Source of the DNA: Tubiluchus corallicola
Lineage: Eukaryota > Priapulida > Priapulimorpha > Priapulimorphida > Tubiluchidae
DNA length: 64,000 nt
NCBI GenBank assembly: GCA_030141605.1
Contig: JAQGDQ010002388.1
Span: 1-64,000 of the forward strand
Reading direction: 5' to 3'
The first letter of the stretch is position 1, and every line of letters starts with the position of its first letter. This document shows positions 1 through 64,000 of this stretch, piece by piece. Position numbers and translations under genes: made by a program. The notes under the pieces are model-generated. The model ran no database searches. It was given only the letters and a program-made list of their open reading frames with translations, and had not been told where the DNA came from.

Positions 1-61
1 GGTAGAGTGTTTTTAGGCGATTTTCCACTGAGGGGCATTGATTTCGTGTTTCTTCATTCAT
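1..61 (-). CDS. 5' end of an unidentified gene leaving the window
   Basis: An ATG on the minus strand at 61-59 opens a frame that stays open to the window edge (20 codons, beginning MNEETRNQCPSVENRLKTLY). A good ribosome binding site (AAGGAGA) lies about 6 bases upstream of it, which is why I accept such a short piece. It is divergent from the thiE-like gene, with bases 62-176 shared as a promoter region. Too little protein is visible to name a family. Confidence 0.5.
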   Translation of the reverse strand, partial: MNEETRNQCPSVENRLKTLY

Positions 62-176
62 CTTTATTCTCCTTAAGAAGCGCACTTGCCACATTTTAGA
101 TTGTTTTCAGGAAATATTGGTGATATAGCTTGTAAAAACAATTCCTTAAGGTGCCAAATTAAGAGAGATCTTCATA

Positions 177-842
177 ATGTCTTCCATGCGCAGGTTTTTT
201 TTGAAGAAAATGGCTTGTAAAGGGAGGGTAAATCATTCTTTGAAAAATACAATAAAAAAATACCCTTCTTTTTTATTGATGTCGGATGAGAATCGCTTTC
301 CGGATCCGGCATCTATCATCTCTACTCTTCCTTTGGACAGTGGTTTTATTTTCAGGCACTATTCTCTTCCTTTCAAAAAACGTTGGGAAAAAGCGAAAGC
401 TTTGCGTCTACTTTGCAAGCGTTACGGGGTGAAATTTTTAGTTGCGAATGATCCAGCTCTTGCGGTCTGGTGCCATGCTGACGGGCTACATTTATCAGAG
501 TATCAACTCAAATATTTTTCTTGCTTAAAGCCTTCTCTTTTTTTGAATTCGTCTTTTGTTACAGTAGCGGCACATAATTTCCCTGCTCTCTATCGGGCAA
601 AACAATTTCCTTTCATCGATGCTTGCCTTCTCTCTCCTATTTTTCCAACAGAGTCTCATCCTTACGGATCTTCTCTTGGTTTAAGTCGTTTTGCTTTTCT
701 AGCCAGAAACTCTCCCTTGCCACTCTATGCTCTAGGGGGTATTAATGAAAGAACAATTTCTCTTTTGAATCATATTTCTATAAAAAACTTTATTGGTGTT
801 GCTGGGATTGGCTTGTTTTACACATCTCATGCATATTCTTAA
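177..842 (+). CDS. Thiamine phosphate synthase / TenI-family protein (ThiE-like)
   Basis: The 221-residue protein fits the ThiE/TenI TIM-barrel family. It has a mid-protein VANDPALAV segment followed by GLHLSE, and an ALGGI motif near residue 185 that in ThiE/TenI contacts phosphate. ThiE joins HMP-pyrophosphate and thiazole phosphate to make thiamine phosphate. The N-terminal 30 residues are basic and poorly conserved, so a later start is possible. Divergent ThiE-like proteins are common in alphaproteobacteria and activity cannot be judged from sequence alone. No other thiamine gene is nearby. The HAD gene follows 29 bases later on the same strand. Confidence 0.6.
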   Translation: MSSMRRFFLKKMACKGRVNHSLKNTIKKYPSFLLMSDENRFPDPASIISTLPLDSGFIFRHYSLPFKKRWEKAKALRLLCKRYGVKFLVANDPALAVWCHADGLHLSEYQLKYFSCLKPSLFLNSSFVTVAAHNFPALYRAKQFPFIDACLLSPIFPTESHPYGSSLGLSRFAFLARNSPLPLYALGGINERTISLLNHISIKNFIGVAGIGLFYTSHAYS

Positions 843-871
843 AAATAAATGTTCCGACAGGAGGAAAATAT

Positions 872-1522
872 ATGATCTATCAATACCATACAAACAAAAC
901 TGTTGATACTATCGTCTTTGATTTAGGTGGTGTTCTCATTGATTGGAATCCTCGCTATGTTTATCGCCCTTTATTTGATCACAATGAACCTGAAGTTGAG
1001 CATTTTCTAAATACTATCTGCACTTCTGAATGGAATGCGCAGATTGATGCAGGAAAGCCGTTTGCTCAAGCATGCTCAGAGCTTTCCGAACGCTACCCTC
1101 AGCAACAGGAGCTTATTTATTATTGGCAAGAAAAGTGGCCAGAAATGTTAGGAGAGCAATTGCAGGAAACAGTTGATATTCTCTACGATTTACAAGAGGC
1201 GAATATTCCTGTTTACGCGCTTACTAACTGGTCTGCTGAGACTTTTCCGATTGCGCTTGATCGGTTTCCTTTTTTATCTTCTTTTTTAGACATCGTTGTC
1301 TCTGGAGAAGTGGGACTAATCAAGCCTGATCCGAAAATTTACCATTATTTGCTTAACCAGAATAAACTTGATGCGCAAAGAGTCGTTTTTATTGACGATA
1401 GTCTTGCGAATGCTAAAGCAGCAGCCCAGCTAGGAATGACAGCTATTCATTTCCAAAATAAAGAGCATATGTTACGGGAGCAACTGATTCAGCTCGGCCT
1501 CCCTCTCAAGAAAAAGACATAG
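872..1522 (+). CDS. HAD-superfamily hydrolase (YihX-like phosphatase)
   Basis: The 216-residue protein is a HAD subfamily IA hydrolase. Motif I is FDLGGVLIDWN at residues 17-27 with the nucleophilic Asp. Motif II lies in the ALTNWS segment (about 116-121), the motif III Lys in GLIKPDPKIY (about 148-157), and motif IV in FIDDS (about 172-176). These are the signatures of YihX, an alpha-D-glucose-1-phosphate phosphatase, and related sugar phosphatases. Here the substrate is unknown. The start is set by a strong CAGGAGG site a few bases upstream. It probably shares a transcript with the ThiE-like gene. Confidence 0.75.
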   Translation: MIYQYHTNKTVDTIVFDLGGVLIDWNPRYVYRPLFDHNEPEVEHFLNTICTSEWNAQIDAGKPFAQACSELSERYPQQQELIYYWQEKWPEMLGEQLQETVDILYDLQEANIPVYALTNWSAETFPIALDRFPFLSSFLDIVVSGEVGLIKPDPKIYHYLLNQNKLDAQRVVFIDDSLANAKAAAQLGMTAIHFQNKEHMLREQLIQLGLPLKKKT

Positions 1523-1642
1523 ATCTACAATGCCAAAATCATTATGTATAAAATTTTTGGCTCTTTACAAAAGAAGTGCATTTCAACAAAAACAATTAAA
1601 CAACAGCATGTTACTTTGCAAAATTAATATAAAACATTAGGT

Positions 1643-2587
1643 TTACAGGCCGAATCTCTGATAATAGCTCTGTTCTTCTGCTGTTGTGACAGTTGATTCC
1701 ACAGCAGCTTTAGATGCAGAGGCAGCAGACTTACTAAAAAGTCGTTGAATAATGCCTTGTTCTAAAGCGAATTCTTTTATTTTTATCTTTTCACCATAGC
1801 GTTCATATAAGACTGTATGCATATGTCCTATATTATCAATAAGCCCTAATTCTACAGCTTTTTCTCCACGCCAGACGATTCCTGTAAACAGGCCATCATT
1901 TTCAAGTTTCAGGCGTTCTTTCCGACGTTCTATGACCCACGTTTTAAATCCTTCGTGTGTTTCTTGCTGAAGCCCTTTAAGCCATTGAATATCTTCTTCT
2001 TTTTCTTCCTGGAAAGGATCAAGAAGCGATTTCTGCTCTCCTGCTGTGTAAATGCGCCTTTCAATGCCGATTTTATCAAGGAGTTTGGGAAATCCAAAGC
2101 TTGCGCTGATCACGCCTATGGATCCTACGATTGAATTTTGATCTGCATAGATTTCATCTGCGGCACATGCCAGCCAATAGCCTCCTGAAGCAGCGACATC
2201 TTCAATAAAAGCTAGGACAGGGATATTTTTTTTCTTACGAAAGTATAAAATTCTCTGTGCAACCAGCGAGGATTGTACGGGAGAACCGCCGGGAGAGTTG
2301 ATTTCCAAGACGACAGCAACCAAGCGAGGAGTAGAGAATGCTTTTTCGATAATTGTATTAAAATTTTTAAGAGAAATTGTTTCTTTTCGAGAGCTTGGTC
2401 CACTGGCGATAATACCAGACAGGCGAATAACAGCGATAGCAGGAGGCTTTTTAAAAAATTTATCACGGATAGTATCTACCCATGGCAGCTTTAAAGTAAA
2501 GCAATCATTATCTTTTTTTTCTTTGGTGGATTTTTCTTCTTCTGGTTTTTGCGAAGGATTAAGATTGTCTTGATGAGATTCTGTCAT
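1643..2587 (-). CDS. S49-family signal peptide peptidase (SppA-like)
   Basis: The 314-residue protein is a short SppA-type serine peptidase. It shows INSPGGSPVQSS near residue 100, then VAASGGYWLACAADEIYA (about 131-148) with the catalytic Ser in ASGG, followed by SIVGSIGV and YTAGEQK, the region of the catalytic Lys in this family. The first 40 residues are charged. No clear signal peptide is seen; a short hydrophobic stretch near 51-65 is part of the fold. SppA proteins degrade cleaved signal peptides and membrane-associated peptides. It lies downstream of the methyltransferase on the same strand, a frequent alphaproteobacterial pairing. Confidence 0.8.
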   Translation of the reverse strand: MTESHQDNLNPSQKPEEEKSTKEKKDNDCFTLKLPWVDTIRDKFFKKPPAIAVIRLSGIIASGPSSRKETISLKNFNTIIEKAFSTPRLVAVVLEINSPGGSPVQSSLVAQRILYFRKKKNIPVLAFIEDVAASGGYWLACAADEIYADQNSIVGSIGVISASFGFPKLLDKIGIERRIYTAGEQKSLLDPFQEEKEEDIQWLKGLQQETHEGFKTWVIERRKERLKLENDGLFTGIVWRGEKAVELGLIDNIGHMHTVLYERYGEKIKIKEFALEQGIIQRLFSKSAASASKAAVESTVTTAEEQSYYQRFGL

Positions 2588-2655
2588 AAAAATAATTTCC
2601 TTAAACTATCATATATGCTTATGTTCAATATGGTTAGTGTAGTCGCTTTCAATGT

Positions 2656-3402
2656 CTATCCTTCCCAGGAAAGTTCTTTTCCATTTCGGAAGATATCTTC
2701 TGCTTCCTGGGTATATTTTCCTCCTTTACTGCTATGGAGAACAAGTCCCGGTAAAAGGCGTGTTGATTGTTTATAGTCTTTTTTTCCGCAGACAAGAACT
2801 CTGTTTGCTTCTTGGTTATATGATTTCCAGACAGGAAAGATCATAAAAGCGCCAAGAAAAGGACTCATGGCCTCTAGAAGCTCAGTAAGGTTACTTGCGG
2901 GATAAATAACAGTCAAGCTTCCTTTGGGTTTGAGTCGTTTACAGCACGCCTTAATCCAGTGGTGTAAAGAGTGTCTCTGCTCATAGGTTGTTGATGTTTC
3001 TCTCTGAGAAATTTTGGAGGCTTGTTTTTTTCCCTCTTTCCACCATGGCGGGTTTGTCATCACATGATCCCATTGTTTTTTCAGAGGATTAGAAAGGTTG
3101 AAAATATCACCTTGGTAGATTTCCAGCTGTTTTTCCATATGATTATTAACAATATTTTTTTTTGCAAGTTCTACAGCGGGAGGAAAAATTTCCAAGCCTG
3201 TCAGAAAAATATGAGGGCACCGGTAAGCCAAGCAAAGGGCTCCCGCCCCTACTCCGCATCCGACATCCAGCACATGCTCTTGTTTTTTTGCTTTTACGGC
3301 AGCCGATAGAAGAACTGTATCAATACCAAAACGGAAGCCTTTATAAGGTTGAAGGATAGAAAGAGATTTTCCTAGGATAAAATTTTCTGTTACTGTTTCC
3401 AT
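2656..3402 (-). CDS. tRNA1(Val) (adenine-N6)-methyltransferase-like (TrmN6/YfiC family)
   Basis: The 248-residue protein is a class I SAM-dependent methyltransferase. SAM-binding motif I is LDVGCGVGAGALCLA near residue 45, and the N6-adenine catalytic motif NPPWW is near residue 118. The leading ILQPYKGFRFGIDTVLL segment is typical of YfiC-like enzymes, which methylate A37 of tRNA1(Val). The gene is divergent from the polyprenyl synthase gene and upstream of the S49 peptidase. This neighbourhood is often seen in alphaproteobacteria. The exact RNA substrate is inferred from the family. Confidence 0.75.
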   Translation of the reverse strand: METVTENFILGKSLSILQPYKGFRFGIDTVLLSAAVKAKKQEHVLDVGCGVGAGALCLAYRCPHIFLTGLEIFPPAVELAKKNIVNNHMEKQLEIYQGDIFNLSNPLKKQWDHVMTNPPWWKEGKKQASKISQRETSTTYEQRHSLHHWIKACCKRLKPKGSLTVIYPASNLTELLEAMSPFLGAFMIFPVWKSYNQEANRVLVCGKKDYKQSTRLLPGLVLHSSKGGKYTQEAEDIFRNGKELSWEG

Positions 3403-3551
3403 TTTTACGTTATTTCAAGGTTAAAATTTTTTCATGCAATAAAATATCTTATGTTGTTATATAACATAGAGTGTATTATGATAATCAATATTTTCCTCTG
3501 ACAGCGAGAGACTCATTAAAACACATTAAATAATCATAAATAGAAAAAATT

Positions 3552-3593
3552 ACAGCCGCAATGACAAACTATACAGCCGCAACGAAAAACTAC
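3552..3593 (+). repeat. Imperfect 21-base tandem repeat across the ispB start codon
   Basis: Bases 3552-3572 and 3573-3593 match at 18 of 21 positions, beginning ACAGCCGCAA in each copy. The first copy contains the ATG. In the second copy the equivalent codon is ACG. The unit is seven codons long and keeps frame. Confidence 0.7.
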
Positions 3594-4583
3594 TATGGCA
3601 CAAAGCAAAATGCCACACAACAGCTTCAGGATTCTGTTCGAGACGATTTAAACAATGTTAACGCGCTCATTATAGAGCGTTTAAACAGCAACACGCCTCT
3701 TATCCCTGCGATTGCTTCTCATATTATTGCTGCAGGTGGCAAACGTTTTCGCCCTCTTTTGACTTTAGCGAGTGCAAAAATGTGTGGTTATGAAGGAAAT
3801 CGCCATGTGCATCTTGCAGCCTGTGTGGAATTTATCCATACAGCGACTCTTTTGCATGACGATGTTGTAGACGAAAGTACAATGCGACGCGGCCTTAAAA
3901 CGGCAAATACAGTCTGGAATAACCAAGCCAGTGTTCTTGTCGGTGACTTTTTATTCAGCCGCTCTTTTGAGCTTATGGTTGAGGATGGATCCTTAGATGT
4001 TTTGAAGATTCTTTCCGAGGCCTCTTTAACGATCGCAGAAGGGGAAGTTATGCAACTATCACTAGCTTATAGTGTTGGTTTAACGCAAGATCAATGTTTA
4101 GAAATCATTCGTTCTAAAACGGCAGTTTTATTTTCCGCTGCCGCTGCGGTTGGTGGGATTATATCTGACCAGTCGGCGCGACATATTGATGCGCTTCGTT
4201 CTTTCGGTTTAAACATGGGAATGGCTTTTCAATTAATTGATGATGTTTTAGATTTTACTTCTGATAAAAAAGCTATGGGAAAGAGAAGCGGCGATGATTT
4301 TCGCGAGGGAAAAGTAACCTTCCCTATTGTCTTAGCGTATGAGCGTTCTTCTGATGAAGAGAAACGTTTTTGGCAACGAACACTGGAAGAGAATGATCAG
4401 CAAGAGGGTGATTTTCAACGGGCGGTTTCTCTTGTTCATGAGACAAAATCTTATGAGCAGACATTCAACAAGGCGTGTGAATATGCGGAAAAAGCACAGG
4501 AATCTTTACAGATTTTTCCTGACAATATTTACCGCAAGCTTTTATCGGACCTTGTTGCTTTTACCACAGAGCGATATTATTAA
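3561..4583 (+). CDS. ispB: Long-chain polyprenyl diphosphate synthase (octaprenyl-type)
   Basis: The 340-residue protein has both aspartate-rich motifs of trans-prenyltransferases: DDVVD near residue 99 (first) and DDVLD near residue 226 (second), plus GGKRFRP for diphosphate binding. IspB-type enzymes elongate farnesyl diphosphate with isopentenyl diphosphate to make the quinone side chain, consistent with the complex I gene later in the window. Chain length cannot be read reliably. The start region is unusual: an imperfect 21-base tandem repeat spans the ATG. No strong ribosome binding site precedes it. Confidence 0.85.
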   Translation: MTNYTAATKNYYGTKQNATQQLQDSVRDDLNNVNALIIERLNSNTPLIPAIASHIIAAGGKRFRPLLTLASAKMCGYEGNRHVHLAACVEFIHTATLLHDDVVDESTMRRGLKTANTVWNNQASVLVGDFLFSRSFELMVEDGSLDVLKILSEASLTIAEGEVMQLSLAYSVGLTQDQCLEIIRSKTAVLFSAAAAVGGIISDQSARHIDALRSFGLNMGMAFQLIDDVLDFTSDKKAMGKRSGDDFREGKVTFPIVLAYERSSDEEKRFWQRTLEENDQQEGDFQRAVSLVHETKSYEQTFNKACEYAEKAQESLQIFPDNIYRKLLSDLVAFTTERYY

Positions 4584-4688
4584 CTAAATTAAAATAATAT
4601 TGTTGTTTTTTCATATTTATTGTAAAATACTTTATTTTAATAAGAATTTTCCTGAACTTTTATACAGTGTAAACATTTAGAGGGAATG

Positions 4689-5216
4689 ATGTTCAATAGC
4701 ATAAAATCAACATTATTTTTGATGGCGACAAGCGGTATTTTTTTAGGCTTATTATTTTCCATTGCAGCAGCAGAGGAAATAAAAGCAGGGGATAAAATCG
4801 GCGACTGGTACATTGACTGCCAGGCGACAGGACCAAATAAAACGATATGTGCTCTTTCTCAAAATATCAATCACGATGAGAAAGGGGTTGTCATGCGTTT
4901 AACTGTTGGCTGGATAGGCATGGAAGGCCAGCCTGTTCTTGTGGCCACTGTTCCTCCTGGTGTTTTAGTTTCTGCGGGAATAGCTGCGAAAGTTGATGCG
5001 AATGAACAATTTTCATTAGAGTGGCAATTTTGCGCGGCTCAAGGATGTGAAGCGAGTATTATATTAACAGACTCTCTTTTAGATATGTTAAAATCCGGCA
5101 ACCAGATTAACATAGCTTATGTTCCGATAAACAGGCAGCTATTTCAAGTTATGGGCTCTTTAAAAGGAATAACCAAAGGGCTTAATACTTTACGGGAGTA
5201 TAAAGAAAGCAATTAA
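4689..5216 (+). CDS. Invasion-associated locus B (IalB) family protein
   Basis: The protein of about 175 residues starts with a signal peptide (hydrophobic run about residues 10-28 ending AAAEE) and then has the family opening KAGDKIGDWYIDCQ. It has paired cysteines (DCQ, TICAL, FCAAQGCEAS), as in IalB proteins. The family is widespread in alphaproteobacteria as periplasmic proteins. The Bartonella name reflects one case linked to erythrocyte invasion and does not imply virulence here. Two ATGs are adjacent; the second (4689) has the better spacing to GAGGG. A clear intrinsic terminator follows. Confidence 0.75.
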   Translation: MFNSIKSTLFLMATSGIFLGLLFSIAAAEEIKAGDKIGDWYIDCQATGPNKTICALSQNINHDEKGVVMRLTVGWIGMEGQPVLVATVPPGVLVSAGIAAKVDANEQFSLEWQFCAAQGCEASIILTDSLLDMLKSGNQINIAYVPINRQLFQVMGSLKGITKGLNTLREYKESN

Positions 5217-5252
5217 TCATCTGTTGAAATGTTTCACGGATCGTTATATAAG

Positions 5253-5285
5253 AGGGTATTAGGAAATTTTCTATACCCTTTTATT
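5253..5285 (+). terminator. Intrinsic terminator after the ialB-like gene
   Basis: A perfect 7-base stem (AGGGTAT at 5253-5259 with ATACCCT at 5273-5279) is followed by a T-rich tract from 5279. It lies 37 bases after the stop codon. Confidence 0.75.
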
Positions 5286-5338
5286 TTAAGCATAATGTTT
5301 ATGAAAGCCTTGTTTTTTGTTGATAATTGGTGAGTGTT

Positions 5339-7234
5339 ATGTCTTGTCATTCTACTTCTTGGAATTTTGATGAATCACGTCGTTTATATGGTATTGACAA
5401 ATGGGGCGATCGATATTTTGATATTGATTCATCGGGCTATTTAATTGTGAAGTCGCCTGCTAACCGGGCGCATCCTGGTATTGCTCTTCATTCTCTTATT
5501 ATGGATTTGCGCCGTCGTGGCTATCCCCTGCCCGCTCTTATACGTTTTCCTCATATTTTAGAAGATCGTATTCAAAGGCTGTGTTATGCCTTTAATGATG
5601 TGATTCAAAAAGAACAATATGCCGGCAGCTATACAGTGGCCTACCCAATTAAATCGAATCAGCAAAAGGATATTATCACAACATTATTAAAGCATGGCGG
5701 TGATCAGATAGGTCTAGAGACAGGCAGCAAGCCGGAGCTTATGGCGGCGTTAGCTTTGATGAAGCCTGGCATGACTCTTGTGTGTAATGGTTACAAAGAT
5801 CGAGATTATATTCGTTTAGCGCTGATTGCCCGTAATTTAGGGATAAGATGTTTTATTATTATCGAGAAATTGTCGGAGATTGATTTAATTATTGAGGAAT
5901 CGCAAAGATTAGCTATCGAACCTCTTTTAGGTATTCGTATTCGTCTTGCAACGAAAAGTCGAGGGCGTGGAAAGAATATAGATGAGGAAAGAGCAAAATT
6001 TGGCTTGCTGGCCTGCCATATATTGGCGGTGATAGAGCGTTTACAGCAGGCAAATTTATCCTCTTCTCTTAACATAATCCATTTTCATATTGATTCTCAG
6101 ATAACAAATCTTAAAACGATTGAATCGGCTCTTTACGAAGCGGCTCGTTATTATATTCAGCTTCGTTCTCTTGACATTCCTATAAATATTATCAATGCGG
6201 GAGGAGGTCTTGGTGTCTGTTATGAAGGGTCTCATTGTGATTCTTTAAATTACAGTATGGAAGATTATGCTCATTTAATCGTTCATATTTTCGGTACGCT
6301 TTGCCATAGCGATGGATTTCCTCCTCCGGATATTATTACAGAGTCCGGCCGCTCTTTAACAGCGCATCATGCGTTACTTGTTACGGATATTGTCGATTGT
6401 GAAGTTGCGCCTGGTGCCTCTTTTCCCTCTTCTTATCGCTCTGAGGATATTCCGTTATCTCTTCGTTCTCTTTGGGATCTTTGGCATAACATTTCTAAGG
6501 AAACTCCTGTTGAGGATTATCGCTTAGCTCAGCAAGAGCGCAATCGCTGTTATTATATTTACACGGAAGGAAAATTAACGATCCAGGAGCGTGCGCAAGC
6601 GGAGGATATTTTTTATGCGATTTGTCGGAAGATTCGTTCTTTTCTGCATCCTTCCTCTGTGGAGCATAAGAAACTTTTAGAAACGCTTGATATTTTGCTT
6701 GCTGACAAGTTATTTTTAAATTTTTCGATTTTCCAATCGCTGCCGGATTCTTGGGCGATAGGTCAAGTCTTTCCTATTATTCCTCTTTCCGATTTAGAAA
6801 AGGCGCCTGAGAGTCATGTAATTATTCAAGATTTAACCTGTGATTCCGATGGATATATTGCGTCTTATCCTGGGTCTGGTGGTCTTTTAAAGACGTTACC
6901 TATCGCACAGTATAGCAAGGGAACGCCTTATTTTATCGCTATTCTTCTTACGGGAGCCTATCAGGAGATTTTAGGTGATATGCATAATTTATTTGGGCGA
7001 ACACATACAGTTAATGTTGTTCCAAGCGAAGATGGAGGATATGAGTTCAGCGCTATCAGGTATGGCCATACGATTTTGGATATGTTGCATTATACTCATT
7101 TTGATCTGGAGGATTTTTTATCCGCATATGATGCTAACATTATGAGCTCTCCCTGCAAAACATCGCAGCAGCGCAGGCAGTTTTTACAGGAGTTAAAAAC
7201 AGCTTTATCTTCTTACACCTACTATTCTCACTAG
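5339..7234 (+). CDS. speA: Biosynthetic arginine decarboxylase (SpeA)
   Basis: The protein of 631 residues is close to the usual 630-660 residues of SpeA, a PLP enzyme making agmatine from arginine for polyamine synthesis. Seen: YPIKSNQQ with the PLP-binding Lys near residue 100, NAGGGLGV in the barrel, ITESGRSLTAHHA, and the C-terminal HNLFGRTHTVN segment. The ATG at 5339 is preferred over the upstream TTG at 5327 because GGTGAG sits five bases before it. The gene stands alone: no agmatinase or other polyamine gene is in the window. It ends about 125 bases before a tRNA gene. Confidence 0.9.
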   Translation: MSCHSTSWNFDESRRLYGIDKWGDRYFDIDSSGYLIVKSPANRAHPGIALHSLIMDLRRRGYPLPALIRFPHILEDRIQRLCYAFNDVIQKEQYAGSYTVAYPIKSNQQKDIITTLLKHGGDQIGLETGSKPELMAALALMKPGMTLVCNGYKDRDYIRLALIARNLGIRCFIIIEKLSEIDLIIEESQRLAIEPLLGIRIRLATKSRGRGKNIDEERAKFGLLACHILAVIERLQQANLSSSLNIIHFHIDSQITNLKTIESALYEAARYYIQLRSLDIPINIINAGGGLGVCYEGSHCDSLNYSMEDYAHLIVHIFGTLCHSDGFPPPDIITESGRSLTAHHALLVTDIVDCEVAPGASFPSSYRSEDIPLSLRSLWDLWHNISKETPVEDYRLAQQERNRCYYIYTEGKLTIQERAQAEDIFYAICRKIRSFLHPSSVEHKKLLETLDILLADKLFLNFSIFQSLPDSWAIGQVFPIIPLSDLEKAPESHVIIQDLTCDSDGYIASYPGSGGLLKTLPIAQYSKGTPYFIAILLTGAYQEILGDMHNLFGRTHTVNVVPSEDGGYEFSAIRYGHTILDMLHYTHFDLEDFLSAYDANIMSSPCKTSQQRRQFLQELKTALSSYTYYSH

Positions 7235-7358
7235 CCTGTTAATTGCGTTAAGTGGTTATTTGTTTTATTTCGGTATATTTTTTATATATACAAAGGTTTT
7301 TATCTTAAAAAACTATTGCTCTTATATTGGAAGAATGATAGTTTTTTAAGGTTATAAT

Positions 7359-7435
7359 GTCCCTGTAGCTCAGCAGGATAGAGCACTTGATTCCTAATCA
7401 AGGGGTCGCAGGTTCGAATCCTGCCAGGGACGCCA
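7359..7435 (+). tRNA. tRNA-Arg (anticodon CCT)
   Basis: A full cloverleaf can be drawn. The acceptor stem GTCCCTG pairs with CAGGGAC, the D-arm contains AGCTCAGCAGGATAGAGC, the anticodon stem CTTGA/TCAAG encloses TTCCTAA with anticodon CCT, the T-arm carries GGTTCGAATCC, and the 3' CCA is encoded. The AT-rich ABC-F/DUF2971 pair lies directly downstream, so this tRNA may have been an integration site. No repeat of its 3' end was found downstream. Confidence 0.97.
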
Positions 7436-7721
7436 TTCTTTAAGTAGCGAATAAATGCTATCAAATTATCTTCCTTTCCCAACCTGACTATTTTCAACGT
7501 GCCGCATTTAATATTGCCAAGCTTTACCAATAAAGAAAATGGCAATTTCTGTTTGCGTCTTTACTTTTAGCGCGTACTTACAAACTTGAATATATAATTG
7601 ACTGTTAAAGATTTTATAATTACTATTATATTCATCATTCATTCAAAAAGGACGTGAGTAATGTAAATCCAATCAGCTAAATCATTTTTTGCTTTGGTTT
7701 AATTTTTAATTGGAAATGCTC

Positions 7722-9314
7722 ATGTCTTATCAAAATTTATCCACTCATCATATTAGCTATCATTTTCCTGATAATCGTTATCTTTTCAAGGATTTAAGTT
7801 TTGCGCTTAACTCAAGTAGCAAAGCCGCGCTTATTGGGAAAAACGGTGTTGGCAAATCAACATTACTGAAAGTTTTGGCGGGCGATTTATTATGCTCGGA
7901 AGGAAGTATAAAAACAGATTTAAAAGTGACATATATGCCTCAGAAAACTCAACATATCAAGGGGTTAGTGTCTGATGTGTTTAGAATTAGCAAAATTATG
8001 GACGCTCTGAAAAAAATCGAAAGCGGCAGTGTTGAGCAAGCTCTGTTTGATATAATTGAGAATAACTGGGATATTGAAGCAAAAGTGCGAAAAGAGCTTG
8101 ATAACTTTAATATGGGTGAAATTGATCTTAACCGAGATATCAACACTTTCTCAGGAGGTGAGATCATTAAGATTTTATTTGCTAAGAGCTTTTTAAGTGG
8201 CTCGGATATTATCCTTTTTGATGAGCCGACGAATAACCTTGATTACAATTCAAAACATCAGTTTATTGAGCGAATTTTAAATTACGATAAAGGTGTTTTT
8301 ATTGTTTCGCACGATCGTGAGCTTTTAGATAAAATGAGTAAAATTTATGAACTCACTGAAAAAGGGATGAAAATATACGGTGGGAACTATGATTTCTACA
8401 AGGAGAAAAAGAAGAGAGAGCAAGAGTCTCTAAAAACAAAACTTCGATCAGTGGAAAAAGAAAAAAAAGGATTGAAAAAAGAGCAGCAGAAACTTCAAAA
8501 AGACACCGCCAAGAAAAAACGCGAAGGCTTAAAGAATGTTAAGTCTCGTAAATATACCAGAGCGCATGCAGGATTAAAGCGTATGCAGGCAGAAGGAACA
8601 GCTAGCAAAAAAAAATATGATATTGCGGACAAAGAGCAGGAAATCCAAACAAAATTAAAAAAGATAAAGGATAAAATTGAGGATGGTAAGCATATAAAAA
8701 TCAATTTTAATACCTTGGATAAAAGCACGAATAAGATCTTGTTTAAAGGCAAGGATATAAGTTTTGGATATAATGACAAGTTACTTTTTTGTGATCTTGA
8801 TATAACAATTCGATATGGTGACAGGATTGAGATTTTTGGTGATAACGGCAGCGGGAAAAGCACTTTAATTAACCTGCTCATGGGAAAGCTTGCCTCGAAA
8901 TCAGGGCGTCTGGAATTGAAAACAAACCCCATATATCTGGATCAAAAGCTTGAGCTGCTCAATCGTGATAAAACGATATTGGATAACTTTTTAGAGTTGA
9001 ATCCAGACGCGAATAAAAATGACGCGCATGCTATTTTAGCGCAGTTTCTGTTCAGAAATGAAGAGGCAAAAAAATTAATCGCGGATTTAAGCGGAGGAGA
9101 GATTCTAAAAGCAACCCTCGCCTGTGTGCTTGGCAGCTCAAAGCTAGAGATGTTGATATTGGATGAGCCTACGAATAATCTGGATATTGACAGTATAGAA
9201 ATTCTCGAAAACGCTCTTAGGCAATATCCGGCGGCTTTGCTGATTGTTTCTCATGATAAGGAATTTTTGAGAAATATCGGCATTAAGCAAAGAATAAAAT
9301 TAAAGAAACAATGA
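7722..9314 (+). CDS. ABC-F family ATPase
   Basis: The protein of 530 residues has two ABC domains and no membrane segments. Domain 1: Walker A GKNGVGKST (about residue 39), signature FSGGE, Walker B DIILFDEPTNNLD. A charged Lys/Glu linker follows (about residues 220-320). Domain 2: GDNGSGKST, LSGGE, MLILDEPTNNLD. ABC-F proteins act on ribosomes: some are translation factors, others protect against ribosome-targeting antibiotics. The subfamily is not assignable by eye. The ATG at 7722 has GGAAA upstream; the TTG at 7710 is less likely. The gene is A-rich and Lys-rich compared with its neighbours, suggesting transfer. Confidence 0.85.
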   Translation: MSYQNLSTHHISYHFPDNRYLFKDLSFALNSSSKAALIGKNGVGKSTLLKVLAGDLLCSEGSIKTDLKVTYMPQKTQHIKGLVSDVFRISKIMDALKKIESGSVEQALFDIIENNWDIEAKVRKELDNFNMGEIDLNRDINTFSGGEIIKILFAKSFLSGSDIILFDEPTNNLDYNSKHQFIERILNYDKGVFIVSHDRELLDKMSKIYELTEKGMKIYGGNYDFYKEKKKREQESLKTKLRSVEKEKKGLKKEQQKLQKDTAKKKREGLKNVKSRKYTRAHAGLKRMQAEGTASKKKYDIADKEQEIQTKLKKIKDKIEDGKHIKINFNTLDKSTNKILFKGKDISFGYNDKLLFCDLDITIRYGDRIEIFGDNGSGKSTLINLLMGKLASKSGRLELKTNPIYLDQKLELLNRDKTILDNFLELNPDANKNDAHAILAQFLFRNEEAKKLIADLSGGEILKATLACVLGSSKLEMLILDEPTNNLDIDSIEILENALRQYPAALLIVSHDKEFLRNIGIKQRIKLKKQ

Positions 9315-9415
9315 TAGAACGTAGCGTGGCAATAAGGCTATGTAATTCCGTGTGTTTTTAATATAATGACTTTCTATGTCTTGCACTTAATTAAAAATCT
9401 GAAAGTTTTAAAAAG

Positions 9416-10462
9416 ATGACTCAAGATACACAAGATAAAATAACCCTTTATAGATACCGTCCTTTGATATGGGATGCTCTTGAGCAGGTAGATAGAATAA
9501 TTGGTGAAATTGAAAACAAGTCTATTTATTTGTTTCCAAAAGACAAATTAAATGACCCGTTGGAAACTGTCAATAGATTCTATATAGATGATAGTTGTGA
9601 AAATGCAATAGAGTTTTTAGCAAGAGTATATAAGACTATTTTGAACCAATTATTTTTTAATTATGATCAGAGTGATGTTAACAAGCTTAAGCTTTTTTTA
9701 AAAAATCATGAAAAACATCAGAGAATCACATTAAATATTGGTCAAATTATAAGCTTTGTATTTATTCCTTACTTGGAAAGTTGTAATAATCCTTTAATTA
9801 TAAAGTGGATGAGAGATAATCCAGACACTTGGAAGTCTACATTATGCTTATTAGTTAATAAGAGTTTACGCACTTCTCCGACTCCTATTGCTTGTTTTTC
9901 TCAAGATGGAAACCATCCTTTAATGTGGTCTCATTACGCCTCAGAAGCAGGTGGTATTTGTATAGAGTATGAATTTACCATAGATATTAATAATGCTATA
10001 TTCCCTACTTATAATAACTATTTTATAGCAAAGAAGAATAATCCTGAAGAATATATAGTATTATGCAAAATACACTATGTAAGTGAGTTTAGACAAGAAA
10101 ATGTCAGTCATTTTTTTAATCTTAAAGATCATACTTCTAGAAAGGGCAATGATAAAACCTACCAAACGATCATGTTACACAATCAGAAATTACTGGAATG
10201 GAGCTATGAAAAAGAATATAGAATAGTAGGTAATCTTTCAAATGGGCATGAAATAAAGCTTTGTGATTATGTTACTGATATTGAGATAAAGAAAGTTATA
10301 GCTGGCCCAAAGATTCGTGAATCTTATTTTAATAGAGCTACGAAAAATAACAAGTATTCTCAAGATAGATTTGAAAAGCTCCACAAGCTTACAACTCATA
10401 TAGTTTCTCTAGATTCTTCAAATCAATATTTTATAGAAGAAAATTACCGAAATTCTAGTTAA
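9416..10462 (+). CDS. DUF2971 domain protein
   Basis: The 348-residue protein opens with LYRYRPL, then SIYLFPKDKLNDPLE, and has CFSQDGNHPLMWSHYASEAGGICIEYEF near residues 160-187. This last stretch (SxxxxNPLMWSHYAxxHxGxxIxF type) is the hallmark of DUF2971, a family of unknown function often found in mobile or defence-rich regions. There is no signal peptide or membrane segment. It follows the ABC-F gene by about 100 bases on the same strand, and both are very AT-rich. Function unknown. Confidence 0.7.
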   Translation: MTQDTQDKITLYRYRPLIWDALEQVDRIIGEIENKSIYLFPKDKLNDPLETVNRFYIDDSCENAIEFLARVYKTILNQLFFNYDQSDVNKLKLFLKNHEKHQRITLNIGQIISFVFIPYLESCNNPLIIKWMRDNPDTWKSTLCLLVNKSLRTSPTPIACFSQDGNHPLMWSHYASEAGGICIEYEFTIDINNAIFPTYNNYFIAKKNNPEEYIVLCKIHYVSEFRQENVSHFFNLKDHTSRKGNDKTYQTIMLHNQKLLEWSYEKEYRIVGNLSNGHEIKLCDYVTDIEIKKVIAGPKIRESYFNRATKNNKYSQDRFEKLHKLTTHIVSLDSSNQYFIEENYRNSS

Positions 10463-10565
10463 TTCCGTTGTTACTTATTTTTCTTATCCTTTAAGTGTTA
10501 ACATGAAACGAGCTCTATGCCGCTATGCTCTTTCATTCACACAGTTTGGCAGGTGGGCATATTCC

Positions 10566-11891
10566 TTAAGAAGATGTATTTTGCTGATCTGTATAGCCGA
10601 AATATGTTTTGAATCGCTCTTTAGAAGATTGATCAAGCTGAACGGTTATTTGCATAATTTCCTCTTCTTGTTCACTGGAGAGAACATTTCCATGCTCATA
10701 GAGCCATGCGATAGCGGCTCCGTCCTGTGCGGGAATATGAAAGGTGAATTCCTCTGTGTAGGAGGCCAAAAATTCATCCAGTCCTTGAAGTAAACGCTTG
10801 CACCCTTCCCCATTTTTAGCTGAGATTAAAAATGCTTTTTTAGCCTCTTGCTGAGATTTGGTTTGATTATCAAGATAGGCGTTTTGCTCGGCAGAAAGGC
10901 AATCGATTTTATTATAGGCATTGATAAGTTCTTCCTGATCGATTTTATCTTCCAGCCCCATTTCCGCTAACACTTGCAGTACATCTTCCCTTTGTTTCTC
11001 ATGATCTGAGGCGGAAGTGTCTCCGACATGAATAATGAGATCCGCTTCACAGACTTCTTCGAGCGTTGCGCGAAAGGCAGCGATCAGCTCGTGAGGAAGA
11101 TCAGAGATAAATCCGACTGTATCAGAAAGGATAACCCGCCGTCCAGAAGGAAGGGTAAGCTGCCGCATTGTTGGATCGAGTGTCGCGAATAGCAGGCTTT
11201 TCGCGAACACAGTTGATTCTGTCAGATAATTAAACAATGTTGATTTCCCGGCATTTGTATAGCCGACCAGAGCTATGACGGGAAAGGGAACTTTTTTTCT
11301 GGATTTTCGATGAAGCTCCCGTGTTCGCCGCACTTTTTCGAGATCGCGCTCAAGGCGGACAATTTTTTCATCGATGAGTCTCCGATCGATTTCAATTTGC
11401 CGCTCGCCTGGTCCTCCCATAAATCCCGCGCCGCCTCTCTGGCGCTCCAAATGTGTCCAGGATCGCACAAGGCGGCTTCGCTGATATCGTAAAGCCGCCA
11501 GATCGACTTGCAAGCGCCCTTCTCGTGTTCTTGCGCGCTTGCCGAAAATCTCGATAATTAAATGCGTTCTATCAATAACTTTACAGTTGCACGCGCGTTC
11601 GAGATTTCGCTGCTGAACGGGCGTAAGCACGCTATTGACAATCAGTAAATCGATCTCATTTTCTTCAATAGTCTGCGCGACCCGCTCAACAACGCCTGTA
11701 CCGAATAATGAACCTGGGTGAAATTTCGATAAAAAAACGATTTCTGCCTGAGATTTCTCAAGCCCGACAGCGCTTGCAAGCCCTTCTGCTTCCTGCAGGC
11801 TGAGCTCTGACGAGCGAGAGTGTTTTTTCTCTTGATATTTATGCCCTGTTTTTAAAACAGGATGTAAAATAAAACAGCGCTCTTTTCCCAC
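10566..11891 (-). CDS. hflX: GTPase HflX
   Basis: The 441-residue protein is HflX, a ribosome-associated GTPase that splits stalled or stressed ribosomes. The N-terminal domain runs to about residue 190 and includes the glycine-rich GGAGFMGGPGERQIE. The G domain has G1 GYTNAGKST (about residue 211), G3 DTVGF and G4 NKID. The start is a GTG ten bases after the hfq stop, so translation is probably coupled. It is the last gene of the dusB-to-hflX block, and the conserved hfq-hflX pairing supports both names. Confidence 0.93.
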   Translation of the reverse strand: MGKERCFILHPVLKTGHKYQEKKHSRSSELSLQEAEGLASAVGLEKSQAEIVFLSKFHPGSLFGTGVVERVAQTIEENEIDLLIVNSVLTPVQQRNLERACNCKVIDRTHLIIEIFGKRARTREGRLQVDLAALRYQRSRLVRSWTHLERQRGGAGFMGGPGERQIEIDRRLIDEKIVRLERDLEKVRRTRELHRKSRKKVPFPVIALVGYTNAGKSTLFNYLTESTVFAKSLLFATLDPTMRQLTLPSGRRVILSDTVGFISDLPHELIAAFRATLEEVCEADLIIHVGDTSASDHEKQREDVLQVLAEMGLEDKIDQEELINAYNKIDCLSAEQNAYLDNQTKSQQEAKKAFLISAKNGEGCKRLLQGLDEFLASYTEEFTFHIPAQDGAAIAWLYEHGNVLSSEQEEEIMQITVQLDQSSKERFKTYFGYTDQQNTSS

Positions 11892-11901
11892 TTAAGGCAA
11901 C

Positions 11902-12231
11902 TTAATTTTCTTCATCCTTGGAATCTTCTTGAACACTTTCTTTAGAATATTCCGAGGATGTTTCCTTTGCATCACTGTTTACGGAAGCCGCTTGCTGAGA
12001 AGGAGGGGAAAAAAGTTGAATATGCGCTGATGGCATAATAGTGGAAATCGCATGTTTATAAATAAGCTGGATATGGCTATCGCGGCGCAAAAGGATAGAA
12101 AAATTATCAAACCAAGTTATAATCCCTTGCAGCTTTACGCCATTCATTAAAAAAACAGTAACCGATACCTTATTTTTTCTAATATGATTTAAAAAGATAT
12201 CTTGAACATTTTGAACTTTTTCTGCCGACAT
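11902..12231 (-). CDS. hfq: RNA chaperone Hfq
   Basis: The 109-residue protein has the Sm fold. Sm1 spans about residues 12-50 ([19 protein letters not shown]) and Sm2 is [10 protein letters not shown], close to the canonical YKHAIST. The acidic, Ser/Glu-rich C-terminal tail of about 35 residues is disordered-looking. Hfq pairs small RNAs with mRNAs. It sits between the D-amino-acid transaminase and hflX genes. The roughly 120 bases upstream likely hold its own promoter. Confidence 0.95.
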
Positions 12232-12351
12232 ATTATTTTCTTTCTTTATTTAATTGTCTATTTTATTTTTTATTATTAATACATTATCAGTATTAGTATC
12301 TTCTAATCAGAGTAATAGAAATGAACCTCAATTTGCAATAAAAACTTTACA

Positions 12352-13221
12352 TTATTTTTGTATTTCTTCAATAAGACCATAGCGTTGAGCGTAAAGTTCT
12401 ATTAAACGTCGTGCTACAGGCCCGATTTTTCCATCGCCTATTTTTCGCTCGTCAATTTGCACGATGGATTTAAGAAGAAGTGTTGAGGAGGTATTGAAAG
12501 CTTCTTTTGCAGAAAGAGCTTCCTGAAGGGAAAAGGGTCTTTCTTCAAAAAGAAGATTATTTTCCTTACAGAGTGTCAAGATGCTTTTTTTAGTAATTCC
12601 GTTTAGAATTTTCTGGTCTGCAAATCGTGTCAGGATTTTTCCTTCTTGAGAAACGATCCACGCGTTAGAGGAGCATCCTTCAACGACATATCCTTTTTCA
12701 TCAATTTGCCATGCTTCAATGGCGCCTTTTTTAGCGGCCTGTTGTTTTGCGAGTACATTAGGCAGAAGAGAAATTGATTTTATATCCCGTCGTTGCCATC
12801 GTAAATCCGGCACTGTTATAACTTTATGGCCTTTTAGGGCGTTTTCCATTGAAAAGGGTGGCAGTGGACGACTTGTCATAACGAGTGTCGAGTGCATATT
12901 TTTTAAGAACGCATGGTTACGGGGTGCGACTCCTCGTGTGACCTGTAGATAAATCATTGCGTTTTTTCCATTTCGATTTTTTCGCAAGAGATTTTCTACG
13001 ATGATCGAGATAGCATTTCTGGAAACTGGCCATGGTATATTGAGTTCTCCGAGGGAATAATCCAGTCGATCAAGGTGCCATGAGAGTTCTATTGTTTTAT
13101 GGTTAAAAACGGAAATGACCTCATAAACGCCGTCAGAAAATTGATACCCTCTATCTTCTATATGAACACAGGCTTGTTGCATTGGGCAATATTGCCCGTT
13201 AACGTAGGCTATTTTTGACAT
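12352..13221 (-). CDS. dat: D-amino-acid transaminase (class IV aminotransferase)
   Basis: The 289-residue protein is a fold-type IV PLP aminotransferase. The N-terminus has YCPMQQACVHIEDRGYQFSDGVYEV. The PLP Lys is in RDIKSISLLPNVLAKQ (about residue 145), followed by EGCSSNAWIV and NGITKKSIL. The combination matches D-alanine/D-amino-acid aminotransferase rather than IlvE. It interconverts D-alanine and D-glutamate, feeding peptidoglycan precursors. In Rhodospirillales-type genomes this gene lies between trkA and hfq, as it does here, which supports the call. Confidence 0.85.
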   Translation of the reverse strand: MSKIAYVNGQYCPMQQACVHIEDRGYQFSDGVYEVISVFNHKTIELSWHLDRLDYSLGELNIPWPVSRNAISIIVENLLRKNRNGKNAMIYLQVTRGVAPRNHAFLKNMHSTLVMTSRPLPPFSMENALKGHKVITVPDLRWQRRDIKSISLLPNVLAKQQAAKKGAIEAWQIDEKGYVVEGCSSNAWIVSQEGKILTRFADQKILNGITKKSILTLCKENNLLFEERPFSLQEALSAKEAFNTSSTLLLKSIVQIDERKIGDGKIGPVARRLIELYAQRYGLIEEIQK

Positions 13222-13234
13222 TTTACCCTCTATT

Positions 13235-14614
13235 TCAGTACCATTTAGAGTTTGCAGAAAACTGTTTGCCCACCTCTCTTACTTTTTGGTGAGGCGCGAA
13301 AAGAATTAATTTATCCCCGACAGTTAATATAATATCTTTTTTAGGATGGAGCATTTCCTCCCCACGGACAACGATAGCCAGAGAAGTATCGCCAGGAAGT
13401 TTCATATCTTTGATAGCGACGGCGACCATAGGCGAGTTTTCGCAAATTTCCACTTCAATGACTTCTCCGGCTCTGTCTCCTATAATATGGACAGAGAGAA
13501 TACGCCCTCGTCGAATATGTCGTAATATACTGGAGAATGTGATACTTCTGGGCACGATAACAGTATCGATTCCCAATGACGATACGAGTTGCCTATAGCC
13601 GCTGTTATTGATGAGAGCGATTGCTTTTTTTGCGCCATATCGTTTTGCAAGGAGTGCTGCAAGGATATTATTTGTATCGCTGCTGGAGACGGCGACCACT
13701 GTTTCAATATCAGCGATATTAGCCTCCTGAAGAATTTCATTATCAAGGATGTCCCCTTGTATAACAGTGACGTCATAATCCGCGAACTCCAGAGCGAGAG
13801 CGGCTGCTTTTTCTTTATCTATTTCGATAAATTTAATTCGGTCAACGCCATAGCTAAGGGCTTCATGAGCGACGAATCGTCCGACTTCCCCACCTCCTTG
13901 TATGAGAATTCTGTGGTTTTCGATAGGTTCATGACCAAAGGCTTGCATAGCTTCGTGTAGATTTTCTGATTTAACGATAAAAAAGAGTTCATCTCCCTGG
14001 AGAAGTTGTGTATCACCGGAAGGGATAATTACATTTCCATCACGGAGGAGCACAAGGATAAACAAGTCAAGATGAGGAAAAAGCAAGGAAAGATTTTCAA
14101 GCGGTGTATTAAGCGCTACGCAATTTTCGTAGCATCGAATTCCCAGCATGCAAAGCATGCCCTGAGCAAAAGGAATAACCGAGGAAGCGCCAGGTAATCT
14201 AAGATGCTGAGAGATCACGGTTGCTGTTTCAACTTCAGGAGAAATAATCACATCAACGGGTAAATGTTCTTGGCTATAGAGGCTGGCCCACATAGGGTTT
14301 AGATAGTCACGTTTTCTGATACGGGCGATTTTCATGGGAACATGAAAGATAGAATGAGCGATCTGACAAATGATCATATTAATTTCGTCCATATATGTCA
14401 CGGCAATAATAATGTCTGCTTCTTGGATTCCGCATTCTTCAAGAACATCAGGGGAAGAGGCATGTCCCACGACGCCTCGGATATCAGCGGCACTTTCGAT
14501 TTTTCGTACGAGTGCGCTATCTTGATCGACAACGACGACATCATCGCCTTCCTGTGACAAATAAACAGCAAGATGAAGACCGACTTCTCCGGCGCCACAA
14601 ATAATAACTTTCAT
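13235..14614 (-). CDS. trkA: Trk potassium uptake regulatory protein TrkA
   Basis: The 459-residue protein is a tandem duplication: an NAD-binding RCK-N domain (MKVIICGAGEVGLHLA) plus RCK-C, then a second RCK-N (ILIQGGGEVGRFVA near residue 234) plus RCK-C. This is the two-repeat layout of TrkA, the cytoplasmic gating subunit of Trk/Ktr K+ channels. No TrkH or TrkG membrane subunit is in the window. It is separated by 13 bases from the transaminase gene and lies downstream of ntrX, the usual alphaproteobacterial arrangement. Confidence 0.92.
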   Translation of the reverse strand: MKVIICGAGEVGLHLAVYLSQEGDDVVVVDQDSALVRKIESAADIRGVVGHASSPDVLEECGIQEADIIIAVTYMDEINMIICQIAHSIFHVPMKIARIRKRDYLNPMWASLYSQEHLPVDVIISPEVETATVISQHLRLPGASSVIPFAQGMLCMLGIRCYENCVALNTPLENLSLLFPHLDLFILVLLRDGNVIIPSGDTQLLQGDELFFIVKSENLHEAMQAFGHEPIENHRILIQGGGEVGRFVAHEALSYGVDRIKFIEIDKEKAAALALEFADYDVTVIQGDILDNEILQEANIADIETVVAVSSSDTNNILAALLAKRYGAKKAIALINNSGYRQLVSSLGIDTVIVPRSITFSSILRHIRRGRILSVHIIGDRAGEVIEVEICENSPMVAVAIKDMKLPGDTSLAIVVRGEEMLHPKKDIILTVGDKLILFAPHQKVREVGKQFSANSKWY

Positions 14615-14714
14615 AGTTCACCTTTTTATATTTTACAGCCTTTTGGTAGTATACGATATCTTCATTGATAGGGTTTTATAGTATTGGCAGAAATTTATCA
14701 AGCGGTATGAATAT

Positions 14715-16100
14715 TTATTTTCTATTATCGTTAGCGGTGTCAAGATTTTTTAATTTTCTATGAAGAGCAGAACGCTCCATGCCGATAAATTTAGAAACGC
14801 GTGAAATATTATGGTTAAACCGCTCTAATTGCACCATAAGGTAATTCCTTTCAAAAATTTCCCTTGCTTCTTTAAGGGGCAAAGCAAGCAAAGAAGGATC
14901 TACGCCTTCCCATGTATTTTTTGTTCCCTTGGCGTTGATCACTTCACTGGGAACCAAATCCAGATCGATTGTTGTATAATCCTGTGCTGCCATAATAATC
15001 ATTCTTTCAACAACATTTCTCAGTTCTCGAATATTTCCAGGCCAATAATAGGACTGAAGGACAACCATCGCTTTATCAGAGATTGACAATTCGGCTTGCC
15101 CTAAGCTTTGCACGCATCGTTTCATAAAATAATTGGCCAGCAAGGGAATATCTTCTCGACGTGAAGAAAGCGAAGGCACTTCTAAAGGAACGACATTCAG
15201 TCGATAGAAAAGATCTTCACGGAATTTTTTCTGGGAGACTTTTTCTCTTAAATTATGGCATGATGCGCTAATGATTCTCACGTTATATCGAGCGCGCAAG
15301 TCGCTACCAATGCGTTCAAAGGTCTCATCCTGGAGGGCGCGAAGAATTTTCCCTTGTGTTTCCATGGGCATATCAGAGATCTGATCAAGAAGAAGCGTTC
15401 CTCCGTGGGCTTTTTCAAAGAGTCCCAGTTTTCTTTTTTCTTGCCCGTGGCGATCATCTCCAAAAAGAATCATTTCGATATCAGCTGATTCCATGGTTGC
15501 ACAATTCACAATAACGAAGGGGTTTTTGGCTCGGGAAGATATATCGTGTATGAGTCGAGCGACGGCTTCTTTTCCTGTTCCTGGTGCTCCTGTAATAAGA
15601 ATCCGGCTATTGCTGTCTGCGACTTTACGAATCAATTGATTCATATGTCGGATTGCGGAGGATTCTCCAATTAATATATCGCTGACATTGGATTGACTTC
15701 GGAATTCTTCATTTTCGCGTTTTAATCTAGCCAGCTCTAGGGTGCTTTTTAAAGAGAGGATCAAGCGATTAATTTTAAAAGGTTTTTCTATAAAGTCAGC
15801 GGCTCCCAATTGAATCGCCGAAACAGCGATTTCAATATTGCCGTGCCCGCTCATAATAATGACTGGAAGAGCAGGATACTTTTTTTGTATTTCTTCTAAA
15901 AGCTCCATACCGTCGAGTTTGCTTCCGTGAAGCCATATATCCAGCAGAACAATACTAGGGCAGCGTTCCTGCAGGGCGTTTAGAGTTTCTGTGCTGTCAG
16001 ACGCTGTGCGTACTTGATATCCTTCATCCAGGAGTACTTCCGATATCAATTCACAAATACTGTCTTCATCGTCAACAATTAAGACTTCATGTAATACCAT
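14715..16100 (-). CDS. ntrX: Response regulator NtrX with altered Walker B
   Basis: The 461-residue protein has a receiver domain (acidic pocket VDDED, phospho-acceptor Asp at about residue 54 in IVLLDIW, Lys in EKPF), an AAA+ domain and a C-terminal Fis-type HTH (RVSKFIGMERSALHRKLK). Walker A is TGAPGTGKE. Walker B reads LLLDQISDMP, so the usual catalytic Glu after Asp is Gln. The GAFTGA loop used to contact sigma-54 is replaced by DDRHGQEKRKLGLF. NtrX is the partner of the membrane kinase NtrY. Here it probably acts as a DNA-binding regulator rather than a sigma-54 activator; this is inference. Confidence 0.92.
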   Translation of the reverse strand: MVLHEVLIVDDEDSICELISEVLLDEGYQVRTASDSTETLNALQERCPSIVLLDIWLHGSKLDGMELLEEIQKKYPALPVIIMSGHGNIEIAVSAIQLGAADFIEKPFKINRLILSLKSTLELARLKRENEEFRSQSNVSDILIGESSAIRHMNQLIRKVADSNSRILITGAPGTGKEAVARLIHDISSRAKNPFVIVNCATMESADIEMILFGDDRHGQEKRKLGLFEKAHGGTLLLDQISDMPMETQGKILRALQDETFERIGSDLRARYNVRIISASCHNLREKVSQKKFREDLFYRLNVVPLEVPSLSSRREDIPLLANYFMKRCVQSLGQAELSISDKAMVVLQSYYWPGNIRELRNVVERMIIMAAQDYTTIDLDLVPSEVINAKGTKNTWEGVDPSLLALPLKEAREIFERNYLMVQLERFNHNISRVSKFIGMERSALHRKLKNLDTANDNRK

Positions 16101-16137
16101 AACGAGTCTTATCCTGTTTTTTCATATTGTTTTCATT

Positions 16138-18351
16138 TTAAATAGTTATATAAGGAAAAAGTATAGAGACAACTGTACCATTATTTCCTCTTTCTTTCAC
16201 ATAAATTTTTCCATTATGATCATCGACAATCTTTTTCACAATAGCGAGTCCTAGCCCGCTTCCTGATTTTCGTGTTGTCACGTAGGGTTCCATAAGATGC
16301 TCTCGGAATTTAAGATCTTTAGAAAGCCCTATGCCATTATCTTCAATAATGATTTCTATGTAGTGTCCCCCTTTATGGTAGCGTTTTTTCAAGGTGACTT
16401 CTATAGAGCCGATTGGTAATGTGTCTTTGTTATCTTCTTTTTTCAGACGCTCTGCGATAGCTTCGGTTGCGTTTTTCAGTATATTAATCAACATTTGTCG
16501 CATTTGTTGTGCGTCACAATTAAGCCAGACGATTTTTTCAGGATATGTATATTCCCATGTTATATTGGTATTTCTATTTTTTTCAAGGAAAAGTATTTCC
16601 TGTATGACTTCAGTGATATTTTCTTTTTTAAAGACAGGTTGAGGCATGCGCGCGAAACTAGAAAATTCATTGATCATACGGCCAATACTGGATACTTGTG
16701 TCGTGATTGTATCGATATATTTCAAATAGATTTCTTTTTCTTCATGGATCTGAGAGGCGTATCGTCTTTTTAATCGTTCAGCGGAAAGGTGTATTGGTGT
16801 CAGGGGATTTTTAATCTCGTGAGCAATTCGGCGTGCTACATCGGACCATGCGGCTTTACGTTGTGCGGAAATCAGCTCTGTAATATCATCAAATGTTATA
16901 ATAAAACTTTGAATTTCTGATTCTTTTACATTGGCTGTAATATTGATTCGTAAAGTTCTAACACCGGTTTCTCTAGAGACGTGAATTTCTTCGGAACAAA
17001 GGAACAAAGGTGTTTGCCGAGCCCGTATCATTATATCTTTAGTTTCAGGAAGGATAGAAATAATTTTTTTACGCAGGAGGCTCTCTTGAGACTGCCCTAG
17101 AAAGTCACATGCGGGTTGATTCAGGAGGATAATCTCATCTTTGTTATCTAGGCTGATAATCCCTGCCGAAACGCCACTGAGAACAGTTTCTGTAAACTGC
17201 CCTCTTTTATCCAACTCTTCATTGACTTCCATAAGATTTTTACGTTGTTTAACAAGGCGTTTCGCCATTTTGTTAAAGGCGTTTCCAAGGTTTGTAAACT
17301 CTTCCAATCCTTTATGAATAGGAATATATACCTCAAATTGCCCCTCACTGATTCGCTCAGCGGCTTTGATGAGAGAAACCACAGGCATAGCGATACTATC
17401 TGCTAGGACGATTCCGACCCATACAGCGCAGAGAAGAAGAAGAAGAGTGACAATCGTAAAAATAAGCAAAAACATTATTTGAAGCTGCTCCTGCATTTTT
17501 CCTAATTGCTGGTAGCGTCCGACAGCTGTTTCTGTTTGCCGGACATGTTTTAAGACTTCTGGATCAATAAGACGGCTGACAAGCAGGTAAGAATCCACAA
17601 AGCGGTTTAATTTAAGGAGGGCTTGTATTTTATTTGTGTCTTTTTCAGCGAGGAGAATAATTTCGCCTTGTTCTGCGCGTTGAAATTCCTCTTCTGTTAT
17701 GTTTTCCGTTAAGAGAAGAAGGCTAAGGGAGGAGCGCGCGCGTACAATTCCATGGCGATCTATGACTACGGCGTCGATCAGGCCTCTTACAGCAGTTTGG
17801 AGGGTTAGAAATTTTTCCATTTCCTCGAGTTTATGAGAAAGAAGAGCGGCTTGCCTATTTAAATCATTAGCGAGCGCAAAAATATCCCCTTCAATATTTC
17901 GTTGATGTTCATAGAGATATGCATTTGCGATTGCCTGGGAGTTATCAATTGCGGAAGATACTTGGCTGCTGAACCAGCTATGGAATCCAAAATTAAGAAA
18001 AAGAGCAGAGAAAACAGTAACTAATATGGAAGGAATGATGGCAACAAGGGCAAACAGAACCACGAGTCTGGATCGTGTTCGAAAGCCTGGGTTTTTACTT
18101 TGTGAAGCGCGTCGTACTTTAAGTATATAGCGTATGATAAGGATAGAAAATAGAAAAAGAAGAACGACATCTATATAGAGCAATGCGACAATTGAGCCTT
18201 GTTCCTGCAGCTGTGTAGAAAGGGCTGTTCGATTAAACAGGGTAATATAGAGTGTAAAAAAGATAGCGCCTAATGTTGCGAATACCAAGCCCCATGAAAA
18301 CAACCGTTCCCAAAATCTTTTTTGCCGAATTGCCACTATAAAAGAGGCCAT
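16138..18351 (-). CDS. ntrY: Membrane sensor histidine kinase NtrY
   Basis: The 737-residue protein has several N-terminal membrane segments (about residues 17-38, 50-72, 92-115 and 287-312) around a periplasmic sensor region, then HAMP (about 315-370), PAS (about 385-490), HisKA with H-box ARRIAHEIKNPLTP (about residue 510) and HATPase_c (N box NATEAI, G1 DNGIGLS, G2 GSGLGLAIV). This is standard NtrY architecture. It is followed by ntrX after 37 bases. With ntrB absent upstream, NtrY is the only Ntr-type kinase left in this locus. Confidence 0.93.
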   Translation of the reverse strand: MASFIVAIRQKRFWERLFSWGLVFATLGAIFFTLYITLFNRTALSTQLQEQGSIVALLYIDVVLLFLFSILIIRYILKVRRASQSKNPGFRTRSRLVVLFALVAIIPSILVTVFSALFLNFGFHSWFSSQVSSAIDNSQAIANAYLYEHQRNIEGDIFALANDLNRQAALLSHKLEEMEKFLTLQTAVRGLIDAVVIDRHGIVRARSSLSLLLLTENITEEEFQRAEQGEIILLAEKDTNKIQALLKLNRFVDSYLLVSRLIDPEVLKHVRQTETAVGRYQQLGKMQEQLQIMFLLIFTIVTLLLLLCAVWVGIVLADSIAMPVVSLIKAAERISEGQFEVYIPIHKGLEEFTNLGNAFNKMAKRLVKQRKNLMEVNEELDKRGQFTETVLSGVSAGIISLDNKDEIILLNQPACDFLGQSQESLLRKKIISILPETKDIMIRARQTPLFLCSEEIHVSRETGVRTLRINITANVKESEIQSFIITFDDITELISAQRKAAWSDVARRIAHEIKNPLTPIHLSAERLKRRYASQIHEEKEIYLKYIDTITTQVSSIGRMINEFSSFARMPQPVFKKENITEVIQEILFLEKNRNTNITWEYTYPEKIVWLNCDAQQMRQMLINILKNATEAIAERLKKEDNKDTLPIGSIEVTLKKRYHKGGHYIEIIIEDNGIGLSKDLKFREHLMEPYVTTRKSGSGLGLAIVKKIVDDHNGKIYVKERGNNGTVVSILFPYITI

Positions 18352-18363
18352 ACATTTTATTTC

Positions 18364-18675
18364 CTATTTTTTGCGTACGAACTCTGGTATGGCGATGTCG
18401 CATTCTCCTATTTTTTTTCGGAGTGTATTTCGGTTGATACCGAGAATTTTCGCTGCGTTAAGTTGGTTACCGTCTGTATATTCCAGGACGACCTGTAGCA
18501 ATGGGCGTTCGACTTCCTGAAGAATTTTTTTATAAAAAGTTCCATGCGGCATATCTTCCCCGCATGTCTGTAGGTAGAATCGCACATGATCTTCTACCAG
18601 AGACGAAAGTCCTTTTCCATTCCCATAAAGAGGCGGTTTTTTATTTTGTTTATCATTTTTTTTATGTTTTTTCAC
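18364..18675 (-). CDS. Fis-like DNA-binding remnant of NtrC
   Basis: The 103-residue protein corresponds to only the C-terminus of alphaproteobacterial NtrC. It has LSSLVEDHVRFYL...LPHG-type spacing, FYKKILQEVERPLL and the HTH QLNAAKILGINRNTLRKKI. No receiver or AAA+ domain is present in any upstream frame, because dusB abuts directly. It starts with GTG overlapping the dusB stop by four bases, so it is translated and probably functional, perhaps as a stand-alone Fis-like protein. It lies exactly where ntrB-ntrC sit in relatives, which supports descent from ntrC by deletion. Confidence 0.85.
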   Translation of the reverse strand: MKKHKKNDKQNKKPPLYGNGKGLSSLVEDHVRFYLQTCGEDMPHGTFYKKILQEVERPLLQVVLEYTDGNQLNAAKILGINRNTLRKKIGECDIAIPEFVRKK

Positions 18676-19703
18676 GTCATTCCTACTCCCCTTTGTGCTT
18701 CTATTTTTGTGTTTTCACAATGCGTAAGCGCATAGGCTTGTTCAAAAAAAGAAGCGATCAAAGTGCGTACTTCTTTAGTATTTTTGGCGCTATTAATTTT
18801 AGCGCGAAACTGAGCGCCTCCCCTCACCTCTCGGCTATACCAGCCGATATGTTTTCGGGCAATACGGACTCCTCTTTCTTGCCCATAATAATCAATAATC
18901 CGTTGAAAATGATCTAAAAGAATCTGTGATCGTTTCCAAAGGGAGGGAGAAGGATATTTTTCATGATTATTGAGATAAGCGATAACATGGGAAGGGAACC
19001 ATGGGCGTCCATAAATCGCGCGTCCAATCATGATTCCTTGAGCACCGGAAATTTCCATGGCTTTCTTGGCGTCTTCTACAGTTGTTATATCTCCGTTAGC
19101 AATAACAGGAATAGAAACGGTTTTAACGACATCGTTAATTTTTTGATAGTCTGCATTTCCGGAGAAGAACTGCTGTCGTGTTCGTCCGTGGACAGTAGCC
19201 ATTTGAGCGCCGTTTTCCTGAGCAATATAAGCTATTCGAGGTGCGTTGATATGATCTGTATCCCATCCTAGGCGCATTTTTACGGTTACAGGGACAGAAA
19301 CAGCTTTTGTTACGGCGGCGATAATTTTTCCGGCTAGAGACTCTTCTTTCATCAGGGCAGCGCCTGCGACCCCTTTGACGACTTTTTTCACGGGGCATCC
19401 CATATTAATATCAATGATAGCCGCCCCTCTTTGTTCATTCATTTTAGCGGCCTCTGCCATTGCCAAAGGATCCCCCCCTACGAGCTGAACGGCTGTATTG
19501 CCTTCATCGAAATCGCAGGATGACATACGCAGGGTTTTTTCTGATGCTCTAATCATGGCTTTATCGGCAATCATTTCCGTATAGCAGAGTCCAACGCCAA
19601 ATTGCCGTACAAGGGAGCGCAAGGGAAAATCTGTAACACCAGCCATTGGTGCTAAAAAAACATTTTGATCAAGTGTTACTGTTTTTAAGCAGATAGAGGG
19701 CAT
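18672..19703 (-). CDS. dusB: tRNA-dihydrouridine synthase (DusB / NifR3)
   Basis: The 343-residue protein is an FMN-dependent tRNA dihydrouridine synthase. It has LAPMAGVTDFPLR at the N-terminus, the catalytic Cys in NMGCPVKKV (near residue 100), VKMRLGW, VHGRTRQQF, ANGDI and MIGRAIYGRPW. DusB reduces uridines in the tRNA D-loop. The gene is historically called nifR3 because it heads the ntrBC operon. Here it heads dusB-ntrC'-ntrY-ntrX. A hairpin with a T tract lies 18 bases before the start codon. Confidence 0.93.
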   Translation of the reverse strand: MPSICLKTVTLDQNVFLAPMAGVTDFPLRSLVRQFGVGLCYTEMIADKAMIRASEKTLRMSSCDFDEGNTAVQLVGGDPLAMAEAAKMNEQRGAAIIDINMGCPVKKVVKGVAGAALMKEESLAGKIIAAVTKAVSVPVTVKMRLGWDTDHINAPRIAYIAQENGAQMATVHGRTRQQFFSGNADYQKINDVVKTVSIPVIANGDITTVEDAKKAMEISGAQGIMIGRAIYGRPWFPSHVIAYLNNHEKYPSPSLWKRSQILLDHFQRIIDYYGQERGVRIARKHIGWYSREVRGGAQFRAKINSAKNTKEVRTLIASFFEQAYALTHCENTKIEAQRGVGMT

Positions 19704-19720
19704 ATTTTATCCTGAGTAAT

Positions 19721-19745
19721 AAAAAAAATCTTAGTCCTCTAAGAT
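19721..19745 (-). terminator. Intrinsic terminator between the diguanylate cyclase gene and dusB
   Basis: On the minus strand, ATCTTAG and CTAAGAT form a perfect 7-base stem around AGGA, followed by eight T residues (A run at 19721-19728 on the plus strand). It ends transcripts of the cyclase/Hpt pair. It sits only 18 bases from the dusB ATG, so it may also act inside a dusB leader. Confidence 0.75.
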
Positions 19746-19813
19746 AGCAATATGCGCTATTTTTTGCAATTGCAAAAAGATCCATAGAGTAATTTTTTAC
19801 TTTTTATTAATTT

Positions 19814-21907
19814 TTAAGATATTTCCATGCCTTCCTGATAGACAATGACTTTATTTCTTCCTTGATGTTTTGCTCGATAAAGAGCGATATCTGCTTTTTC
19901 AATCAGCTCTCCTATTGTCTCTGTTTTTTCGCTTTCGCTGTGAAAGCTTCCTGTTGTCGCTCCTATACATAAGGGAACACCTGGTCCCTGAATATGAGAC
20001 ATTATATCACAAACACATATTCCGATACTGACGGTAAATTTTATAATATTTCCGGCATGAAGGATAGAAAGCTCCTCGACAGATCGTCGTATACGCTCTG
20101 CAATATGGATAGATCTTTCTCGCCCTGTTCCCGAGAGAATCACGGCAAATTCTTCTCCTCCTATTCGCCCAATAATATCAACAGATCGCAATTGATTTTT
20201 CAGGCATAAAGAAAATTGATACAAGGCTTTGTCACCGGCTTTGTGCCCGAAGCGATCATTGATCTTTTTAAAATAATCAATATCCAGCATAAAAACAGCG
20301 ATTTGGCTTTCTTTTTCCTGACTGATCAGCAGAAAGCTGTCTGCTAGCGCCAGGAAGTAAGAACGAGAGTATACACCTGTTAGCGAATCTGTAGTTGCGA
20401 GGCGCTGCAGGCGCCTTTCTTTTTCTTTTCTCTGGGTTATATCATTAAAAATATAAACTCGGATTGTTTCACCGCCAAAGGAAGTAATAATTGAGGTAAC
20501 TTCGGCATGAAAAGCGTGCTCTGATGTTTTTATAAGGAGTTCTGCGCGTTTTTTGTTTGACTCTTCCAGTGTTTTGAAATCTTCTTGGCTATCTTGGCTG
20601 ATAAAATCGCTGATTTTTCTACCGTCTATTTCTTCTGCGGGTATTTGAAGATGATGAATCAATTGATTGTTGGCGTGTACAATCAGGTGTTTTTCGTTAT
20701 CAACGATTGCTATAGCGACTGGAATATTATCAAGCAGCATGTGAAAATCGCTCAATCCCTCACGCAAGGCACGATAGTGAGAGCGGAAAGGCTTGACAAT
20801 GCTTGCGCGCACCTTATAGATAATAGCGCCCCAAAGTAAGAGAATCAGAAAAACACCGCCACTGATATACAGGACATTCTGCCATGTCATAAAATGAATT
20901 GTCGGTCGATAAGAGACCCAATATTTATGATCGAAATAATCAAGTTTCCGTATATGCCATACTTTTTCGTTATAAGAAAAATAGTCATAATTTTTTCCTG
21001 CGTCCCCTTGTGAGATAATCTTTAACAGATGTTTTTTTTCTGCCGGCAAAAAGGTATCTCCTGCTTTTCCTACTGGAAAAATGACTCTTTCTGCTTTCTC
21101 GTCAAAGAGAGAATATTTCCATCCTGTTTTTTCTTCCATATCCTGAATCTGTGTGAGCAGGTGAGCAAGAGGAATTTCTATCATAAAAAAGCGTTGTTTT
21201 CTTTCCAGCTCAATTCCGGACACAAAAGAAAAGAATTCCATACCGGCAAGGAGCGAGGAATTTTCCGCACATTTATTTTCATCCTCACTGGCGCACATTA
21301 TAAAGATATCTTCTTGGAATCCTGAGGATCGGTGTGCTATAGCTTGATTGAAAAAAAGGTCTTTTTTTTGAACTGCTTTTTCTCGTTCATCTGAGAAACA
21401 AGGATAATAGATGGCGATATTATCTTCTCCTAGAAACCAGAGCTTATGATTTTGAATATTTTCTATATTTTTTCTTCGGGATATAAAATCGTTATAGAGG
21501 GAGATCAAATGCTGAAGGATTTCGACTTCCCATACTTTCAGCCGCATAATTTCCGTTGCGCTGTAAGCACCGACAATTGTATCGAAAAGAATATTATCAT
21601 AGCAGGCTTGCTCTTTTGAGGTGGGGGTATATTCTTCTAGAAGACCGTCTCTTTTCACACGGGTGTTTATTGTATGATTAACATCAAATAAATATTCAAA
21701 AATCTCTCCAAAGTCTTCCTGGAAAGCCGATGTATAAAAGTGCATGAGCCGTTCACTTTCCTGAAACTTTTCTTCCTCATGATCAATTTCCATCATGATG
21801 ATGGGAGTCCAGATTCCGGCAAGAAGAAGGAAGAATCCTACAATAGAAAAAAGGATCGCCGCCGTGCGAAATTTAAATGTTGAGGGTGTAGAGAATTTGT
21901 CCAGCAT
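19814..21907 (-). CDS. Membrane diguanylate cyclase with periplasmic sensor, PAS and GGDEF domains
   Basis: The 697-residue protein has a membrane segment at about 16-37, a periplasmic sensor of about 300 residues (Cache-like by size and position), a second membrane segment at about 347-367, a PAS domain (about 385-500) and a GGDEF domain (about 530-690). The active site is GGEEF and the inhibitory I-site RSVD stands five residues before it, so it should make cyclic di-GMP with product inhibition. No EAL domain is present. The Hpt gene lies 7 bases upstream on the same strand, implying one signalling unit. Confidence 0.88.
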   Translation of the reverse strand: MLDKFSTPSTFKFRTAAILFSIVGFFLLLAGIWTPIIMMEIDHEEEKFQESERLMHFYTSAFQEDFGEIFEYLFDVNHTINTRVKRDGLLEEYTPTSKEQACYDNILFDTIVGAYSATEIMRLKVWEVEILQHLISLYNDFISRRKNIENIQNHKLWFLGEDNIAIYYPCFSDEREKAVQKKDLFFNQAIAHRSSGFQEDIFIMCASEDENKCAENSSLLAGMEFFSFVSGIELERKQRFFMIEIPLAHLLTQIQDMEEKTGWKYSLFDEKAERVIFPVGKAGDTFLPAEKKHLLKIISQGDAGKNYDYFSYNEKVWHIRKLDYFDHKYWVSYRPTIHFMTWQNVLYISGGVFLILLLWGAIIYKVRASIVKPFRSHYRALREGLSDFHMLLDNIPVAIAIVDNEKHLIVHANNQLIHHLQIPAEEIDGRKISDFISQDSQEDFKTLEESNKKRAELLIKTSEHAFHAEVTSIITSFGGETIRVYIFNDITQRKEKERRLQRLATTDSLTGVYSRSYFLALADSFLLISQEKESQIAVFMLDIDYFKKINDRFGHKAGDKALYQFSLCLKNQLRSVDIIGRIGGEEFAVILSGTGRERSIHIAERIRRSVEELSILHAGNIIKFTVSIGICVCDIMSHIQGPGVPLCIGATTGSFHSESEKTETIGELIEKADIALYRAKHQGRNKVIVYQEGMEIS

Positions 21908-21914
21908 AGAAGAA

Positions 21915-22277
21915 TTAATACCTCGATTGACATTCTTTTAAAAGTTGTTTTTTTGTTTCAAAAAAAAGAACTTCCATTTCAGCGACCATATCATTTAGGT
22001 TTTCATAGTTATTTTCTTTAGCTCTTCTGCTTATTTCTTCTGTCATCGCAGGAAGTTTTCTAGCTGACAGATTTGCGGCAGCGCCACGAATCCTATGCAT
22101 TTCTGCCTGTATTATTTCCTGATTAAAGTGAGATACCGCGTCATAAACAAGGGGAAAGCGCTCTTGTGTATCCTGCGCCCATACTTCAATAATTTCTTTT
22201 GCTGATTCTTTACCAACCGCCTCAATTAACTTACGAAAAGCGTCTTTGTCATAGATAAAAGTACTTGTATACTCCAT
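21915..22277 (-). CDS. Stand-alone Hpt phosphotransfer protein
   Basis: The 120-residue protein is a helical Hpt domain. The phospho-accepting His is at residue 61 in HRIRGAAANLSA, matching HxxKGxxxxLG except that Lys is Arg. It would relay phosphate between a hybrid kinase and a response regulator, neither of which is in this window. It is the first gene of a pair with the GGDEF protein. An AAAGG site precedes the ATG. About 150 AT-rich bases upstream presumably hold the promoter. Confidence 0.75.
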   Translation of the reverse strand: MEYTSTFIYDKDAFRKLIEAVGKESAKEIIEVWAQDTQERFPLVYDAVSHFNQEIIQAEMHRIRGAAANLSARKLPAMTEEISRRAKENNYENLNDMVAEMEVLFFETKKQLLKECQSRY

Positions 22278-22430
22278 TGTAGAAACCTTTACATAAGAAT
22301 AAATTCGCTTGAATATTTCAGTGTGGCTGTAGTATATCGTATAAATAGAAAAGATACAATTTTCTTTTCATAAGCAAACGGTTTTTTCTTTTCGTAACAG
22401 AGTATTGAATTTTAAATGAAATTTTTAAAG

Positions 22431-23489
22431 TTATCTTTTTTCTAGAGCTTCTTGATAATAGCGAAATGCGCCGACATGAAAAGGAATTGATCCTCTATTA
22501 AAATTGTTCGCGATATCAATTTTTTCTCCTAGACTATGCCCCTGTTGATAAATTTCCAAAGAGCGCGGATGCCAGAGTGATTTTGTGATTTCATAAACAA
22601 GCGTGTTATCCAATGTATCCATTGCGAGAAGAAGAGACGGCACACGAATTGTTTTAATTTCCTGTTCTGTTGTATAGATAGTTTCCGGAATGGTTGAGAG
22701 GGTCCAGAATCGTTCCTGATAAAAAATAGCATCTTTCTTTTGGTAAGGAAGGGAGAGTAATTCTGCTTTTGACCCCACAAGGGAGTCTATTCTTTCATTA
22801 GGGTATCCTGTTACAACAAAGAATCCGTCTAGCTTTCCTGCCTCCAGAAGGATTGAGGATTCAAAACTGTCGATATAATAAGCAAAGAAATCTTTTTCCT
22901 CTAGGTTATAGAGGGAAAGAAAATTTCTAATTGTCTCTAATGTTCCCGATCCTTCGGATCCGACTGCGATATGTTGCCCTTTTATGTCTTCCAAACTTGT
23001 AAGAGAGGTTTCTGAATTGATAAGAAAGTGAAGATGTTCATCATAGAGTCGCGCGACAATTCTTAAGCCGTGGCAGTGAGTGTTTTTCCATCTTCCTATA
23101 TTAGCCCATGCTTGCCATGCGATATCAGCTTGCACAAGTGCCATATCCACTTTCCCTGTGCAGAGATCATGTATATTTTGCGCTGATCCACTGGATGATC
23201 GTGTAACTGCGTTGAGATTTTCCACGCCGCATATCCCTCCTTTTTCGCATGAACGCGCTCCTTGCGGCTTACTGATAGCGTAAGCGATCAGAGCACCGAT
23301 AGAGAAATATCCTCCTCCTGGGTATCCGGCGCCAATTTTAAAAAAATTTTTATCTGTTGCGTATGAGGGTATTATGAATAAAGCGTATGAATAAAGCGCG
23401 CTAATTGCGATAATAGTTTTTGCTCTGAGCAGAAAACTCAAAGGATATTGTGTGCGCAAATCTTTCTTTTTTTTACTGTTTATTTTCAT
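22431..23489 (-). CDS. TAXI-family TRAP transporter solute-binding protein
   Basis: The 352-residue protein has a signal peptide (hydrophobic run about residues 27-43 ending SYA) and the TAXI features: FKIGAGYPGGGYFSIGA, DLCTGKVDMALVQADIAWQA, then HLHFLINSETSLTSLEDIKGQHIAVGSEGSGT. TAXI proteins deliver small organic acids, often glutamate or dicarboxylates, to a fused DctQM permease. No permease is present nearby, so the protein is an orphan here. Its start overlaps the end of the phosphatase gene by 17 bases, implying co-translation. Confidence 0.82.
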   Translation of the reverse strand: MKINSKKKKDLRTQYPLSFLLRAKTIIAISALYSYALFIIPSYATDKNFFKIGAGYPGGGYFSIGALIAYAISKPQGARSCEKGGICGVENLNAVTRSSSGSAQNIHDLCTGKVDMALVQADIAWQAWANIGRWKNTHCHGLRIVARLYDEHLHFLINSETSLTSLEDIKGQHIAVGSEGSGTLETIRNFLSLYNLEEKDFFAYYIDSFESSILLEAGKLDGFFVVTGYPNERIDSLVGSKAELLSLPYQKKDAIFYQERFWTLSTIPETIYTTEQEIKTIRVPSLLLAMDTLDNTLVYEITKSLWHPRSLEIYQQGHSLGEKIDIANNFNRGSIPFHVGAFRYYQEALEKR

Positions 23490-24339
23490 GAAGGAAATTC
23501 TCTTTTAGCGCGGCGTTTTTTATCTCTTCAGGCTGTGCTATACTTATGAAAGCGTCATGAACATTTTTGCCGCAAGCGAGGACTGTATTTCCTTTAATCA
23601 GACCGTTATTAGCCATAAAATCAGATGTCCATCCTCCTGCTTCCTTGACAAGATGGATTCCGGCAAGGCAGTCCCATGAATTGGCCCATGGCTGATAAAA
23701 TCCCAGCTGCCGCCCGGCAGAGACCCATGCAAGACTTAAAGCGCAACTTCCAATTCTACTCCATGTTCCGCCAGCGTGTGTAAGGCGTTTTATAAAGTCT
23801 GCTGTTATATCGGAAAAGTATGATTTATAGGTGCAAATCCCAATACTTCCTGCCGTCAGACTTTGGCTATTTATGGTTTGGATTGCTGTTCCGTTAAGAG
23901 TTGCGCCATGGCCGCGTCGAGCAGAAAACAGTTCATTATGAATGGGATCATAAACGATTCCCAGCTCCACGTCATTTTCACTATTGATAAAAGCGATACA
24001 GATGCTCCATAAGGGGATTCCATGAACAAAAGCCCATGTTCCATCAATAGGGTCAATAACCCAAACGCCTGTTTTTTCCGAAGATCCAGTAAATCCGCCT
24101 TCTTCTCCTAGGATACAATCTAGAGGAAATTTTTTTTCTAGCACGCCTCGAATTAATGTTTCCACATTGCGATCGGCCATTGTAACGACATCAGTATCGC
24201 TGTCTTTTTTATCAATGGCGAGTTCAGCACGATTTTCGTAATAGGAAAGCGCTCTTGCTCCTGCACGTAAAACCAGCTCACAGGCAATGTCAAATCTTTC
24301 CTGTATCGCATCATTATTTTGCTGTTTATCCTGTATCAT
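23473..24339 (-). CDS. Inositol-monophosphatase family protein (histidinol-phosphatase-like)
   Basis: The 288-residue protein has the Mg-binding motifs of the IMPase family: GEEGG (about residue 78), WVIDPIDGTWAFVHG (about 92-106) and SWDCLAGIHLVKEAGG (about 222-237). Members hydrolyse inositol phosphate, fructose bisphosphate, PAP or histidinol phosphate. The WxxDPIDGTxxFxxGxP form is shared by HisN-type enzymes, so histidinol phosphatase is one option. No his genes are nearby. The ATG has AAAAGGAAC upstream. It overlaps the TAXI gene. Confidence 0.8.
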   Translation of the reverse strand: MIQDKQQNNDAIQERFDIACELVLRAGARALSYYENRAELAIDKKDSDTDVVTMADRNVETLIRGVLEKKFPLDCILGEEGGFTGSSEKTGVWVIDPIDGTWAFVHGIPLWSICIAFINSENDVELGIVYDPIHNELFSARRGHGATLNGTAIQTINSQSLTAGSIGICTYKSYFSDITADFIKRLTHAGGTWSRIGSCALSLAWVSAGRQLGFYQPWANSWDCLAGIHLVKEAGGWTSDFMANNGLIKGNTVLACGKNVHDAFISIAQPEEIKNAALKENFLHENKQ

Positions 24340-24415
24340 TTTTGTTCCTTTTCTTAATTAAAAAATATTATAGATTACAGGAGCTGCCAAAAGGGGTTTT
24401 TTTCACACATTTCTT

Positions 24416-25354
24416 TTATCCTCGCTTTCCATTTTTAGCATTTCTTTCCCAAAAGACACCGTTTTCATATCCTTGTATTTGTTTATTATCCTCCGCCATT
24501 TCGAGACGTTTTTCTATAAGAGCGCAATATTTTTCTTCCTGTTCAATGGCGAGATAGTGTCGATTCAGTTTTTTAGCGGCTACTGATGTTGTTCCTGAAC
24601 CTGCGAAGGGATCAAATATCATATCTCCTTCCTGGCTACTTGCTAGGATTAGTTTTGCGATTAGCTTTTCTGGTTTTTGTGTTGAATGTTCAGTATTTTC
24701 AGGCATTGACCAGAAAGGAACGGTAATATCCGTCCATAAATTTGATGGTGCCGTCAGTCGAAAAGGGCCCTCTTTTGTTTCGCTCCAATCTTTTGGTTTT
24801 CCTTTTTTGCTTCGGTAAGGTGCAAGAACATATCTTTTTAATTTTACCGCATCGCAATTAAAGGTATAGTTTTTTCCTTTTGTGAAGAACCATATATCTT
24901 CAAGGCAATTTTTCCAGTTTGCTTTTGCTCCTCTTCCTTTTTCCCTCTCCCATGTAATACGGTTTTGCACCTGAAAAAATTGAGAGCATACTTGATAAAT
25001 CGTTAAAGAGGAATACCAGTCGCAACAGACATAAAGAGTTGCATTTTCTTTTAAAAGAGGTGCGATTTTTTGAACCCATTTATGTGTATAGTTTGCATAG
25101 TCTTGCATGGTCATCTGTGAAAATTTACGACTGGAAAAAGTTTTTGTTATATTGTAAGGGGGATCAACAATTGCTAGGTCGATAGAATTTTCAGGCAAAA
25201 GGGAAGCGAGCGCATTAAAATCGCCGCAGATTGTTTTATTAACGGGCAGCGTATTTGGCGTAAATGTTTTCTGATAGAGAATCTTTTTCAGCAAGATGTT
25301 TTTTTCTTTTTCCGAAAGCGTTATGGTTTTATTACGGGTTGGCTTTTGGTTCAC
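24416..25354 (-). CDS. Orphan DNA (N4/N6)-methyltransferase
   Basis: The 312-residue protein is a beta-class amino-methyltransferase. Catalytic motif IV DPPYN is near residue 65, before the SAM-binding motif FDPFAGSGTTSVAAKKL (about 245), with HSTQKPEKLIAKLI between. The C-terminus ends in a basic tail after GVFWERN. No restriction gene or specificity subunit is adjacent. It lacks the extra C-terminal domain typical of CcrM, so it is probably not the GANTC cell-cycle enzyme. The start is GTG with no strong ribosome binding site. The target site is not readable from sequence. Confidence 0.83.
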   Translation of the reverse strand: MNQKPTRNKTITLSEKEKNILLKKILYQKTFTPNTLPVNKTICGDFNALASLLPENSIDLAIVDPPYNITKTFSSRKFSQMTMQDYANYTHKWVQKIAPLLKENATLYVCCDWYSSLTIYQVCSQFFQVQNRITWEREKGRGAKANWKNCLEDIWFFTKGKNYTFNCDAVKLKRYVLAPYRSKKGKPKDWSETKEGPFRLTAPSNLWTDITVPFWSMPENTEHSTQKPEKLIAKLILASSQEGDMIFDPFAGSGTTSVAAKKLNRHYLAIEQEEKYCALIEKRLEMAEDNKQIQGYENGVFWERNAKNGKRG

Positions 25355-25432
25355 GGCAAGTCGGCTTTTCTGCTATTTCCAATTAAAGAGAGTATTTTTA
25401 ATCACGCAAATCTTACCACAGGATTGTTTTAA

Positions 25433-25468
25433 AAAATAGGGCTCACTATAAAAAGAGAGCCCTATTTT
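25433..25468 (-). terminator. Intrinsic terminator after metQ (bidirectional)
   Basis: A perfect 12-base inverted repeat, AAAATAGGGCTC (25433-25444) with GAGCCCTATTTT (25457-25468), ends in T-rich tails on both strands. It lies 22 bases past the metQ stop. Confidence 0.85.
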
Positions 25469-25489
25469 CGTCTTGCTTATATATTTATT

Positions 25490-26284
25490 TTACCATGCAG
25501 GAACAACGGCGCCTTTATAGCGTTCTAAAATATATGCTTTTACTTTTGGATCGTGATAGCATTCCATAAGTGTTTTCACCCAGGGTTTTTCAACATTTTT
25601 CGAATGAACAACAACGAGATTCACATAAGGAGAATCACCTCCTTCTTTAAGAAGTGTATCTGTTATAGGGTCAAATCCGCTTTGAACAGCAAAGTCTGTA
25701 TTGATGGAAGCGATATCAACGTCATCAATAATTCTTGGGATCTGAGGAGCGTCCATTTCTATAAAGAAGAAATTATGTGGATTTTTCACGACATCGATAG
25801 CGCCTGCGGTAATTCCGGCATTGGGATCGATTTCAATAAGGCCGGCATTTTGAAGAATCAGTAATGCGCGTCCTCCATTTGTTGGGTCATTTTGAATAGC
25901 GACTGTCGCGCCTTTTTTCAGTTGAGAAATATCTTTTATCTTTGTTGAGTAGAATCCCATAGGAAAGAGGAAATTTTTTCCAACTGCGACGAGATCATAT
26001 CCTCGTGTTTTGATTTCGTTTTGCAAGAAAGGATCATGCTGGAAGGAGTTGACATCAATATCCCCTGCGTCCAAAGCAGCGTTAGGGACAATATAGTCTG
26101 CAAAGCTGACGATTTCTATTTCAAGTCCTTTTTCTGCGGCAATTTCCTGTACAATATAGGCAACATCTTCATGAGGACCTGTAGAAACGCCCAGAGAGAT
26201 TTTTTCCGCGTAACTATTTGCAGAAAAAGTCGCGGCTGTAAATAAAGAGAGTGTACTATAGAGTATTTTTTTTCTGATTGACAT
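25490..26284 (-). CDS. metQ: Methionine ABC transporter substrate-binding protein MetQ
   Basis: The protein of 264 residues has a signal peptide (about residues 1-26, ending SYA) and no lipobox Cys, so it should be a free periplasmic protein rather than a lipoprotein. The family segments KISLGVSTGPHEDV, DIDVNSFQHDPFL and IQNDPTNGGRALLILQ are clear. The second ATG (26284) is chosen over 26290 because CAGGAG is correctly spaced only for it. It is the third gene of metNIQ and is followed by a strong terminator. Confidence 0.92.
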   Translation of the reverse strand: MSIRKKILYSTLSLFTAATFSANSYAEKISLGVSTGPHEDVAYIVQEIAAEKGLEIEIVSFADYIVPNAALDAGDIDVNSFQHDPFLQNEIKTRGYDLVAVGKNFLFPMGFYSTKIKDISQLKKGATVAIQNDPTNGGRALLILQNAGLIEIDPNAGITAGAIDVVKNPHNFFFIEMDAPQIPRIIDDVDIASINTDFAVQSGFDPITDTLLKEGGDSPYVNLVVVHSKNVEKPWVKTLMECYHDPKVKAYILERYKGAVVPAW

Positions 26285-26324
26285 TGGCATTCTCCTGATA
26301 TTTTAACAGTTAGGATAAATAATT

Positions 26325-27041
26325 TTATAATTTCCGTTTATCAAGCTTTTTAGAGACTTTATCTCCTGTTGATTGAAACAGTTGAACAATAATGATCAGC
26401 AGGATTACAGTAAAATTCAGAATAACGATATTGTATCGCTGATATCCATAGCTATAGGCTAATTGCCCAAGCCCGCCACCTCCGACGGCACCTGCCATTG
26501 CCGAGTATCCCAGTAGGCTGATGGAAGAAAGAGTTATTCCCTGAACAATTGTGGGAAGCGCTTCAGGAAGTAGAATTTTAAAAATAATTTGTAATTTTGA
26601 TGCGCCAAAAGCCCTTCCCATTTCAATCAGGCCGGGCTCGATGCTTCTGATGGCGGTTTCAACAATACGAGCAATAAAAGGAATAGCGGCAATCGTTAAG
26701 GGAACGATGGTTGCGTTTGTTCCAATCCTTTTTCCTACGATCCATGCGGTAAAAGGAAAAAGGTAGATAATCAGGATAATAAACGGGATTGATCGTGTTA
26801 TATTGACGAGTAATCCTACTGTAGCGTTCCATTTGTGCAGAGGATAAATATCATTTTTTCCTGTCATAGAAAGAAATACCCCTAAGGGAATTCCGCCAAC
26901 ACTTCCAAGAAGGAGTGACATGCCTACCATATAGAAGGTTTCTTGTGTTGCTTTAATGATTTCTATTCGGATACGTGTAGAAAGATCGATATTGAAGATA
27001 ATTTCTATAAAGCCAAACAGAGGAGATAATAACTCAAACAT
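26325..27041 (-). CDS. metI: Methionine ABC transporter permease MetI
   Basis: The 238-residue protein has five or six membrane segments and the inner-membrane permease EAA loop (EMGRAFGASKLQIIFKILLPEALP, about residues 141-164) that docks on MetN. It imports D/L-methionine with MetN and MetQ. Its start overlaps the end of metN by 8 bases, indicating translational coupling. Confidence 0.93.
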   Translation of the reverse strand: MFELLSPLFGFIEIIFNIDLSTRIRIEIIKATQETFYMVGMSLLLGSVGGIPLGVFLSMTGKNDIYPLHKWNATVGLLVNITRSIPFIILIIYLFPFTAWIVGKRIGTNATIVPLTIAAIPFIARIVETAIRSIEPGLIEMGRAFGASKLQIIFKILLPEALPTIVQGITLSSISLLGYSAMAGAVGGGGLGQLAYSYGYQRYNIVILNFTVILLIIIVQLFQSTGDKVSKKLDKRKL

Positions 27042-28077
27042 AGCCTACAACCTCAACTTTCAGATGATCTTGTTTTTCCAGGAAATTCATTGCTTTTTCA
27101 AACTTTTGTTTATCTTTACAGAATTCAATCCATAAAAGCCCGAAGGGTTGGTCTTGTATTTTTTCGATACGCCCATAGAGAATATTAAATTGAGCACCAC
27201 TTTCCTGAAACATGGATGCTAAGACAGGTTCTGTTGCTTTTTCTCTTTGGAAAATAATTCTGACAAGAGGAGCTCCATCGTGAATTTGTTCTTCTTTAAG
27301 GATAGTACGTATATAAGGCGGGATATCATGTTCTATAACAGAATTGACAAACCGTCTTGTTGTTGGGTTTTCCGGAGAGGAAAACAGATCAAATACATTA
27401 TTAAGCTCGACAACGGCGCCTTGCTCCATGACGGCAGCACGGTGGCATAATGATTTAATCACGTTCATTTCATGAGTAATCAGAACAATAGTAAGATTCA
27501 GCCTTTTATTAATATCTCTAAGCAACTCTAGGATAGATTCTGTTGTTTCCGGATCTAGGGCGGATGTTGCTTCATCGCATAAAAGAATATCAGGTGACAT
27601 GACAAGGGCTCGTGCGATTCCAACCCGTTGCTTTTGGCCGCCGGAAAGTTGAGAGGGCCACGCATCTTTACGATCGCTCAGACCAACAAGCTCTAAAAGA
27701 GGTGTAATCAACTCAGTGTGGCGTTGTTTAGGGATTTTGGCAATTTCCAAAGGGAAGGCAATATTTTGCCAGACAGTTCTGGAAGAGAGAAGATTAAAAT
27801 GCTGAAAAATCATACCGGTTTTCTGCCGATGGATACGTAAACTTTTTTCCGACAGGCCAGACAGTTCTTTTTCCTCAAGGAAAAGCTTCCCACTGGAAGG
27901 GCGCTCCAGTAAATTGATCGTGCGTATCAGAGTGCTTTTTCCAGCTCCGCTTCTCCCTATGACGCCAAAAATCTCACCTCTTTCAATGGTGAGAGAAACA
28001 GAATCAAGAGCGGTTATATTTTCGGTTTTTTTATTATCTTGATTAAAGATTCGGGAGACATTTTCAAATCGTATCAT
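27034..28077 (-). CDS. metN: Methionine ABC transporter ATP-binding protein MetN
   Basis: The 347-residue protein has an ABC domain with Walker A GRSGAGKST (near residue 42), signature LSGGQ and Walker B ILLCDEATSALDPET, then a C-terminal NIL domain (about 265-347), which in MetN binds methionine and inhibits transport. It is the first gene of metNIQ. Its leader carries a SAM-II riboswitch followed by an intrinsic terminator, so expression should fall when SAM is plentiful. Confidence 0.94.
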   Translation of the reverse strand: MIRFENVSRIFNQDNKKTENITALDSVSLTIERGEIFGVIGRSGAGKSTLIRTINLLERPSSGKLFLEEKELSGLSEKSLRIHRQKTGMIFQHFNLLSSRTVWQNIAFPLEIAKIPKQRHTELITPLLELVGLSDRKDAWPSQLSGGQKQRVGIARALVMSPDILLCDEATSALDPETTESILELLRDINKRLNLTIVLITHEMNVIKSLCHRAAVMEQGAVVELNNVFDLFSSPENPTTRRFVNSVIEHDIPPYIRTILKEEQIHDGAPLVRIIFQREKATEPVLASMFQESGAQFNILYGRIEKIQDQPFGLLWIEFCKDKQKFEKAMNFLEKQDHLKVEVVGYV

Positions 28078-28140
28078 TTATTTTTTTGCTCCTGTTTTTC
28101 AAAGGTCAAAAACATTACCTTATTTACCAAAGAGGAAAGC

Positions 28141-28175
28141 AAAAAAAAACGCCCTGCCATTCATGGGTCAGAACG
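28141..28175 (-). terminator. Intrinsic terminator in the metNIQ leader, downstream of the riboswitch
   Basis: On the minus strand CGTTCTG (28175-28169) pairs with CAGGGCG (28156-28150), with an inner CCAT/ATGG stem, followed by nine T residues (A run at 28141-28149). It lies between the SAM-II aptamer and metN, about 64 bases before the ATG, so it looks like the expression platform. Confidence 0.8.
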
Positions 28176-28187
28176 TTGCTTCATGAC

Positions 28188-28243
28188 CTCTTTAGCGGTA
28201 TTTTTATAGCGCCCGCAAGCTGACCTGTCAAATCGGCGCTAAC
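28188..28243 (-). promoter_or_regulatory. SAM-II riboswitch aptamer controlling metNIQ
   Basis: Read on the minus strand, the segment has the SAM-II layout: P1 TAGCGCC (28241-28235) pairs with GGCGCTA (28213-28207). The loop carries GATTTG and GCTTGC, followed by ATAAA and the conserved GCTAAAG (28196-28190). These match the core of the alphaproteobacterial SAM-II class. It senses S-adenosylmethionine. The 3' strand AGGTC can pair with GAC in the loop (pseudoknot), or its GGTC with GACC in the downstream terminator, giving a plausible switch. Confidence 0.88.
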
Positions 28244-28265
28244 CATCATAGCTTTTTAAAATAGT

Positions 28266-28293
28266 AATATACTTTACCACAATAAAAAAGCAA
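28266..28293 (-). promoter_or_regulatory. Candidate metNIQ promoter
   Basis: On the minus strand TTGCTT (28293-28288) and TATATT (28271-28266) are 16 bases apart and lie about 25 bases upstream of the riboswitch P1 stem, as expected for a leader beginning just before the aptamer. Confidence 0.4.
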
Positions 28294-28441
28294 ACACAAT
28301 TATTTTTTACAGTTAATTACATAATTCTATTGGATTTATCTGCAAATAGGCTTTATTTATCGTGTATCTCTGAATGGCTTGTTATTTTCTTTTGGTTTAC
28401 CAAGCATAAAATATTTAATTTATTTATTATAAAAGTATTTT

Positions 28442-28576
28442 TTACGACTCACCTCCCCTTTTAGAAGGCTCCGCTTCAAGTGGTTTTGTATAAAAATCGC
28501 TTGTTTTAGGAACATGTGATTCTACAGGCTGGAAAACAGCGAACATTTCTATCATTATTATTTTGCTTAGTTTCAT
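28442..28576 (-). CDS. Possible 44-residue ORF after the GH105 gene
   Basis: An ATG four bases after the GH105 stop opens a 44-codon frame (begins MKLSKIIMIEMFAVFQPVES, ends SKRGGES). It has a mildly hydrophobic start and a charged end. No ribosome binding site is visible, so it would depend on coupling to GH105 translation. I do not recognise it. The rest of 28294-28580 holds nothing else I can name. Confidence 0.25.
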   Translation of the reverse strand: MKLSKIIMIEMFAVFQPVESHVPKTSDFYTKPLEAEPSKRGGES

Positions 28577-28580
28577 ATTT

Positions 28581-29666
28581 TTAAAAATGATTCATCGCCT
28601 CAGAAAGAAGCAACATAGCCATGGATTGTCCATATGCCATGGGTCTAAGGGGGATATTTTTATAAAAATCCAATGTTGCCCCCATACGTGTTCCATAAGA
28701 AACATTCTGAACCTGCCCTTGCCTGTCAATCTGTTTTAAGACAGCTGTCAATCCTTTTATTCCGATTTCTTTATACTCTTTTCCGCCATATCCTTTTCGC
28801 GCGGCTTTTAAAAACCCATATGCAAACCCTGCTGTTGCTGATGTTTCTTCATAGGATGTTTCTTCAGTTAGCAATGTTCTCCACATTCCTTCTTTTGTTT
28901 GCAGGTTTTTAAGAGTTTCCATCTGATGGAGAAGAGTCTCTAGAAGGAAGCGTTTTAGCCCATCTTGCAGATTCATCATATCGATATAATCAAGGATTCC
29001 GACAGTGACCCATGCGTTTCCTCGTCCCCAAAGAGCGTCTGCGAAATTATGATTTCCTTGAAAGGTCCATCCGTGGTACCAGAGGCCTGTTTTTTTATCA
29101 ACCAAATATTTTATATGGAGTAAAAACTGGTGAATACTTTCCTGTCTATAGTCATCTTTTTGAAGAACTTCTCCTAATTTTGCAAGAAAAAGAACTGTCA
29201 TAAAAAGGGTATCATCCCATAATTGCTGTTCATTAATTTTATCGCTGACATCGTGTCGCAGGCCTCCTTCGTTTGTTCTTGGGAAATGGTTAATAACTGT
29301 TTCGGCCCAATCTATCAACGCTGGCAAGTAGCGTTCATTTTTTGTTTTCTCGTAAAGAAAGACCAACGCAAGCATCGGAGCTGTCGTATTGATATTCCGT
29401 TGTGTAGGCAGTCCTTTTGTAAGATGGTTATCGTACCATTTTTCAATCACGTGAAGTATTTCTGTACAGTTCAGCACTTCATAATATCGGAAGAATCCGT
29501 ACATACCAACACCTTGAGGCCATTCCCATCCCTCAAAGCTGATATAGTCGCTTTTGCTTCCATCTAGGTTAGGTTCATCAAATTCTCCTTCATCCTGTAG
29601 AAGTTTAAGACCTTCTACCAGATGGCTCATTTTGTCTTTTAGATAATCTGTAGTAATTTTTTCCAT
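28581..29666 (-). CDS. GH105-family unsaturated rhamnogalacturonyl hydrolase
   Basis: The 361-residue protein is an (alpha/alpha)6-barrel enzyme of the GH105/GH88 group. It has QLWDDTLFM near residues 148-156 with the catalytic Asp region, HNFADALWGRGNAW near 206-219 and GTRMGATLDFY near the C-terminus. GH105 enzymes remove the unsaturated uronic acid left at the non-reducing end by a polysaccharide lyase. There is no signal peptide, so it acts in the cytoplasm on imported oligosaccharides. It is the last gene of the LacI-linked ABC operon, 32 bases after the 821-residue gene. Confidence 0.87.
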   Translation of the reverse strand: MEKITTDYLKDKMSHLVEGLKLLQDEGEFDEPNLDGSKSDYISFEGWEWPQGVGMYGFFRYYEVLNCTEILHVIEKWYDNHLTKGLPTQRNINTTAPMLALVFLYEKTKNERYLPALIDWAETVINHFPRTNEGGLRHDVSDKINEQQLWDDTLFMTVLFLAKLGEVLQKDDYRQESIHQFLLHIKYLVDKKTGLWYHGWTFQGNHNFADALWGRGNAWVTVGILDYIDMMNLQDGLKRFLLETLLHQMETLKNLQTKEGMWRTLLTEETSYEETSATAGFAYGFLKAARKGYGGKEYKEIGIKGLTAVLKQIDRQGQVQNVSYGTRMGATLDFYKNIPLRPMAYGQSMAMLLLSEAMNHF

Positions 29667-29698
29667 TTCTCATAACCTTAAGTATATTTTTATTGATT

Positions 29699-32164
29699 TT
29701 AATTTCTATTGATTTTTTGTATATCCGCTATTTTTATATCTGGCTTCAAAGAAAAGGCTTCTTTTTGATAGATATTTCTTTCCTGTGATGAAAGTTCTCC
29801 CCACTGAGGATCAACAGTAGAGAGCATAGCATTCTGAGATTCAAAATGTATGGGCATAGTTGTAAACAGGCGGCAAAAATTTTCAAAATTTTCAAATTCA
29901 TCAACGCTTCCTGTTTTAATCAGCCAGGCATTTTTTCTTCCTTTAGAAATCAGCTCTCTTCCTCTATTGAGTCCTGTTTCCGAAAGAGACAGCCCTTCCT
30001 GAGCGAAAATACCAATATAGGCGTTTTGAAACGAGGCGCATATGCGTTGATTTTTTTTCAATATTGCCTCAAAGCTTTCTATGGGGAAATAAAAATGCGT
30101 ATAGTTGACCGTTTCTGACTGTGGGATATCATAGAGAGCCATAGCGATATTTTTATATTGAAAGACAGAGGGCAGGCTTCCATTTCCGGCCCAAAATCCT
30201 GGGCGCCCAAAACCGATTGGTATTGATTCTCCAGGGTGATTCAGCCACAGATGCAAGGTATTTTTTTCTCCTAATACGGTATAAAGGATAGTTTCCTGAT
30301 ATCCATGCCCATAAGGGTTATACTCTTGCGCTGACTCCATCAGGTAATAGTGTGTTTTATAAAGAGACAGAGAAACAAAGTTATTTTCGCCCTGGCTTTG
30401 TGTAACGATAAGGGCATCTTCTTTTTTAGGTGTTAGATAAACGTCAAGTGTTTTATCAGGCGTATAGTTTGATAGGGATAGCAGCGGAAGTGCCCAGCAA
30501 GCTTCATTAAGGTTTCCTGTTTTATAAAAAACCCAGAAAAATGCTGACATTTCATTAGAGCGCACGCCTTTAAGGTTTTTCTCATAGCTTCGCCCTTGAG
30601 AGGCTCCCATATAGCCGTGATGATGATGGAGCGCCATTTTCTCAAACAGAATATTCAGTGCTTTTTTAGCGTGTTTTTTCAATGTTTCGTGAGAGGAAAA
30701 CTCGATAATTGTTAAAAACCCCATCATATCGATTGGAAAGTAAGGAATGGAATTCCACTCAGAAAGCTCGCATTGAAAGAAATGCTCAAACCATGCTGTC
30801 ATTTTATCGTAAGCAACTTTGGAAGCTTCTTTTCCTGTCATGCCGCTGTTTGTAAAAATGTCATCGGGAAGAAACTCTCCTGCTATCATCTGGCAGCAAT
30901 GAAAAAGAAGCGCGTGATTTTCGCTGAAGTACCACATGACATCATTTCCGGGCTCATCCATCCAGTATCGAAAATTCAAAAGTGTTTCTTTAAGCTCCTG
31001 TCGTTCGTCAGTGATATTTTCGGGATAATATTTCCATATCCATAGAAGGGGAATAATGGAAAAATCAGCGCAATCTCCACGCTTATTAATAAAGGCCATT
31101 GCTTTTTCAATAAGCTGCGTAGCTTGTGGAAACAGCGTTTTTTCCTGAGCGGCAAAAATTGCTAAGGCTCTGGCGGTATTTTCAATTCCGTAATGCGCGG
31201 AAAATGTAAGAGCTTGTTGTTTTCTTTCCAGTACGGTTTCCAAGGGGATTGGCTGCCTCTTTATATCCATAAATTCTGCTGGCAGTGTTCTATTGATTGT
31301 AATCGTACCTATTTGAAAGGCGCAGTTTATATAGCAAAATCCTACTGGAAGCTCTGTGACCTCAGGCAGAGAAAGGGATGTTATTTCGGGAGAAAGATCA
31401 AATTCATAGCGCTTAGGCTTACATGATTCGATAAAATTGCCCTCTACAGTTATGGAAACCTGTACGGGATATTGTAATTTTCCACTAAAATAAAGATGGG
31501 GACTTCCGTGTGAGAAGCGGTCTGTTTTAAAGTGAATGCCTTGAACCCATGTTTCTATCTCTTGAACATGGTTTGGATTTTCCGAAATAGGCAAAAAGCA
31601 TGAGAGAGTCTTTTGGCTTTCAAGTGTCAGAAGGAAATAATATCGTGCGTCTCGCTCGCATAGATCGTCAAAAAGGATAATAAGCTCATTGTCTCCTTTT
31701 TCCAGAGAAAGAGTTAACGGCCATTGTTTTTCAACATTTCTTTGATAGGAGCAATATTCACCAACAGCTTTTCCATTCAGCCACAGAAAAGCGCCTCCGC
31801 ATGTTGCTAGTATAAAGTCGACATCTTGTTCTGTTTCTGAATGGATGAATGTTCTGGCTGTTGTTGTTACATAGGTAGGAAAGAACCAGAATCCTGATCG
31901 CTCTATTTTTTCATTTTCGAAAGGAAAATAGATTTCACTGTAATGAGGGCTATCTTCTTTTTGCACAGTTCGTGTCTTTACCTGTTGCAGAAACTCTACT
32001 CTACAAGGATATTGCTGAGAGATAATACCATTTTTAAAAAAGTTTGCGCACATCTCTTCTTTCATAGGCTTAGGAGCGGCACGGAACTCTTTTTCTTCAA
32101 GATCGGTTAACTGCCAATGAGTCAAGGATTCTCCTTGTCGAAAAGACTTGACGAATTTTCCCAT
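29699..32164 (-). CDS. Large uncharacterised protein of a glycan operon, possible carbohydrate-active enzyme
   Basis: The 821-residue protein belongs to no family I can name with confidence. Roughly three parts are visible. Residues 1-260 look like a jelly-roll sugar-binding region (FLWLNGKAVGEY, KGDNELIILFDD). Residues 300-560 are helical with WYFSENHALLFHCCQMIAGE near 400 and GASQGRSYEKNLKG near 510, like an alpha/alpha toroid. Residues 570-760 are beta-rich, with NPYGHGYQE, WLNHPGE and RPGFWAGNG. This toroid-plus-sandwich order recalls heparinase-type lyases. No signal peptide is seen, so it would be cytoplasmic. It lies between the sugar-binding protein and GH105 genes and probably acts on the same imported oligosaccharide. 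Confidence 0.6.
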   Translation of the reverse strand: MGKFVKSFRQGESLTHWQLTDLEEKEFRAAPKPMKEEMCANFFKNGIISQQYPCRVEFLQQVKTRTVQKEDSPHYSEIYFPFENEKIERSGFWFFPTYVTTTARTFIHSETEQDVDFILATCGGAFLWLNGKAVGEYCSYQRNVEKQWPLTLSLEKGDNELIILFDDLCERDARYYFLLTLESQKTLSCFLPISENPNHVQEIETWVQGIHFKTDRFSHGSPHLYFSGKLQYPVQVSITVEGNFIESCKPKRYEFDLSPEITSLSLPEVTELPVGFCYINCAFQIGTITINRTLPAEFMDIKRQPIPLETVLERKQQALTFSAHYGIENTARALAIFAAQEKTLFPQATQLIEKAMAFINKRGDCADFSIIPLLWIWKYYPENITDERQELKETLLNFRYWMDEPGNDVMWYFSENHALLFHCCQMIAGEFLPDDIFTNSGMTGKEASKVAYDKMTAWFEHFFQCELSEWNSIPYFPIDMMGFLTIIEFSSHETLKKHAKKALNILFEKMALHHHHGYMGASQGRSYEKNLKGVRSNEMSAFFWVFYKTGNLNEACWALPLLSLSNYTPDKTLDVYLTPKKEDALIVTQSQGENNFVSLSLYKTHYYLMESAQEYNPYGHGYQETILYTVLGEKNTLHLWLNHPGESIPIGFGRPGFWAGNGSLPSVFQYKNIAMALYDIPQSETVNYTHFYFPIESFEAILKKNQRICASFQNAYIGIFAQEGLSLSETGLNRGRELISKGRKNAWLIKTGSVDEFENFENFCRLFTTMPIHFESQNAMLSTVDPQWGELSSQERNIYQKEAFSLKPDIKIADIQKINRN

Positions 32165-32183
32165 TTTCCTTTTCCTTTTTATT

Positions 32184-33404
32184 CTATCGATAGGCTTTTT
32201 TAATTTCTCTTTCTATACGTTTTTCAAGTCGCTGCAACGCTTGCTTGGGCGTATATTTTTTCTGCAGTGCTTCTACGATAGAAAGTTTTAACATATTGGA
32301 TGCTTTAGGCATGACCTTATAATCCGACCAATCGTTTCCGGCGTATTCTGAAGAGACAGAGAGTTCGTTTGCAAAGATGTCAAACATTTCCTTTCCGATG
32401 CTGTAAGGTAAATCTTCATTATCTTTTCTAGGGCTGATAAAGAGGGATTCTAAACAATATTCCGCATTGACTTCCTGTGAGGCGAAATAAGCGAGAAACT
32501 CTTTTGCTTCCTGTTCATATCCACTGTTTTTCAGGGCCATGATATACTTCCCTCCTGGAACGGAAGAGCGGCGCTCTCCTTTTGGAAGGTAGGTCACTCC
32601 CCATTGAAAATTTTCAATTTCCTTATAGTTATTCAACATCCAATTTCCTGAAAGATGTGTTGCGACGGTTCCTGTCCTGAACAGAGCGTTTGGGTTTTCG
32701 CTGCCAAGCCATACTGAGGGAGGGATAATGCCTTCGTCATGAAGATGTACAAATTTTTCTAAAGCTTTTATAGATTGCGGTGTATTAACGAGTGTTTTTT
32801 TTCTGTCATCACTAAAAATTCGACCGTTATACTCGTATAATATTGTTGAGAATCGATGGGGTGTAAAGTCCCATACCATTCCGTATCGCGCGTCAGAATT
32901 TTCGACAACTTTTTTGATAGTTTCCTCAAATTCTTCCCAGCTCCAGACCTCATCTTCAGAGAGGGGCGGAACGATTCCTGCCTGATCAAAAAGCGTTTTA
33001 TTATAGATTAATCCGTTCGCTGTTACATCTGAGGGAATACCATAAACTGTTTCATCTATGATATAGTATGATCTCAAGGAATCGAAAAATTCTTCAGGGT
33101 CAATATAATCGTTAAGAGGCAGAGCAAAATTTGCATATTGAACCGGATGAGGAATTCGAGAGATTGCAGGTGGTTTTTTACCGGCGATCATTGTTTTTAA
33201 CTTTGTATCGATATCGCTATAGGCGACTTCTATGATATTAAAGTTAATATTTCCTTTTTCCTTTGCGTAGTGTTCTGCGATTTTTCTAAGGGCTTCTCCT
33301 TCCACGCCATCGCTCCACCAGAGAATATCGAGTGTTTTTGCGAATGCTGTATTTCCCAGAAGACATGCCGTTGCTACAGCGGCAATCCATTTCATTTTTT
33401 TCAT
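32184..33404 (-). CDS. Sugar ABC transporter substrate-binding protein (system 1)
   Basis: The 406-residue protein has a signal peptide (residues 1-22, ending AFA) and an extracellular sugar-binding family 1 fold (LDILWWSDGVEGEALRKIAEHY, IPSDVTANGLIYNKTLFDQAGI, LSGNWMLNNYKE). It is the periplasmic receptor of the operon ATPase-MalF-MalG-receptor-821aa-GH105. The substrate is probably an oligosaccharide with an unsaturated uronic acid end, inferred from GH105. A strong AAGGAGA site precedes the ATG. Confidence 0.88.
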   Translation of the reverse strand: MKKMKWIAAVATACLLGNTAFAKTLDILWWSDGVEGEALRKIAEHYAKEKGNINFNIIEVAYSDIDTKLKTMIAGKKPPAISRIPHPVQYANFALPLNDYIDPEEFFDSLRSYYIIDETVYGIPSDVTANGLIYNKTLFDQAGIVPPLSEDEVWSWEEFEETIKKVVENSDARYGMVWDFTPHRFSTILYEYNGRIFSDDRKKTLVNTPQSIKALEKFVHLHDEGIIPPSVWLGSENPNALFRTGTVATHLSGNWMLNNYKEIENFQWGVTYLPKGERRSSVPGGKYIMALKNSGYEQEAKEFLAYFASQEVNAEYCLESLFISPRKDNEDLPYSIGKEMFDIFANELSVSSEYAGNDWSDYKVMPKASNMLKLSIVEALQKKYTPKQALQRLEKRIEREIKKAYR

Positions 33405-33431
33405 ATTTATCTCCTTGTTTTTTATGTATTT

Positions 33432-34259
33432 CTAGTCTTTCATCCCAGAGGTTGCCATTCCTTTTACAAAATATTTTTGGAAGATGATAAAGACAAATAA
33501 CACAGGGATCATTGTTAATACGGACATAGCGAGTAAGCTATGCCAGTCGACCGAGAATTCTCCCATGAAATTTGCGATAGCCAATTGCGCTGTATATTTT
33601 TGCGGATCGCTAATGACAATAAGAGGCCAGAGAAAGTCGTTCCATCGCCACATAAAGGAAAATACAGCAAGCACAGCGATAACGGGCATTGCGATAGGAA
33701 CGATGATTTTCCAGAATATTCTCCATTCCGAGGCGCCGTCAATTCGTGCTGCTTCCAACAGTGAGTCGGGCACAGAAAGAAGATATTGGCGCATGATGAA
33801 GACCCCTGTTGGTGTTGCGGAAGCAGGTATAATCAGCCCCCATAGGCTATTATAGAGCCCCAGTTGAGAAACGACGATAAAAATAGGGATCATAATCACT
33901 TCAAGGGGCACCATAAGTGTTCCAAGAAAAGCCATGAAGATAGCTGTTTTTCCTTTAAATTTATATTTTGCCAGCGCATATCCTGCCATTGTATTAATAA
34001 TGAGTGTCAGCAGTGTTGCGGTTATGGTTACAAAAGCGCTATTCCAGAAAAAGAGAAGAAAGTTTCCTTTTTTAAGGGCGATTGTATAATTTTCCAATGT
34101 TACGGTTTGCGGAAGGAGTGTTGGAGGCCATTGAAAGAGCTCATCTTTAACCTTAAAGGAGCTCAGGACAATCCATGCGATAGGCAAGATATAAATGAGG
34201 GAAAGAATTCCTAAAATAATGTAATCTTTCAGGTGAGGCTTTTCGATATATTTTGCCAT
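33432..34259 (-). CDS. Sugar ABC transporter permease, MalG type (system 1)
   Basis: The protein of 275 residues has six predicted membrane segments and the EAA motif EAARIDGASEWRIFWKIIVP near residues 187-206. The C-terminus KYFVKGMATSGMKD is typical of MalG-type carbohydrate permeases (CUT1). The ATG at 34259 is chosen over 34277 because GAGGAGG lies seven bases upstream of it, leaving a 1-base gap after the MalF stop. It partners with the preceding permease. Confidence 0.9.
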   Translation of the reverse strand: MAKYIEKPHLKDYIILGILSLIYILPIAWIVLSSFKVKDELFQWPPTLLPQTVTLENYTIALKKGNFLLFFWNSAFVTITATLLTLIINTMAGYALAKYKFKGKTAIFMAFLGTLMVPLEVIMIPIFIVVSQLGLYNSLWGLIIPASATPTGVFIMRQYLLSVPDSLLEAARIDGASEWRIFWKIIVPIAMPVIAVLAVFSFMWRWNDFLWPLIVISDPQKYTAQLAIANFMGEFSVDWHSLLAMSVLTMIPVLFVFIIFQKYFVKGMATSGMKD

Positions 34260-34260
34260 T

Positions 34261-35208
34261 TTATTCTTCCTCCTCACTTTTGGTGATTTTCATCTGCAGG
34301 AATGTTAGCGATGCTAAGATAATAAAGAGCGCAACGGACATGGCGCTTGCGTAACCAAGCTCATTATTGACGAATGCGCCTTCATAGATATGTTGCACAA
34401 GATAGGTTGTCGAGCTCCCCGGCCCTCCTTTTGTCAGGGTATAAATCAGGGGGTATGCTTTAAAGGATTCGATTGTCGCGAGGATCAGCACTAAAATACT
34501 GGTTGGTTTCAGCAGTGGGAATGTAATACGCCAAAAAACGGTTGATTTTTCAGCACCGTCGACCATGGAGGCTTCATAATATTGCTCGGGAATGCTTTGA
34601 AGTCCTCCGATAAAGATCACCATGAAGAATCCTATTCTGCACCATAGTGTTACGATAATGACAGAGAAATTCGCCAGATAATCCTGTGTCAGCCATTGTA
34701 CGGGAGATAGATTCCAAATCTGGAGAATATAGTTTGCGATACCGAAATTATCCCCCAATATCCACCGCCAGGAAACGCCGATCACCACATAGGAGATCAT
34801 AGCGGGCCAATATATAATGGCGCGAAAAGCGCCCTTAAATTTAATTTCCTTTACTAAAATCAAGGCGGCTCCTAAGGCGCATACAAAAAGAAGAGGAACT
34901 GTTACGGTTACATAAATGAGGGTTCGTATAAGGGCGCTGAAGAAATATTCATCCTCAAAGAGCATCGAGTAATTTTCTACGCCAATAAAAGTCATGGGAT
35001 TAAGGCCATCATAGTCCATGAAGGAAAAAGCCAGGCCGTAAAAACATGGAATAACAATAAAGATAAAAAAGATCAGTAAGTTAGGTGTCAAAAATAAATA
35101 AGGAACAAGAAATTGGCGAAACTTGTACCAGAACAGCTTTCTTTCACTGATTGTTTCCCGAGGTTTTTGTGTGTTCAAAGAAATGTTTTGGTATGAAGCA
35201 TCTGGCAT
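34261..35208 (-). CDS. Sugar ABC transporter permease, MalF type (system 1)
   Basis: The protein of about 315 residues has six membrane segments and the EAA-type motif YEASMVDGAEKSTVFWRITFP (about residues 205-225), followed by LTKGGPGSSTTYL, a CUT1 MalF signature. The ATG at 35208 has AAGGAAAG upstream; an in-frame ATG at 35250 is also open but lacks a good site. It forms the membrane channel with the MalG-type partner. Confidence 0.9.
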   Translation of the reverse strand: MPDASYQNISLNTQKPRETISERKLFWYKFRQFLVPYLFLTPNLLIFFIFIVIPCFYGLAFSFMDYDGLNPMTFIGVENYSMLFEDEYFFSALIRTLIYVTVTVPLLFVCALGAALILVKEIKFKGAFRAIIYWPAMISYVVIGVSWRWILGDNFGIANYILQIWNLSPVQWLTQDYLANFSVIIVTLWCRIGFFMVIFIGGLQSIPEQYYEASMVDGAEKSTVFWRITFPLLKPTSILVLILATIESFKAYPLIYTLTKGGPGSSTTYLVQHIYEGAFVNNELGYASAMSVALFIILASLTFLQMKITKSEEEE

Positions 35209-35322
35209 AGTGCTTTCCTTTTTACTGTTTAAGGGCAACCCTGTTTTCAAATATTATAAGTAGCGGACATTATTTTTTTCACCGCTTTTCCACTTTTATC
35301 ATGAACATTTTTTTCTGATGGG

Positions 35323-36435
35323 TTACAAGGTGATATTTTTTTCTGTATCTTTATCAAAGAAATGTAAGGAATCAGCATCAAACGAAAAGCAGCAGATGTC
35401 TCCTAATTGAATATGGCGTGCGTTTGGCGAGGGAAGCTTTGCCATATATTGCTTTTGGTCGATCTGATAATAAAGGACAGAGATATCTCCCATTTGCTCA
35501 ACCAGCATGATTTTTCCGTTCAGGCCGTTATCTTTTGTAATGGTGATATGTTCTGGGCGAACGCCGAGCCAGATTGCTTTTTCGTTATAGGGTTCTAATA
35601 TTGTTTTATATTTCTCCGCTACTTGAAAAGAGAAGCGATAATCAGAAAGCGTTACTGTTATCTTTCCTTGTGTATTTGTGATTTTTGCTTCAAAGACATT
35701 CATGGCAGGCGATCCTATAAATTTAGCGACAAACAGATTTCTGGGTTTTTCATAGAGCGTCAAGGGAGGATCCACCTGTTGAATTTCCCCATCTTTGAGC
35801 ACACAGATCCGCTCTCCCATTGTCATAGCTTCGACTTGGTCATGGGTTACATAGAGGGTTGTTGATGGCACATTTTCTTCTCGTAATCGCTTGTGGATCT
35901 GAGAGATTCGCACTCTCATAGAGACACGTAATTTTGCATCGAGGTTTGAAAGAGGCTCATCGAACAGAAAAACGTCTGGACGTCGCACAAGGGCGCGCCC
36001 GACAGCGACTCTTTGCCTTTGTCCTCCTGACATTTGGCGTGGTTTCCGATCGAGTATCTCTTCAATTTCAAGCTTTCGCGCGACATCACGCACCTGTTTT
36101 TCAATTTCCGCTTTAGGAAGTTTTTGTATCTCAAGACCGAAGGATATATTTTGAAAAACGGTCATATGGGGATATAGGGCGTAATTTTGAAATACCATAG
36201 CGATCTTGCGATCTTTTGGCGGAAGGTGGTTAACGATTCTTTCTCCGATATGAATATCACCTCCGCTGATATCTTCCAATCCTGCCACCATACGAAGTAA
36301 TGTTGACTTTCCGCACCCTGACGGTCCAACAAGAACCATAAATTCGCCTTCATGAATATGGAGATTGAGATTATCTATTGCAAGAAACCCATTATCGTAC
36401 CGTTTCTGAACATCTCTCATAAAGAGTTCTGCCAT
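35323..36435 (-). CDS. Sugar ABC transporter ATPase, MsmK/UgpC type (system 1)
   Basis: The protein of 370 residues has Walker [11 protein letters not shown]-loop VFQNYALYPHMTV, signature MSGGQRQR and Walker [16 protein letters not shown], then a C-terminal TOBE/regulatory domain (about 240-370, LGVRPEHITI). The ATG at 36435 has GGGAGG ideally placed, so the longer frame to 36471 is rejected. It is the first gene of the operon and is divergent from lacI. Confidence 0.92.
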   Translation of the reverse strand: MAELFMRDVQKRYDNGFLAIDNLNLHIHEGEFMVLVGPSGCGKSTLLRMVAGLEDISGGDIHIGERIVNHLPPKDRKIAMVFQNYALYPHMTVFQNISFGLEIQKLPKAEIEKQVRDVARKLEIEEILDRKPRQMSGGQRQRVAVGRALVRRPDVFLFDEPLSNLDAKLRVSMRVRISQIHKRLREENVPSTTLYVTHDQVEAMTMGERICVLKDGEIQQVDPPLTLYEKPRNLFVAKFIGSPAMNVFEAKITNTQGKITVTLSDYRFSFQVAEKYKTILEPYNEKAIWLGVRPEHITITKDNGLNGKIMLVEQMGDISVLYYQIDQKQYMAKLPSPNARHIQLGDICCFSFDADSLHFFDKDTEKNITL

Positions 36436-36494
36436 ATTGCCTCCCACATAGTGTTGTTTATTGTTAGCCACTCAATTTTATTTTTGAAAAGTCC

Positions 36495-36510
36495 GTGAAA
36501 AAAATTTCAC
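36495..36510. promoter_or_regulatory. Candidate LacI-family operator O1
   Basis: GTGAAAAAAATTTCAC has 6-base perfect arms around AAAA. It lies in the divergent region, 59 bases upstream of the ATPase start, and resembles the second palindrome at 36574-36587 (TGNAAA arms). Confidence 0.45.
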
Positions 36511-36573
36511 AAATTGATTCCTTATTTTCTAAAAGACTACTATATAAAAGTTTTTTTATCAATAAAAAAATAG

Positions 36574-36587
36574 TGCAAAAATTTGCA
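36574..36587. promoter_or_regulatory. Candidate LacI-family operator O2 overlapping the lacI promoter
   Basis: TGCAAAAATTTGCA is a perfect palindrome with 6-base arms around AA. It overlaps the -35 box of the predicted lacI promoter, which would fit autorepression. Confidence 0.5.
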
Positions 36588-36611
36588 TTATTCTCTCATA
36601 TCATTTATAGT
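36583..36611 (+). promoter_or_regulatory. Predicted lacI promoter
   Basis: TTGCAT (36583-36588) and TATAGT (36606-36611) are separated by 17 bases, about 42 bases before the chosen lacI ATG. It is a near-consensus sigma-70 promoter by eye. Confidence 0.55.
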
Positions 36612-36652
36612 TGAAAAATTACATTATATTAACAACGAAGAATTTATTGAGA

Positions 36653-37678
36653 ATGACCCCTATTAAAAAACCACGTCTTGCTGATATTGCGGCTCTTGCT
36701 GGTGTTTCTGTCAGCACAGTTTCAAGGGTTTTAAATGGCGCGACTAATATCAGTCCTTCTGTTCGTGAAAAAATTATTAAGCTTGTGCACGAGCATAAGT
36801 CGACATTTTCTGATTATCGCCTTCCTTTATTCAATCATGTCACACTTGTTTCTTTGCGGGAATATGTTTTAGGAATTAATCAAGAATCTTTATATTTTTC
36901 AATCCTAGAAGCTATAAGAGAGCAATGCCAGCACTATAATGTCACTTTAGGAAGTTTTCTTTTTACACCAAATGTTTCCGAGGACTACGAATGTTTTAAG
37001 GATTATATTTCTAATCATGAACACCAAGCGTTTATTCTTTTGGGAGTTGATGATTCTTTTATTCTTGATAGGCTTCGTGAAAGTACCAAGCCCTCTATTT
37101 TAGTCAATAGTGAGGATTTCTGTATGTCTTTGGACAGCATTTCCCCTTCCAATCAGGGGGCTGGTTATTTAGCGACGCACTATTTACTGGAAAGAGGGCA
37201 CCGGCAGATTTTGCACCTCTCCTGTATTAAGCGCTCTACACTTATGCACAGACGAGATGGTTTCCGCAACGCGCTTCTTTCTTTTGATCTCCCCTTTCAT
37301 CAGAGTGATATTATTCCTCTTTCTCACCATACATTTGATGAAGGAAAGAAGGCTGTTGAGTCTCTTTTTCTTTCAGGAAGATTAAAAGAGATAACAGCTC
37401 TTATGTGTGGAAACGACCACATTGCTTTAGGGGCTATGGAGACCTTAAAAGCAAAAGGAATTTCTGTTCCTGATGATATTTCCCTTATTGGTTTTGATAA
37501 TATTCCGATGAGTGCTGCGATTTCACCTGGATTGACAACGGTTGATATCCCATGCAAGGATATTGGTATACAATCTGTGGAATATTTGATCCGCCGCTCT
37601 TACACGCCAAAGCGTCCTGCTTTGCGTATAGAGCTTGGCGCCCGGCTTATTGAGCGGCAAAGTGTTAGTACCCGTTAA
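36653..37678 (+). CDS. LacI-family transcriptional regulator
   Basis: The protein of 341 residues starts with the LacI HTH (RLADIAALAGVSVSTVSRVLNGA, residues about 7-28), followed by a periplasmic-binding-protein-like effector domain ending in SLIGFDNIP and TTVDIP. The ATG at 36653 places the HTH right at the N-terminus, as usual, so the TTG at 36611 is rejected. It is divergent from the GH105 operon and is the likely repressor of it, released by a sugar. Two palindromes in the shared intergenic region are candidate operators. Confidence 0.92.
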   Translation: MTPIKKPRLADIAALAGVSVSTVSRVLNGATNISPSVREKIIKLVHEHKSTFSDYRLPLFNHVTLVSLREYVLGINQESLYFSILEAIREQCQHYNVTLGSFLFTPNVSEDYECFKDYISNHEHQAFILLGVDDSFILDRLRESTKPSILVNSEDFCMSLDSISPSNQGAGYLATHYLLERGHRQILHLSCIKRSTLMHRRDGFRNALLSFDLPFHQSDIIPLSHHTFDEGKKAVESLFLSGRLKEITALMCGNDHIALGAMETLKAKGISVPDDISLIGFDNIPMSAAISPGLTTVDIPCKDIGIQSVEYLIRRSYTPKRPALRIELGARLIERQSVSTR

Positions 37679-37793
37679 GCAATAGCTTTCGCCTTTTTTA
37701 ACTTTTGTATGATCCCCTTCCCTTTTGGTTTGCGTGGCGAATATGGCTTGGCTGCGTTTGGCGAAACTAAACGATCTTTTTTATAGAAAGTGG

Positions 37794-38885
37794 CTAGAGG
37801 CGTTCTGTTGTTTGTGGATCAAACAGAGAGATTTTTTCAAGGTGGAAATCCAGCTGAATATCCTTTTGATCCTCGGTGACATCGTCAGCCGAAAGGCGTG
37901 CGGAAAGCTTTGTTCCATCTTCAAGGCGTGTCCATACCATGGTATCGGATCCGAGTGTTTCGAGAAGTTCAACAGGGAGTCGTATTGATGGTGCGTCGCT
38001 TTTCTCCTGATGTTTTTTTATATTTTCTGCTCGAATACCCATAATGGCTTCTTGGCCATTTTGGGGTGTTTCTTTAAATGGATAGAATGAAAGAGGAAAT
38101 GATATGTCTCCCCATTCACCGTCTATAGTGCCTCCATTGGCTTTCAGCCGAATATTGATAAAATTCATGACAGGAGAGCCGATAAAGCTGGCAACAAAAA
38201 GATTCGCCGGTTTATTATAAAGCTCTTTCGGGGGAGCGGATTGTTGTATTTCGCCTTCTTTCAGCAGCACGACCTGTGTTGCCATAGTCATAGCCTCGAC
38301 TTGATCATGAGTAACATAAATGATTGTATTGTTAAGAATCCGGTGAAGTTTTTTAATTTCCACACGCATTTCTGATCGTAATTTTGCATCAAGATTAGAG
38401 AGTGGCTCGTCAAAGAGAAAGACTTTTGAATCGCGCACTAGTGCTCTTCCGATTGCTACTCTTTGCCTTTGCCCTCCGGAGAGTTGTGCGGGTTTTCTAT
38501 CAAGATAATCTGTAATTTGAAGAATATGGGCGGCTTTTTCAACGCGTTCTTTGATTTCATTTTTTGATAAGCGTTTGTTCATTTTAAGAGCAAATTCCAT
38601 ATTTTTTCGAACAGTCATGGTTGGATAGAGCGCGTAGGACTGAAATACCATGGCAATATTGCGTTGATGAGGTGACAGATCTGTTACGTCGCGTTCCTGT
38701 ATCCATATTTCACCTCCGTCGATATCCTCAAGGCCGGCGATAGAGTTCAGTAATGTTGATTTTCCACATCCTGACGGCCCTAGGAGCACAAGGAATTCTC
38801 CTTCTGGGATGGAATAGGAAATATTTTTCAAGACATGATTTTGTCCATATAATTTATCAATATTTTTTAATTCGACACTGGCCAT
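37794..38885 (-). CDS. Sugar ABC transporter ATPase, MsmK/UgpC type (system 2)
   Basis: The 363-residue protein has Walker [31 protein letters not shown] and [15 protein letters not shown], with a C-terminal regulatory domain containing [10 protein letters not shown]. It is the last gene of the system 2 operon. As CUT1 ATPases can serve several permeases, it might also power system 3, which has none. It converges on lacI, with 115 bases between that hold no clear terminator. Confidence 0.92.
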
Positions 38886-38891
38886 TTTTTC

Positions 38892-39779
38892 TTATCCTTT
38901 TACTGCGCCGGCTGTAATTCCGCGCACGAAATATTTTCCAGAAATAAAATAAACAACTAAAGGCGGCAACGCTGTCAGCAGAGACGCGGCCATATTCACA
39001 TTATATTCTCGTTCTCCGTAAGTTGTATTGACGATATTATTAAGAAGAACTGTCATGGGTTGCGCTTCTCTTCCTGCGAATGTCAATCCCATCATATAGT
39101 CGTTCCATACACCGGTTACTTGTAAAATAAGAGCGACCATAAAGATCATGGATGAGAGAGGAAAGACAACATAAAGGTAAATTTTCCAAAACTCACCGCA
39201 ATCTATTTTCGCAGCTTTGATAATTTCTTCTGGTAGAGAGACGTAGAAATTTCTAAAAATCAGTGTAAGAACAGGCAGCCCAAAGATTGTATGAATAAAA
39301 ACGACGCCCCATATAGAATTGTAAATTTGCATGACGGTGGCGACTTTAATCAGCGGATACATGATCACCTGAAAGGGAATAAAAGCACCGAGCATTAAGA
39401 ATGTCAGAAGTATATTCGCCCATTTTACGCGCCAAAGAGCCATTGCGTATCCTGTTATAGAGGCGACTCCGATAGAGATAATAACGCTGGGGATTAGAAT
39501 TTTAACCGAGTTCCAAAACCCTGGTTGTAACCCTGTGCATTGCAGGCCTGTACAAGCACCTGACCATGCCTTTTTCCAAGGCTGAATAGTCCATGATTCC
39601 GGAAAAGCGACAATAGAGGATCCGAGGCGAATCTCTTCCATATCCTTAAAGGATGTAACAAAAACGATATAGAAAGGGATAAGAAAGAAAAGCGCTGAGA
39701 TAATAAGGAAAAAATAGATCGCTATTCGCTGCGGCAGTTGTGTGTTTTTCTTTTTTCTTGGTTTAGCGATCGTTATCAT
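38892..39779 (-). CDS. Sugar ABC transporter permease, MalG type (system 2)
   Basis: The protein of 295 residues has six membrane segments and an EAA loop, KAAKIDCGEFWKIYLYVVFP, with a Cys where Ala or Gly is common. The C-terminus KYFVRGITAGAVKG is typical. The ATG at 39779 overlaps the preceding stop as ATGA and has AGGAAAAG upstream, so I prefer it to 39797. It resembles the second permease of bacterial glucose/mannose ABC importers. Confidence 0.9.
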   Translation of the reverse strand: MITIAKPRKKKNTQLPQRIAIYFFLIISALFFLIPFYIVFVTSFKDMEEIRLGSSIVAFPESWTIQPWKKAWSGACTGLQCTGLQPGFWNSVKILIPSVIISIGVASITGYAMALWRVKWANILLTFLMLGAFIPFQVIMYPLIKVATVMQIYNSIWGVVFIHTIFGLPVLTLIFRNFYVSLPEEIIKAAKIDCGEFWKIYLYVVFPLSSMIFMVALILQVTGVWNDYMMGLTFAGREAQPMTVLLNNIVNTTYGEREYNVNMAASLLTALPPLVVYFISGKYFVRGITAGAVKG

Positions 39780-40648
39780 GATTCTTTTCCTCTCCAATAT
39801 ACATAGAGTCCATACGGCATCAGGATAATGGCGACAGTCAGCAGCATAGCGATAGCGGCTGCAGATCCATAAGCGATATTGTTTCTTTCAAAAAAGGTAA
39901 CCATCACGAATCGCGCCGGTAGGTCAGAGGCGTTTCCGGGTCCGCCTCGTGTAAGAGCAACGACAAGGTCATAGGCTTTTACAGTTCCGATTGCCAGAAG
40001 AACGACCGCTGTGATAATCGCGGGTTTGAGCATGGGGACAGCGACAAAAAGATAGACGCGCCATGCCGGAACGCCGTCCACTTTAGAGGCTTTCCATATT
40101 TCTACATCAACATTTTTCAATCCTGCGAGTAAGATCGCCATAATCAGACCGCTTGCTTGCCATATTGCAGCAATAATAACAGTATAAATGGCCATTTCTC
40201 TATTGATGAGCCAATCGAAATAAAAACTCTCAAATCCCAAATCATGCATTAATTTTTCTAACCCCATTGTCGGGTTGAAAATCCATTGCCAGACGAGTCC
40301 GGTAACAATGAGCGAAACAGCAAGGGGATAAAGAAAAACAGTTCGAAACAGTCCATCTCCTTTTATATTCTGATCCATTAGCACGGCAAGAAGAAATCCG
40401 ATCAAAAGGCATCCAACAATAAAGAAAGAACCGAAGGTTAGCATATTGATAACGGCGCCTTCCCAGCGCGCATCGTTCCATAAGCGCATATACTGCATAA
40501 AGCCGTCAATTTTGTAGCTTGGTATGGTTTTTGATTGTGTAAGAGACATGTAAAATGTCCACCCAATTCCGCCATAGAACCCACAAACTGTAATAAAGAC
40601 AGCCGGAATAAGAGCCAATTGAGGCATTAAATTCTGTTCTTTCATCAT
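39776..40648 (-). CDS. Sugar ABC transporter permease, MalF type (system 2)
   Basis: The 290-residue protein has six membrane segments. The EAA-type motif WKASKVDGVPAWRVYLFVAVP and the following VALTRGGPGNASD identify a CUT1 permease of the glucose/mannose type (GtsB-like). CAGGAAACG precedes tandem ATGs. It lies 168 bases after the binding-protein gene. That gap includes weak inverted repeats (around 40680-40740) that may tune expression between receptor and permease. Confidence 0.9.
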   Translation of the reverse strand: MMKEQNLMPQLALIPAVFITVCGFYGGIGWTFYMSLTQSKTIPSYKIDGFMQYMRLWNDARWEGAVINMLTFGSFFIVGCLLIGFLLAVLMDQNIKGDGLFRTVFLYPLAVSLIVTGLVWQWIFNPTMGLEKLMHDLGFESFYFDWLINREMAIYTVIIAAIWQASGLIMAILLAGLKNVDVEIWKASKVDGVPAWRVYLFVAVPMLKPAIITAVVLLAIGTVKAYDLVVALTRGGPGNASDLPARFVMVTFFERNNIAYGSAAAIAMLLTVAIILMPYGLYVYWRGKES

Positions 40649-40815
40649 AAGCGTTTCCTGCTTTGGGATAAAGCGTTACGATTGCATCGCAAAGAGCCAG
40701 AGTAAAAAACTCAGACGCTCCTTTTTTCTTGATAGAAAAGCATACATATCCATTGGGACATCTTAAAAATAGTGATATATTCTAGTATGTTGAGACTCAT
40801 TTTTAATATTTTACT

Positions 40816-42060
40816 TTAATTTGTATAATCAAACACGGTTTCTAGCTCTTTAATTGCGCGATCAACTGACATTCTCGGGCTATTCCAAAAGTTGGAAGTG
40901 ACATCCAGCAGCTGTCCTCTCCAATCGCCTGTTGTATACCATGCGGGGTTAGGAAGTTGATAGTCTGGATTGCTGACAATCTCTAAGGAAAGTTGTGCGC
41001 ATTCATCAATTTCGTTTTTATCCACATCTAGGCGAATTGGTGCTGATCCTTTGATATTGGAAAAGGCCACTTGAACATCTTTATCAAAGGCGGCGCTAAT
41101 GAACGCGTTTTGCGCTGCTGTATTTTTTGTTTTGGGGAAAACAAAGCTATCGATGGTTAAGATAAAGGCTTCATTTCCGCCGGGAGCCATTGTGCATCCG
41201 AAATCCACACCGATTTTTTTCCCTGCGGCAAGGAACTCGCCTTTCATCCAATCCCCATGAATTTGCATAGCGGCTTTATCCTGTATGACTAGGTAGGTTG
41301 CGTCATTCCAGTTTCTTCCAGTTGCGCCTCGATCGGTATAATCTTTTATTTTTCGAAAAATCTCGAATGCTTTCCGCATTTCCGGTGAGCGCAGGGTGGA
41401 TTTTTTTGGATTAGGGCCATACATATCCATATAGAGTTGTTTGCCCCCTACTCCGATAAGAACGTTATAAAAGAGGATATGTTCCTGCCAACTTTGCCCG
41501 CCATGTGCAAGGGGGATATAGCCTGCGGCTTTAATTTTATCAGCAACGACAAAAAACTCGTCCCACGTTTTCGGAGGTTGAATATTCAACTCATCGAAAA
41601 TTTTCTTATTATAATATAGAGCGTTATCGGTATGAAGATTTATAGGAAGACCTAAAATGACAGTATTTCCTTTTTCGCCATGATAAGAAGCCATTTTTTG
41701 TGCTTCTTCCGGTATGACTTTAAAAAACCCGAGCTTTTCAACGTTATCGAAAATATTGTTCATTTTTCCTGCTTCGTAGAGCTCGCGAACAAATTCATCC
41801 GGATGGCTTTGAAAAGAGTCTGGGGGGTTATTGCCGGCAAAGCGGTTTCGGACGAAGCTTAAGGCGCCGTCGTTAGTTGCTATGGCAGAATCTTTCCACT
41901 TATAGCCTTTTTTTTCAAAAGCACTGACAATAACCTGTAAAGCAGCTGATTCACTACCGGAAGTCCACCAATGTATAACCTCAAGTTCTTGCTTTGCTTC
42001 TGCTGTAGAAAATGTTATTCCCCCAGCGATCAGGCATAAGACCAGATATTGAATCTTCAT
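40816..42060 (-). CDS. Sugar ABC substrate-binding protein, glucose/mannose type (system 2)
   Basis: The 414-residue protein has a signal peptide (residues 1-22, ending AEA), then LEVIHWWTSGSESAALQVI, which is characteristic of proteobacterial glucose/mannose receptors. Further on are NLHTDNALYYNKKIF and AAMQIHGDWMKGEF. With the divergent GH1 beta-glucosidase, this suggests uptake of glucose or short glucosides. A GGGAG site precedes the ATG. It is the first gene of the system 2 operon. Confidence 0.9.
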   Translation of the reverse strand: MKIQYLVLCLIAGGITFSTAEAKQELEVIHWWTSGSESAALQVIVSAFEKKGYKWKDSAIATNDGALSFVRNRFAGNNPPDSFQSHPDEFVRELYEAGKMNNIFDNVEKLGFFKVIPEEAQKMASYHGEKGNTVILGLPINLHTDNALYYNKKIFDELNIQPPKTWDEFFVVADKIKAAGYIPLAHGGQSWQEHILFYNVLIGVGGKQLYMDMYGPNPKKSTLRSPEMRKAFEIFRKIKDYTDRGATGRNWNDATYLVIQDKAAMQIHGDWMKGEFLAAGKKIGVDFGCTMAPGGNEAFILTIDSFVFPKTKNTAAQNAFISAAFDKDVQVAFSNIKGSAPIRLDVDKNEIDECAQLSLEIVSNPDYQLPNPAWYTTGDWRGQLLDVTSNFWNSPRMSVDRAIKELETVFDYTN

Positions 42061-42296
42061 ATTGCACTCCCTGTTTATTTTACTGTTTTATTAGCTATTA
42101 TTATTTATGATTAATTATCCAGCAACTATAGCATCTCTGTAAAAACCTTGTCAATCAGACTTTAATTATCATGAGTTTTCTTTAATTTTATTCGTAAGGA
42201 AAAATTTATATTTATTTATGCAATAGAAAGGAATACACTCCAACGGAATATTAATTGATAAATAATAATTTAAGAACATTTAAAGGGAGAATTTTT

Positions 42297-43649
42297 ATGG
42301 TACAACGTCATTTTCCAGCTGATTTTTTATGGGGTGCTTCAACGGCCAGCTATCAGATTGAGGGAGCTGTTCATGAGGAAGGAAGAAAAGATAGTATATG
42401 GGATGTTTTCTGCCGTCGCCCTGGTGCCATTCGTGACGGGAGCAGCGGTGAGATTGCCGATGATCATTATCATCGTTATCCTGAGGATATTCAAATTATG
42501 AAAGATCTAGGTTTAAAGGCTTATCGTTTTTCCTTATCTTGGCCACGAATTTTTCCTGATGGTTTTGGCACACCTAACGAGAAAGGGCTGGACTTTTACG
42601 ATCGTGTCATTGATGAAACGCTTCGTCAAGGGATAGATCCTTGGATTTGTCTTTATCATTGGGACTTACCTCAAGCTTTGCATCGCAGAGGAGGTTGGAC
42701 TAACCGAGATATTGCCAGCTGGTTTGGAGAGCTAGCGGAGATTTCCGGTAAGCGTTATGGCGATCGTGTTAAGGTTTGGAGTATCATTAACGAACATAGT
42801 GTTACGGCGTCTTTAGGGTATGAAATAGGAGAGCATGCGCCGGGAATAAAAGATTTTTATAGTGCGATTGCAGTGATGCATCATCAAAACTTAGCGCAAG
42901 GAAGAGCCATTGATATTTTACGTTCTCTTCATCCTGACAGTAAGGTAGGGACTATTTTCGCTCTATCGACTCAGACTCCTTATTTTGCGGATTGCCCAGA
43001 ACATCAGGCACTTGCGAGCAAGGCGGAAGATATTATGTTTGGGCAATATTGTGATCCGCTTTATTTTGGAAAATATAACGCGCATCTTCTTCCGTATGTT
43101 TCAGAGTTTATTCAGGATGGGGATATGGATATTATCCGCAAGGAGATTGATTTCTTTGGTCTTAATTATTACATGCGTTATTTCATTCAGAAGACGAATT
43201 TTCCGACACCGTATGGATATACGGGAACTTTTATTCCTTATGGCGCTGCGAAGCTGACTGATATGGCCTGGGAAATCAAAGGAGAAGGTTTATATGACAT
43301 GCTACATAAGATCAAGGCACGTTATAACAACCCGACGATTTATATTACGGAGAATGGATGCGCTATGCCTGATCATGTACAACCAGACGGCCGAATCGAA
43401 GATAATGATCGTATAGATTATCTTCAGGAATATCTCTCCTGGTCTCACAAAGCGATTAGTGAAGGTGTTAATCTGAAAGGCTATCTTATTTGGACACTGC
43501 TTGATAATTTCGAGTGGGCCTATGGCTTAGCAAAGCGTTTTGGTCTTGTTCATGTTGATTATACTACTTTAAAGAGAACGCCTAAGAAATCATGGTATTG
43601 GATGCAAAAGCTTATTGCCGATAATGAAATAGAGGATAATACTCTCTAA
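42297..43649 (+). CDS. GH1 beta-glucosidase
   Basis: The protein of 450 residues has the GH1 N-terminus (FLWGASTASYQIEGAV), the acid/base Glu in IINEHSV (about residue 165) and the nucleophile Glu in YITENG (about residue 354), with DNFEWAYGLAKRFGLVHVDY at the C-terminus. The Pro of the usual NEP motif is His here. There is no signal peptide, so it acts in the cytoplasm, probably on cellobiose-like or phenolic beta-glucosides. The ATG at 42297 follows GGGAGA and puts the N-terminus where the family starts. It is divergent from system 2. Confidence 0.92.
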   Translation: MVQRHFPADFLWGASTASYQIEGAVHEEGRKDSIWDVFCRRPGAIRDGSSGEIADDHYHRYPEDIQIMKDLGLKAYRFSLSWPRIFPDGFGTPNEKGLDFYDRVIDETLRQGIDPWICLYHWDLPQALHRRGGWTNRDIASWFGELAEISGKRYGDRVKVWSIINEHSVTASLGYEIGEHAPGIKDFYSAIAVMHHQNLAQGRAIDILRSLHPDSKVGTIFALSTQTPYFADCPEHQALASKAEDIMFGQYCDPLYFGKYNAHLLPYVSEFIQDGDMDIIRKEIDFFGLNYYMRYFIQKTNFPTPYGYTGTFIPYGAAKLTDMAWEIKGEGLYDMLHKIKARYNNPTIYITENGCAMPDHVQPDGRIEDNDRIDYLQEYLSWSHKAISEGVNLKGYLIWTLLDNFEWAYGLAKRFGLVHVDYTTLKRTPKKSWYWMQKLIADNEIEDNTL

Positions 43650-43681
43650 GATTTCTCTGTTTATTTTAAGCTTAAGGCCTG

Positions 43682-43700
43682 TCTGATTTTAAAAGTCAGA
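43682..43700. promoter_or_regulatory. Imperfect 19-base palindrome before the system 3 operon
   Basis: TCTGATTTTAAAAGTCAGA has 5-base perfect outer arms. A second, shorter palindrome TAACGTTA lies at 43736-43743 and a TATAAT at 43721-43726. Together they look like an operator/promoter region for the genes starting at 43782. Confidence 0.35.
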
Positions 43701-43781
43701 ATTGGTGTTGTTGCATGATTTATAATATGTTAGCATAACGTTAATTTAATAATAAACCAATGTAATAACGGGAGTTTTCAT

Positions 43782-45041
43782 ATGTTTAAGCAATTTATGC
43801 ATACAATTGCCTCTTTATGTTTAGCGGTGGTATTTTCTTTTTCTTCTGCTTATTCTGCGGAAGTGTCTATCGCTATGGCTTTAATTGGGCAGGATTATGA
43901 ATTTATCAAAGATGTTGCGGCGGAATGGGAACAAGAAACAGGACACACGCTTAAATTTGTAGAGTTACCGAATAACTCGAGTGATCAGTTTGTTCAATTT
44001 AAAACCTGGTTATCTGCTGGAAGCAGTGATGTTGATATTTATCGTGTTGATACTGTTTGGGGGCCTCAGCTTGCGAGTCATTTTGTCGATTTAAAATCCT
44101 ATGTTCCGGATTTGGATGAGATTGTTCCTTCTATCATTGAATCTCAGATGGTTAACGGGCATTTGATTGCGATTCCGTTTCATACAGATGTGCCTGTTTT
44201 ATATTACCGGAAAGACTTGCTTGAAAAATACAATTACCCTGTTCCAAAGAGTTGGGAAGAAATGACAAATATCGCGTTTGATATTATGAGACGCGAGCGT
44301 TCTCACAACAGTAAAATGTGGGGGTTTGTCTGGCAAGGTGCGTCGTATGAAGGGCTGACCTGTAATGCTCTTGAGTGGATTAAGAGTTATGGTGGCGGTC
44401 AGATTGTTGAAACAGATGGCACGATTAGCATAAACAATCCTTATGCGGCCAAGGCAATCAATTTGGCGGCGAGCTGGGTCAATACCATATCTCCTCCGGG
44501 GATATTGTCTTATATGGAAGAGAATGCGCGTGGTATTTGGCAGCTTGGCAATTCGGTCTTTATGCGGAATTGGCCATATGCTTACTCTCTTGGGGAGTTA
44601 GACAATAGCCCTATTAAAGGGAAAGTCGGCATAGCGCCTCTTCCTTCCGGCTCTAATGAGACAGCTTCAACTCTTGGGGGATGGAGCATGTCTGTTTCCA
44701 AATATTCAAAAAACCAGCAGGCGGCGATTAGTTTAGCGGTAAAACTCGCCAGTAAGGACGTTCAAAAGCGCCAGGCGATATTGCAGTCAAAGCTTCCAAC
44801 CTACCCTTCTCTTTATCAGGATCCAGATATTTTGGAAGCCTATCCATTCTTCGCTAATATTCTCGAGTCTGTCAAAGGAAGTGTTCCCCGCCCTTCTGCG
44901 CCGACGCAGCGACGATATCAGGAAGTATCAACAGAATTTTGGAATGCGGTTCATAAAACACTTTCAGGTAATGGAGATGCAGAGACAAACCTCAGTCAAC
45001 TGGAGCGTCGCTTAAAAAGAGTTAAAGGCAAGTCCTGGTAA
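43782..45041 (+). CDS. Sugar ABC substrate-binding protein, Thu/Agl-like (system 3)
   Basis: The 419-residue protein has a signal peptide (residues 1-26, ending AYSAE), then SIAMALIGQDYEFIKDVAAEWEQ and SDVDIYRVDTVWGPQLA, followed by IPFHTDVPVLYYRKDLLEKY. This matches the trehalose/maltose/sucrose receptors (ThuE-like) of alphaproteobacteria. With the downstream alpha-glucosidase, the substrate is probably an alpha-glucoside. A GGGAG site precedes the ATG. Confidence 0.88.
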   Translation: MFKQFMHTIASLCLAVVFSFSSAYSAEVSIAMALIGQDYEFIKDVAAEWEQETGHTLKFVELPNNSSDQFVQFKTWLSAGSSDVDIYRVDTVWGPQLASHFVDLKSYVPDLDEIVPSIIESQMVNGHLIAIPFHTDVPVLYYRKDLLEKYNYPVPKSWEEMTNIAFDIMRRERSHNSKMWGFVWQGASYEGLTCNALEWIKSYGGGQIVETDGTISINNPYAAKAINLAASWVNTISPPGILSYMEENARGIWQLGNSVFMRNWPYAYSLGELDNSPIKGKVGIAPLPSGSNETASTLGGWSMSVSKYSKNQQAAISLAVKLASKDVQKRQAILQSKLPTYPSLYQDPDILEAYPFFANILESVKGSVPRPSAPTQRRYQEVSTEFWNAVHKTLSGNGDAETNLSQLERRLKRVKGKSW

Positions 45042-45095
45042 AATTATCATGCGGCTTCAAGGCTAGTATCAAACCATAAAAACAGGGAGAGTATC

Positions 45096-46055
45096 ATGCC
45101 AACAACAGCTCTACAACCTGAGTTAAAGCTGCGATCCACTCGTAAGAAGACCTTAGAGACTTCTAAAATATCGTATGCACGGATATTTCTTTTACCTCTT
45201 TTGGCAACTCTTGTGCTGGTTGCTGGTTGGCCGCTTGTAAAGACAATTTATTTTAGTATTACTGATGCCGAGTTAGAGACAATTTCAGATTACAGTTTCA
45301 TTGGTTTTAGTAACTATCTGGAATATTATGATGGGGAATGGTATGGTATTTTGGCTGATTCCTTATGGTGGCGTTCTGTTTGGAATACCTTTTTATTTAC
45401 GATTATTTCTGTTTCTCTTGAGACATTTTTAGGAATTATTGTCGCGTTGGCATTAAACGTTTCTTTTCCAGCACGAGGAATTGTGCGGGCGGCGATTTTA
45501 ATTCCTTGGGCGATTCCAACGATTGTTTCTGCTAAGATGTGGGCTTGGATGCTTGATGACCAGCTGGGGATTATCAACGATCTTTTAATCCGCATGAATA
45601 TTCTATCTGAGGGAATTGCCTGGACCTCTAACATTCATACAGCTTTATTGACGATTATTCTTGTGGATGTTTGGAAGACAACGCCTTTTATGGCTTTATT
45701 GATTTTAGCGGCGCTTCAAATTCTTCCTAAGGATGTTTTTGAGGCGGCTAAAATCGATGGCGCTGGTCCTGTAAGGCGTTTTTTCTCTATTTCGCTTCCT
45801 TTGATTGCGCCTGCTTTAACGGTTGCGATCACTTTCCGAGCTCTTGATGCGCTACGTGTTTTTGATCTGATTTACATTCTCACACCCAATAACGAGGCTG
45901 TTATGTCCATGTCGGTTTATGCCCGTCGTCAGCTGATTGAATATTCCAAGGTTGGTCATGGTTCTGCTGCATCGACAGTTTTATTTCTGACTATCGGTTT
46001 TATCACGCTTATGTATTTGCGGATCAGCCGGAAGAATTTTGAACGGGGGATGTAG
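45096..46055 (+). CDS. Sugar ABC transporter permease, MalF type (system 3)
   Basis: The 319-residue protein has a basic cytoplasmic N-terminus of about 28 residues, six membrane segments, and the EAA motif EAAKIDGAGPVRRFFSISLP (about residues 212-231). It resembles ThuF-type permeases. An AGGGAGAG site precedes the ATG. It is followed by the MalG-type gene after three bases. Confidence 0.9.
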   Translation: MPTTALQPELKLRSTRKKTLETSKISYARIFLLPLLATLVLVAGWPLVKTIYFSITDAELETISDYSFIGFSNYLEYYDGEWYGILADSLWWRSVWNTFLFTIISVSLETFLGIIVALALNVSFPARGIVRAAILIPWAIPTIVSAKMWAWMLDDQLGIINDLLIRMNILSEGIAWTSNIHTALLTIILVDVWKTTPFMALLILAALQILPKDVFEAAKIDGAGPVRRFFSISLPLIAPALTVAITFRALDALRVFDLIYILTPNNEAVMSMSVYARRQLIEYSKVGHGSAASTVLFLTIGFITLMYLRISRKNFERGM

Positions 46056-46058
46056 CTT

Positions 46059-46895
46059 ATGGAACGGATCACACCTTATTTTCTTAAGATGTCTTTTTAT
46101 ATGTTAATTTTAATTATTATTATTTTTTCTCTATTCCCCTTTTATTATGCGGTTTTGACTTCATTAAAGAGCGGGACAGCTCTTTTTGAAACGACTTATT
46201 TTCCTAAACAGATTGATTTTTCAAATTATAAGTCTGTTTTAACAAAAGGAAGTTTTCTGCGCAATATTTTTAACTCTGTTTTTGTTGCGAGCAGTGTTGT
46301 TATTGTTTCTTTACTGATGTCTATCACAGCGGCCTGGGCTTTAGGACGTGTGAGTTTCAAAGGGCGTGGTTTACTACTTATGACGATTTTAGGGGTTTCC
46401 ATGTTTCCGCAGGTCGCTGTGTTATCCGGTTTATATGAGATTGTTCGCTGGATGAATTTATTTAATTCTCCTTGGGCGCTTATTTTTTCTTATATGATTT
46501 TCACGCTTCCCTTTACAGTGTGGGTTCTCACGACGTTTATTTCTTCTCTTCCGAAAGAGATTGAAGAAAGCACCTATATTGACGGAGGCACACCATGGAC
46601 AGTTGTTTTCAGCATTTTCCTGCCACTTATGTGGCCGGCGCTTGTAACGACGGGTCTTTTAGCGTTTATAGGCGCCTGGAATGAATTTCTTTTTGCGTTA
46701 ACCTTTACGTTAACAAACGAACAAAGGACAGTGACTGTTGCCATCTCTCAGATTAGTGGCGGCTCAGAGCATGAGATCCCTTGGGGAAATATTATGGCAG
46801 CGTCTGTTATTGTGACGTTACCTTTAGTTGCTTTAGTTTTATTTTTCCAGCGGCGGATTGTCTCTGGTTTAACGGCGGGCGCTGTCAAAGGGTAA
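46059..46895 (+). CDS. Sugar ABC transporter permease, MalG type (system 3)
   Basis: The 278-residue protein has six membrane segments, an EAA-like motif EESTYIDGGTPWTVVFSIFLP, and the C-terminus RRIVSGLTAGAVKG. It resembles ThuG. No ATPase follows, and the next gene is the alpha-glucosidase. The system must use an ATPase encoded elsewhere, for example the one at 37794-38885. Confidence 0.9.
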   Translation: MERITPYFLKMSFYMLILIIIIFSLFPFYYAVLTSLKSGTALFETTYFPKQIDFSNYKSVLTKGSFLRNIFNSVFVASSVVIVSLLMSITAAWALGRVSFKGRGLLLMTILGVSMFPQVAVLSGLYEIVRWMNLFNSPWALIFSYMIFTLPFTVWVLTTFISSLPKEIEESTYIDGGTPWTVVFSIFLPLMWPALVTTGLLAFIGAWNEFLFALTFTLTNEQRTVTVAISQISGGSEHEIPWGNIMAASVIVTLPLVALVLFFQRRIVSGLTAGAVKG

Positions 46896-46931
46896 AACTG
46901 TTTAATCTAATAATTACTTTAAGGAAAAAAA

Positions 46932-48578
46932 ATGACACACACGATAAAAAAAGATTGGTGGAGAGGCGCTGTTATCTATCAAATTTATCCTCGTTCCTAC
47001 TATGATTCTAATGGCGATGGCGTTGGGGATTTAGAGGGCGTTACAGAAAAGCTTGACTATGTTGCTTCTCTAGGGGTTGATGGTATTTGGCTCTCACCGT
47101 TTTTTCCGTCTCCCATGAAGGATTTTGGCTATGATGTTTCGGATTATTGTGATGTTGATCCTTTATTTGGTTCATTATCTGATTTTGATTCTCTGGTTAA
47201 AAAGGCGCATTCTTTGGGCTTAAAAGTGATTATTGATCAAGTTATCAGTCATACATCTGATCAGCATCCTTGGTTTCAGGAAAGTCGCCAAAGCCGGGAT
47301 AATCCCAAAGCGGGCTGGTATGTATGGGCTGATCCGAAAGCAGATGGCACACCGCCTAACAACTGGTTGTCGATTTTCGGAGGAAGTGCTTGGCAGTGGG
47401 ATACGCGTCGTTGCCAATATTATATGCATAATTTTCTTAAGGAGCAGCCGGATATCAATTTTCATCATCCCCAAGCCCGGCAAGCGCTTCTTAATACGCT
47501 AGAGTTCTGGCTTAAGAGGGGTGTTGATGGTTTTCGTTTTGACACGGTGAATTTTTATTATCATGATGATTTATTGCGTAATAATCCTGCAGAGGAACGT
47601 CCTGGTGTTATTTTAGATATTGCGTCTTCAAACCCTTATGGATATCAGCAGCATTTATTTGACAAGACTCGTCCGGAAAATATTGATTTTATGGAAGATA
47701 TTCGATCATTGCTGGATCGGTATGGCGCGACGACCTCTCTTGGAGAGGTCGGGGCCAGTCTTGACAGTATGCGTGTTATCTCGGATTATACGAAATCTAG
47801 CGAGCGTCTTCATATGTGTTATGGCTTTGATTTTATGAACTGTCCTTTAGAGACATCATATTTCCGCGAGCGTATTTCTGCGTTTGAGGAGATGAAGGAA
47901 GGGTGGATCTGTTGGGCGTTATCCAACCATGACTCGCCTCGCCATATCAGCAACTGGAGTCAAAAAGAGGAGGATCATGTTCCTTTAGCAAGGATGCTTC
48001 TTGTTTTACTGTTATGTTTAAGAGGAACGGCTTGTCTCTATCAAGGTGAGGAACTTGGGCTTGAGGAAGCGGATATTGCGTTTGAGGATCTTCAAGATCC
48101 GTGTGGAATTGAGTTCTGGCCTGAATGGAAGGGGCGTGACGGCTGTAGAACACCGATGCCTTGGGAGGGCGCAAAAACCCATGCTGCTTTTATTAAGGGC
48201 GCTCCTTCTTCTGTAAAGCCTTGGTTACCTATTCCTGAATCTCATAAGAAGAAGGCAGTTTCTTGCCAAGAGGGCCGTGAGGAGTCTTTATTATCTTTTT
48301 ATAGAATGGCTATTCCTTGGTATAAATCTCATGAACCTTTAGTTAAGGGGGATATTTCTTTTCCTAGTGAGTCTCCTTCCCTTTTGGTTTTTAATCGGGA
48401 GTATAGAGGTGAAAAAATACTGTGTCTTTTTAATTTTTCTTCTATGCCTCAGCAATGGGAATTTTCTTCCGATGATGATGCATGGACGATTGAGCCTCTT
48501 TTGCACAATGGATCTTTTTTAAATGGAAAGACAATTGATATAGATAAATATGGGTTTTTCATTTGCAAAACGGTATGA
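46932..48578 (+). CDS. GH13 alpha-glucosidase (oligo-1,6-glucosidase/AglA group)
   Basis: The 548-residue protein is a complete GH13 enzyme. It has AVIYQIYPRSYYDSNGDGVGD and GYDVSDYCDVDP at the N-terminus, the nucleophile Asp in GFRFDTVNF (about residue 208), the acid/base Glu in TSLGEVG, and the stabilising Asp in SNHDSPR. There is no signal peptide. It should hydrolyse alpha-glucosides such as maltose, sucrose or isomaltose after uptake by system 3. It is the last gene of this operon. AAGGAAA precedes the ATG. Confidence 0.92.
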   Translation: MTHTIKKDWWRGAVIYQIYPRSYYDSNGDGVGDLEGVTEKLDYVASLGVDGIWLSPFFPSPMKDFGYDVSDYCDVDPLFGSLSDFDSLVKKAHSLGLKVIIDQVISHTSDQHPWFQESRQSRDNPKAGWYVWADPKADGTPPNNWLSIFGGSAWQWDTRRCQYYMHNFLKEQPDINFHHPQARQALLNTLEFWLKRGVDGFRFDTVNFYYHDDLLRNNPAEERPGVILDIASSNPYGYQQHLFDKTRPENIDFMEDIRSLLDRYGATTSLGEVGASLDSMRVISDYTKSSERLHMCYGFDFMNCPLETSYFRERISAFEEMKEGWICWALSNHDSPRHISNWSQKEEDHVPLARMLLVLLLCLRGTACLYQGEELGLEEADIAFEDLQDPCGIEFWPEWKGRDGCRTPMPWEGAKTHAAFIKGAPSSVKPWLPIPESHKKKAVSCQEGREESLLSFYRMAIPWYKSHEPLVKGDISFPSESPSLLVFNREYRGEKILCLFNFSSMPQQWEFSSDDDAWTIEPLLHNGSFLNGKTIDIDKYGFFICKTV

Positions 48579-48689
48579 AATAGCGTTGTTTAGGCAAGAG
48601 AGTTAGGAGTGTTTTTCTCTTTATTTCAATGAAGCGATTTCGCTGGGGCTTATTTCTATTGTTTTTCTTGTTAGCAGAGCGATTGATTT

Positions 48690-50813
48690 ATGGCATCTAC
48701 TTTATTTCAAAGAGAAAATACGACTTTACCACAGGGTAATGGGAATATACCTGCTTTACCTTTAAAAGCTAGGAGAGACTCTTTTTTTCTGACGGCGTGG
48801 TTTGCTGTTGCTTTTGCGAGTGGAATTGGTATTTTTTTATGGTTTCCGTATAATCCGCCTCTTTTTCCATTTTATGCAGGTTTTTTTCTTTTTTTCACAG
48901 CGGCTATTTTAGGAAGAGAGAGTCAATTTTTACGTATTTTTTTTATTTGTCTTCTTTTTTTCTCGTTTGGATTTCTGATTGCCTCTTGGCGCACGTCTTT
49001 TTTAGACACACGCCTTCTTCCTGACCCTTTAAGAAATATATGGATAAAAGCGTCTGTTGCGAAAGTCGAGCCTCACCCTTACGGGAGTCGTTTATTGCTT
49101 AGTGATTTGGCTGTGTCACGCCATGAATCGATTCCAATGCCTCAATTTGTGAGAATAACCACCCGTGATTTACAGTCGATTATCTTTCCTGGCGATATGA
49201 TCCGCACACAAGTGACTCTTCTTCCTCCTTCTTTTCCTCTTTATCCTGGCGGATTTAATTTTCGTCGTCATGCTTATTTTCAAAAAATTGGAGCTTATGG
49301 ATATGCGACAAGACCTATTTCTATGATAAACCGTTCTGAACAGGCGTGTTCTTTTTCCTGTTATCTTGCAAAGGTGCGTTATAAAATCGGTGAGCGTATC
49401 AGTAGAAACCTTCCTCATGAGCGAGGAGATATTGCCAGAATTTTTATTACCGGAGAGCGCTCGATTCTTCCGAATCAGACTTATGAGCAGATTCAGCAAT
49501 CGGGGCTGGCGCATATTCTAGCGATTTCAGGTTTACATATTGGTCTTGTTGCTGTAAGTGTTTTTAGTGCTTTAAGGTTTATACTGGCTCTTGTTCCTTT
49601 TCTCGCTTTAAATTATCCGATAAAAAAATGGTCTGCTATTATTGCTATGTGTGTGACTGTGTGCTGGACGCTTTTAGCGGGAGCACCGCATTCTGCCATT
49701 CGGGCTTGTATTATGACGTCTGTTATGTTTATAGCGATTCTTTGTGATCGGAAGGCTATTTCTATCCATACGCTTTCTTTAGCGGCGATTCTTATTCTTG
49801 TGTTATGGCCAGAGAGTTTACTTTCGCCGAGTTTTCAGCTTTCTTTTTCAGCGACAGCTTCATTAATTATTTTTTGGGATCGTTATTCCTTCCGGATTAT
49901 TGGTAATTCGTCACATTTTTTTCTAAGGAATTTTATTCAAAAGCCGATAGCGATTATCATAGCAACGCTTGTCACCACTTTAGCCACAACGCCTATTGCT
50001 TTTTGGCAATTTGGTTTTATTGCCAAGTGGGGTATTATTTCCAATATTATTGCTATTCCTATTGCCTCTCTGATTATTATGCCCTGTGCGCTTGCCGCTA
50101 TTTTTTTGATGCCGCTAGGTTTTGAGAAATTTCCTTTGATGGGGATGGAGTTTGGTATTGATATTATTTTAAAAACAGCGCGTTATGTCGCATCGATTCC
50201 TGAGACAACTTTGATGCTTCCGCAGATTTCCTTATGGGCGACTCTTCTTCTGGTTTTTTTCATGCTTTGTTTTTTTCTTATTTCCGGTAAAGTGCGCTAT
50301 GCTGCTTTTCTTTTTCTGCTTCCTCTTATATTTTTTCCTTCTATGATTATTGCTCCTGTCGCTGATATTTTCATCAACGAAAACGGGCGACTGATGGCTT
50401 TTCATTCGGGAGATAAATTTTACTTTTCTTCTTTAAGACGCGAGAAATTCACACAAAAAGCATGGGGGCAGAAAGCAGGAATAAAAGACAATAATATTGT
50501 CTCTTGGAAAGACTCTTCTTCTCCTGTTATATGTGAGGAGGTTTTCTGTAGGTTAACGTTTAAAAACCACTCTATTGTATTTTTACCCGATGCAGAAACG
50601 TTATCTGACGCATGCCCTAGCACCGATATTTTCATCGCGCCTTTTCTCTCTCGTTTAACCTGCAGTGCCGATACTGTTATCGGCAAGGAGGATATTTTTG
50701 AAAATGGAGCTCATGTTCTTTTTATACATGATGATAAAATCATTGTTGAAAATACAAAGGGGCAAAAGGAAACACGGCCATGGAACAGTTTGGATTTTGT
50801 TCAAAAAAAATAA
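48690..50813 (+). CDS. comEC: ComEC/Rec2-family competence membrane protein
   Basis: The 707-residue protein has N-terminal membrane segments, an OB-like soluble region (DUF4131, about residues 60-220) and the competence domain with GLAHILAISGLHIGLVA near residue 275, followed by many membrane helices to about residue 550. ComEC forms the inner-membrane channel for DNA uptake. The last 150 residues lack the HxHxDH metal motif of the metallo-beta-lactamase domain, so that part is degenerate or different. No other com gene is in view. The ribosome binding site is weak. Confidence 0.87.
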   Translation: MASTLFQRENTTLPQGNGNIPALPLKARRDSFFLTAWFAVAFASGIGIFLWFPYNPPLFPFYAGFFLFFTAAILGRESQFLRIFFICLLFFSFGFLIASWRTSFLDTRLLPDPLRNIWIKASVAKVEPHPYGSRLLLSDLAVSRHESIPMPQFVRITTRDLQSIIFPGDMIRTQVTLLPPSFPLYPGGFNFRRHAYFQKIGAYGYATRPISMINRSEQACSFSCYLAKVRYKIGERISRNLPHERGDIARIFITGERSILPNQTYEQIQQSGLAHILAISGLHIGLVAVSVFSALRFILALVPFLALNYPIKKWSAIIAMCVTVCWTLLAGAPHSAIRACIMTSVMFIAILCDRKAISIHTLSLAAILILVLWPESLLSPSFQLSFSATASLIIFWDRYSFRIIGNSSHFFLRNFIQKPIAIIIATLVTTLATTPIAFWQFGFIAKWGIISNIIAIPIASLIIMPCALAAIFLMPLGFEKFPLMGMEFGIDIILKTARYVASIPETTLMLPQISLWATLLLVFFMLCFFLISGKVRYAAFLFLLPLIFFPSMIIAPVADIFINENGRLMAFHSGDKFYFSSLRREKFTQKAWGQKAGIKDNNIVSWKDSSSPVICEEVFCRLTFKNHSIVFLPDAETLSDACPSTDIFIAPFLSRLTCSADTVIGKEDIFENGAHVLFIHDDKIIVENTKGQKETRPWNSLDFVQKK

Positions 50814-50932
50814 AAATTTATAATGACCTTTGTAATAAAAATAGATACTATTAAGGGGGATTTTCCTCTTATATTATGTTGTATATGCGGAAAGGGGAAA
50901 AAGGGTATAAAAAAAGGATAAAGGAGAAAATT

Positions 50933-51970
50933 ATGCCTCTTGTTTCTATGCGTCAACTTCTTGATCATGCTGCCGAGCATCATTATGGGCATCCTGCATT
51001 TAACGTCAGTAACATTGAGCAAATTCATGCTGTATTTTCAGCGGCTTCTCATGTGGAAGCGCCTGTTATCATGCAATTTAGCCGCAGTGCAAGACAGTAT
51101 ATGAAAGACAGTTTTATCAAAGAGATTATCTGTGCGATCAGTGAAGAATATCCTTCTGTTCCTTTTGCTGTCCATCAGGATCATGGTAATTCTTTACAGA
51201 CTTGTTTATCAGCTATTCAGGCGGGTTTTTCTTCTGTTATGATGGATGGTTCGCTGGAATCGGATGGAAAGACTCCTTCTTCCTTTGACTATAATGTTTC
51301 TGTTACCCGTGAGATTGTTGAGGCTGCGCATGGTGTCGGTGTTTCTGTGGAGGGGGAACTTGGTATCTTAGGATCTTTAGAGACTGGAGAGGGCGAGAAA
51401 GAAGATGGCCATGGCTTTGAAGGAAAGCTTTCCCGTGAGGCTCTATTAACAGACCCTCTGGAAGCGGAAGAATTTGTCAAGAAAACAAATGTTGACGCTT
51501 TAGCGGTTGCTTTAGGAACATCTCATGGAGCATATAAATTCTCTCGTAAGCCTGATAGTGAAATTTTAGCGATTGATCGTATTGCGGAGATTAACTCCCG
51601 TTTGCCCAATACGCATTTAGTGATGCATGGTTCGTCTTCTGTTCCTCAGGAAATACAGGATAAAATCAATAGCCATGGTGGCTCTATACCGCAGACATTT
51701 GGTGTTCCTACGGAAGAAATTCAGCGTAGTATTAAGAACGGTGTCCGGAAAGTTAATATTGATACGGATTTAAGAATGGCTTTTACGGCGGCTATTCGTG
51801 AGCATTTTGTTCAAAAGCCGGCTGATTTTGATGTCAGGAAATATTTAGGGATTGCTTCTGAGGCGATGCGTGCTCTTTGTGAACAGCGTTATCATGAATT
51901 TGGGTGTGTTGGAAAATCTCCTTCTATTAAGCCAAAAAATTTAAGAACAATGGTTCATTTTTACAGTTAA
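50933..51970 (+). CDS. fba: Class II fructose-bisphosphate aldolase (CbbA/Fba type)
   Basis: The protein of 345 residues has the Zn-dependent class II aldolase motifs: GHPAFNVSN at the N-terminus, AVHQDHG with Zn-ligand and catalytic residues (about 80-86), VSVEGELG (about 138), GTSHGAYKF (about 198-206), MHGSSSVP (about 232) and KVNIDTDLR. It cleaves fructose-1,6-bisphosphate, or a related ketose bisphosphate. The ATG at 50933 follows AAGGAGA; the longer frame to 50876 lacks a site. It stands between comEC and a glycosyltransferase gene. Confidence 0.92.
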   Translation: MPLVSMRQLLDHAAEHHYGHPAFNVSNIEQIHAVFSAASHVEAPVIMQFSRSARQYMKDSFIKEIICAISEEYPSVPFAVHQDHGNSLQTCLSAIQAGFSSVMMDGSLESDGKTPSSFDYNVSVTREIVEAAHGVGVSVEGELGILGSLETGEGEKEDGHGFEGKLSREALLTDPLEAEEFVKKTNVDALAVALGTSHGAYKFSRKPDSEILAIDRIAEINSRLPNTHLVMHGSSSVPQEIQDKINSHGGSIPQTFGVPTEEIQRSIKNGVRKVNIDTDLRMAFTAAIREHFVQKPADFDVRKYLGIASEAMRALCEQRYHEFGCVGKSPSIKPKNLRTMVHFYS

Positions 51971-52001
51971 TTTTTTAACGCTTTTCAGGAAGACACTCTT
52001 T

Positions 52002-53072
52002 ATGAAGATTGCCATTGTTTTGCCGCGTAACTTACATTTTAGCGCGATTGCGCCAACTTCTATAGATACGGTGGCGCGCCATTTCGCAGAAAACAGCGAA
52101 TATCGTTCTGATATTCGTGTTTTTTGCACGCATTCCGATGGAACGATTGACTCTTTGGATGTTTGCACGATTGCGCCGCAGAAGCGTTGGCTCTCGGCTC
52201 TTCTTGTTTCTTTAAGAGCGTTTCAACCTGATCTTATAGAGGTTCATCAGCATGTCCCTTCTGCGGCATGGATTGCTCGAAATTATGTAGACTGCCCTGT
52301 TGTTTGCTTTCGACATAATCATTCTAAGCCGCCTTCTTTGTTGAAGCGTTATTTTATTAAATATCGAAGGCTTATGCCTCTTGCGCATTTTATTTTTGTG
52401 AGTGATTTTTGCCGTAGCCAATTTATCGATCTTTTCCCAGAGTTTCAAAAAAAGGCGTCAACAGTTTATAATGCGATTCCTATCACGCCTTGGCTTGGCA
52501 GTCCTAGCAGCAAGGAAAATATTATTGCTTTTTCAGGGCGACTGGATGAAAAGAAGGGTGTAGAGCCTTTTGCCCAGGCGTTAGCGTATTTCCTTCCTCA
52601 TTCACCCGAGTGGAAAGCTGTTCTTATAACCTCTATCAGTAAAAGCGGAACTTCTCTTGAGAAGAGAGTTGAGAAAATTTTAAAACCTCTTCAGCATCAA
52701 GTTCGCTGGTATAAAAACAGCCCTCCTTCTCAGGTTCAAGAAATTATGAAACGTGTTTCCATTATGGTGATACCCAGCGCACACGAATCTTTTGGTCTTG
52801 TTGCTTTAGAAAGCCATATAGCGGGCGCCGCTATCATCAGCTCCGGTGTTGGTGGTTTAAGGGAGGTCAGCCAAGAGAATGCGTTTTATCTTACAGAAAT
52901 AACCTCCAGAGGGATCGTGCATTCTCTTGAAGTATTAACGGCTGATTCAGCGCTGCGAAATCGTTTGCAAACGCAAGGGCAACAGTATGTTTTCAAAGCT
53001 TTTTCTATTGCAGCTCAGGCTAAAAAACTCGATACAATTCGGCAGGAAATCTGCTTTACTCATAAGCGATAA
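52002..53072 (+). CDS. Glycosyltransferase family 4
   Basis: The 356-residue protein has a GT-B fold. The C-terminal half opens with AFSGRLDEKKGVEPFAQAL (about residue 178) and carries PSAHESFGLVALE (about 257-269), which contains the EX7E motif that binds the nucleotide sugar. It may act on lipopolysaccharide or capsule; the acceptor is unknown. A CAGGAAG site precedes the ATG. It follows fba by 31 bases and converges on nrdJ. Confidence 0.85.
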   Translation: MKIAIVLPRNLHFSAIAPTSIDTVARHFAENSEYRSDIRVFCTHSDGTIDSLDVCTIAPQKRWLSALLVSLRAFQPDLIEVHQHVPSAAWIARNYVDCPVVCFRHNHSKPPSLLKRYFIKYRRLMPLAHFIFVSDFCRSQFIDLFPEFQKKASTVYNAIPITPWLGSPSSKENIIAFSGRLDEKKGVEPFAQALAYFLPHSPEWKAVLITSISKSGTSLEKRVEKILKPLQHQVRWYKNSPPSQVQEIMKRVSIMVIPSAHESFGLVALESHIAGAAIISSGVGGLREVSQENAFYLTEITSRGIVHSLEVLTADSALRNRLQTQGQQYVFKAFSIAAQAKKLDTIRQEICFTHKR

Positions 53073-53101
53073 CAGCTTTATTTTTTTCGCCACTGGCAGA
53101 T

Positions 53102-56100
53102 TTAGCTACAGCCGTTTGTTTCCCCACAGGTCATGCATTTCAAGCATGTTCCATTACGCACAAGAGTAAAATGGCCACATGCTGTACAAGGGTCGCCTTC
53201 ATACCCTTTTATACGTGCTTCATGAATTTTTTCCGCCAAATTGCTCTGAGAGACTTCTGTTTGGACAATGGCGTCTTGCTTTATCGTTTTTTTATTTTCG
53301 TTTTGGTTATTGTCTTGTGTATTTTGGTTAAGTGCTAGTTGCGCTGTTGCGTTTTTCATTTGGGTAAAGAATTCTGTGTAATGTTCATTTCCGGGAATTT
53401 TCTCATTAAATTTCTGACGGATATATCCTTGGCTGATATAGTGGCTAAACCCGTTTATTTCGTTCCCGCTTTCTTTTTCTGTTAAGCGGTCGGGAGAAAA
53501 TTCATGAGAGATCAAATCATGGGCTAAATCGTCTCTCCCTAGATAAGAAACGGCAAGTTCTCTAAAAATATAGTCAATGATGGATGTCGCCATTTTAATG
53601 GCTTTATTTCCTTCGACGATTCCAGATGGCTCGAAGCGAACGAATGTAAATGAATCGACAAATTCATCAAGAGGAACGCCGTATTGCAAGCCGATAGAAA
53701 CCGCGATAGCGAAATTATTCATCAGGCTACGGAAAGCGGCGCCTTCTTTATGCATATCGATAAAGACTTCTGCGAGAGAGCCGTCATCAAATTCACCTGT
53801 ATGGAGATAGACTTTATGTCCCCCTATTCTGGCTTTTTGTGTATAGCCTCTTCGGCGTGCTGGCGGGCGCTTTCTATGGGAACGCTCAAGGAGCTGGCTA
53901 GTTGCTTTCTGTGCAATTCGAACTGATTTTTCGACGGAGTTTTCTATTATTTCCTCTTCCTGTGTAAAGATATCATCGACAAGAGCAGCGCTTAAAGGTT
54001 GAGAAAGCTTAGATCCGTCACGATAGAGCGCATTGGCTTTCAGACCGAGTTTCCAAGAAAGCATATAAGCCTTTTTGCATTCATCGACCGTCGCAGTAGA
54101 GGGCATATTAATTGTTTTAGAGATTGCGCCTGTAATGAAGGGTTGTGCCGCGGCCATCATACGAATATGGCTTTTGACGGAAAGAAAGCGTTTTCCTGTG
54201 CGTCCACAAGGAGATGCGCATTCAAAAATAGAGAGATCTTCTTCTTTCAAGTGTGGCGCGCCTTCGACAGTCATTGTTCCGCAGACATAATTATTGGCGG
54301 CGTCGATTTCTTCCTGAGAATATCCGAGATAATTAAGCATATTGAAGGAAATATCATCGAGTAAATTGGGCGCTATTCCCAGAGTTTCCTGGCAGAATTT
54401 TTCTCCGAGGGTCCATTTATTGAAAGCAAATTTAATATCGAATGCATCTTTCAAGGCTTGTTCTATTGCTTTTATTTCTTTTTTACCGAATTTTTTCTCT
54501 TTTAATGAGTCATGATTAATTGCCGGTGAGCCTTTTAGAGTCCCTCGCCCGACGGCCCATTTAACAATATCGTCTATTTCCGTGTCACGGTAGCCTTTTT
54601 GTTCTAAGGCGAGTGGCACCATGCGGTTGATAATTCGGAAATAGCCTCCTCCTGCGAGTTTTTTAAATTTGACAAGAGCGAAATCGGGTTCGATTCCTGT
54701 TGTGTCGCAATCCATGACCAGCCCGATTGTTCCGGTAGGAGCTAGGACCGTTGTCTGAGCATTTCGATAGCCGTATTTTTCTCCCATTTCTAGGGCGCGA
54801 TCCCACGCTTTTTGGGCGGCTTTTACCAAATTTTTATCGGGGCATGCCTCGCTGTCTAAAGGAACAGGAGGAATGGAAAGACCTTCATAGCCTTCATTTT
54901 TTCCATAAGCAGCTCGTTGATGATTTCGGATAACTCGTAGCATGTTTGCTTTATTTTTTTTGAATTTTTTAAAGGTGCCTAAATATTCAGCCATTTCCGC
55001 AGAGGTCGCGTAAGCGACTGCGGTCATCAGAGCTGTAATTGTAGCGCAAATTGCTCTTCCTTTCGAGGAATCGTATGGAATGGCAGAAGCCATTAGATAG
55101 CCACCGATATTGGCATATCCCAGCCCCAATGTTCGAAAATCGTATGAGAGTTGAGCGACATTTTGGGAAGGATATTGCGCCATCGCGACAGAAATTTCCA
55201 AAGCGATTGTCCAAAGGCGCACGGCATGTTCAAATGCCGGCACGTTAAAATTCCCGTTATCATGGCGGAAGAAAGAAAGGTTTAAAGAAGCGAGGTTACA
55301 GGCTGTGTCATCCAGGAACATATATTCCGAGCATGGATTAGAAGCGTTAATACGTCCACTTTCGGGGCATGTATGCCATTCATTAATAGTTGTGTCAAAC
55401 TGTAGTCCGGGATCTGCGCATGACCATGCGGCAAAGGCAATTTTGTCCCATAGATCTGGAGCGGAAACTGTTTTCGAGACTTTTCCGTTTGAGCGCCATG
55501 TCAGATTCCAAGATTGATTATCGAGAACATTTTGAAGAAACTGGTGTGTTACGCGTACGGAATTATTGGAATTTTGTCCAGAAACTGTCACATAGGCCTC
55601 AGAATCCCAATCGCTATTTAAAATTGGAAAATCAATTTCCTTATAGCCTTGTTCAGCCAATTGTATTGCTCTAAAGATATAATTTTCCGAGACTCCCAGT
55701 TGGCGAGCTTTATGAGCAATTTTTTTCAACAGAGGGTTTGAAACGATATCAAAATTTTCTTTTCCTTTTTCATATCCTGCATGGCATGCTTTTATAATTT
55801 CATTCACATAATAATGAGAGATACGAGAGCCTGTTACCAAAGAGGCGACTTTTTGTTCTTCCTTCACTTTCCAGTCGATAAAAGCCTCTATATCGGGATG
55901 GTCGACATCTACCACGACCATTTTAGCGGCTCTTCGTGTTGTTCCTCCTGATTTAATTGCGCCGGCGGCACGATCTCCGACGGCCAGAAAGCTCATTAAT
56001 CCGGAGGAATATCCTCCTCCGGACAGGGATTCTCCTTGCGCGCGTACTTTAGAGAAATTGCTTCCCGTGCCGGAGCCATATTTAAACAGGCGCGCTTCTC

Positions 56101-56755
56101 GGAGCCATAGATCCATGATTCCGCCTTCGTTGACCAGATCGTCTTTGATGCTTTGGATAAAGCATGCATGGGGTTGTGGATGTTTATATGCGCTTTCAGA
56201 ACGTTTTAACTTTCCGCTTTTAATATCCACATAGTAATGTCCTTGTGGAGGGCCATCGATTCCATATGCCCAGTGCAATCCTGTATTAAACCATTGTGGT
56301 GAATTGGGCGCAGCAGCTTGCTTACAGAGCATATAGCGCATTTCATCATAGTAAGCGGATGCGTCTTTATCAGTATTAAAGTATCCGCCTTTCCATCCCC
56401 AGTAAACCCATGCGCCAACAATCCTGTCAAAGACCTGTTTTGCGCTTGTTTCTCCGACATAGCGTTGATCTTCCGGATATTTTTCCAGCTCTTCCTGATC
56501 GGGGACTCTTCGCTGAATCCATAGAGGAACGGAACGTTCTTTTACAGGTTTCAGTGCCGCGGGTATTCCTGTTCTTCGGAAATATTTTTGCGCTAAAATA
56601 TCCACAGCAACCTGCGACCAGGAAGCAGGTACTTCTATATTCTCCTGATAAAAGACAACACTTCCGTCGGGATTTCTAATTTCGCTAGAGACTTTTTTAA
56701 ACTCGATAGAATCATAAGCTCCACCGAAGACTGTAAAAAAACTTGATATTTTCAC
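53102..56755 (-). CDS. nrdJ: Adenosylcobalamin-dependent (class II) ribonucleotide reductase
   Basis: The 1217-residue protein is the long alphaproteobacterial NrdJ. Seen: [24 protein letters not shown] (about 228-251), [21 protein letters not shown] with the N-C-E active site (about 465-485), [32 protein letters not shown] (about 660) and a C-terminal zinc ribbon ([28 protein letters not shown] type). It makes deoxyribonucleotides using vitamin B12 and needs no oxygen. Its ATG overlaps the DUF2155 stop by four bases. No cobalamin riboswitch lies upstream. Confidence 0.95.
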
Positions 56756-57207
56756 TTGTTTTTTCCGATATTATAAATGTTACTGTTATTATCTTCTTGC
56801 TGTTCATCAATTTTCAGACATTCTAAAATACGCAAATCATAGATACTATGTTCCATTGCGGATATAGATGGGCTTGAAGAAAACATCCATCCTGTAAAAA
56901 CAGTTTTTCTTTCCTGTTTAAGACTGCGCTCATAGACTTCAAGAAACGCGCCATTTTCTGGTGTTTGTATGGGGCTATTTTTATGACAACGCCGCATGAT
57001 AATCACCAAAGAGTTGAATATGACCTCTTGATCAATCGGGACGATAATTTCAGAGGTCCGAGCAGTTATTTTATCAAGGCCTTGTACAAGCACCGCATTA
57101 AAGTCAATGGGGTTCCATTCTTCTCCATAGAGAGGTGAAAGCGTGCCGCAGAAAGTAAAAAGAAAAAAGAAAAAAAGTATTTTCAGATATGAGTTAATTT
57201 TATACAT
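56752..57207 (-). CDS. DUF2155 periplasmic protein
   Basis: The 151-residue protein has a signal peptide (hydrophobic run about 8-22, ending LYGEE) and the DUF2155 segments [30 protein letters not shown] and [27 protein letters not shown]. The family is alphaproteobacterial and of unknown function, normally found beside mlaD and the NDUFA12 gene, as here. It is translationally coupled to nrdJ. Confidence 0.88.
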
Positions 57208-57217
57208 GTGTTTTTAT

Positions 57218-57664
57218 TTAATTTCCCGTTGCCAGAAAAATAACATTGGATAAGAGATCTTCGATCGCCTGATAATCTTTTGTTTTTTTAATTTTTTCTC
57301 CGGAAGCAAGGGGGATTTTTTCCTGCCCGGGATGTAATCTGACATATTTCGCGCCCATAAAGCCATCATCACTGATCTGAGCGAGTGTATCTTGTGGAAG
57401 ATCGATAGTTGAAAAAATTGCCATGGAGACAACGGCTTCCCATGTATCTGTATCTAGTTTTTTATCGACGACGGCGCCAACTTTTACGCCATTTACTCTG
57501 ACATCGTTTCCAATTTTAAGGCCGCCGATTTTATTAAAAGAGGCTTGTATCAGGTAGCTGTCGCTTGTTTCATACTGTGTTACTTTCCAGGCGAAGGCAA
57601 TAAAGAAAACTGTTACTGCCAGCACAACAACGCCCAAAATTGTTTCAATAAGACTGCGTTGCAT
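57218..57664 (-). CDS. MlaD-family lipid transport protein (copy 1)
   Basis: The 148-residue protein has one N-terminal membrane anchor (about residues 8-27) and a single MCE domain (FNKIGGLKIGNDVRVNGVKVGAVVD, about 42-66). MlaD binds phospholipids in the periplasm for retrograde transport with MlaE/F. The size and the position beside DUF2155 and NDUFA12 genes match the usual alphaproteobacterial MlaD. Its ATG overlaps the stop of copy 2 by one base. Confidence 0.88.
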   Translation of the reverse strand: MQRSLIETILGVVVLAVTVFFIAFAWKVTQYETSDSYLIQASFNKIGGLKIGNDVRVNGVKVGAVVDKKLDTDTWEAVVSMAIFSTIDLPQDTLAQISDDGFMGAKYVRLHPGQEKIPLASGEKIKKTKDYQAIEDLLSNVIFLATGN

Positions 57665-58131
57665 TATTGTTCCTCAACTTTTCTTTTTGCGCTTCCTTCC
57701 TCGATGATTTTTTCGATGATATCACCAAGGACCATAGCGCTTTGCGTATAGGTGATTGTTTCCATAGGCCCAAGGAACAGATCTTCCATTCCCAAATCAA
57801 TTTCTATAGCTTTTGCTCCTAATAATCCTTCTGTATAAATCGTCGCATAACTATCGATAGGAAGAGAGATTGTTTTTTGAACAGCGATTGTAACAAGAGC
57901 GTTAAAATAGCTATCCAGCGTCATATTTGTTACAGATCCGACCTTCACGCCACTGATCCGGACAGGGTCATCAATCCTCAGACCGTCGGCCTGATCAAAA
58001 ATAACATTATAGAAGGTGTAGTTTCCTCGTGCGGCTGTTTTTACTTCTGGCACCCATGACAGTGCCGCCCATAGAATAAAGGCAAATAAAAATAGCACGC
58101 CAATGGTAATTTCTTTTATTTCTTTTGTCAT
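57664..58131 (-). CDS. MlaD-family protein (copy 2, tandem paralogue)
   Basis: The 155-residue protein has an N-terminal membrane anchor (about residues 9-27) and an MCE domain (FDQADGLRIDDPVRISGVKVGSV, about 44-66). The C-terminal tail is acidic and basic. It is clearly homologous to copy 1 but well diverged, so the duplication is old or the second copy came from another mla-type system. It lies between NDUFA12 and copy 1. Confidence 0.85.
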   Translation of the reverse strand: MTKEIKEITIGVLFLFAFILWAALSWVPEVKTAARGNYTFYNVIFDQADGLRIDDPVRISGVKVGSVTNMTLDSYFNALVTIAVQKTISLPIDSYATIYTEGLLGAKAIEIDLGMEDLFLGPMETITYTQSAMVLGDIIEKIIEEGSAKRKVEEQ

Positions 58132-58170
58132 ATTAATGATATAAACTACGTTATTTTTTTGGATAGTGAT

Positions 58171-58512
58171 TTATGCCGATTCGGAATCTGGGCTCCAAGG
58201 AGTGTATCGTTTATTTTTCTGCTGATTTGCTTCATAGGAGTAAGCATATAGCGTTCCTGAGAGATTCGGGAGATGTTCTTGCCTCCATTCCGGAGCCTCT
58301 TGGTTACTAAGTGGAGTATCAACAGTATGGTTAAGCCACATACGCCATTCCGGAGGAACTTTTGAGGCTTCTTTAATCCCTTTATAGATAACCCATCTTC
58401 TCTCTCTTCCCCATAATTTCGCTCGGCTGGAATGATAATAGCGATTTCCGAAATGATCTTCTCCGATCATTTTTCCAAAAAGGCGTGTATAAACGAATGT
58501 TCCAATATCCAT
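58171..58512 (-). CDS. NADH:ubiquinone oxidoreductase NDUFA12-type subunit
   Basis: The 113-residue protein has the family core: VGEDHFGNRYY-type segment (GEDHFGNRYYHS), RRWVIYKG, ASKVPPEWRMWLNHTVDTPL and PEWRQEHLPNLSGT. It is the 17.2 kDa accessory subunit of complex I kept in alphaproteobacteria and mitochondria, which implies an aerobic-type respiratory chain. It heads the NDUFA12-mlaD-mlaD-DUF2155-nrdJ group. Confidence 0.92.
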   Translation of the reverse strand: MDIGTFVYTRLFGKMIGEDHFGNRYYHSSRAKLWGRERRWVIYKGIKEASKVPPEWRMWLNHTVDTPLSNQEAPEWRQEHLPNLSGTLYAYSYEANQQKNKRYTPWSPDSESA

Positions 58513-58899
58513 AAGATTCCTTACCCCTTTTTCGTAACAGTTTACTAACAGATAAAAATTATCCTAACCTCTTCTATTTTAGTATTATTTTCTTCTGATC
58601 AAAACGTTAACAAAGTAAAGAATTATAAAAATCAGAAGGTTATAAGTGCCGCTCATGCAGAAGATTTTATTATTCTACAGGAGAGTAGTCTAATATCAAC
58701 TAAAATCTTAAGCTCTTTTGAAGATATTGTCAGTAAAATTTTTCTGCGGCTGTTGTATTTATGGCTTAAAGCGCGGCACTTTCTTTCGGTGAGTGTGTTT
58801 AAAAAATTTGATTTAATCTTTCTTTAAGCTTACTATTATTTTCAAGTAGCGTTAACCATCTTTATAGTCAATGAATTTTTCTATAAAAGCGGCTATTTA
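58513..58899. other. 387-base gap without a recognisable gene
   Basis: AT-rich sequence between the NDUFA12 start and the IclR stop. It should contain the promoter of the NDUFA12-to-nrdJ group. I see no open frame longer than about a dozen codons with a ribosome binding site, no tRNA-like fold and no clear terminator. Confidence 0.5.
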
Positions 58900-59664
58900 C
58901 TAAGAGAGCCCTCTACTTCCTGAAAGATTTTTTGTAGAAAAGTGCCTCACTTTTTCCAGGGCGGTTTTAGTCATTTTGTCTAGGGTTTTTTTCGATATTC
59001 TGACTGTGGGTCCTGAGATTCCTACTGCTGCGATAATGCTCCCTTGCTCATTAAATAGAGGAAGGCCAACACACCGAATACCCAAGGCATATTCTTCATC
59101 GTCAATTGCATATCCTCTTTGAGCGATACTTTTAATGTGTCTGTTTAGATTTTCTTTGCAACCAATTGTAAATTCTGTGTATTTTTTAAGCTCTTTTATG
59201 TTTTCTAACAGAAATGGCTCAAAGGCCAGGAAGGTTTTTCCCAATGCTGTGCAGTGGAGTGGTGCGAAGCTACCGATATCATGTTCAACTTTAAGGATAT
59301 GATCCGATAAGACACGTTCTATATAGAAAGCTTTATTTCCCACTCTAACAGCGCAGTATACTGTTTCCCCTGTTATTTCCTGCAGATTCTGTAGTAACTG
59401 AGTGGCACTATCTTTGACTTGCTCAAAGTCAAACATATTACTGCTTTGGTGATATTTAGAGGGGTTTACAAAAAGACCAGAAGAAAAATAGCGTTTATTT
59501 TCTCTTGTAAGGGAGCCGCAATCCTGCAGTGTTTTTAAAATTTTAGAAGCATAGCTTCGGCTGATATTGAAATATTCCGCGACATCTGTTATTCGCATCC
59601 CCTCTTTAGAGTTTACAATAAGCTTCAATATTTTCAGACTGGTTCCAACAGATTTTATTGACAA
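58900..59664 (-). CDS. IclR-family transcriptional regulator
   Basis: The 254-residue protein has an N-terminal winged HTH (MRITDVAEYFNISRSYASKILKTL, about 18-41) and an IclR effector domain (about 75-250, with LHCTALGKTFLAF, GYAIDDEEYALGIRCVGLPLF and AAVGISGP). The start is TTG, with GGAG seven bases upstream, and no nearby ATG offers a better choice. It is divergent from the transketolase operon across 262 AT-rich bases, so it probably controls that operon in response to a pathway metabolite. Confidence 0.88.
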   Translation of the reverse strand: MSIKSVGTSLKILKLIVNSKEGMRITDVAEYFNISRSYASKILKTLQDCGSLTRENKRYFSSGLFVNPSKYHQSSNMFDFEQVKDSATQLLQNLQEITGETVYCAVRVGNKAFYIERVLSDHILKVEHDIGSFAPLHCTALGKTFLAFEPFLLENIKELKKYTEFTIGCKENLNRHIKSIAQRGYAIDDEEYALGIRCVGLPLFNEQGSIIAAVGISGPTVRISKKTLDKMTKTALEKVRHFSTKNLSGSRGLS

Positions 59665-59926
59665 TAAAAGCTCCTAATTTTTTATATCGTGCGATCATTC
59701 CCTAAATTTAAATAAAAAAACTCTATTTGTAAACAATTATTTCTTTTTCTTTCTGTTTTTATTTAAATGTTGACATATAGATAATTTTCTGAAACTCTAA
59801 ATAAAGGATCCATAGTGTATCAGCAAAGGATAGTATTGTTGATTTTTCTTATCTGTTTTGTTGGTTCATGGCATTAATTTGTTGGTATATGCGGGAGGCT
59901 TTTGCTGACATGTTAGGAGGCTTGTT

Positions 59927-60760
59927 GTGATAACAGAAAAAATTGCAGAAAAGGCGTATAAGATCAGGCGCCATGTTATTGAAGCTGCCTTTTCCACTTC
60001 CTGTGGTCATATTGGTGGTTCTTTATCGGAAGCGGAGATATTATCGGCTTTATTTTTTGAGGTTATGGATATTGATCCTCTCTTCCCTACTCGTTGTGAG
60101 CGTGATCGCTTTGTTCTTTCCAAGGGGCATGCGTCTTTAGGTTATTATGCGGCTTTAGCGCTTAGGGGATTTTTTCCGCCTGAGGAACTTCATACTTTTG
60201 ATTCTTTTAATTCTCGTCTTCAGGGACATCCTGATATGCATAAGACTCCTGGGGTTGATTTTTCTTCTGGTTCTTTAGGGCAGGGTCTTTCTGTTGCGCT
60301 TGGTTTTGCGTTGGGAAGAGAGAACAGAGGGTTGAGTTTTACAAGCTTTGCCCTTTTAGGGGATGGAGAATGTCAAGAAGGGCAAGTTTGGGAAGCGATC
60401 ATGTATGCGGGTGACAAGAAGGTCAAGGGACTGGTTGCTATTATTGACAATAATGGTGTTCAGCTTTCTGGCACGACTGATTCTGTTTTAGGGATTGAGC
60501 CTTCTCTTGATCATAAGATTGAATCGTTTGGTTGGCATGTTCTTCGGTGTGATGGCCACGATCCGGGTGCTCTTCTTCATACTTTAACGCTTTCAAAAGA
60601 GATTTCTTCTACGGTTCCTGTCGCGGTTATTGCGGATACTATCAAGGGGAAAGGGGTTTCGTTTATGGAGGGTGAATATCATTGGCATGGTGCTGCTCTT
60701 AGTAAGGATGAGGCTGAGCGTGCTCTTTCTGAACTTGATCATTCTTTTAGGGGAGTTTAA
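59927..60760 (+). CDS. Transketolase, N-terminal (ThDP-binding) subunit
   Basis: The 277-residue protein is the first half of a split transketolase. It has SCGHIGGSLSEAEILSALFF, SKGHASLGYYAAL, GSLGQGLSVALGFALG and the ThDP/Mg motif LGDGECQEGQVWEA...IIDNNGVQLSG. It starts with GTG after a strong TAGGAGG. It pairs with the next gene, three bases on. Split transketolases are often substrate-specific catabolic enzymes rather than the pentose phosphate one. Confidence 0.92.
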   Translation: MITEKIAEKAYKIRRHVIEAAFSTSCGHIGGSLSEAEILSALFFEVMDIDPLFPTRCERDRFVLSKGHASLGYYAALALRGFFPPEELHTFDSFNSRLQGHPDMHKTPGVDFSSGSLGQGLSVALGFALGRENRGLSFTSFALLGDGECQEGQVWEAIMYAGDKKVKGLVAIIDNNGVQLSGTTDSVLGIEPSLDHKIESFGWHVLRCDGHDPGALLHTLTLSKEISSTVPVAVIADTIKGKGVSFMEGEYHWHGAALSKDEAERALSELDHSFRGV

Positions 60761-60763
60761 ATT

Positions 60764-61750
60764 ATGTCCACATATCCTATATCGTCTATGGTTGCGCATC
60801 GTGATGCTTTTGGTCATGCGCTTGTAGAATTTGCGGATCGGTATCCTGATCTTGTTGTATTTGATTCAGATGTTTGCACTTCGACAAAGACCTCTTTATT
60901 CCGGGAGGCGTATCCTGAAAGATTTTACCAGATGGGGATTGCGGAATCCAATATGGTTGGAGTTGCTGCTGGTCTTTCTTCTCTTGGCTGTACGCCTTTT
61001 GTTTCAACTTTCGCTGTTTTTTTGGCGAAGCGTGCGATTGATCAGATTCGTGTTTCCGTTGCGATTGCGCAAGCGAATGTTAAGTTAAACGGCGCTTATG
61101 GTGGCCTTCCGACGGGTCGTGCCGGTGCGACTCATTCTTCTGTAGAGGATATTGCTGTTATGCGCTCAATGCCTAACATGCGTGTTCTTGTTCCGGCGGA
61201 CGCTGTAGAAACGCGTTTAGCTGTACAGCTTGCGCTAGACACCAAGGGGCCTGTTTATCTCCGGACAGTCCGTTGTCCTGTTAAGGTTGTTTTTCCAGAA
61301 GATCATACTTTATCATGGGGAGAGGCCACAATTCTTGCACAAGGAAACGATGTTGCGTTAATTTCCACGGGAATGATGACACCTAAGGCTTTACACTCAT
61401 GCCGAAAGCTTCAGAAGAAGGGAATTTCTGTTCGTCATATTCATATGCCGTCTATCAAGCCATTGGATGAATCGGTAATTATAGCCGCTGCAAAAGAGTG
61501 TGGTTTAATTGTCACTGTTGAAAACCACAGTATTATCGGAGGATTAGGAAGTGCTGTTACAGAGGTTGTTACACAACATCATCCCTGTAAAGTTGAGCGA
61601 ATTGGATTTCCAGATATTTTTATGGAATCCGGCGATGATGAGGCTATTTTTTCATCGCTTGGTATGAATGTCGATGAGATTGCATCATCTGTTATGTATC
61701 TTATGGACTCTAATCGTTTGAGTTATCAAGAAAATTTAAAATGCATATAA
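60764..61750 (+). CDS. Transketolase, C-terminal (Pyr) subunit
   Basis: The 328-residue protein completes the transketolase. It has the Pyr domain (FYQMGIAESNMVGVAAGLSSLGCTPFVSTFAVFL with the catalytic Glu in AESN), GGLPTGRAGATHSSVEDIAVMRSMPNM with the active-site His in THSSVED, and the C-terminal domain (SLGSAVTE-like GGLGSAVTEVV). It forms the active site at the interface with the N subunit. Same operon. Confidence 0.92.
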   Translation: MSTYPISSMVAHRDAFGHALVEFADRYPDLVVFDSDVCTSTKTSLFREAYPERFYQMGIAESNMVGVAAGLSSLGCTPFVSTFAVFLAKRAIDQIRVSVAIAQANVKLNGAYGGLPTGRAGATHSSVEDIAVMRSMPNMRVLVPADAVETRLAVQLALDTKGPVYLRTVRCPVKVVFPEDHTLSWGEATILAQGNDVALISTGMMTPKALHSCRKLQKKGISVRHIHMPSIKPLDESVIIAAAKECGLIVTVENHSIIGGLGSAVTEVVTQHHPCKVERIGFPDIFMESGDDEAIFSSLGMNVDEIASSVMYLMDSNRLSYQENLKCI

Positions 61751-61810
61751 GGAAATATCCTGTTTATTTCTTATACCATTTCAAAATAAAAAGCAGAAAG
61801 GAGAGCTTTC

Positions 61811-62446
61811 ATGAAAGTCGCTGTTATTAGTGAAATTAGCGCTATTAGTCGCAATCCGGATATTTTAGGTGCTTTGGAAGGATATGATCACGAGATTATC
61901 AATGTAGGGATGAGTCCTTCACGGGATACGCCAGAGCTCCAATATAATCATAGTGGATTTTTAGCGGCTCTTCTTCTGAACAGCAAGACTGTTGATTTTG
62001 TTATTGGTGGGTGTGGTACGGGCCAGGGATTTATGATTTCGGTTTCTCAGTATCCCAATGTTTTTTGTGGTCATATTCTCACACCTCTTGACGCTTGGCT
62101 GTTTGCGCAGATTAATGGTGGGAATGTGATTGCTCTTCCATTCAATCAGGGGTATGGCTGGGCGGGCGATATCAATCTCCGCTTTGTTTTTGAAAAATTA
62201 TTTTCCACTCCTTTCGGCAGCGGTTATCCAAAGGAGCGGCAGGAGCCTCAGCGAAAATCCCGACAATTGCTTTATGATATTTCTCAAAAGACCCATCAGG
62301 ATTTTCATACAATTTTACAATTGCTTGATCGTGATTTTATTGCTCATTGTCTTTTATTTCCGGGGATCAGGGCGCTTTTAAATGTTCCTTCAATAGAGGA
62401 TTCACATTTACGGGATCATTTAACGAAATTTTATGATGAAAGCTAG
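61811..62446 (+). CDS. RpiB/LacA/LacB-family sugar-phosphate isomerase
   Basis: The 211-residue protein has the RpiB core but in a variant form: VIGGCGTGQGFMIS (Cys at about residue 68, the position of the RpiB catalytic Cys), then CGHILTPLDAWLFAQINGGNVIALPFNQGYGWAGDINLRFVFEKLF. It is longer than the usual 150 residues by a C-terminal helical extension. Family members interconvert aldose and ketose phosphates (ribose, allose, erythrulose, galactose). With a split transketolase next door, a tetrose- or pentose-type substrate is likely. AAAGGAGAG precedes the ATG. Confidence 0.82.
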   Translation: MKVAVISEISAISRNPDILGALEGYDHEIINVGMSPSRDTPELQYNHSGFLAALLLNSKTVDFVIGGCGTGQGFMISVSQYPNVFCGHILTPLDAWLFAQINGGNVIALPFNQGYGWAGDINLRFVFEKLFSTPFGSGYPKERQEPQRKSRQLLYDISQKTHQDFHTILQLLDRDFIAHCLLFPGIRALLNVPSIEDSHLRDHLTKFYDES

Positions 62447-64000
62447 CTCTATGGTAAAGTCTGATTGTTTTCACAGAGCCGATCGTTTAAAAAATTATCC
62501 GACTGTTACGGCTGCTATTTCTGATGGCGCGATTGATCAATTTGCGTCTATTTCTGTTAGCGAGGCGCTTATTCTTGGCCTTTATAACCAGGGTGTCAGA
62601 AAATATATTGGCATTTTTGGCCATGGATCCACGCATATTGGAGATGTTTTAAGACTATATGAAAAAGCCGGCGCGCTGAAAGTTTATAATGTTAGAAATG
62701 AGGTGGAGGCGTCGCATATTGCGCTTTTGTTAAAATGGCACTTTCATGAGGAGTGTGCTGTTTTTACTTCGATTGGTCCCGGAGCGTTGCAGGCGTTTGC
62801 TGGCTCTTTGGCGCCAGCTTCCAATCATGTTGGTGTTTATTATATATTTGGTGACGAGACAAGTCATGACGAGGGTTTTAATATGCAGCAGATACCCTCT
62901 CCGGATCAGCATTCTTTTTTAAAGATGATGTCGATTATGGGCGGGGCTTATGCGCTTCACACGCCTTATGCGATTTCCAGCGCAATGAGAAAAGGTATTG
63001 CTCATATTTTCAATCCATATAAATCCAGCCCCTTTTATCTTCTGATGCCGATGAATATTCAACCTGTATTTATGGAGCGTTTTAATCTTTTGGAGCTTCC
63101 ACTTCCGCCGCAAAAGAGTCGTTTTACTTCTGCCTCGGAAACGCATCTTCATAAGGCTGCCGAGCTGATTAATTCTTATGAGAAGATCACTGTAAAAATT
63201 GGCAATGGAGCGAAATTGATTCCGACTTCTTTGCTGGAGTCTTTTCTTAAGCGGTCTGCTGCTGTTTTAGTTCATGGTCCTTCTTCCACTGGTGTTATCC
63301 CCTATTCTTCTTGCTATAATATGTCAGTTGGGGGTTCTAAAGGTTCTATTAGCGGCAATTATGCGATGGAGAATTGCGAGCTTTTGATTGTGATTGGCGC
63401 ACGGGCTGTTTGCCAGTGGGACAGTTCAGGAACAGCTTTTAAGCATGTTAAGGATATTATTAACATCAATACTGACTTTCATGATGTTATTCATTATAAT
63501 CGTTCTCTTCCTTTATTAGGGGATGCGACACTTATTTTAGAGGCTTTGCTTGAGCATATTGATAAAGAGGCTGAGACTTCGCCATGGCTAAAAGCTTGTT
63601 TTGCGCAGAAACATGCATGGGACGACTTTAAGCAGGAGCGTTATAACACCCCTACTCTCTTTGATAAAAAATGGCAGAAGCACCTGCTCACACAGCCTGC
63701 TGCGATTAAGGCTTGTATTGACTTTGCGGACAGCAAGGGGGCACTGAAGCTTTTTGATGCGGGCGATGTTCAGGCTAATGGTTTCCAGGTTACGGAGGAT
63801 CATTCCCCTAACCAAACAATAACGGATACAGGCTCTTCCTATATGGGATTTGCGAGTTCTGCTGTGATTGCGGGTGGGATTGCGGATCAGGGGCGTTATT
63901 GTATTGCCTTTACGGGGGATGGAAGTTTTATGATGAATCCTCAAGTACTTATTGATGCGGTTGAATTTGGCATTAGTGGTATGATTCTACTGTTCGACAA
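62436..64000 (+). CDS. IolD-like ThDP-dependent enzyme (truncated by window end)
   Basis: The frame is open for 521 codons to the window edge. It has the acetolactate-synthase/IolD fold: Pyr domain with YIGIFGHGSTHIGDVL and VYNVRNEVEASHIALLL (the ThDP-activating Glu in RNE), SIGPGALQAFAGSLAP, a central domain (ISGNYAMENCELLIVIGARAVCQWDSSG), and the start of the ThDP-binding motif FTGDGSFMMNPQVLIDA. IolD hydrolyses a cyclohexanedione in inositol catabolism, and this may act on a related compound. ATGs at 62436 (overlapping the isomerase stop) and 62451 are both possible. Confidence 0.8.
   Translation, partial: MKASSMVKSDCFHRADRLKNYPTVTAAISDGAIDQFASISVSEALILGLYNQGVRKYIGIFGHGSTHIGDVLRLYEKAGALKVYNVRNEVEASHIALLLKWHFHEECAVFTSIGPGALQAFAGSLAPASNHVGVYYIFGDETSHDEGFNMQQIPSPDQHSFLKMMSIMGGAYALHTPYAISSAMRKGIAHIFNPYKSSPFYLLMPMNIQPVFMERFNLLELPLPPQKSRFTSASETHLHKAAELINSYEKITVKIGNGAKLIPTSLLESFLKRSAAVLVHGPSSTGVIPYSSCYNMSVGGSKGSISGNYAMENCELLIVIGARAVCQWDSSGTAFKHVKDIININTDFHDVIHYNRSLPLLGDATLILEALLEHIDKEAETSPWLKACFAQKHAWDDFKQERYNTPTLFDKKWQKHLLTQPAAIKACIDFADSKGALKLFDAGDVQANGFQVTEDHSPNQTITDTGSSYMGFASSAVIAGGIADQGRYCIAFTGDGSFMMNPQVLIDAVEFGISGMILLFD

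Follow-up and report, generated by a model that had tools for sequence, protein, structure and literature searches.

What is broken down by an operon that joins a split transketolase to an isomerase and a ThDP enzyme, and by which reactions? The operon lies at the end of the window, which is the whole stretch of 64,000 nucleotides analysed from the Tubiluchus corallicola assembly (contig JAQGDQ010002388.1, positions 1 to 64,000). A possible undescribed sugar or polyol pathway had been put forward for it in an earlier note. That idea was supported in part: the genes form a coherent catabolic operon that includes an importer as well as a dehydrogenase, and the combination of isomerase, ThDP enzyme and split transketolase was found in 8 of 101 loci. 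Membership of the ThDP enzyme in IolD and an unusual isomerase loop did not stand. No description of this gene combination was found in open-access papers; most subscription journals lay outside the search, so this is weak evidence.

Gene content of the operon

Open reading frames with agreeing domains were found for the four closely packed genes and the divergent IclR regulator that had been described (Table 1). TktN, TktC, the isomerase and the ThDP enzyme are spaced by 3, 60 and -14 bases. Domain calls were made with Pfam and NCBIfam profile searches and were mutually consistent. The last 105 residues of the ThDP enzyme (full protein 627 aa) fall past the window end. The rest of the operon was expected there, and the contig does continue, with four more genes on the same strand. 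The operon thus comprises eight genes, namely TktN, TktC, the isomerase, the ThDP enzyme, three CUT2 importer genes and a Gfo/Idh dehydrogenase. The downstream DNA, where a transporter and a dehydrogenase had been suggested, supplied both and held no complete standard iol operon. No sugar kinase was present among the eight genes.

Table 1. Features of the operon and its surroundings, in contig positions
Feature	Positions	Strand	Remarks
IclR-family regulator	58900..59664	-	IclR_C 123.9 bits, HTH_IclR 30.1 bits; divergent from operon
Intergenic region, 262 bases	59665..59926		Presumed shared promoter/operator; read directly
TktN, N-terminal (ThDP-binding) transketolase subunit	59927..60760	+	Transketolase_N 154.7 bits
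TktC, C-terminal transketolase subunit	60764..61750	+	Transket_pyr 130.3 bits, Transketolase_C 99.5 bits
PRK09273-type (RpiB/LacAB superfamily) isomerase	61811..62446	+	PRK09273 212.5 bits (cut-off 137); LacAB_rpiB 51 bits
ThDP enzyme	62433..64000 in window, gene end 64316	+	TPP_enzyme_M/C/N; 522 of 627 residues in window
Ribose-type SBP (CUT2 importer)	64371-65330	+	Outside window
ABC ATPase (CUT2 importer)	65395-66888	+	Outside window
Permease (CUT2 importer)	66931-67869	+	Outside window
Gfo/Idh oxidoreductase	67909-69024	+	Outside window

When 86 loci were clustered, an IclR-type cluster was found in 51. Judged from sequence, an NDUFA12-family protein points to an alphaproteobacterium as the carrier of the operon contig (C20). 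Matches to 16S above the cut-off occurred only on contig C555 of the assembly, which has no link to C20.

The three enzyme families

The term split transketolase was confirmed by Pfam. The N and Pyr/C subunits are separate and each has its own Pfam domains, which classes the pair as a two-subunit transketolase. A housekeeping role had been raised as a possibility; in a tree of the N subunit, TktN lay outside the full-length (housekeeping-type) clade (100/100). TktN grouped with the spirochaete operon copy of locus L021 (100/97) within the split-transketolase clade, and the window TktC was 59% identical to that of L021. The operon TktN proteins occupied three places in the split clade, at least two of them forced by starred branches. 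These places are independent of L124, which is the L015 operon copy fetched twice, and of L031, which was labelled split and is a 679-residue frame inside the full-length clade. A full-length transketolase was present in 7 of the 11 relative genomes searched, including 3 of the 6 with the transketolase exit described below. It was not seen in the other three (metagenome-assembled, possibly incomplete), so the split transketolase may serve housekeeping there. The mixed assembly contained 24 Transket_pyr matches over 20 contigs. In L015 the next ORF after TktC encodes a Dak1-Dak2 kinase, unexplained by the pathway proposed here. Apiose catabolism also includes a two-subunit transketolase (AptAB), Gfo/Idh dehydrogenases and ABC/TRAP/TCT importers. 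To our knowledge it has no ThDP hub enzyme; it further differs in that neither a kinase nor a RuBisCO-like protein is among the eight operon genes.

The isomerase had been called RpiB-type, which holds for the RpiB/LacAB superfamily but not for the RpiB family itself. It scored 30 bits against the RpiB model (cut-off 135) and was assigned to PRK09273. Its GCGTGQG active-site loop, earlier thought unusual, is normal for the family: four solved members aligned have GCG(T/A)GxG and 27 aligned rows have GCGTGxG. DhuI, which acts on DHU according to the accessible part of PMC12838403, shares both the NCBIfam family (window isomerase 212 bits, cut-off 137) and the loop. The name of DHU implies an OHC-CHOH-CHOH-CH2 head, like that of the compound Y proposed below. 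In contrast, the 23 operon isomerases formed a clade apart from four rows labelled DhuI-type in this analysis (100/100), and ETSA-like residues replace the ENSQ of DhuI. A kduD gene was near two of these four rows (Novosphingobium, Vibrio) and absent near the other two, and by profile hits dhuD/kduD was not among the eight operon genes. An aldose-ketose isomerase acting on a carboxylated short sugar is proposed.

Among 344 Spirochaetota genomes the operon isomerase clade (at least 300 bits) was found in 16, and 17 had a match to the ThDP enzyme with E up to 1e-100. Both were present in 14 of the 16; the remaining two isomerase matches were at the ends of contigs, and beside one of them 117 residues of the ThDP enzyme could be seen. 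A further 16 genomes had weaker isomerase matches (137-222 bits), none with the ThDP enzyme. Fisher's p for this co-occurrence was 2.8e-20, a value overstated by shared ancestry.

The ThDP enzyme had been described as IolD-like. IolD was indeed nearest among the rows tested, but membership was not upheld. IolD (TIGR04377) was the best NCBIfam model, with 107 bits for the 522 window residues and 154 bits for the full-length relative L008 (cut-off 715). Identity to three IolD proteins was 24-26%, at a similar length. In the tree 16 rows of the ThDP clade formed one group and the three IolD rows another (100/100 each). The two were sisters among the rows tested (99/97), a relation that is unsure because a very long branch (4.65 changes per column) leads to the ThDP clade. 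By the listed profile hits the eight operon genes also include no member of the iolE, iolB, iolC or iolJ families. KduI/IolB-family matches exist in the assembly, but on other contigs. The clade was set apart from the acetolactate synthases sampled, an assignment that had been raised as an alternative; IlvI and an ALS-like row lay on the opposite side of the tree, on long branches. A model of the L014 relative suggests that the acetolactate synthase fold is common to the clade. On sequence grounds, the ThDP enzyme is placed in an uncharacterised clade outside the IolD family proper. The relatives found come from Alpha- and Betaproteobacteria (SAR11-type bacteria and rhizobia among them), Lachnospiraceae, Spirochaetota, Chloroflexota and Actinomycetota. 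Three annotated plasmid records name the protein merely as a thiamine pyrophosphate-dependent enzyme.

Entries and exits in related loci

A total of 103 loci were scored. Neither the counts nor the tree include the near-copies L073 and L109 (95.5% to L066), which leaves 101 loci, while L053 and L108 (fewer than 450 aligned residues) were kept in the counts and out of the tree. The plasmid hits H37 and H38, with the same match values as H36, were left out. The sample consists of the best 80 of 531 relatives found (46-56% identity) plus plasmids, spirochaetes and Chloroflexota, and its counts are not frequencies.

Two entries were seen, a close Gfo/Idh in 45 of the 101 loci and a zinc dehydrogenase/molybdenum hydroxylase (ZnDH/Mo) in 33, with no overlap. 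The first count leaves out distant Gfo/Idh proteins (23-29%) in at least five loci (L025, L042, L046, L048 and L078). Exits were likewise exclusive: ALDH and/or IlvD were present in 53 loci (both in 43) and the isomerase in 23, with overlap 0. A split transketolase (8 loci) and a beta-keto-acid cleavage enzyme (BKACE, 12 loci) never occurred together, and all 20 of these loci had the isomerase. Fisher's p in the locus scoring was 2.0e-9, overstated since the loci share ancestry. No recognised exit was present in 10 of the 64 loci with at least 5 kb on both sides. TTT acid importers were found in 21 of the 33 ZnDH/Mo loci and sugar importers in 32 of the 45 Gfo loci.

In the ThDP tree the IlvD locus L064 was sister to the transketolase locus L080 (99, starred), and the ZnDH/Mo loci L014 and L015 stood beside the window (98, starred; 83/54 in a careful tree of 24 rows). 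Such swapping of exits and entries suggests that the step from X to Y, as defined below, is conserved.

MMSDH-type dehydrogenases scored above the cut-off (448.5) in the transketolase operons L021 (533) and L110 (562), that is in only two of the eight transketolase loci; the sole match above the cut-off in this assembly was on another contig (C2335). Nearest-model scores were below the cut-off for the SSADH-like ALDH (470/646 bits), BKACE (292/382) and the synthetase of the BKACE loci, nearest to 3-hydroxypropionate-CoA ligase (809/1300 bits). A cupin was present in 10 of the 12 BKACE loci. Its structural model was weak (pLDDT 65) and matched cupins of many functions; Foldseek matches of the model include phosphoglucose and phosphomannose isomerases. 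The cupin s136 was considered as KdgF and rejected, with no match to the Vibrio cupin taken for KdgF and a weak match (26%) to a Novosphingobium cupin. After IlvD, no further sugar-cleaving gene was seen in the three annotated plasmid loci.

Proposed route and its alternatives

This comparison of sequences suggests that the operon is one form of a degradation route that is widespread. We see an even chance that it represents the transketolase form of a non-phosphorylative catabolic pathway, widespread and apparently undescribed, with a single ThDP enzyme at its centre. Given the alternative entries and exits across the 101 loci, this enzyme probably makes an aldehyde that is then either oxidised and dehydrated or isomerised and cleaved. 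From gene content, conservation, module swaps and phylogenetic distinctness we infer the reaction steps, their order and the nature of Y as follows. A small sugar-like compound S would be imported by the CUT2 ABC importer and oxidised by Gfo/Idh to a keto compound X. The ThDP enzyme would cut a C-C bond of X and release a short aldehyde acid Y, whose aldose end the PRK09273 isomerase would convert to a ketose Z. The split transketolase would transfer a two-carbon ketol unit from Z onto a sugar phosphate (e.g. GAP), so that xylulose 5-phosphate and a shorter semialdehyde are formed. Carbon would in this way be captured onto existing sugar phosphates, consistent with the missing kinase.

The best-fitting candidate for Y is 3,4-dihydroxy-5-oxopentanoate (OHC-CHOH-CHOH-CH2-COO-). 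ALDH and IlvD would convert it through 2,3-dihydroxyglutarate to 2-oxoglutarate, which suits the plasmid loci, where no later sugar-cleaving gene was seen. The isomerase and transketolase would yield malonate semialdehyde and xylulose 5-phosphate, and the former product fits because of the MMSDH-type dehydrogenases in L021 and L110. With the isomerase and BKACE, acetoacetate and glyceryl-CoA would be formed, the cupin being needed as a second isomerase; this fits because BKACE, synthetase and cupin are in the same loci. The same two products were proposed from 2-deoxy-3-keto-ribonate in oxidative 2-deoxyribonate catabolism, where BKACE acts on a 2-deoxy-keto-pentonate and a molybdenum-dependent dehydrogenase takes part, as in the spirochaete exit and the second entry here; a ThDP enzyme, an RpiB-type isomerase and a transketolase are not among the genes named in the accessible part of that report (PMC6365646). 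Candidates for S are a hexuronate-type sugar acid or a cyclitol. The former would be oxidised to an alpha-keto acid, which the ThDP enzyme would decarboxylate with water loss. A broader version is rather doubtful: kinase-free catabolism of hexuronate-type sugar acids in many phyla, with ThDP decarboxylation and internal water loss to a 2-deoxy-penturonate (a phosphoketolase-like internal redox step in an acetolactate-synthase fold) and three interchangeable endings (2-oxoglutarate; xylulose 5-phosphate and acetyl-CoA; acetoacetate and glycerate with ATP formation). The ZnDH/Mo entry fits no S that could be named, and its acid importers are at odds with the sugar importers that go with the Gfo entry.

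A variant inositol pathway is unlikely. In it Gfo/Idh would form inosose, the ThDP enzyme would open the ring with no IolE and yield 5-deoxyglucuronate, the isomerase would replace IolB to give 2-deoxy-5-keto-gluconate, and the transketolase would replace IolC/IolJ. The nearest solved protein to the CUT2 SBP is 4yo7, which we take to be inositol-bound, and this would speak for a cyclitol with a product of six carbons (C6); it is no more than suggestive of S, like the match of the CUT1 SBP to AcbH. The sister position to IolD, unsure as it is on so long a branch, and Gfo hits that include IolG (95 bits, cut-off 355) point the same way. The RpiB-type DhuI also has the same function on DHU as KduI, a member of the KduI/IolB family, according to the accessible part of PMC12838403. 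However, ALDH and IlvD would lead to 4-hydroxy-2-oxoadipate and require an aldolase, none being annotated in the three annotated plasmid loci, and transketolase would leave a C4 aldehyde rather than the malonate semialdehyde suggested by MMSDH. One isomerisation gives no beta-keto acid for BKACE, and the ZnDH/Mo entry with its acid importers is a misfit. For the exits seen, a carboxylated C5 aldehyde is a better match than the classical inositol intermediates. It is quite improbable that Y is the C4 tartrate semialdehyde, converted by ALDH and IlvD to oxaloacetate or by isomerase and transketolase to glyoxylate and xylulose 5-phosphate. The SSADH-like ALDH and IlvD would then end in a central metabolite, and the isomerase would form a beta-keto acid on which BKACE could act directly, but this BKACE step would give 2-hydroxyacetoacetate, and the MMSDH and the cupins would be unexplained. 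Tartrate semialdehyde and 5-deoxyglucuronate were set aside as Y in the main reading and kept as rivals; with either, the ZnDH/Mo entry is unexplained. Conversion of inosose to hexodialdose was set aside for want of a carboxylate on which BKACE or the DhuI-like isomerase could act. On paper 2,3-diketogulonate, 5-keto-gluconate, KDG/DHU and apiose were also set aside, none explaining the ZnDH/Mo entry.

Sulfosugar breakdown has very little probability as an explanation. In the sulfo-TK pathway the transketolase SqwGH and the isomerase SqwI (PF02502, activity proposed) work on unphosphorylated sulfonated sugars and yield xylulose 5-phosphate (accessible part of PMC9594981), a design common to both systems. 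The closest relative locus of the window ThDP enzyme is from a Faecalicatena species, and Faecalicatena spp. were reported with a transketolase/transaldolase route for sulfoquinovose (accessible part of PMC11659671). By the hits obtained, no sulfoquinovosidase, SQ isomerase, sulfoacetaldehyde-handling or sulfonate-export gene was among the eight. An acetolactate synthase-superfamily ThDP enzyme, Gfo/Idh and an ABC importer are found instead, and the sulfo-TK genes given in that part of PMC9594981 include neither the ThDP hub nor Gfo/Idh nor the carboxylate-type exits. Equally remote is a plain operon for pentose-phosphate metabolism or ribose use whose transketolase is the housekeeping one. 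The ribose-type importer, the RpiB-superfamily isomerase and the three possibly incomplete genomes with no visible full-length transketolase would suit it, but the isomerase is PRK09273 (212 vs 30 bits), a kinase is lacking, TktN is outside the full-length clade, and 7 of the 11 genomes searched, 3 of the 6 with the transketolase exit among them, have an additional full-length enzyme.

If the reading around the ThDP hub is true, one uncharacterised enzyme would explain about a hundred gene clusters, and a function would be assigned at once to a PRK09273 subclade, several split transketolases, BKACE and IlvD proteins. As the exits are mutually exclusive the intermediate is testable, and one assay should predict the other two exits.

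The window operon is adjoined by a GH2 protein (PRK10150 260 bits, cut-off 544). Adjoining glycosidases were considered as a clue to S and discarded, having no common theme (GH127 and GH2 in L022 and L099; GH94 and GH1 in L040). Similarity between the GH2 of the window operon and those of L022 and L099 is no higher than 23-25%.

The operon and its contig

Four tightly spaced genes divergent from an IclR gene were present where the earlier note had placed them. By Pfam and NCBIfam they encode a split transketolase (TktN and TktC), a LacAB_rpiB protein and a TPP_enzyme_N/M/C-type ThDP enzyme. The isomerase loop GCGTGQG had wrongly been called unusual. Downstream of the ThDP gene on the same strand lie a ribose-type SBP, an ABC ATPase, a permease and a Gfo/Idh/MocA oxidoreductase, ending at position 69024. 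Beyond this the opposite strand carries a GH2, a second Gfo/Idh, a CUT1 importer and a sucrose-phosphorylase-like GH13. Judged by family matches, no kinase, iolE/B/C/J or sulfosugar genes were found among the eight operon genes.

The contig, C20, is 234,451 bases, the window being its first 64,000, and was taken as alphaproteobacterial from an NDUFA12-family protein. It is a bacterial contig within a eukaryote-size assembly (343.5 Mb). The assembly was judged mixed because Transket_pyr matched 24 times across 20 contigs, many of the matches falling in long frames free of stops. The operon genes resemble the other genes compared from the window in overall and third-position GC.

The ThDP enzyme and its neighbouring modules

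A plasmid tblastn returned seven records with 48-52% identity to the ThDP enzyme, the next matches reaching only 25%. A profile built from six members matched at least 531 related genomic stretches, and the 80 best were fetched. With a limit of E up to 1e-100, the enzyme was present in 17/344 Spirochaetota genomes drawn, 5/350 Chloroflexota and 1/392 of Faecalicatena's order (Faecalicatena faecalis itself); 17 places were fetched from these searches. In a 24-row tree the ThDP clade was a single group (100/100), sister to IolD (99/97) with IlvI and SpxB on the other side, a sister relation made unsure by long branches. In the predicted model of one relative (L014; pLDDT 89) the fold resembles those of acetolactate synthase, 2-hydroxyacyl-CoA lyase and glyoxylate carboligase, with 16-20% identity. 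In Haladaptatus (L117:2962-7407) a more distant ThDP enzyme lies near ABC importer genes and a gene annotated iolM (scyllo-inosose 3-dehydrogenase).

Genes within 8 kb of the ThDP gene were scored by a fixed rule with bit-score limits at 101 loci (the best 80 and the 17, each minus one near-copy, five plasmid loci and the window). The exit, the module that would consume the ThDP product, was ALDH and/or IlvD in 53 loci (both in 43), the isomerase in 23 and neither in 25. The two exits occurred together in 0/101. Among the 23 isomerase loci, eight had TktN and TktC and 12 had a beta-keto-acid cleavage enzyme (BKACE), never both; an ADP-forming CoA synthetase and a cupin each accompanied BKACE in 10/12. 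Many of the 101 loci are cut by contig ends; of the 64 flanked by 5 kb or more on each side, 10 had no recognised exit. GH127 and GH2 glycosidases adjoin the BKACE-type operons of L022 and L099. In L015 the first ORF after TktC (14033-15760) is a dihydroxyacetone kinase (Dak1-Dak2), which the proposed route does not explain.

The entry, the dehydrogenase module, was a close Gfo/Idh in 45 loci, a zinc dehydrogenase and/or xanthine-dehydrogenase-type Mo hydroxylase adjoining the same ThDP enzyme in 33 (L014, L015 and 31 others), both in none and neither in 23. These zinc dehydrogenases share 65-92% identity with the Phaeobacter copy. Another variant (L025, L042, L046, L048, L078) has a distant Gfo/Idh. 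The one or two proteins checked near its ThDP gene were an alpha/beta hydrolase (L078), a metallo-beta-lactamase-like protein (L025) or a xylose-isomerase-like TIM barrel (L042).

In a whole-genome control, the isomerase profile split the 344 Spirochaetota genomes cleanly, with 16 at 300 bits or more and 16 at 137-222 bits. Fourteen of the former held the ThDP enzyme. One of the other two showed 117 residues of it at a contig end; the second had a BKACE about 2 kb upstream and its contig stops 80 bases after the isomerase. None of the 137-222-bit genomes was among the 17 ThDP-positive genomes. The three ThDP-positive genomes without the isomerase were G590, with an ALDH and IlvD exit (L096), G409, whose 4,952-base contig ends inside the ThDP gene (L108), and G614, with 1,023 bases lying at the end of a contig.

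Module exchange and the proposed ThDP product

In a 99-row ThDP tree every isomerase locus fell in one group of 29, along with three loci of the ALDH/IlvD type (L037, L064, L096); of these, L064 (IlvD) was sister to the transketolase locus L080 (99*). The window was sister to two Lachnospiraceae loci with the zinc dehydrogenase/Mo entry at 98*, a placement with only 83/54 in the 24-row tree. The operon isomerases grouped together in a single clade, separate from the four DhuI-type rows (so labelled) with 100/100 support. Operon TktN proteins were all apart from full-length transketolases (100/100) and fell in three places inside the split-transketolase clade, at least two of them forced by starred branches. 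That a transketolase was recruited repeatedly next to the ThDP enzyme and the isomerase argues for the product of the isomerase being a transketolase donor. A full-length transketolase was not seen in 3/6 transketolase-exit genomes searched, which counts against a strictly dedicated role of the split enzyme.

From family chemistry we infer all reactions of the ThDP product, Y. ALDH followed by IlvD, and isomerase followed by transketolase, would each need an aldehyde with hydroxyls on the next two carbons. A carboxylate on Y is suggested by the SSADH-like ALDH, the DhuI relationship and BKACE. In L021 and L110, two of the transketolase operons, MMSDH-family members score over the cut-off, which points to malonate semialdehyde as the compound left by the transketolase step. 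The putative structure OHC-CHOH-CHOH-CH2-COO- satisfies all these constraints. The ALDH/IlvD exit would convert it through 2,3-dihydroxyglutarate to 2-oxoglutarate. In the transketolase exit, HOCH2-CO-CHOH-CH2-COO- would give xylulose 5-phosphate and malonate semialdehyde. In the BKACE exit, one further isomerisation (cupin) would give a 2-deoxy-3-keto-pentonate as the BKACE substrate. A study of deoxyribonate catabolism proposes that BKACE splits such a compound to acetoacetate and glyceryl-CoA (PMC6365646).

Candidates for the starting compound

The earlier note had proposed an undescribed route for an inositol-like or branched sugar. The operon grouping is real and conserved, no description of the pathway was found in the open literature searched, and the idea of an undescribed pathway held in outline; the inositol or branched-sugar detail is unproven. 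The sugar importers, like Gfo/Idh, suggest that the starting compound is a sugar or a cyclitol; CUT1, CUT2 or GPH importers occur at 32/45 Gfo loci versus 1/33 zinc dehydrogenase/Mo loci. The SBP and the resemblance to IolD and IolG would fit an inositol. Acid importers (TTT in L009, TRAP in L010, DASS in L014) suggest an acid, TTT importers being found at 21/33 zinc dehydrogenase/Mo loci versus 0/45 Gfo loci. A hexuronate-type acid would suit both sets of clues and would yield an alpha-keto acid. Alpha-keto acids are the usual substrate type for the ThDP superfamily concerned. None of the candidates considered accounts for the Mo hydroxylase step or for the second entry.

Window positions 29699-53072, together with L002/L003, form a dense sugar-use region, to which the GH2, second Gfo/Idh, sugar ABC importer and sucrose-phosphorylase-like GH13 beyond the operon also belong.

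Features of the sugar-use region in the window
Feature	Positions	Strand	Basis
821-aa protein adjoining sugar-importer-like genes	29699-32164	-	no Pfam match
Sugar-binding-like protein	32184-33404		by-eye reading
Sugar-binding-like protein	40816-42060		by-eye reading
GH1	42255-43649		family match
Sugar-binding-like protein	43782-45041		by-eye reading
Alpha-amylase-family GH13	46932-48578		family match
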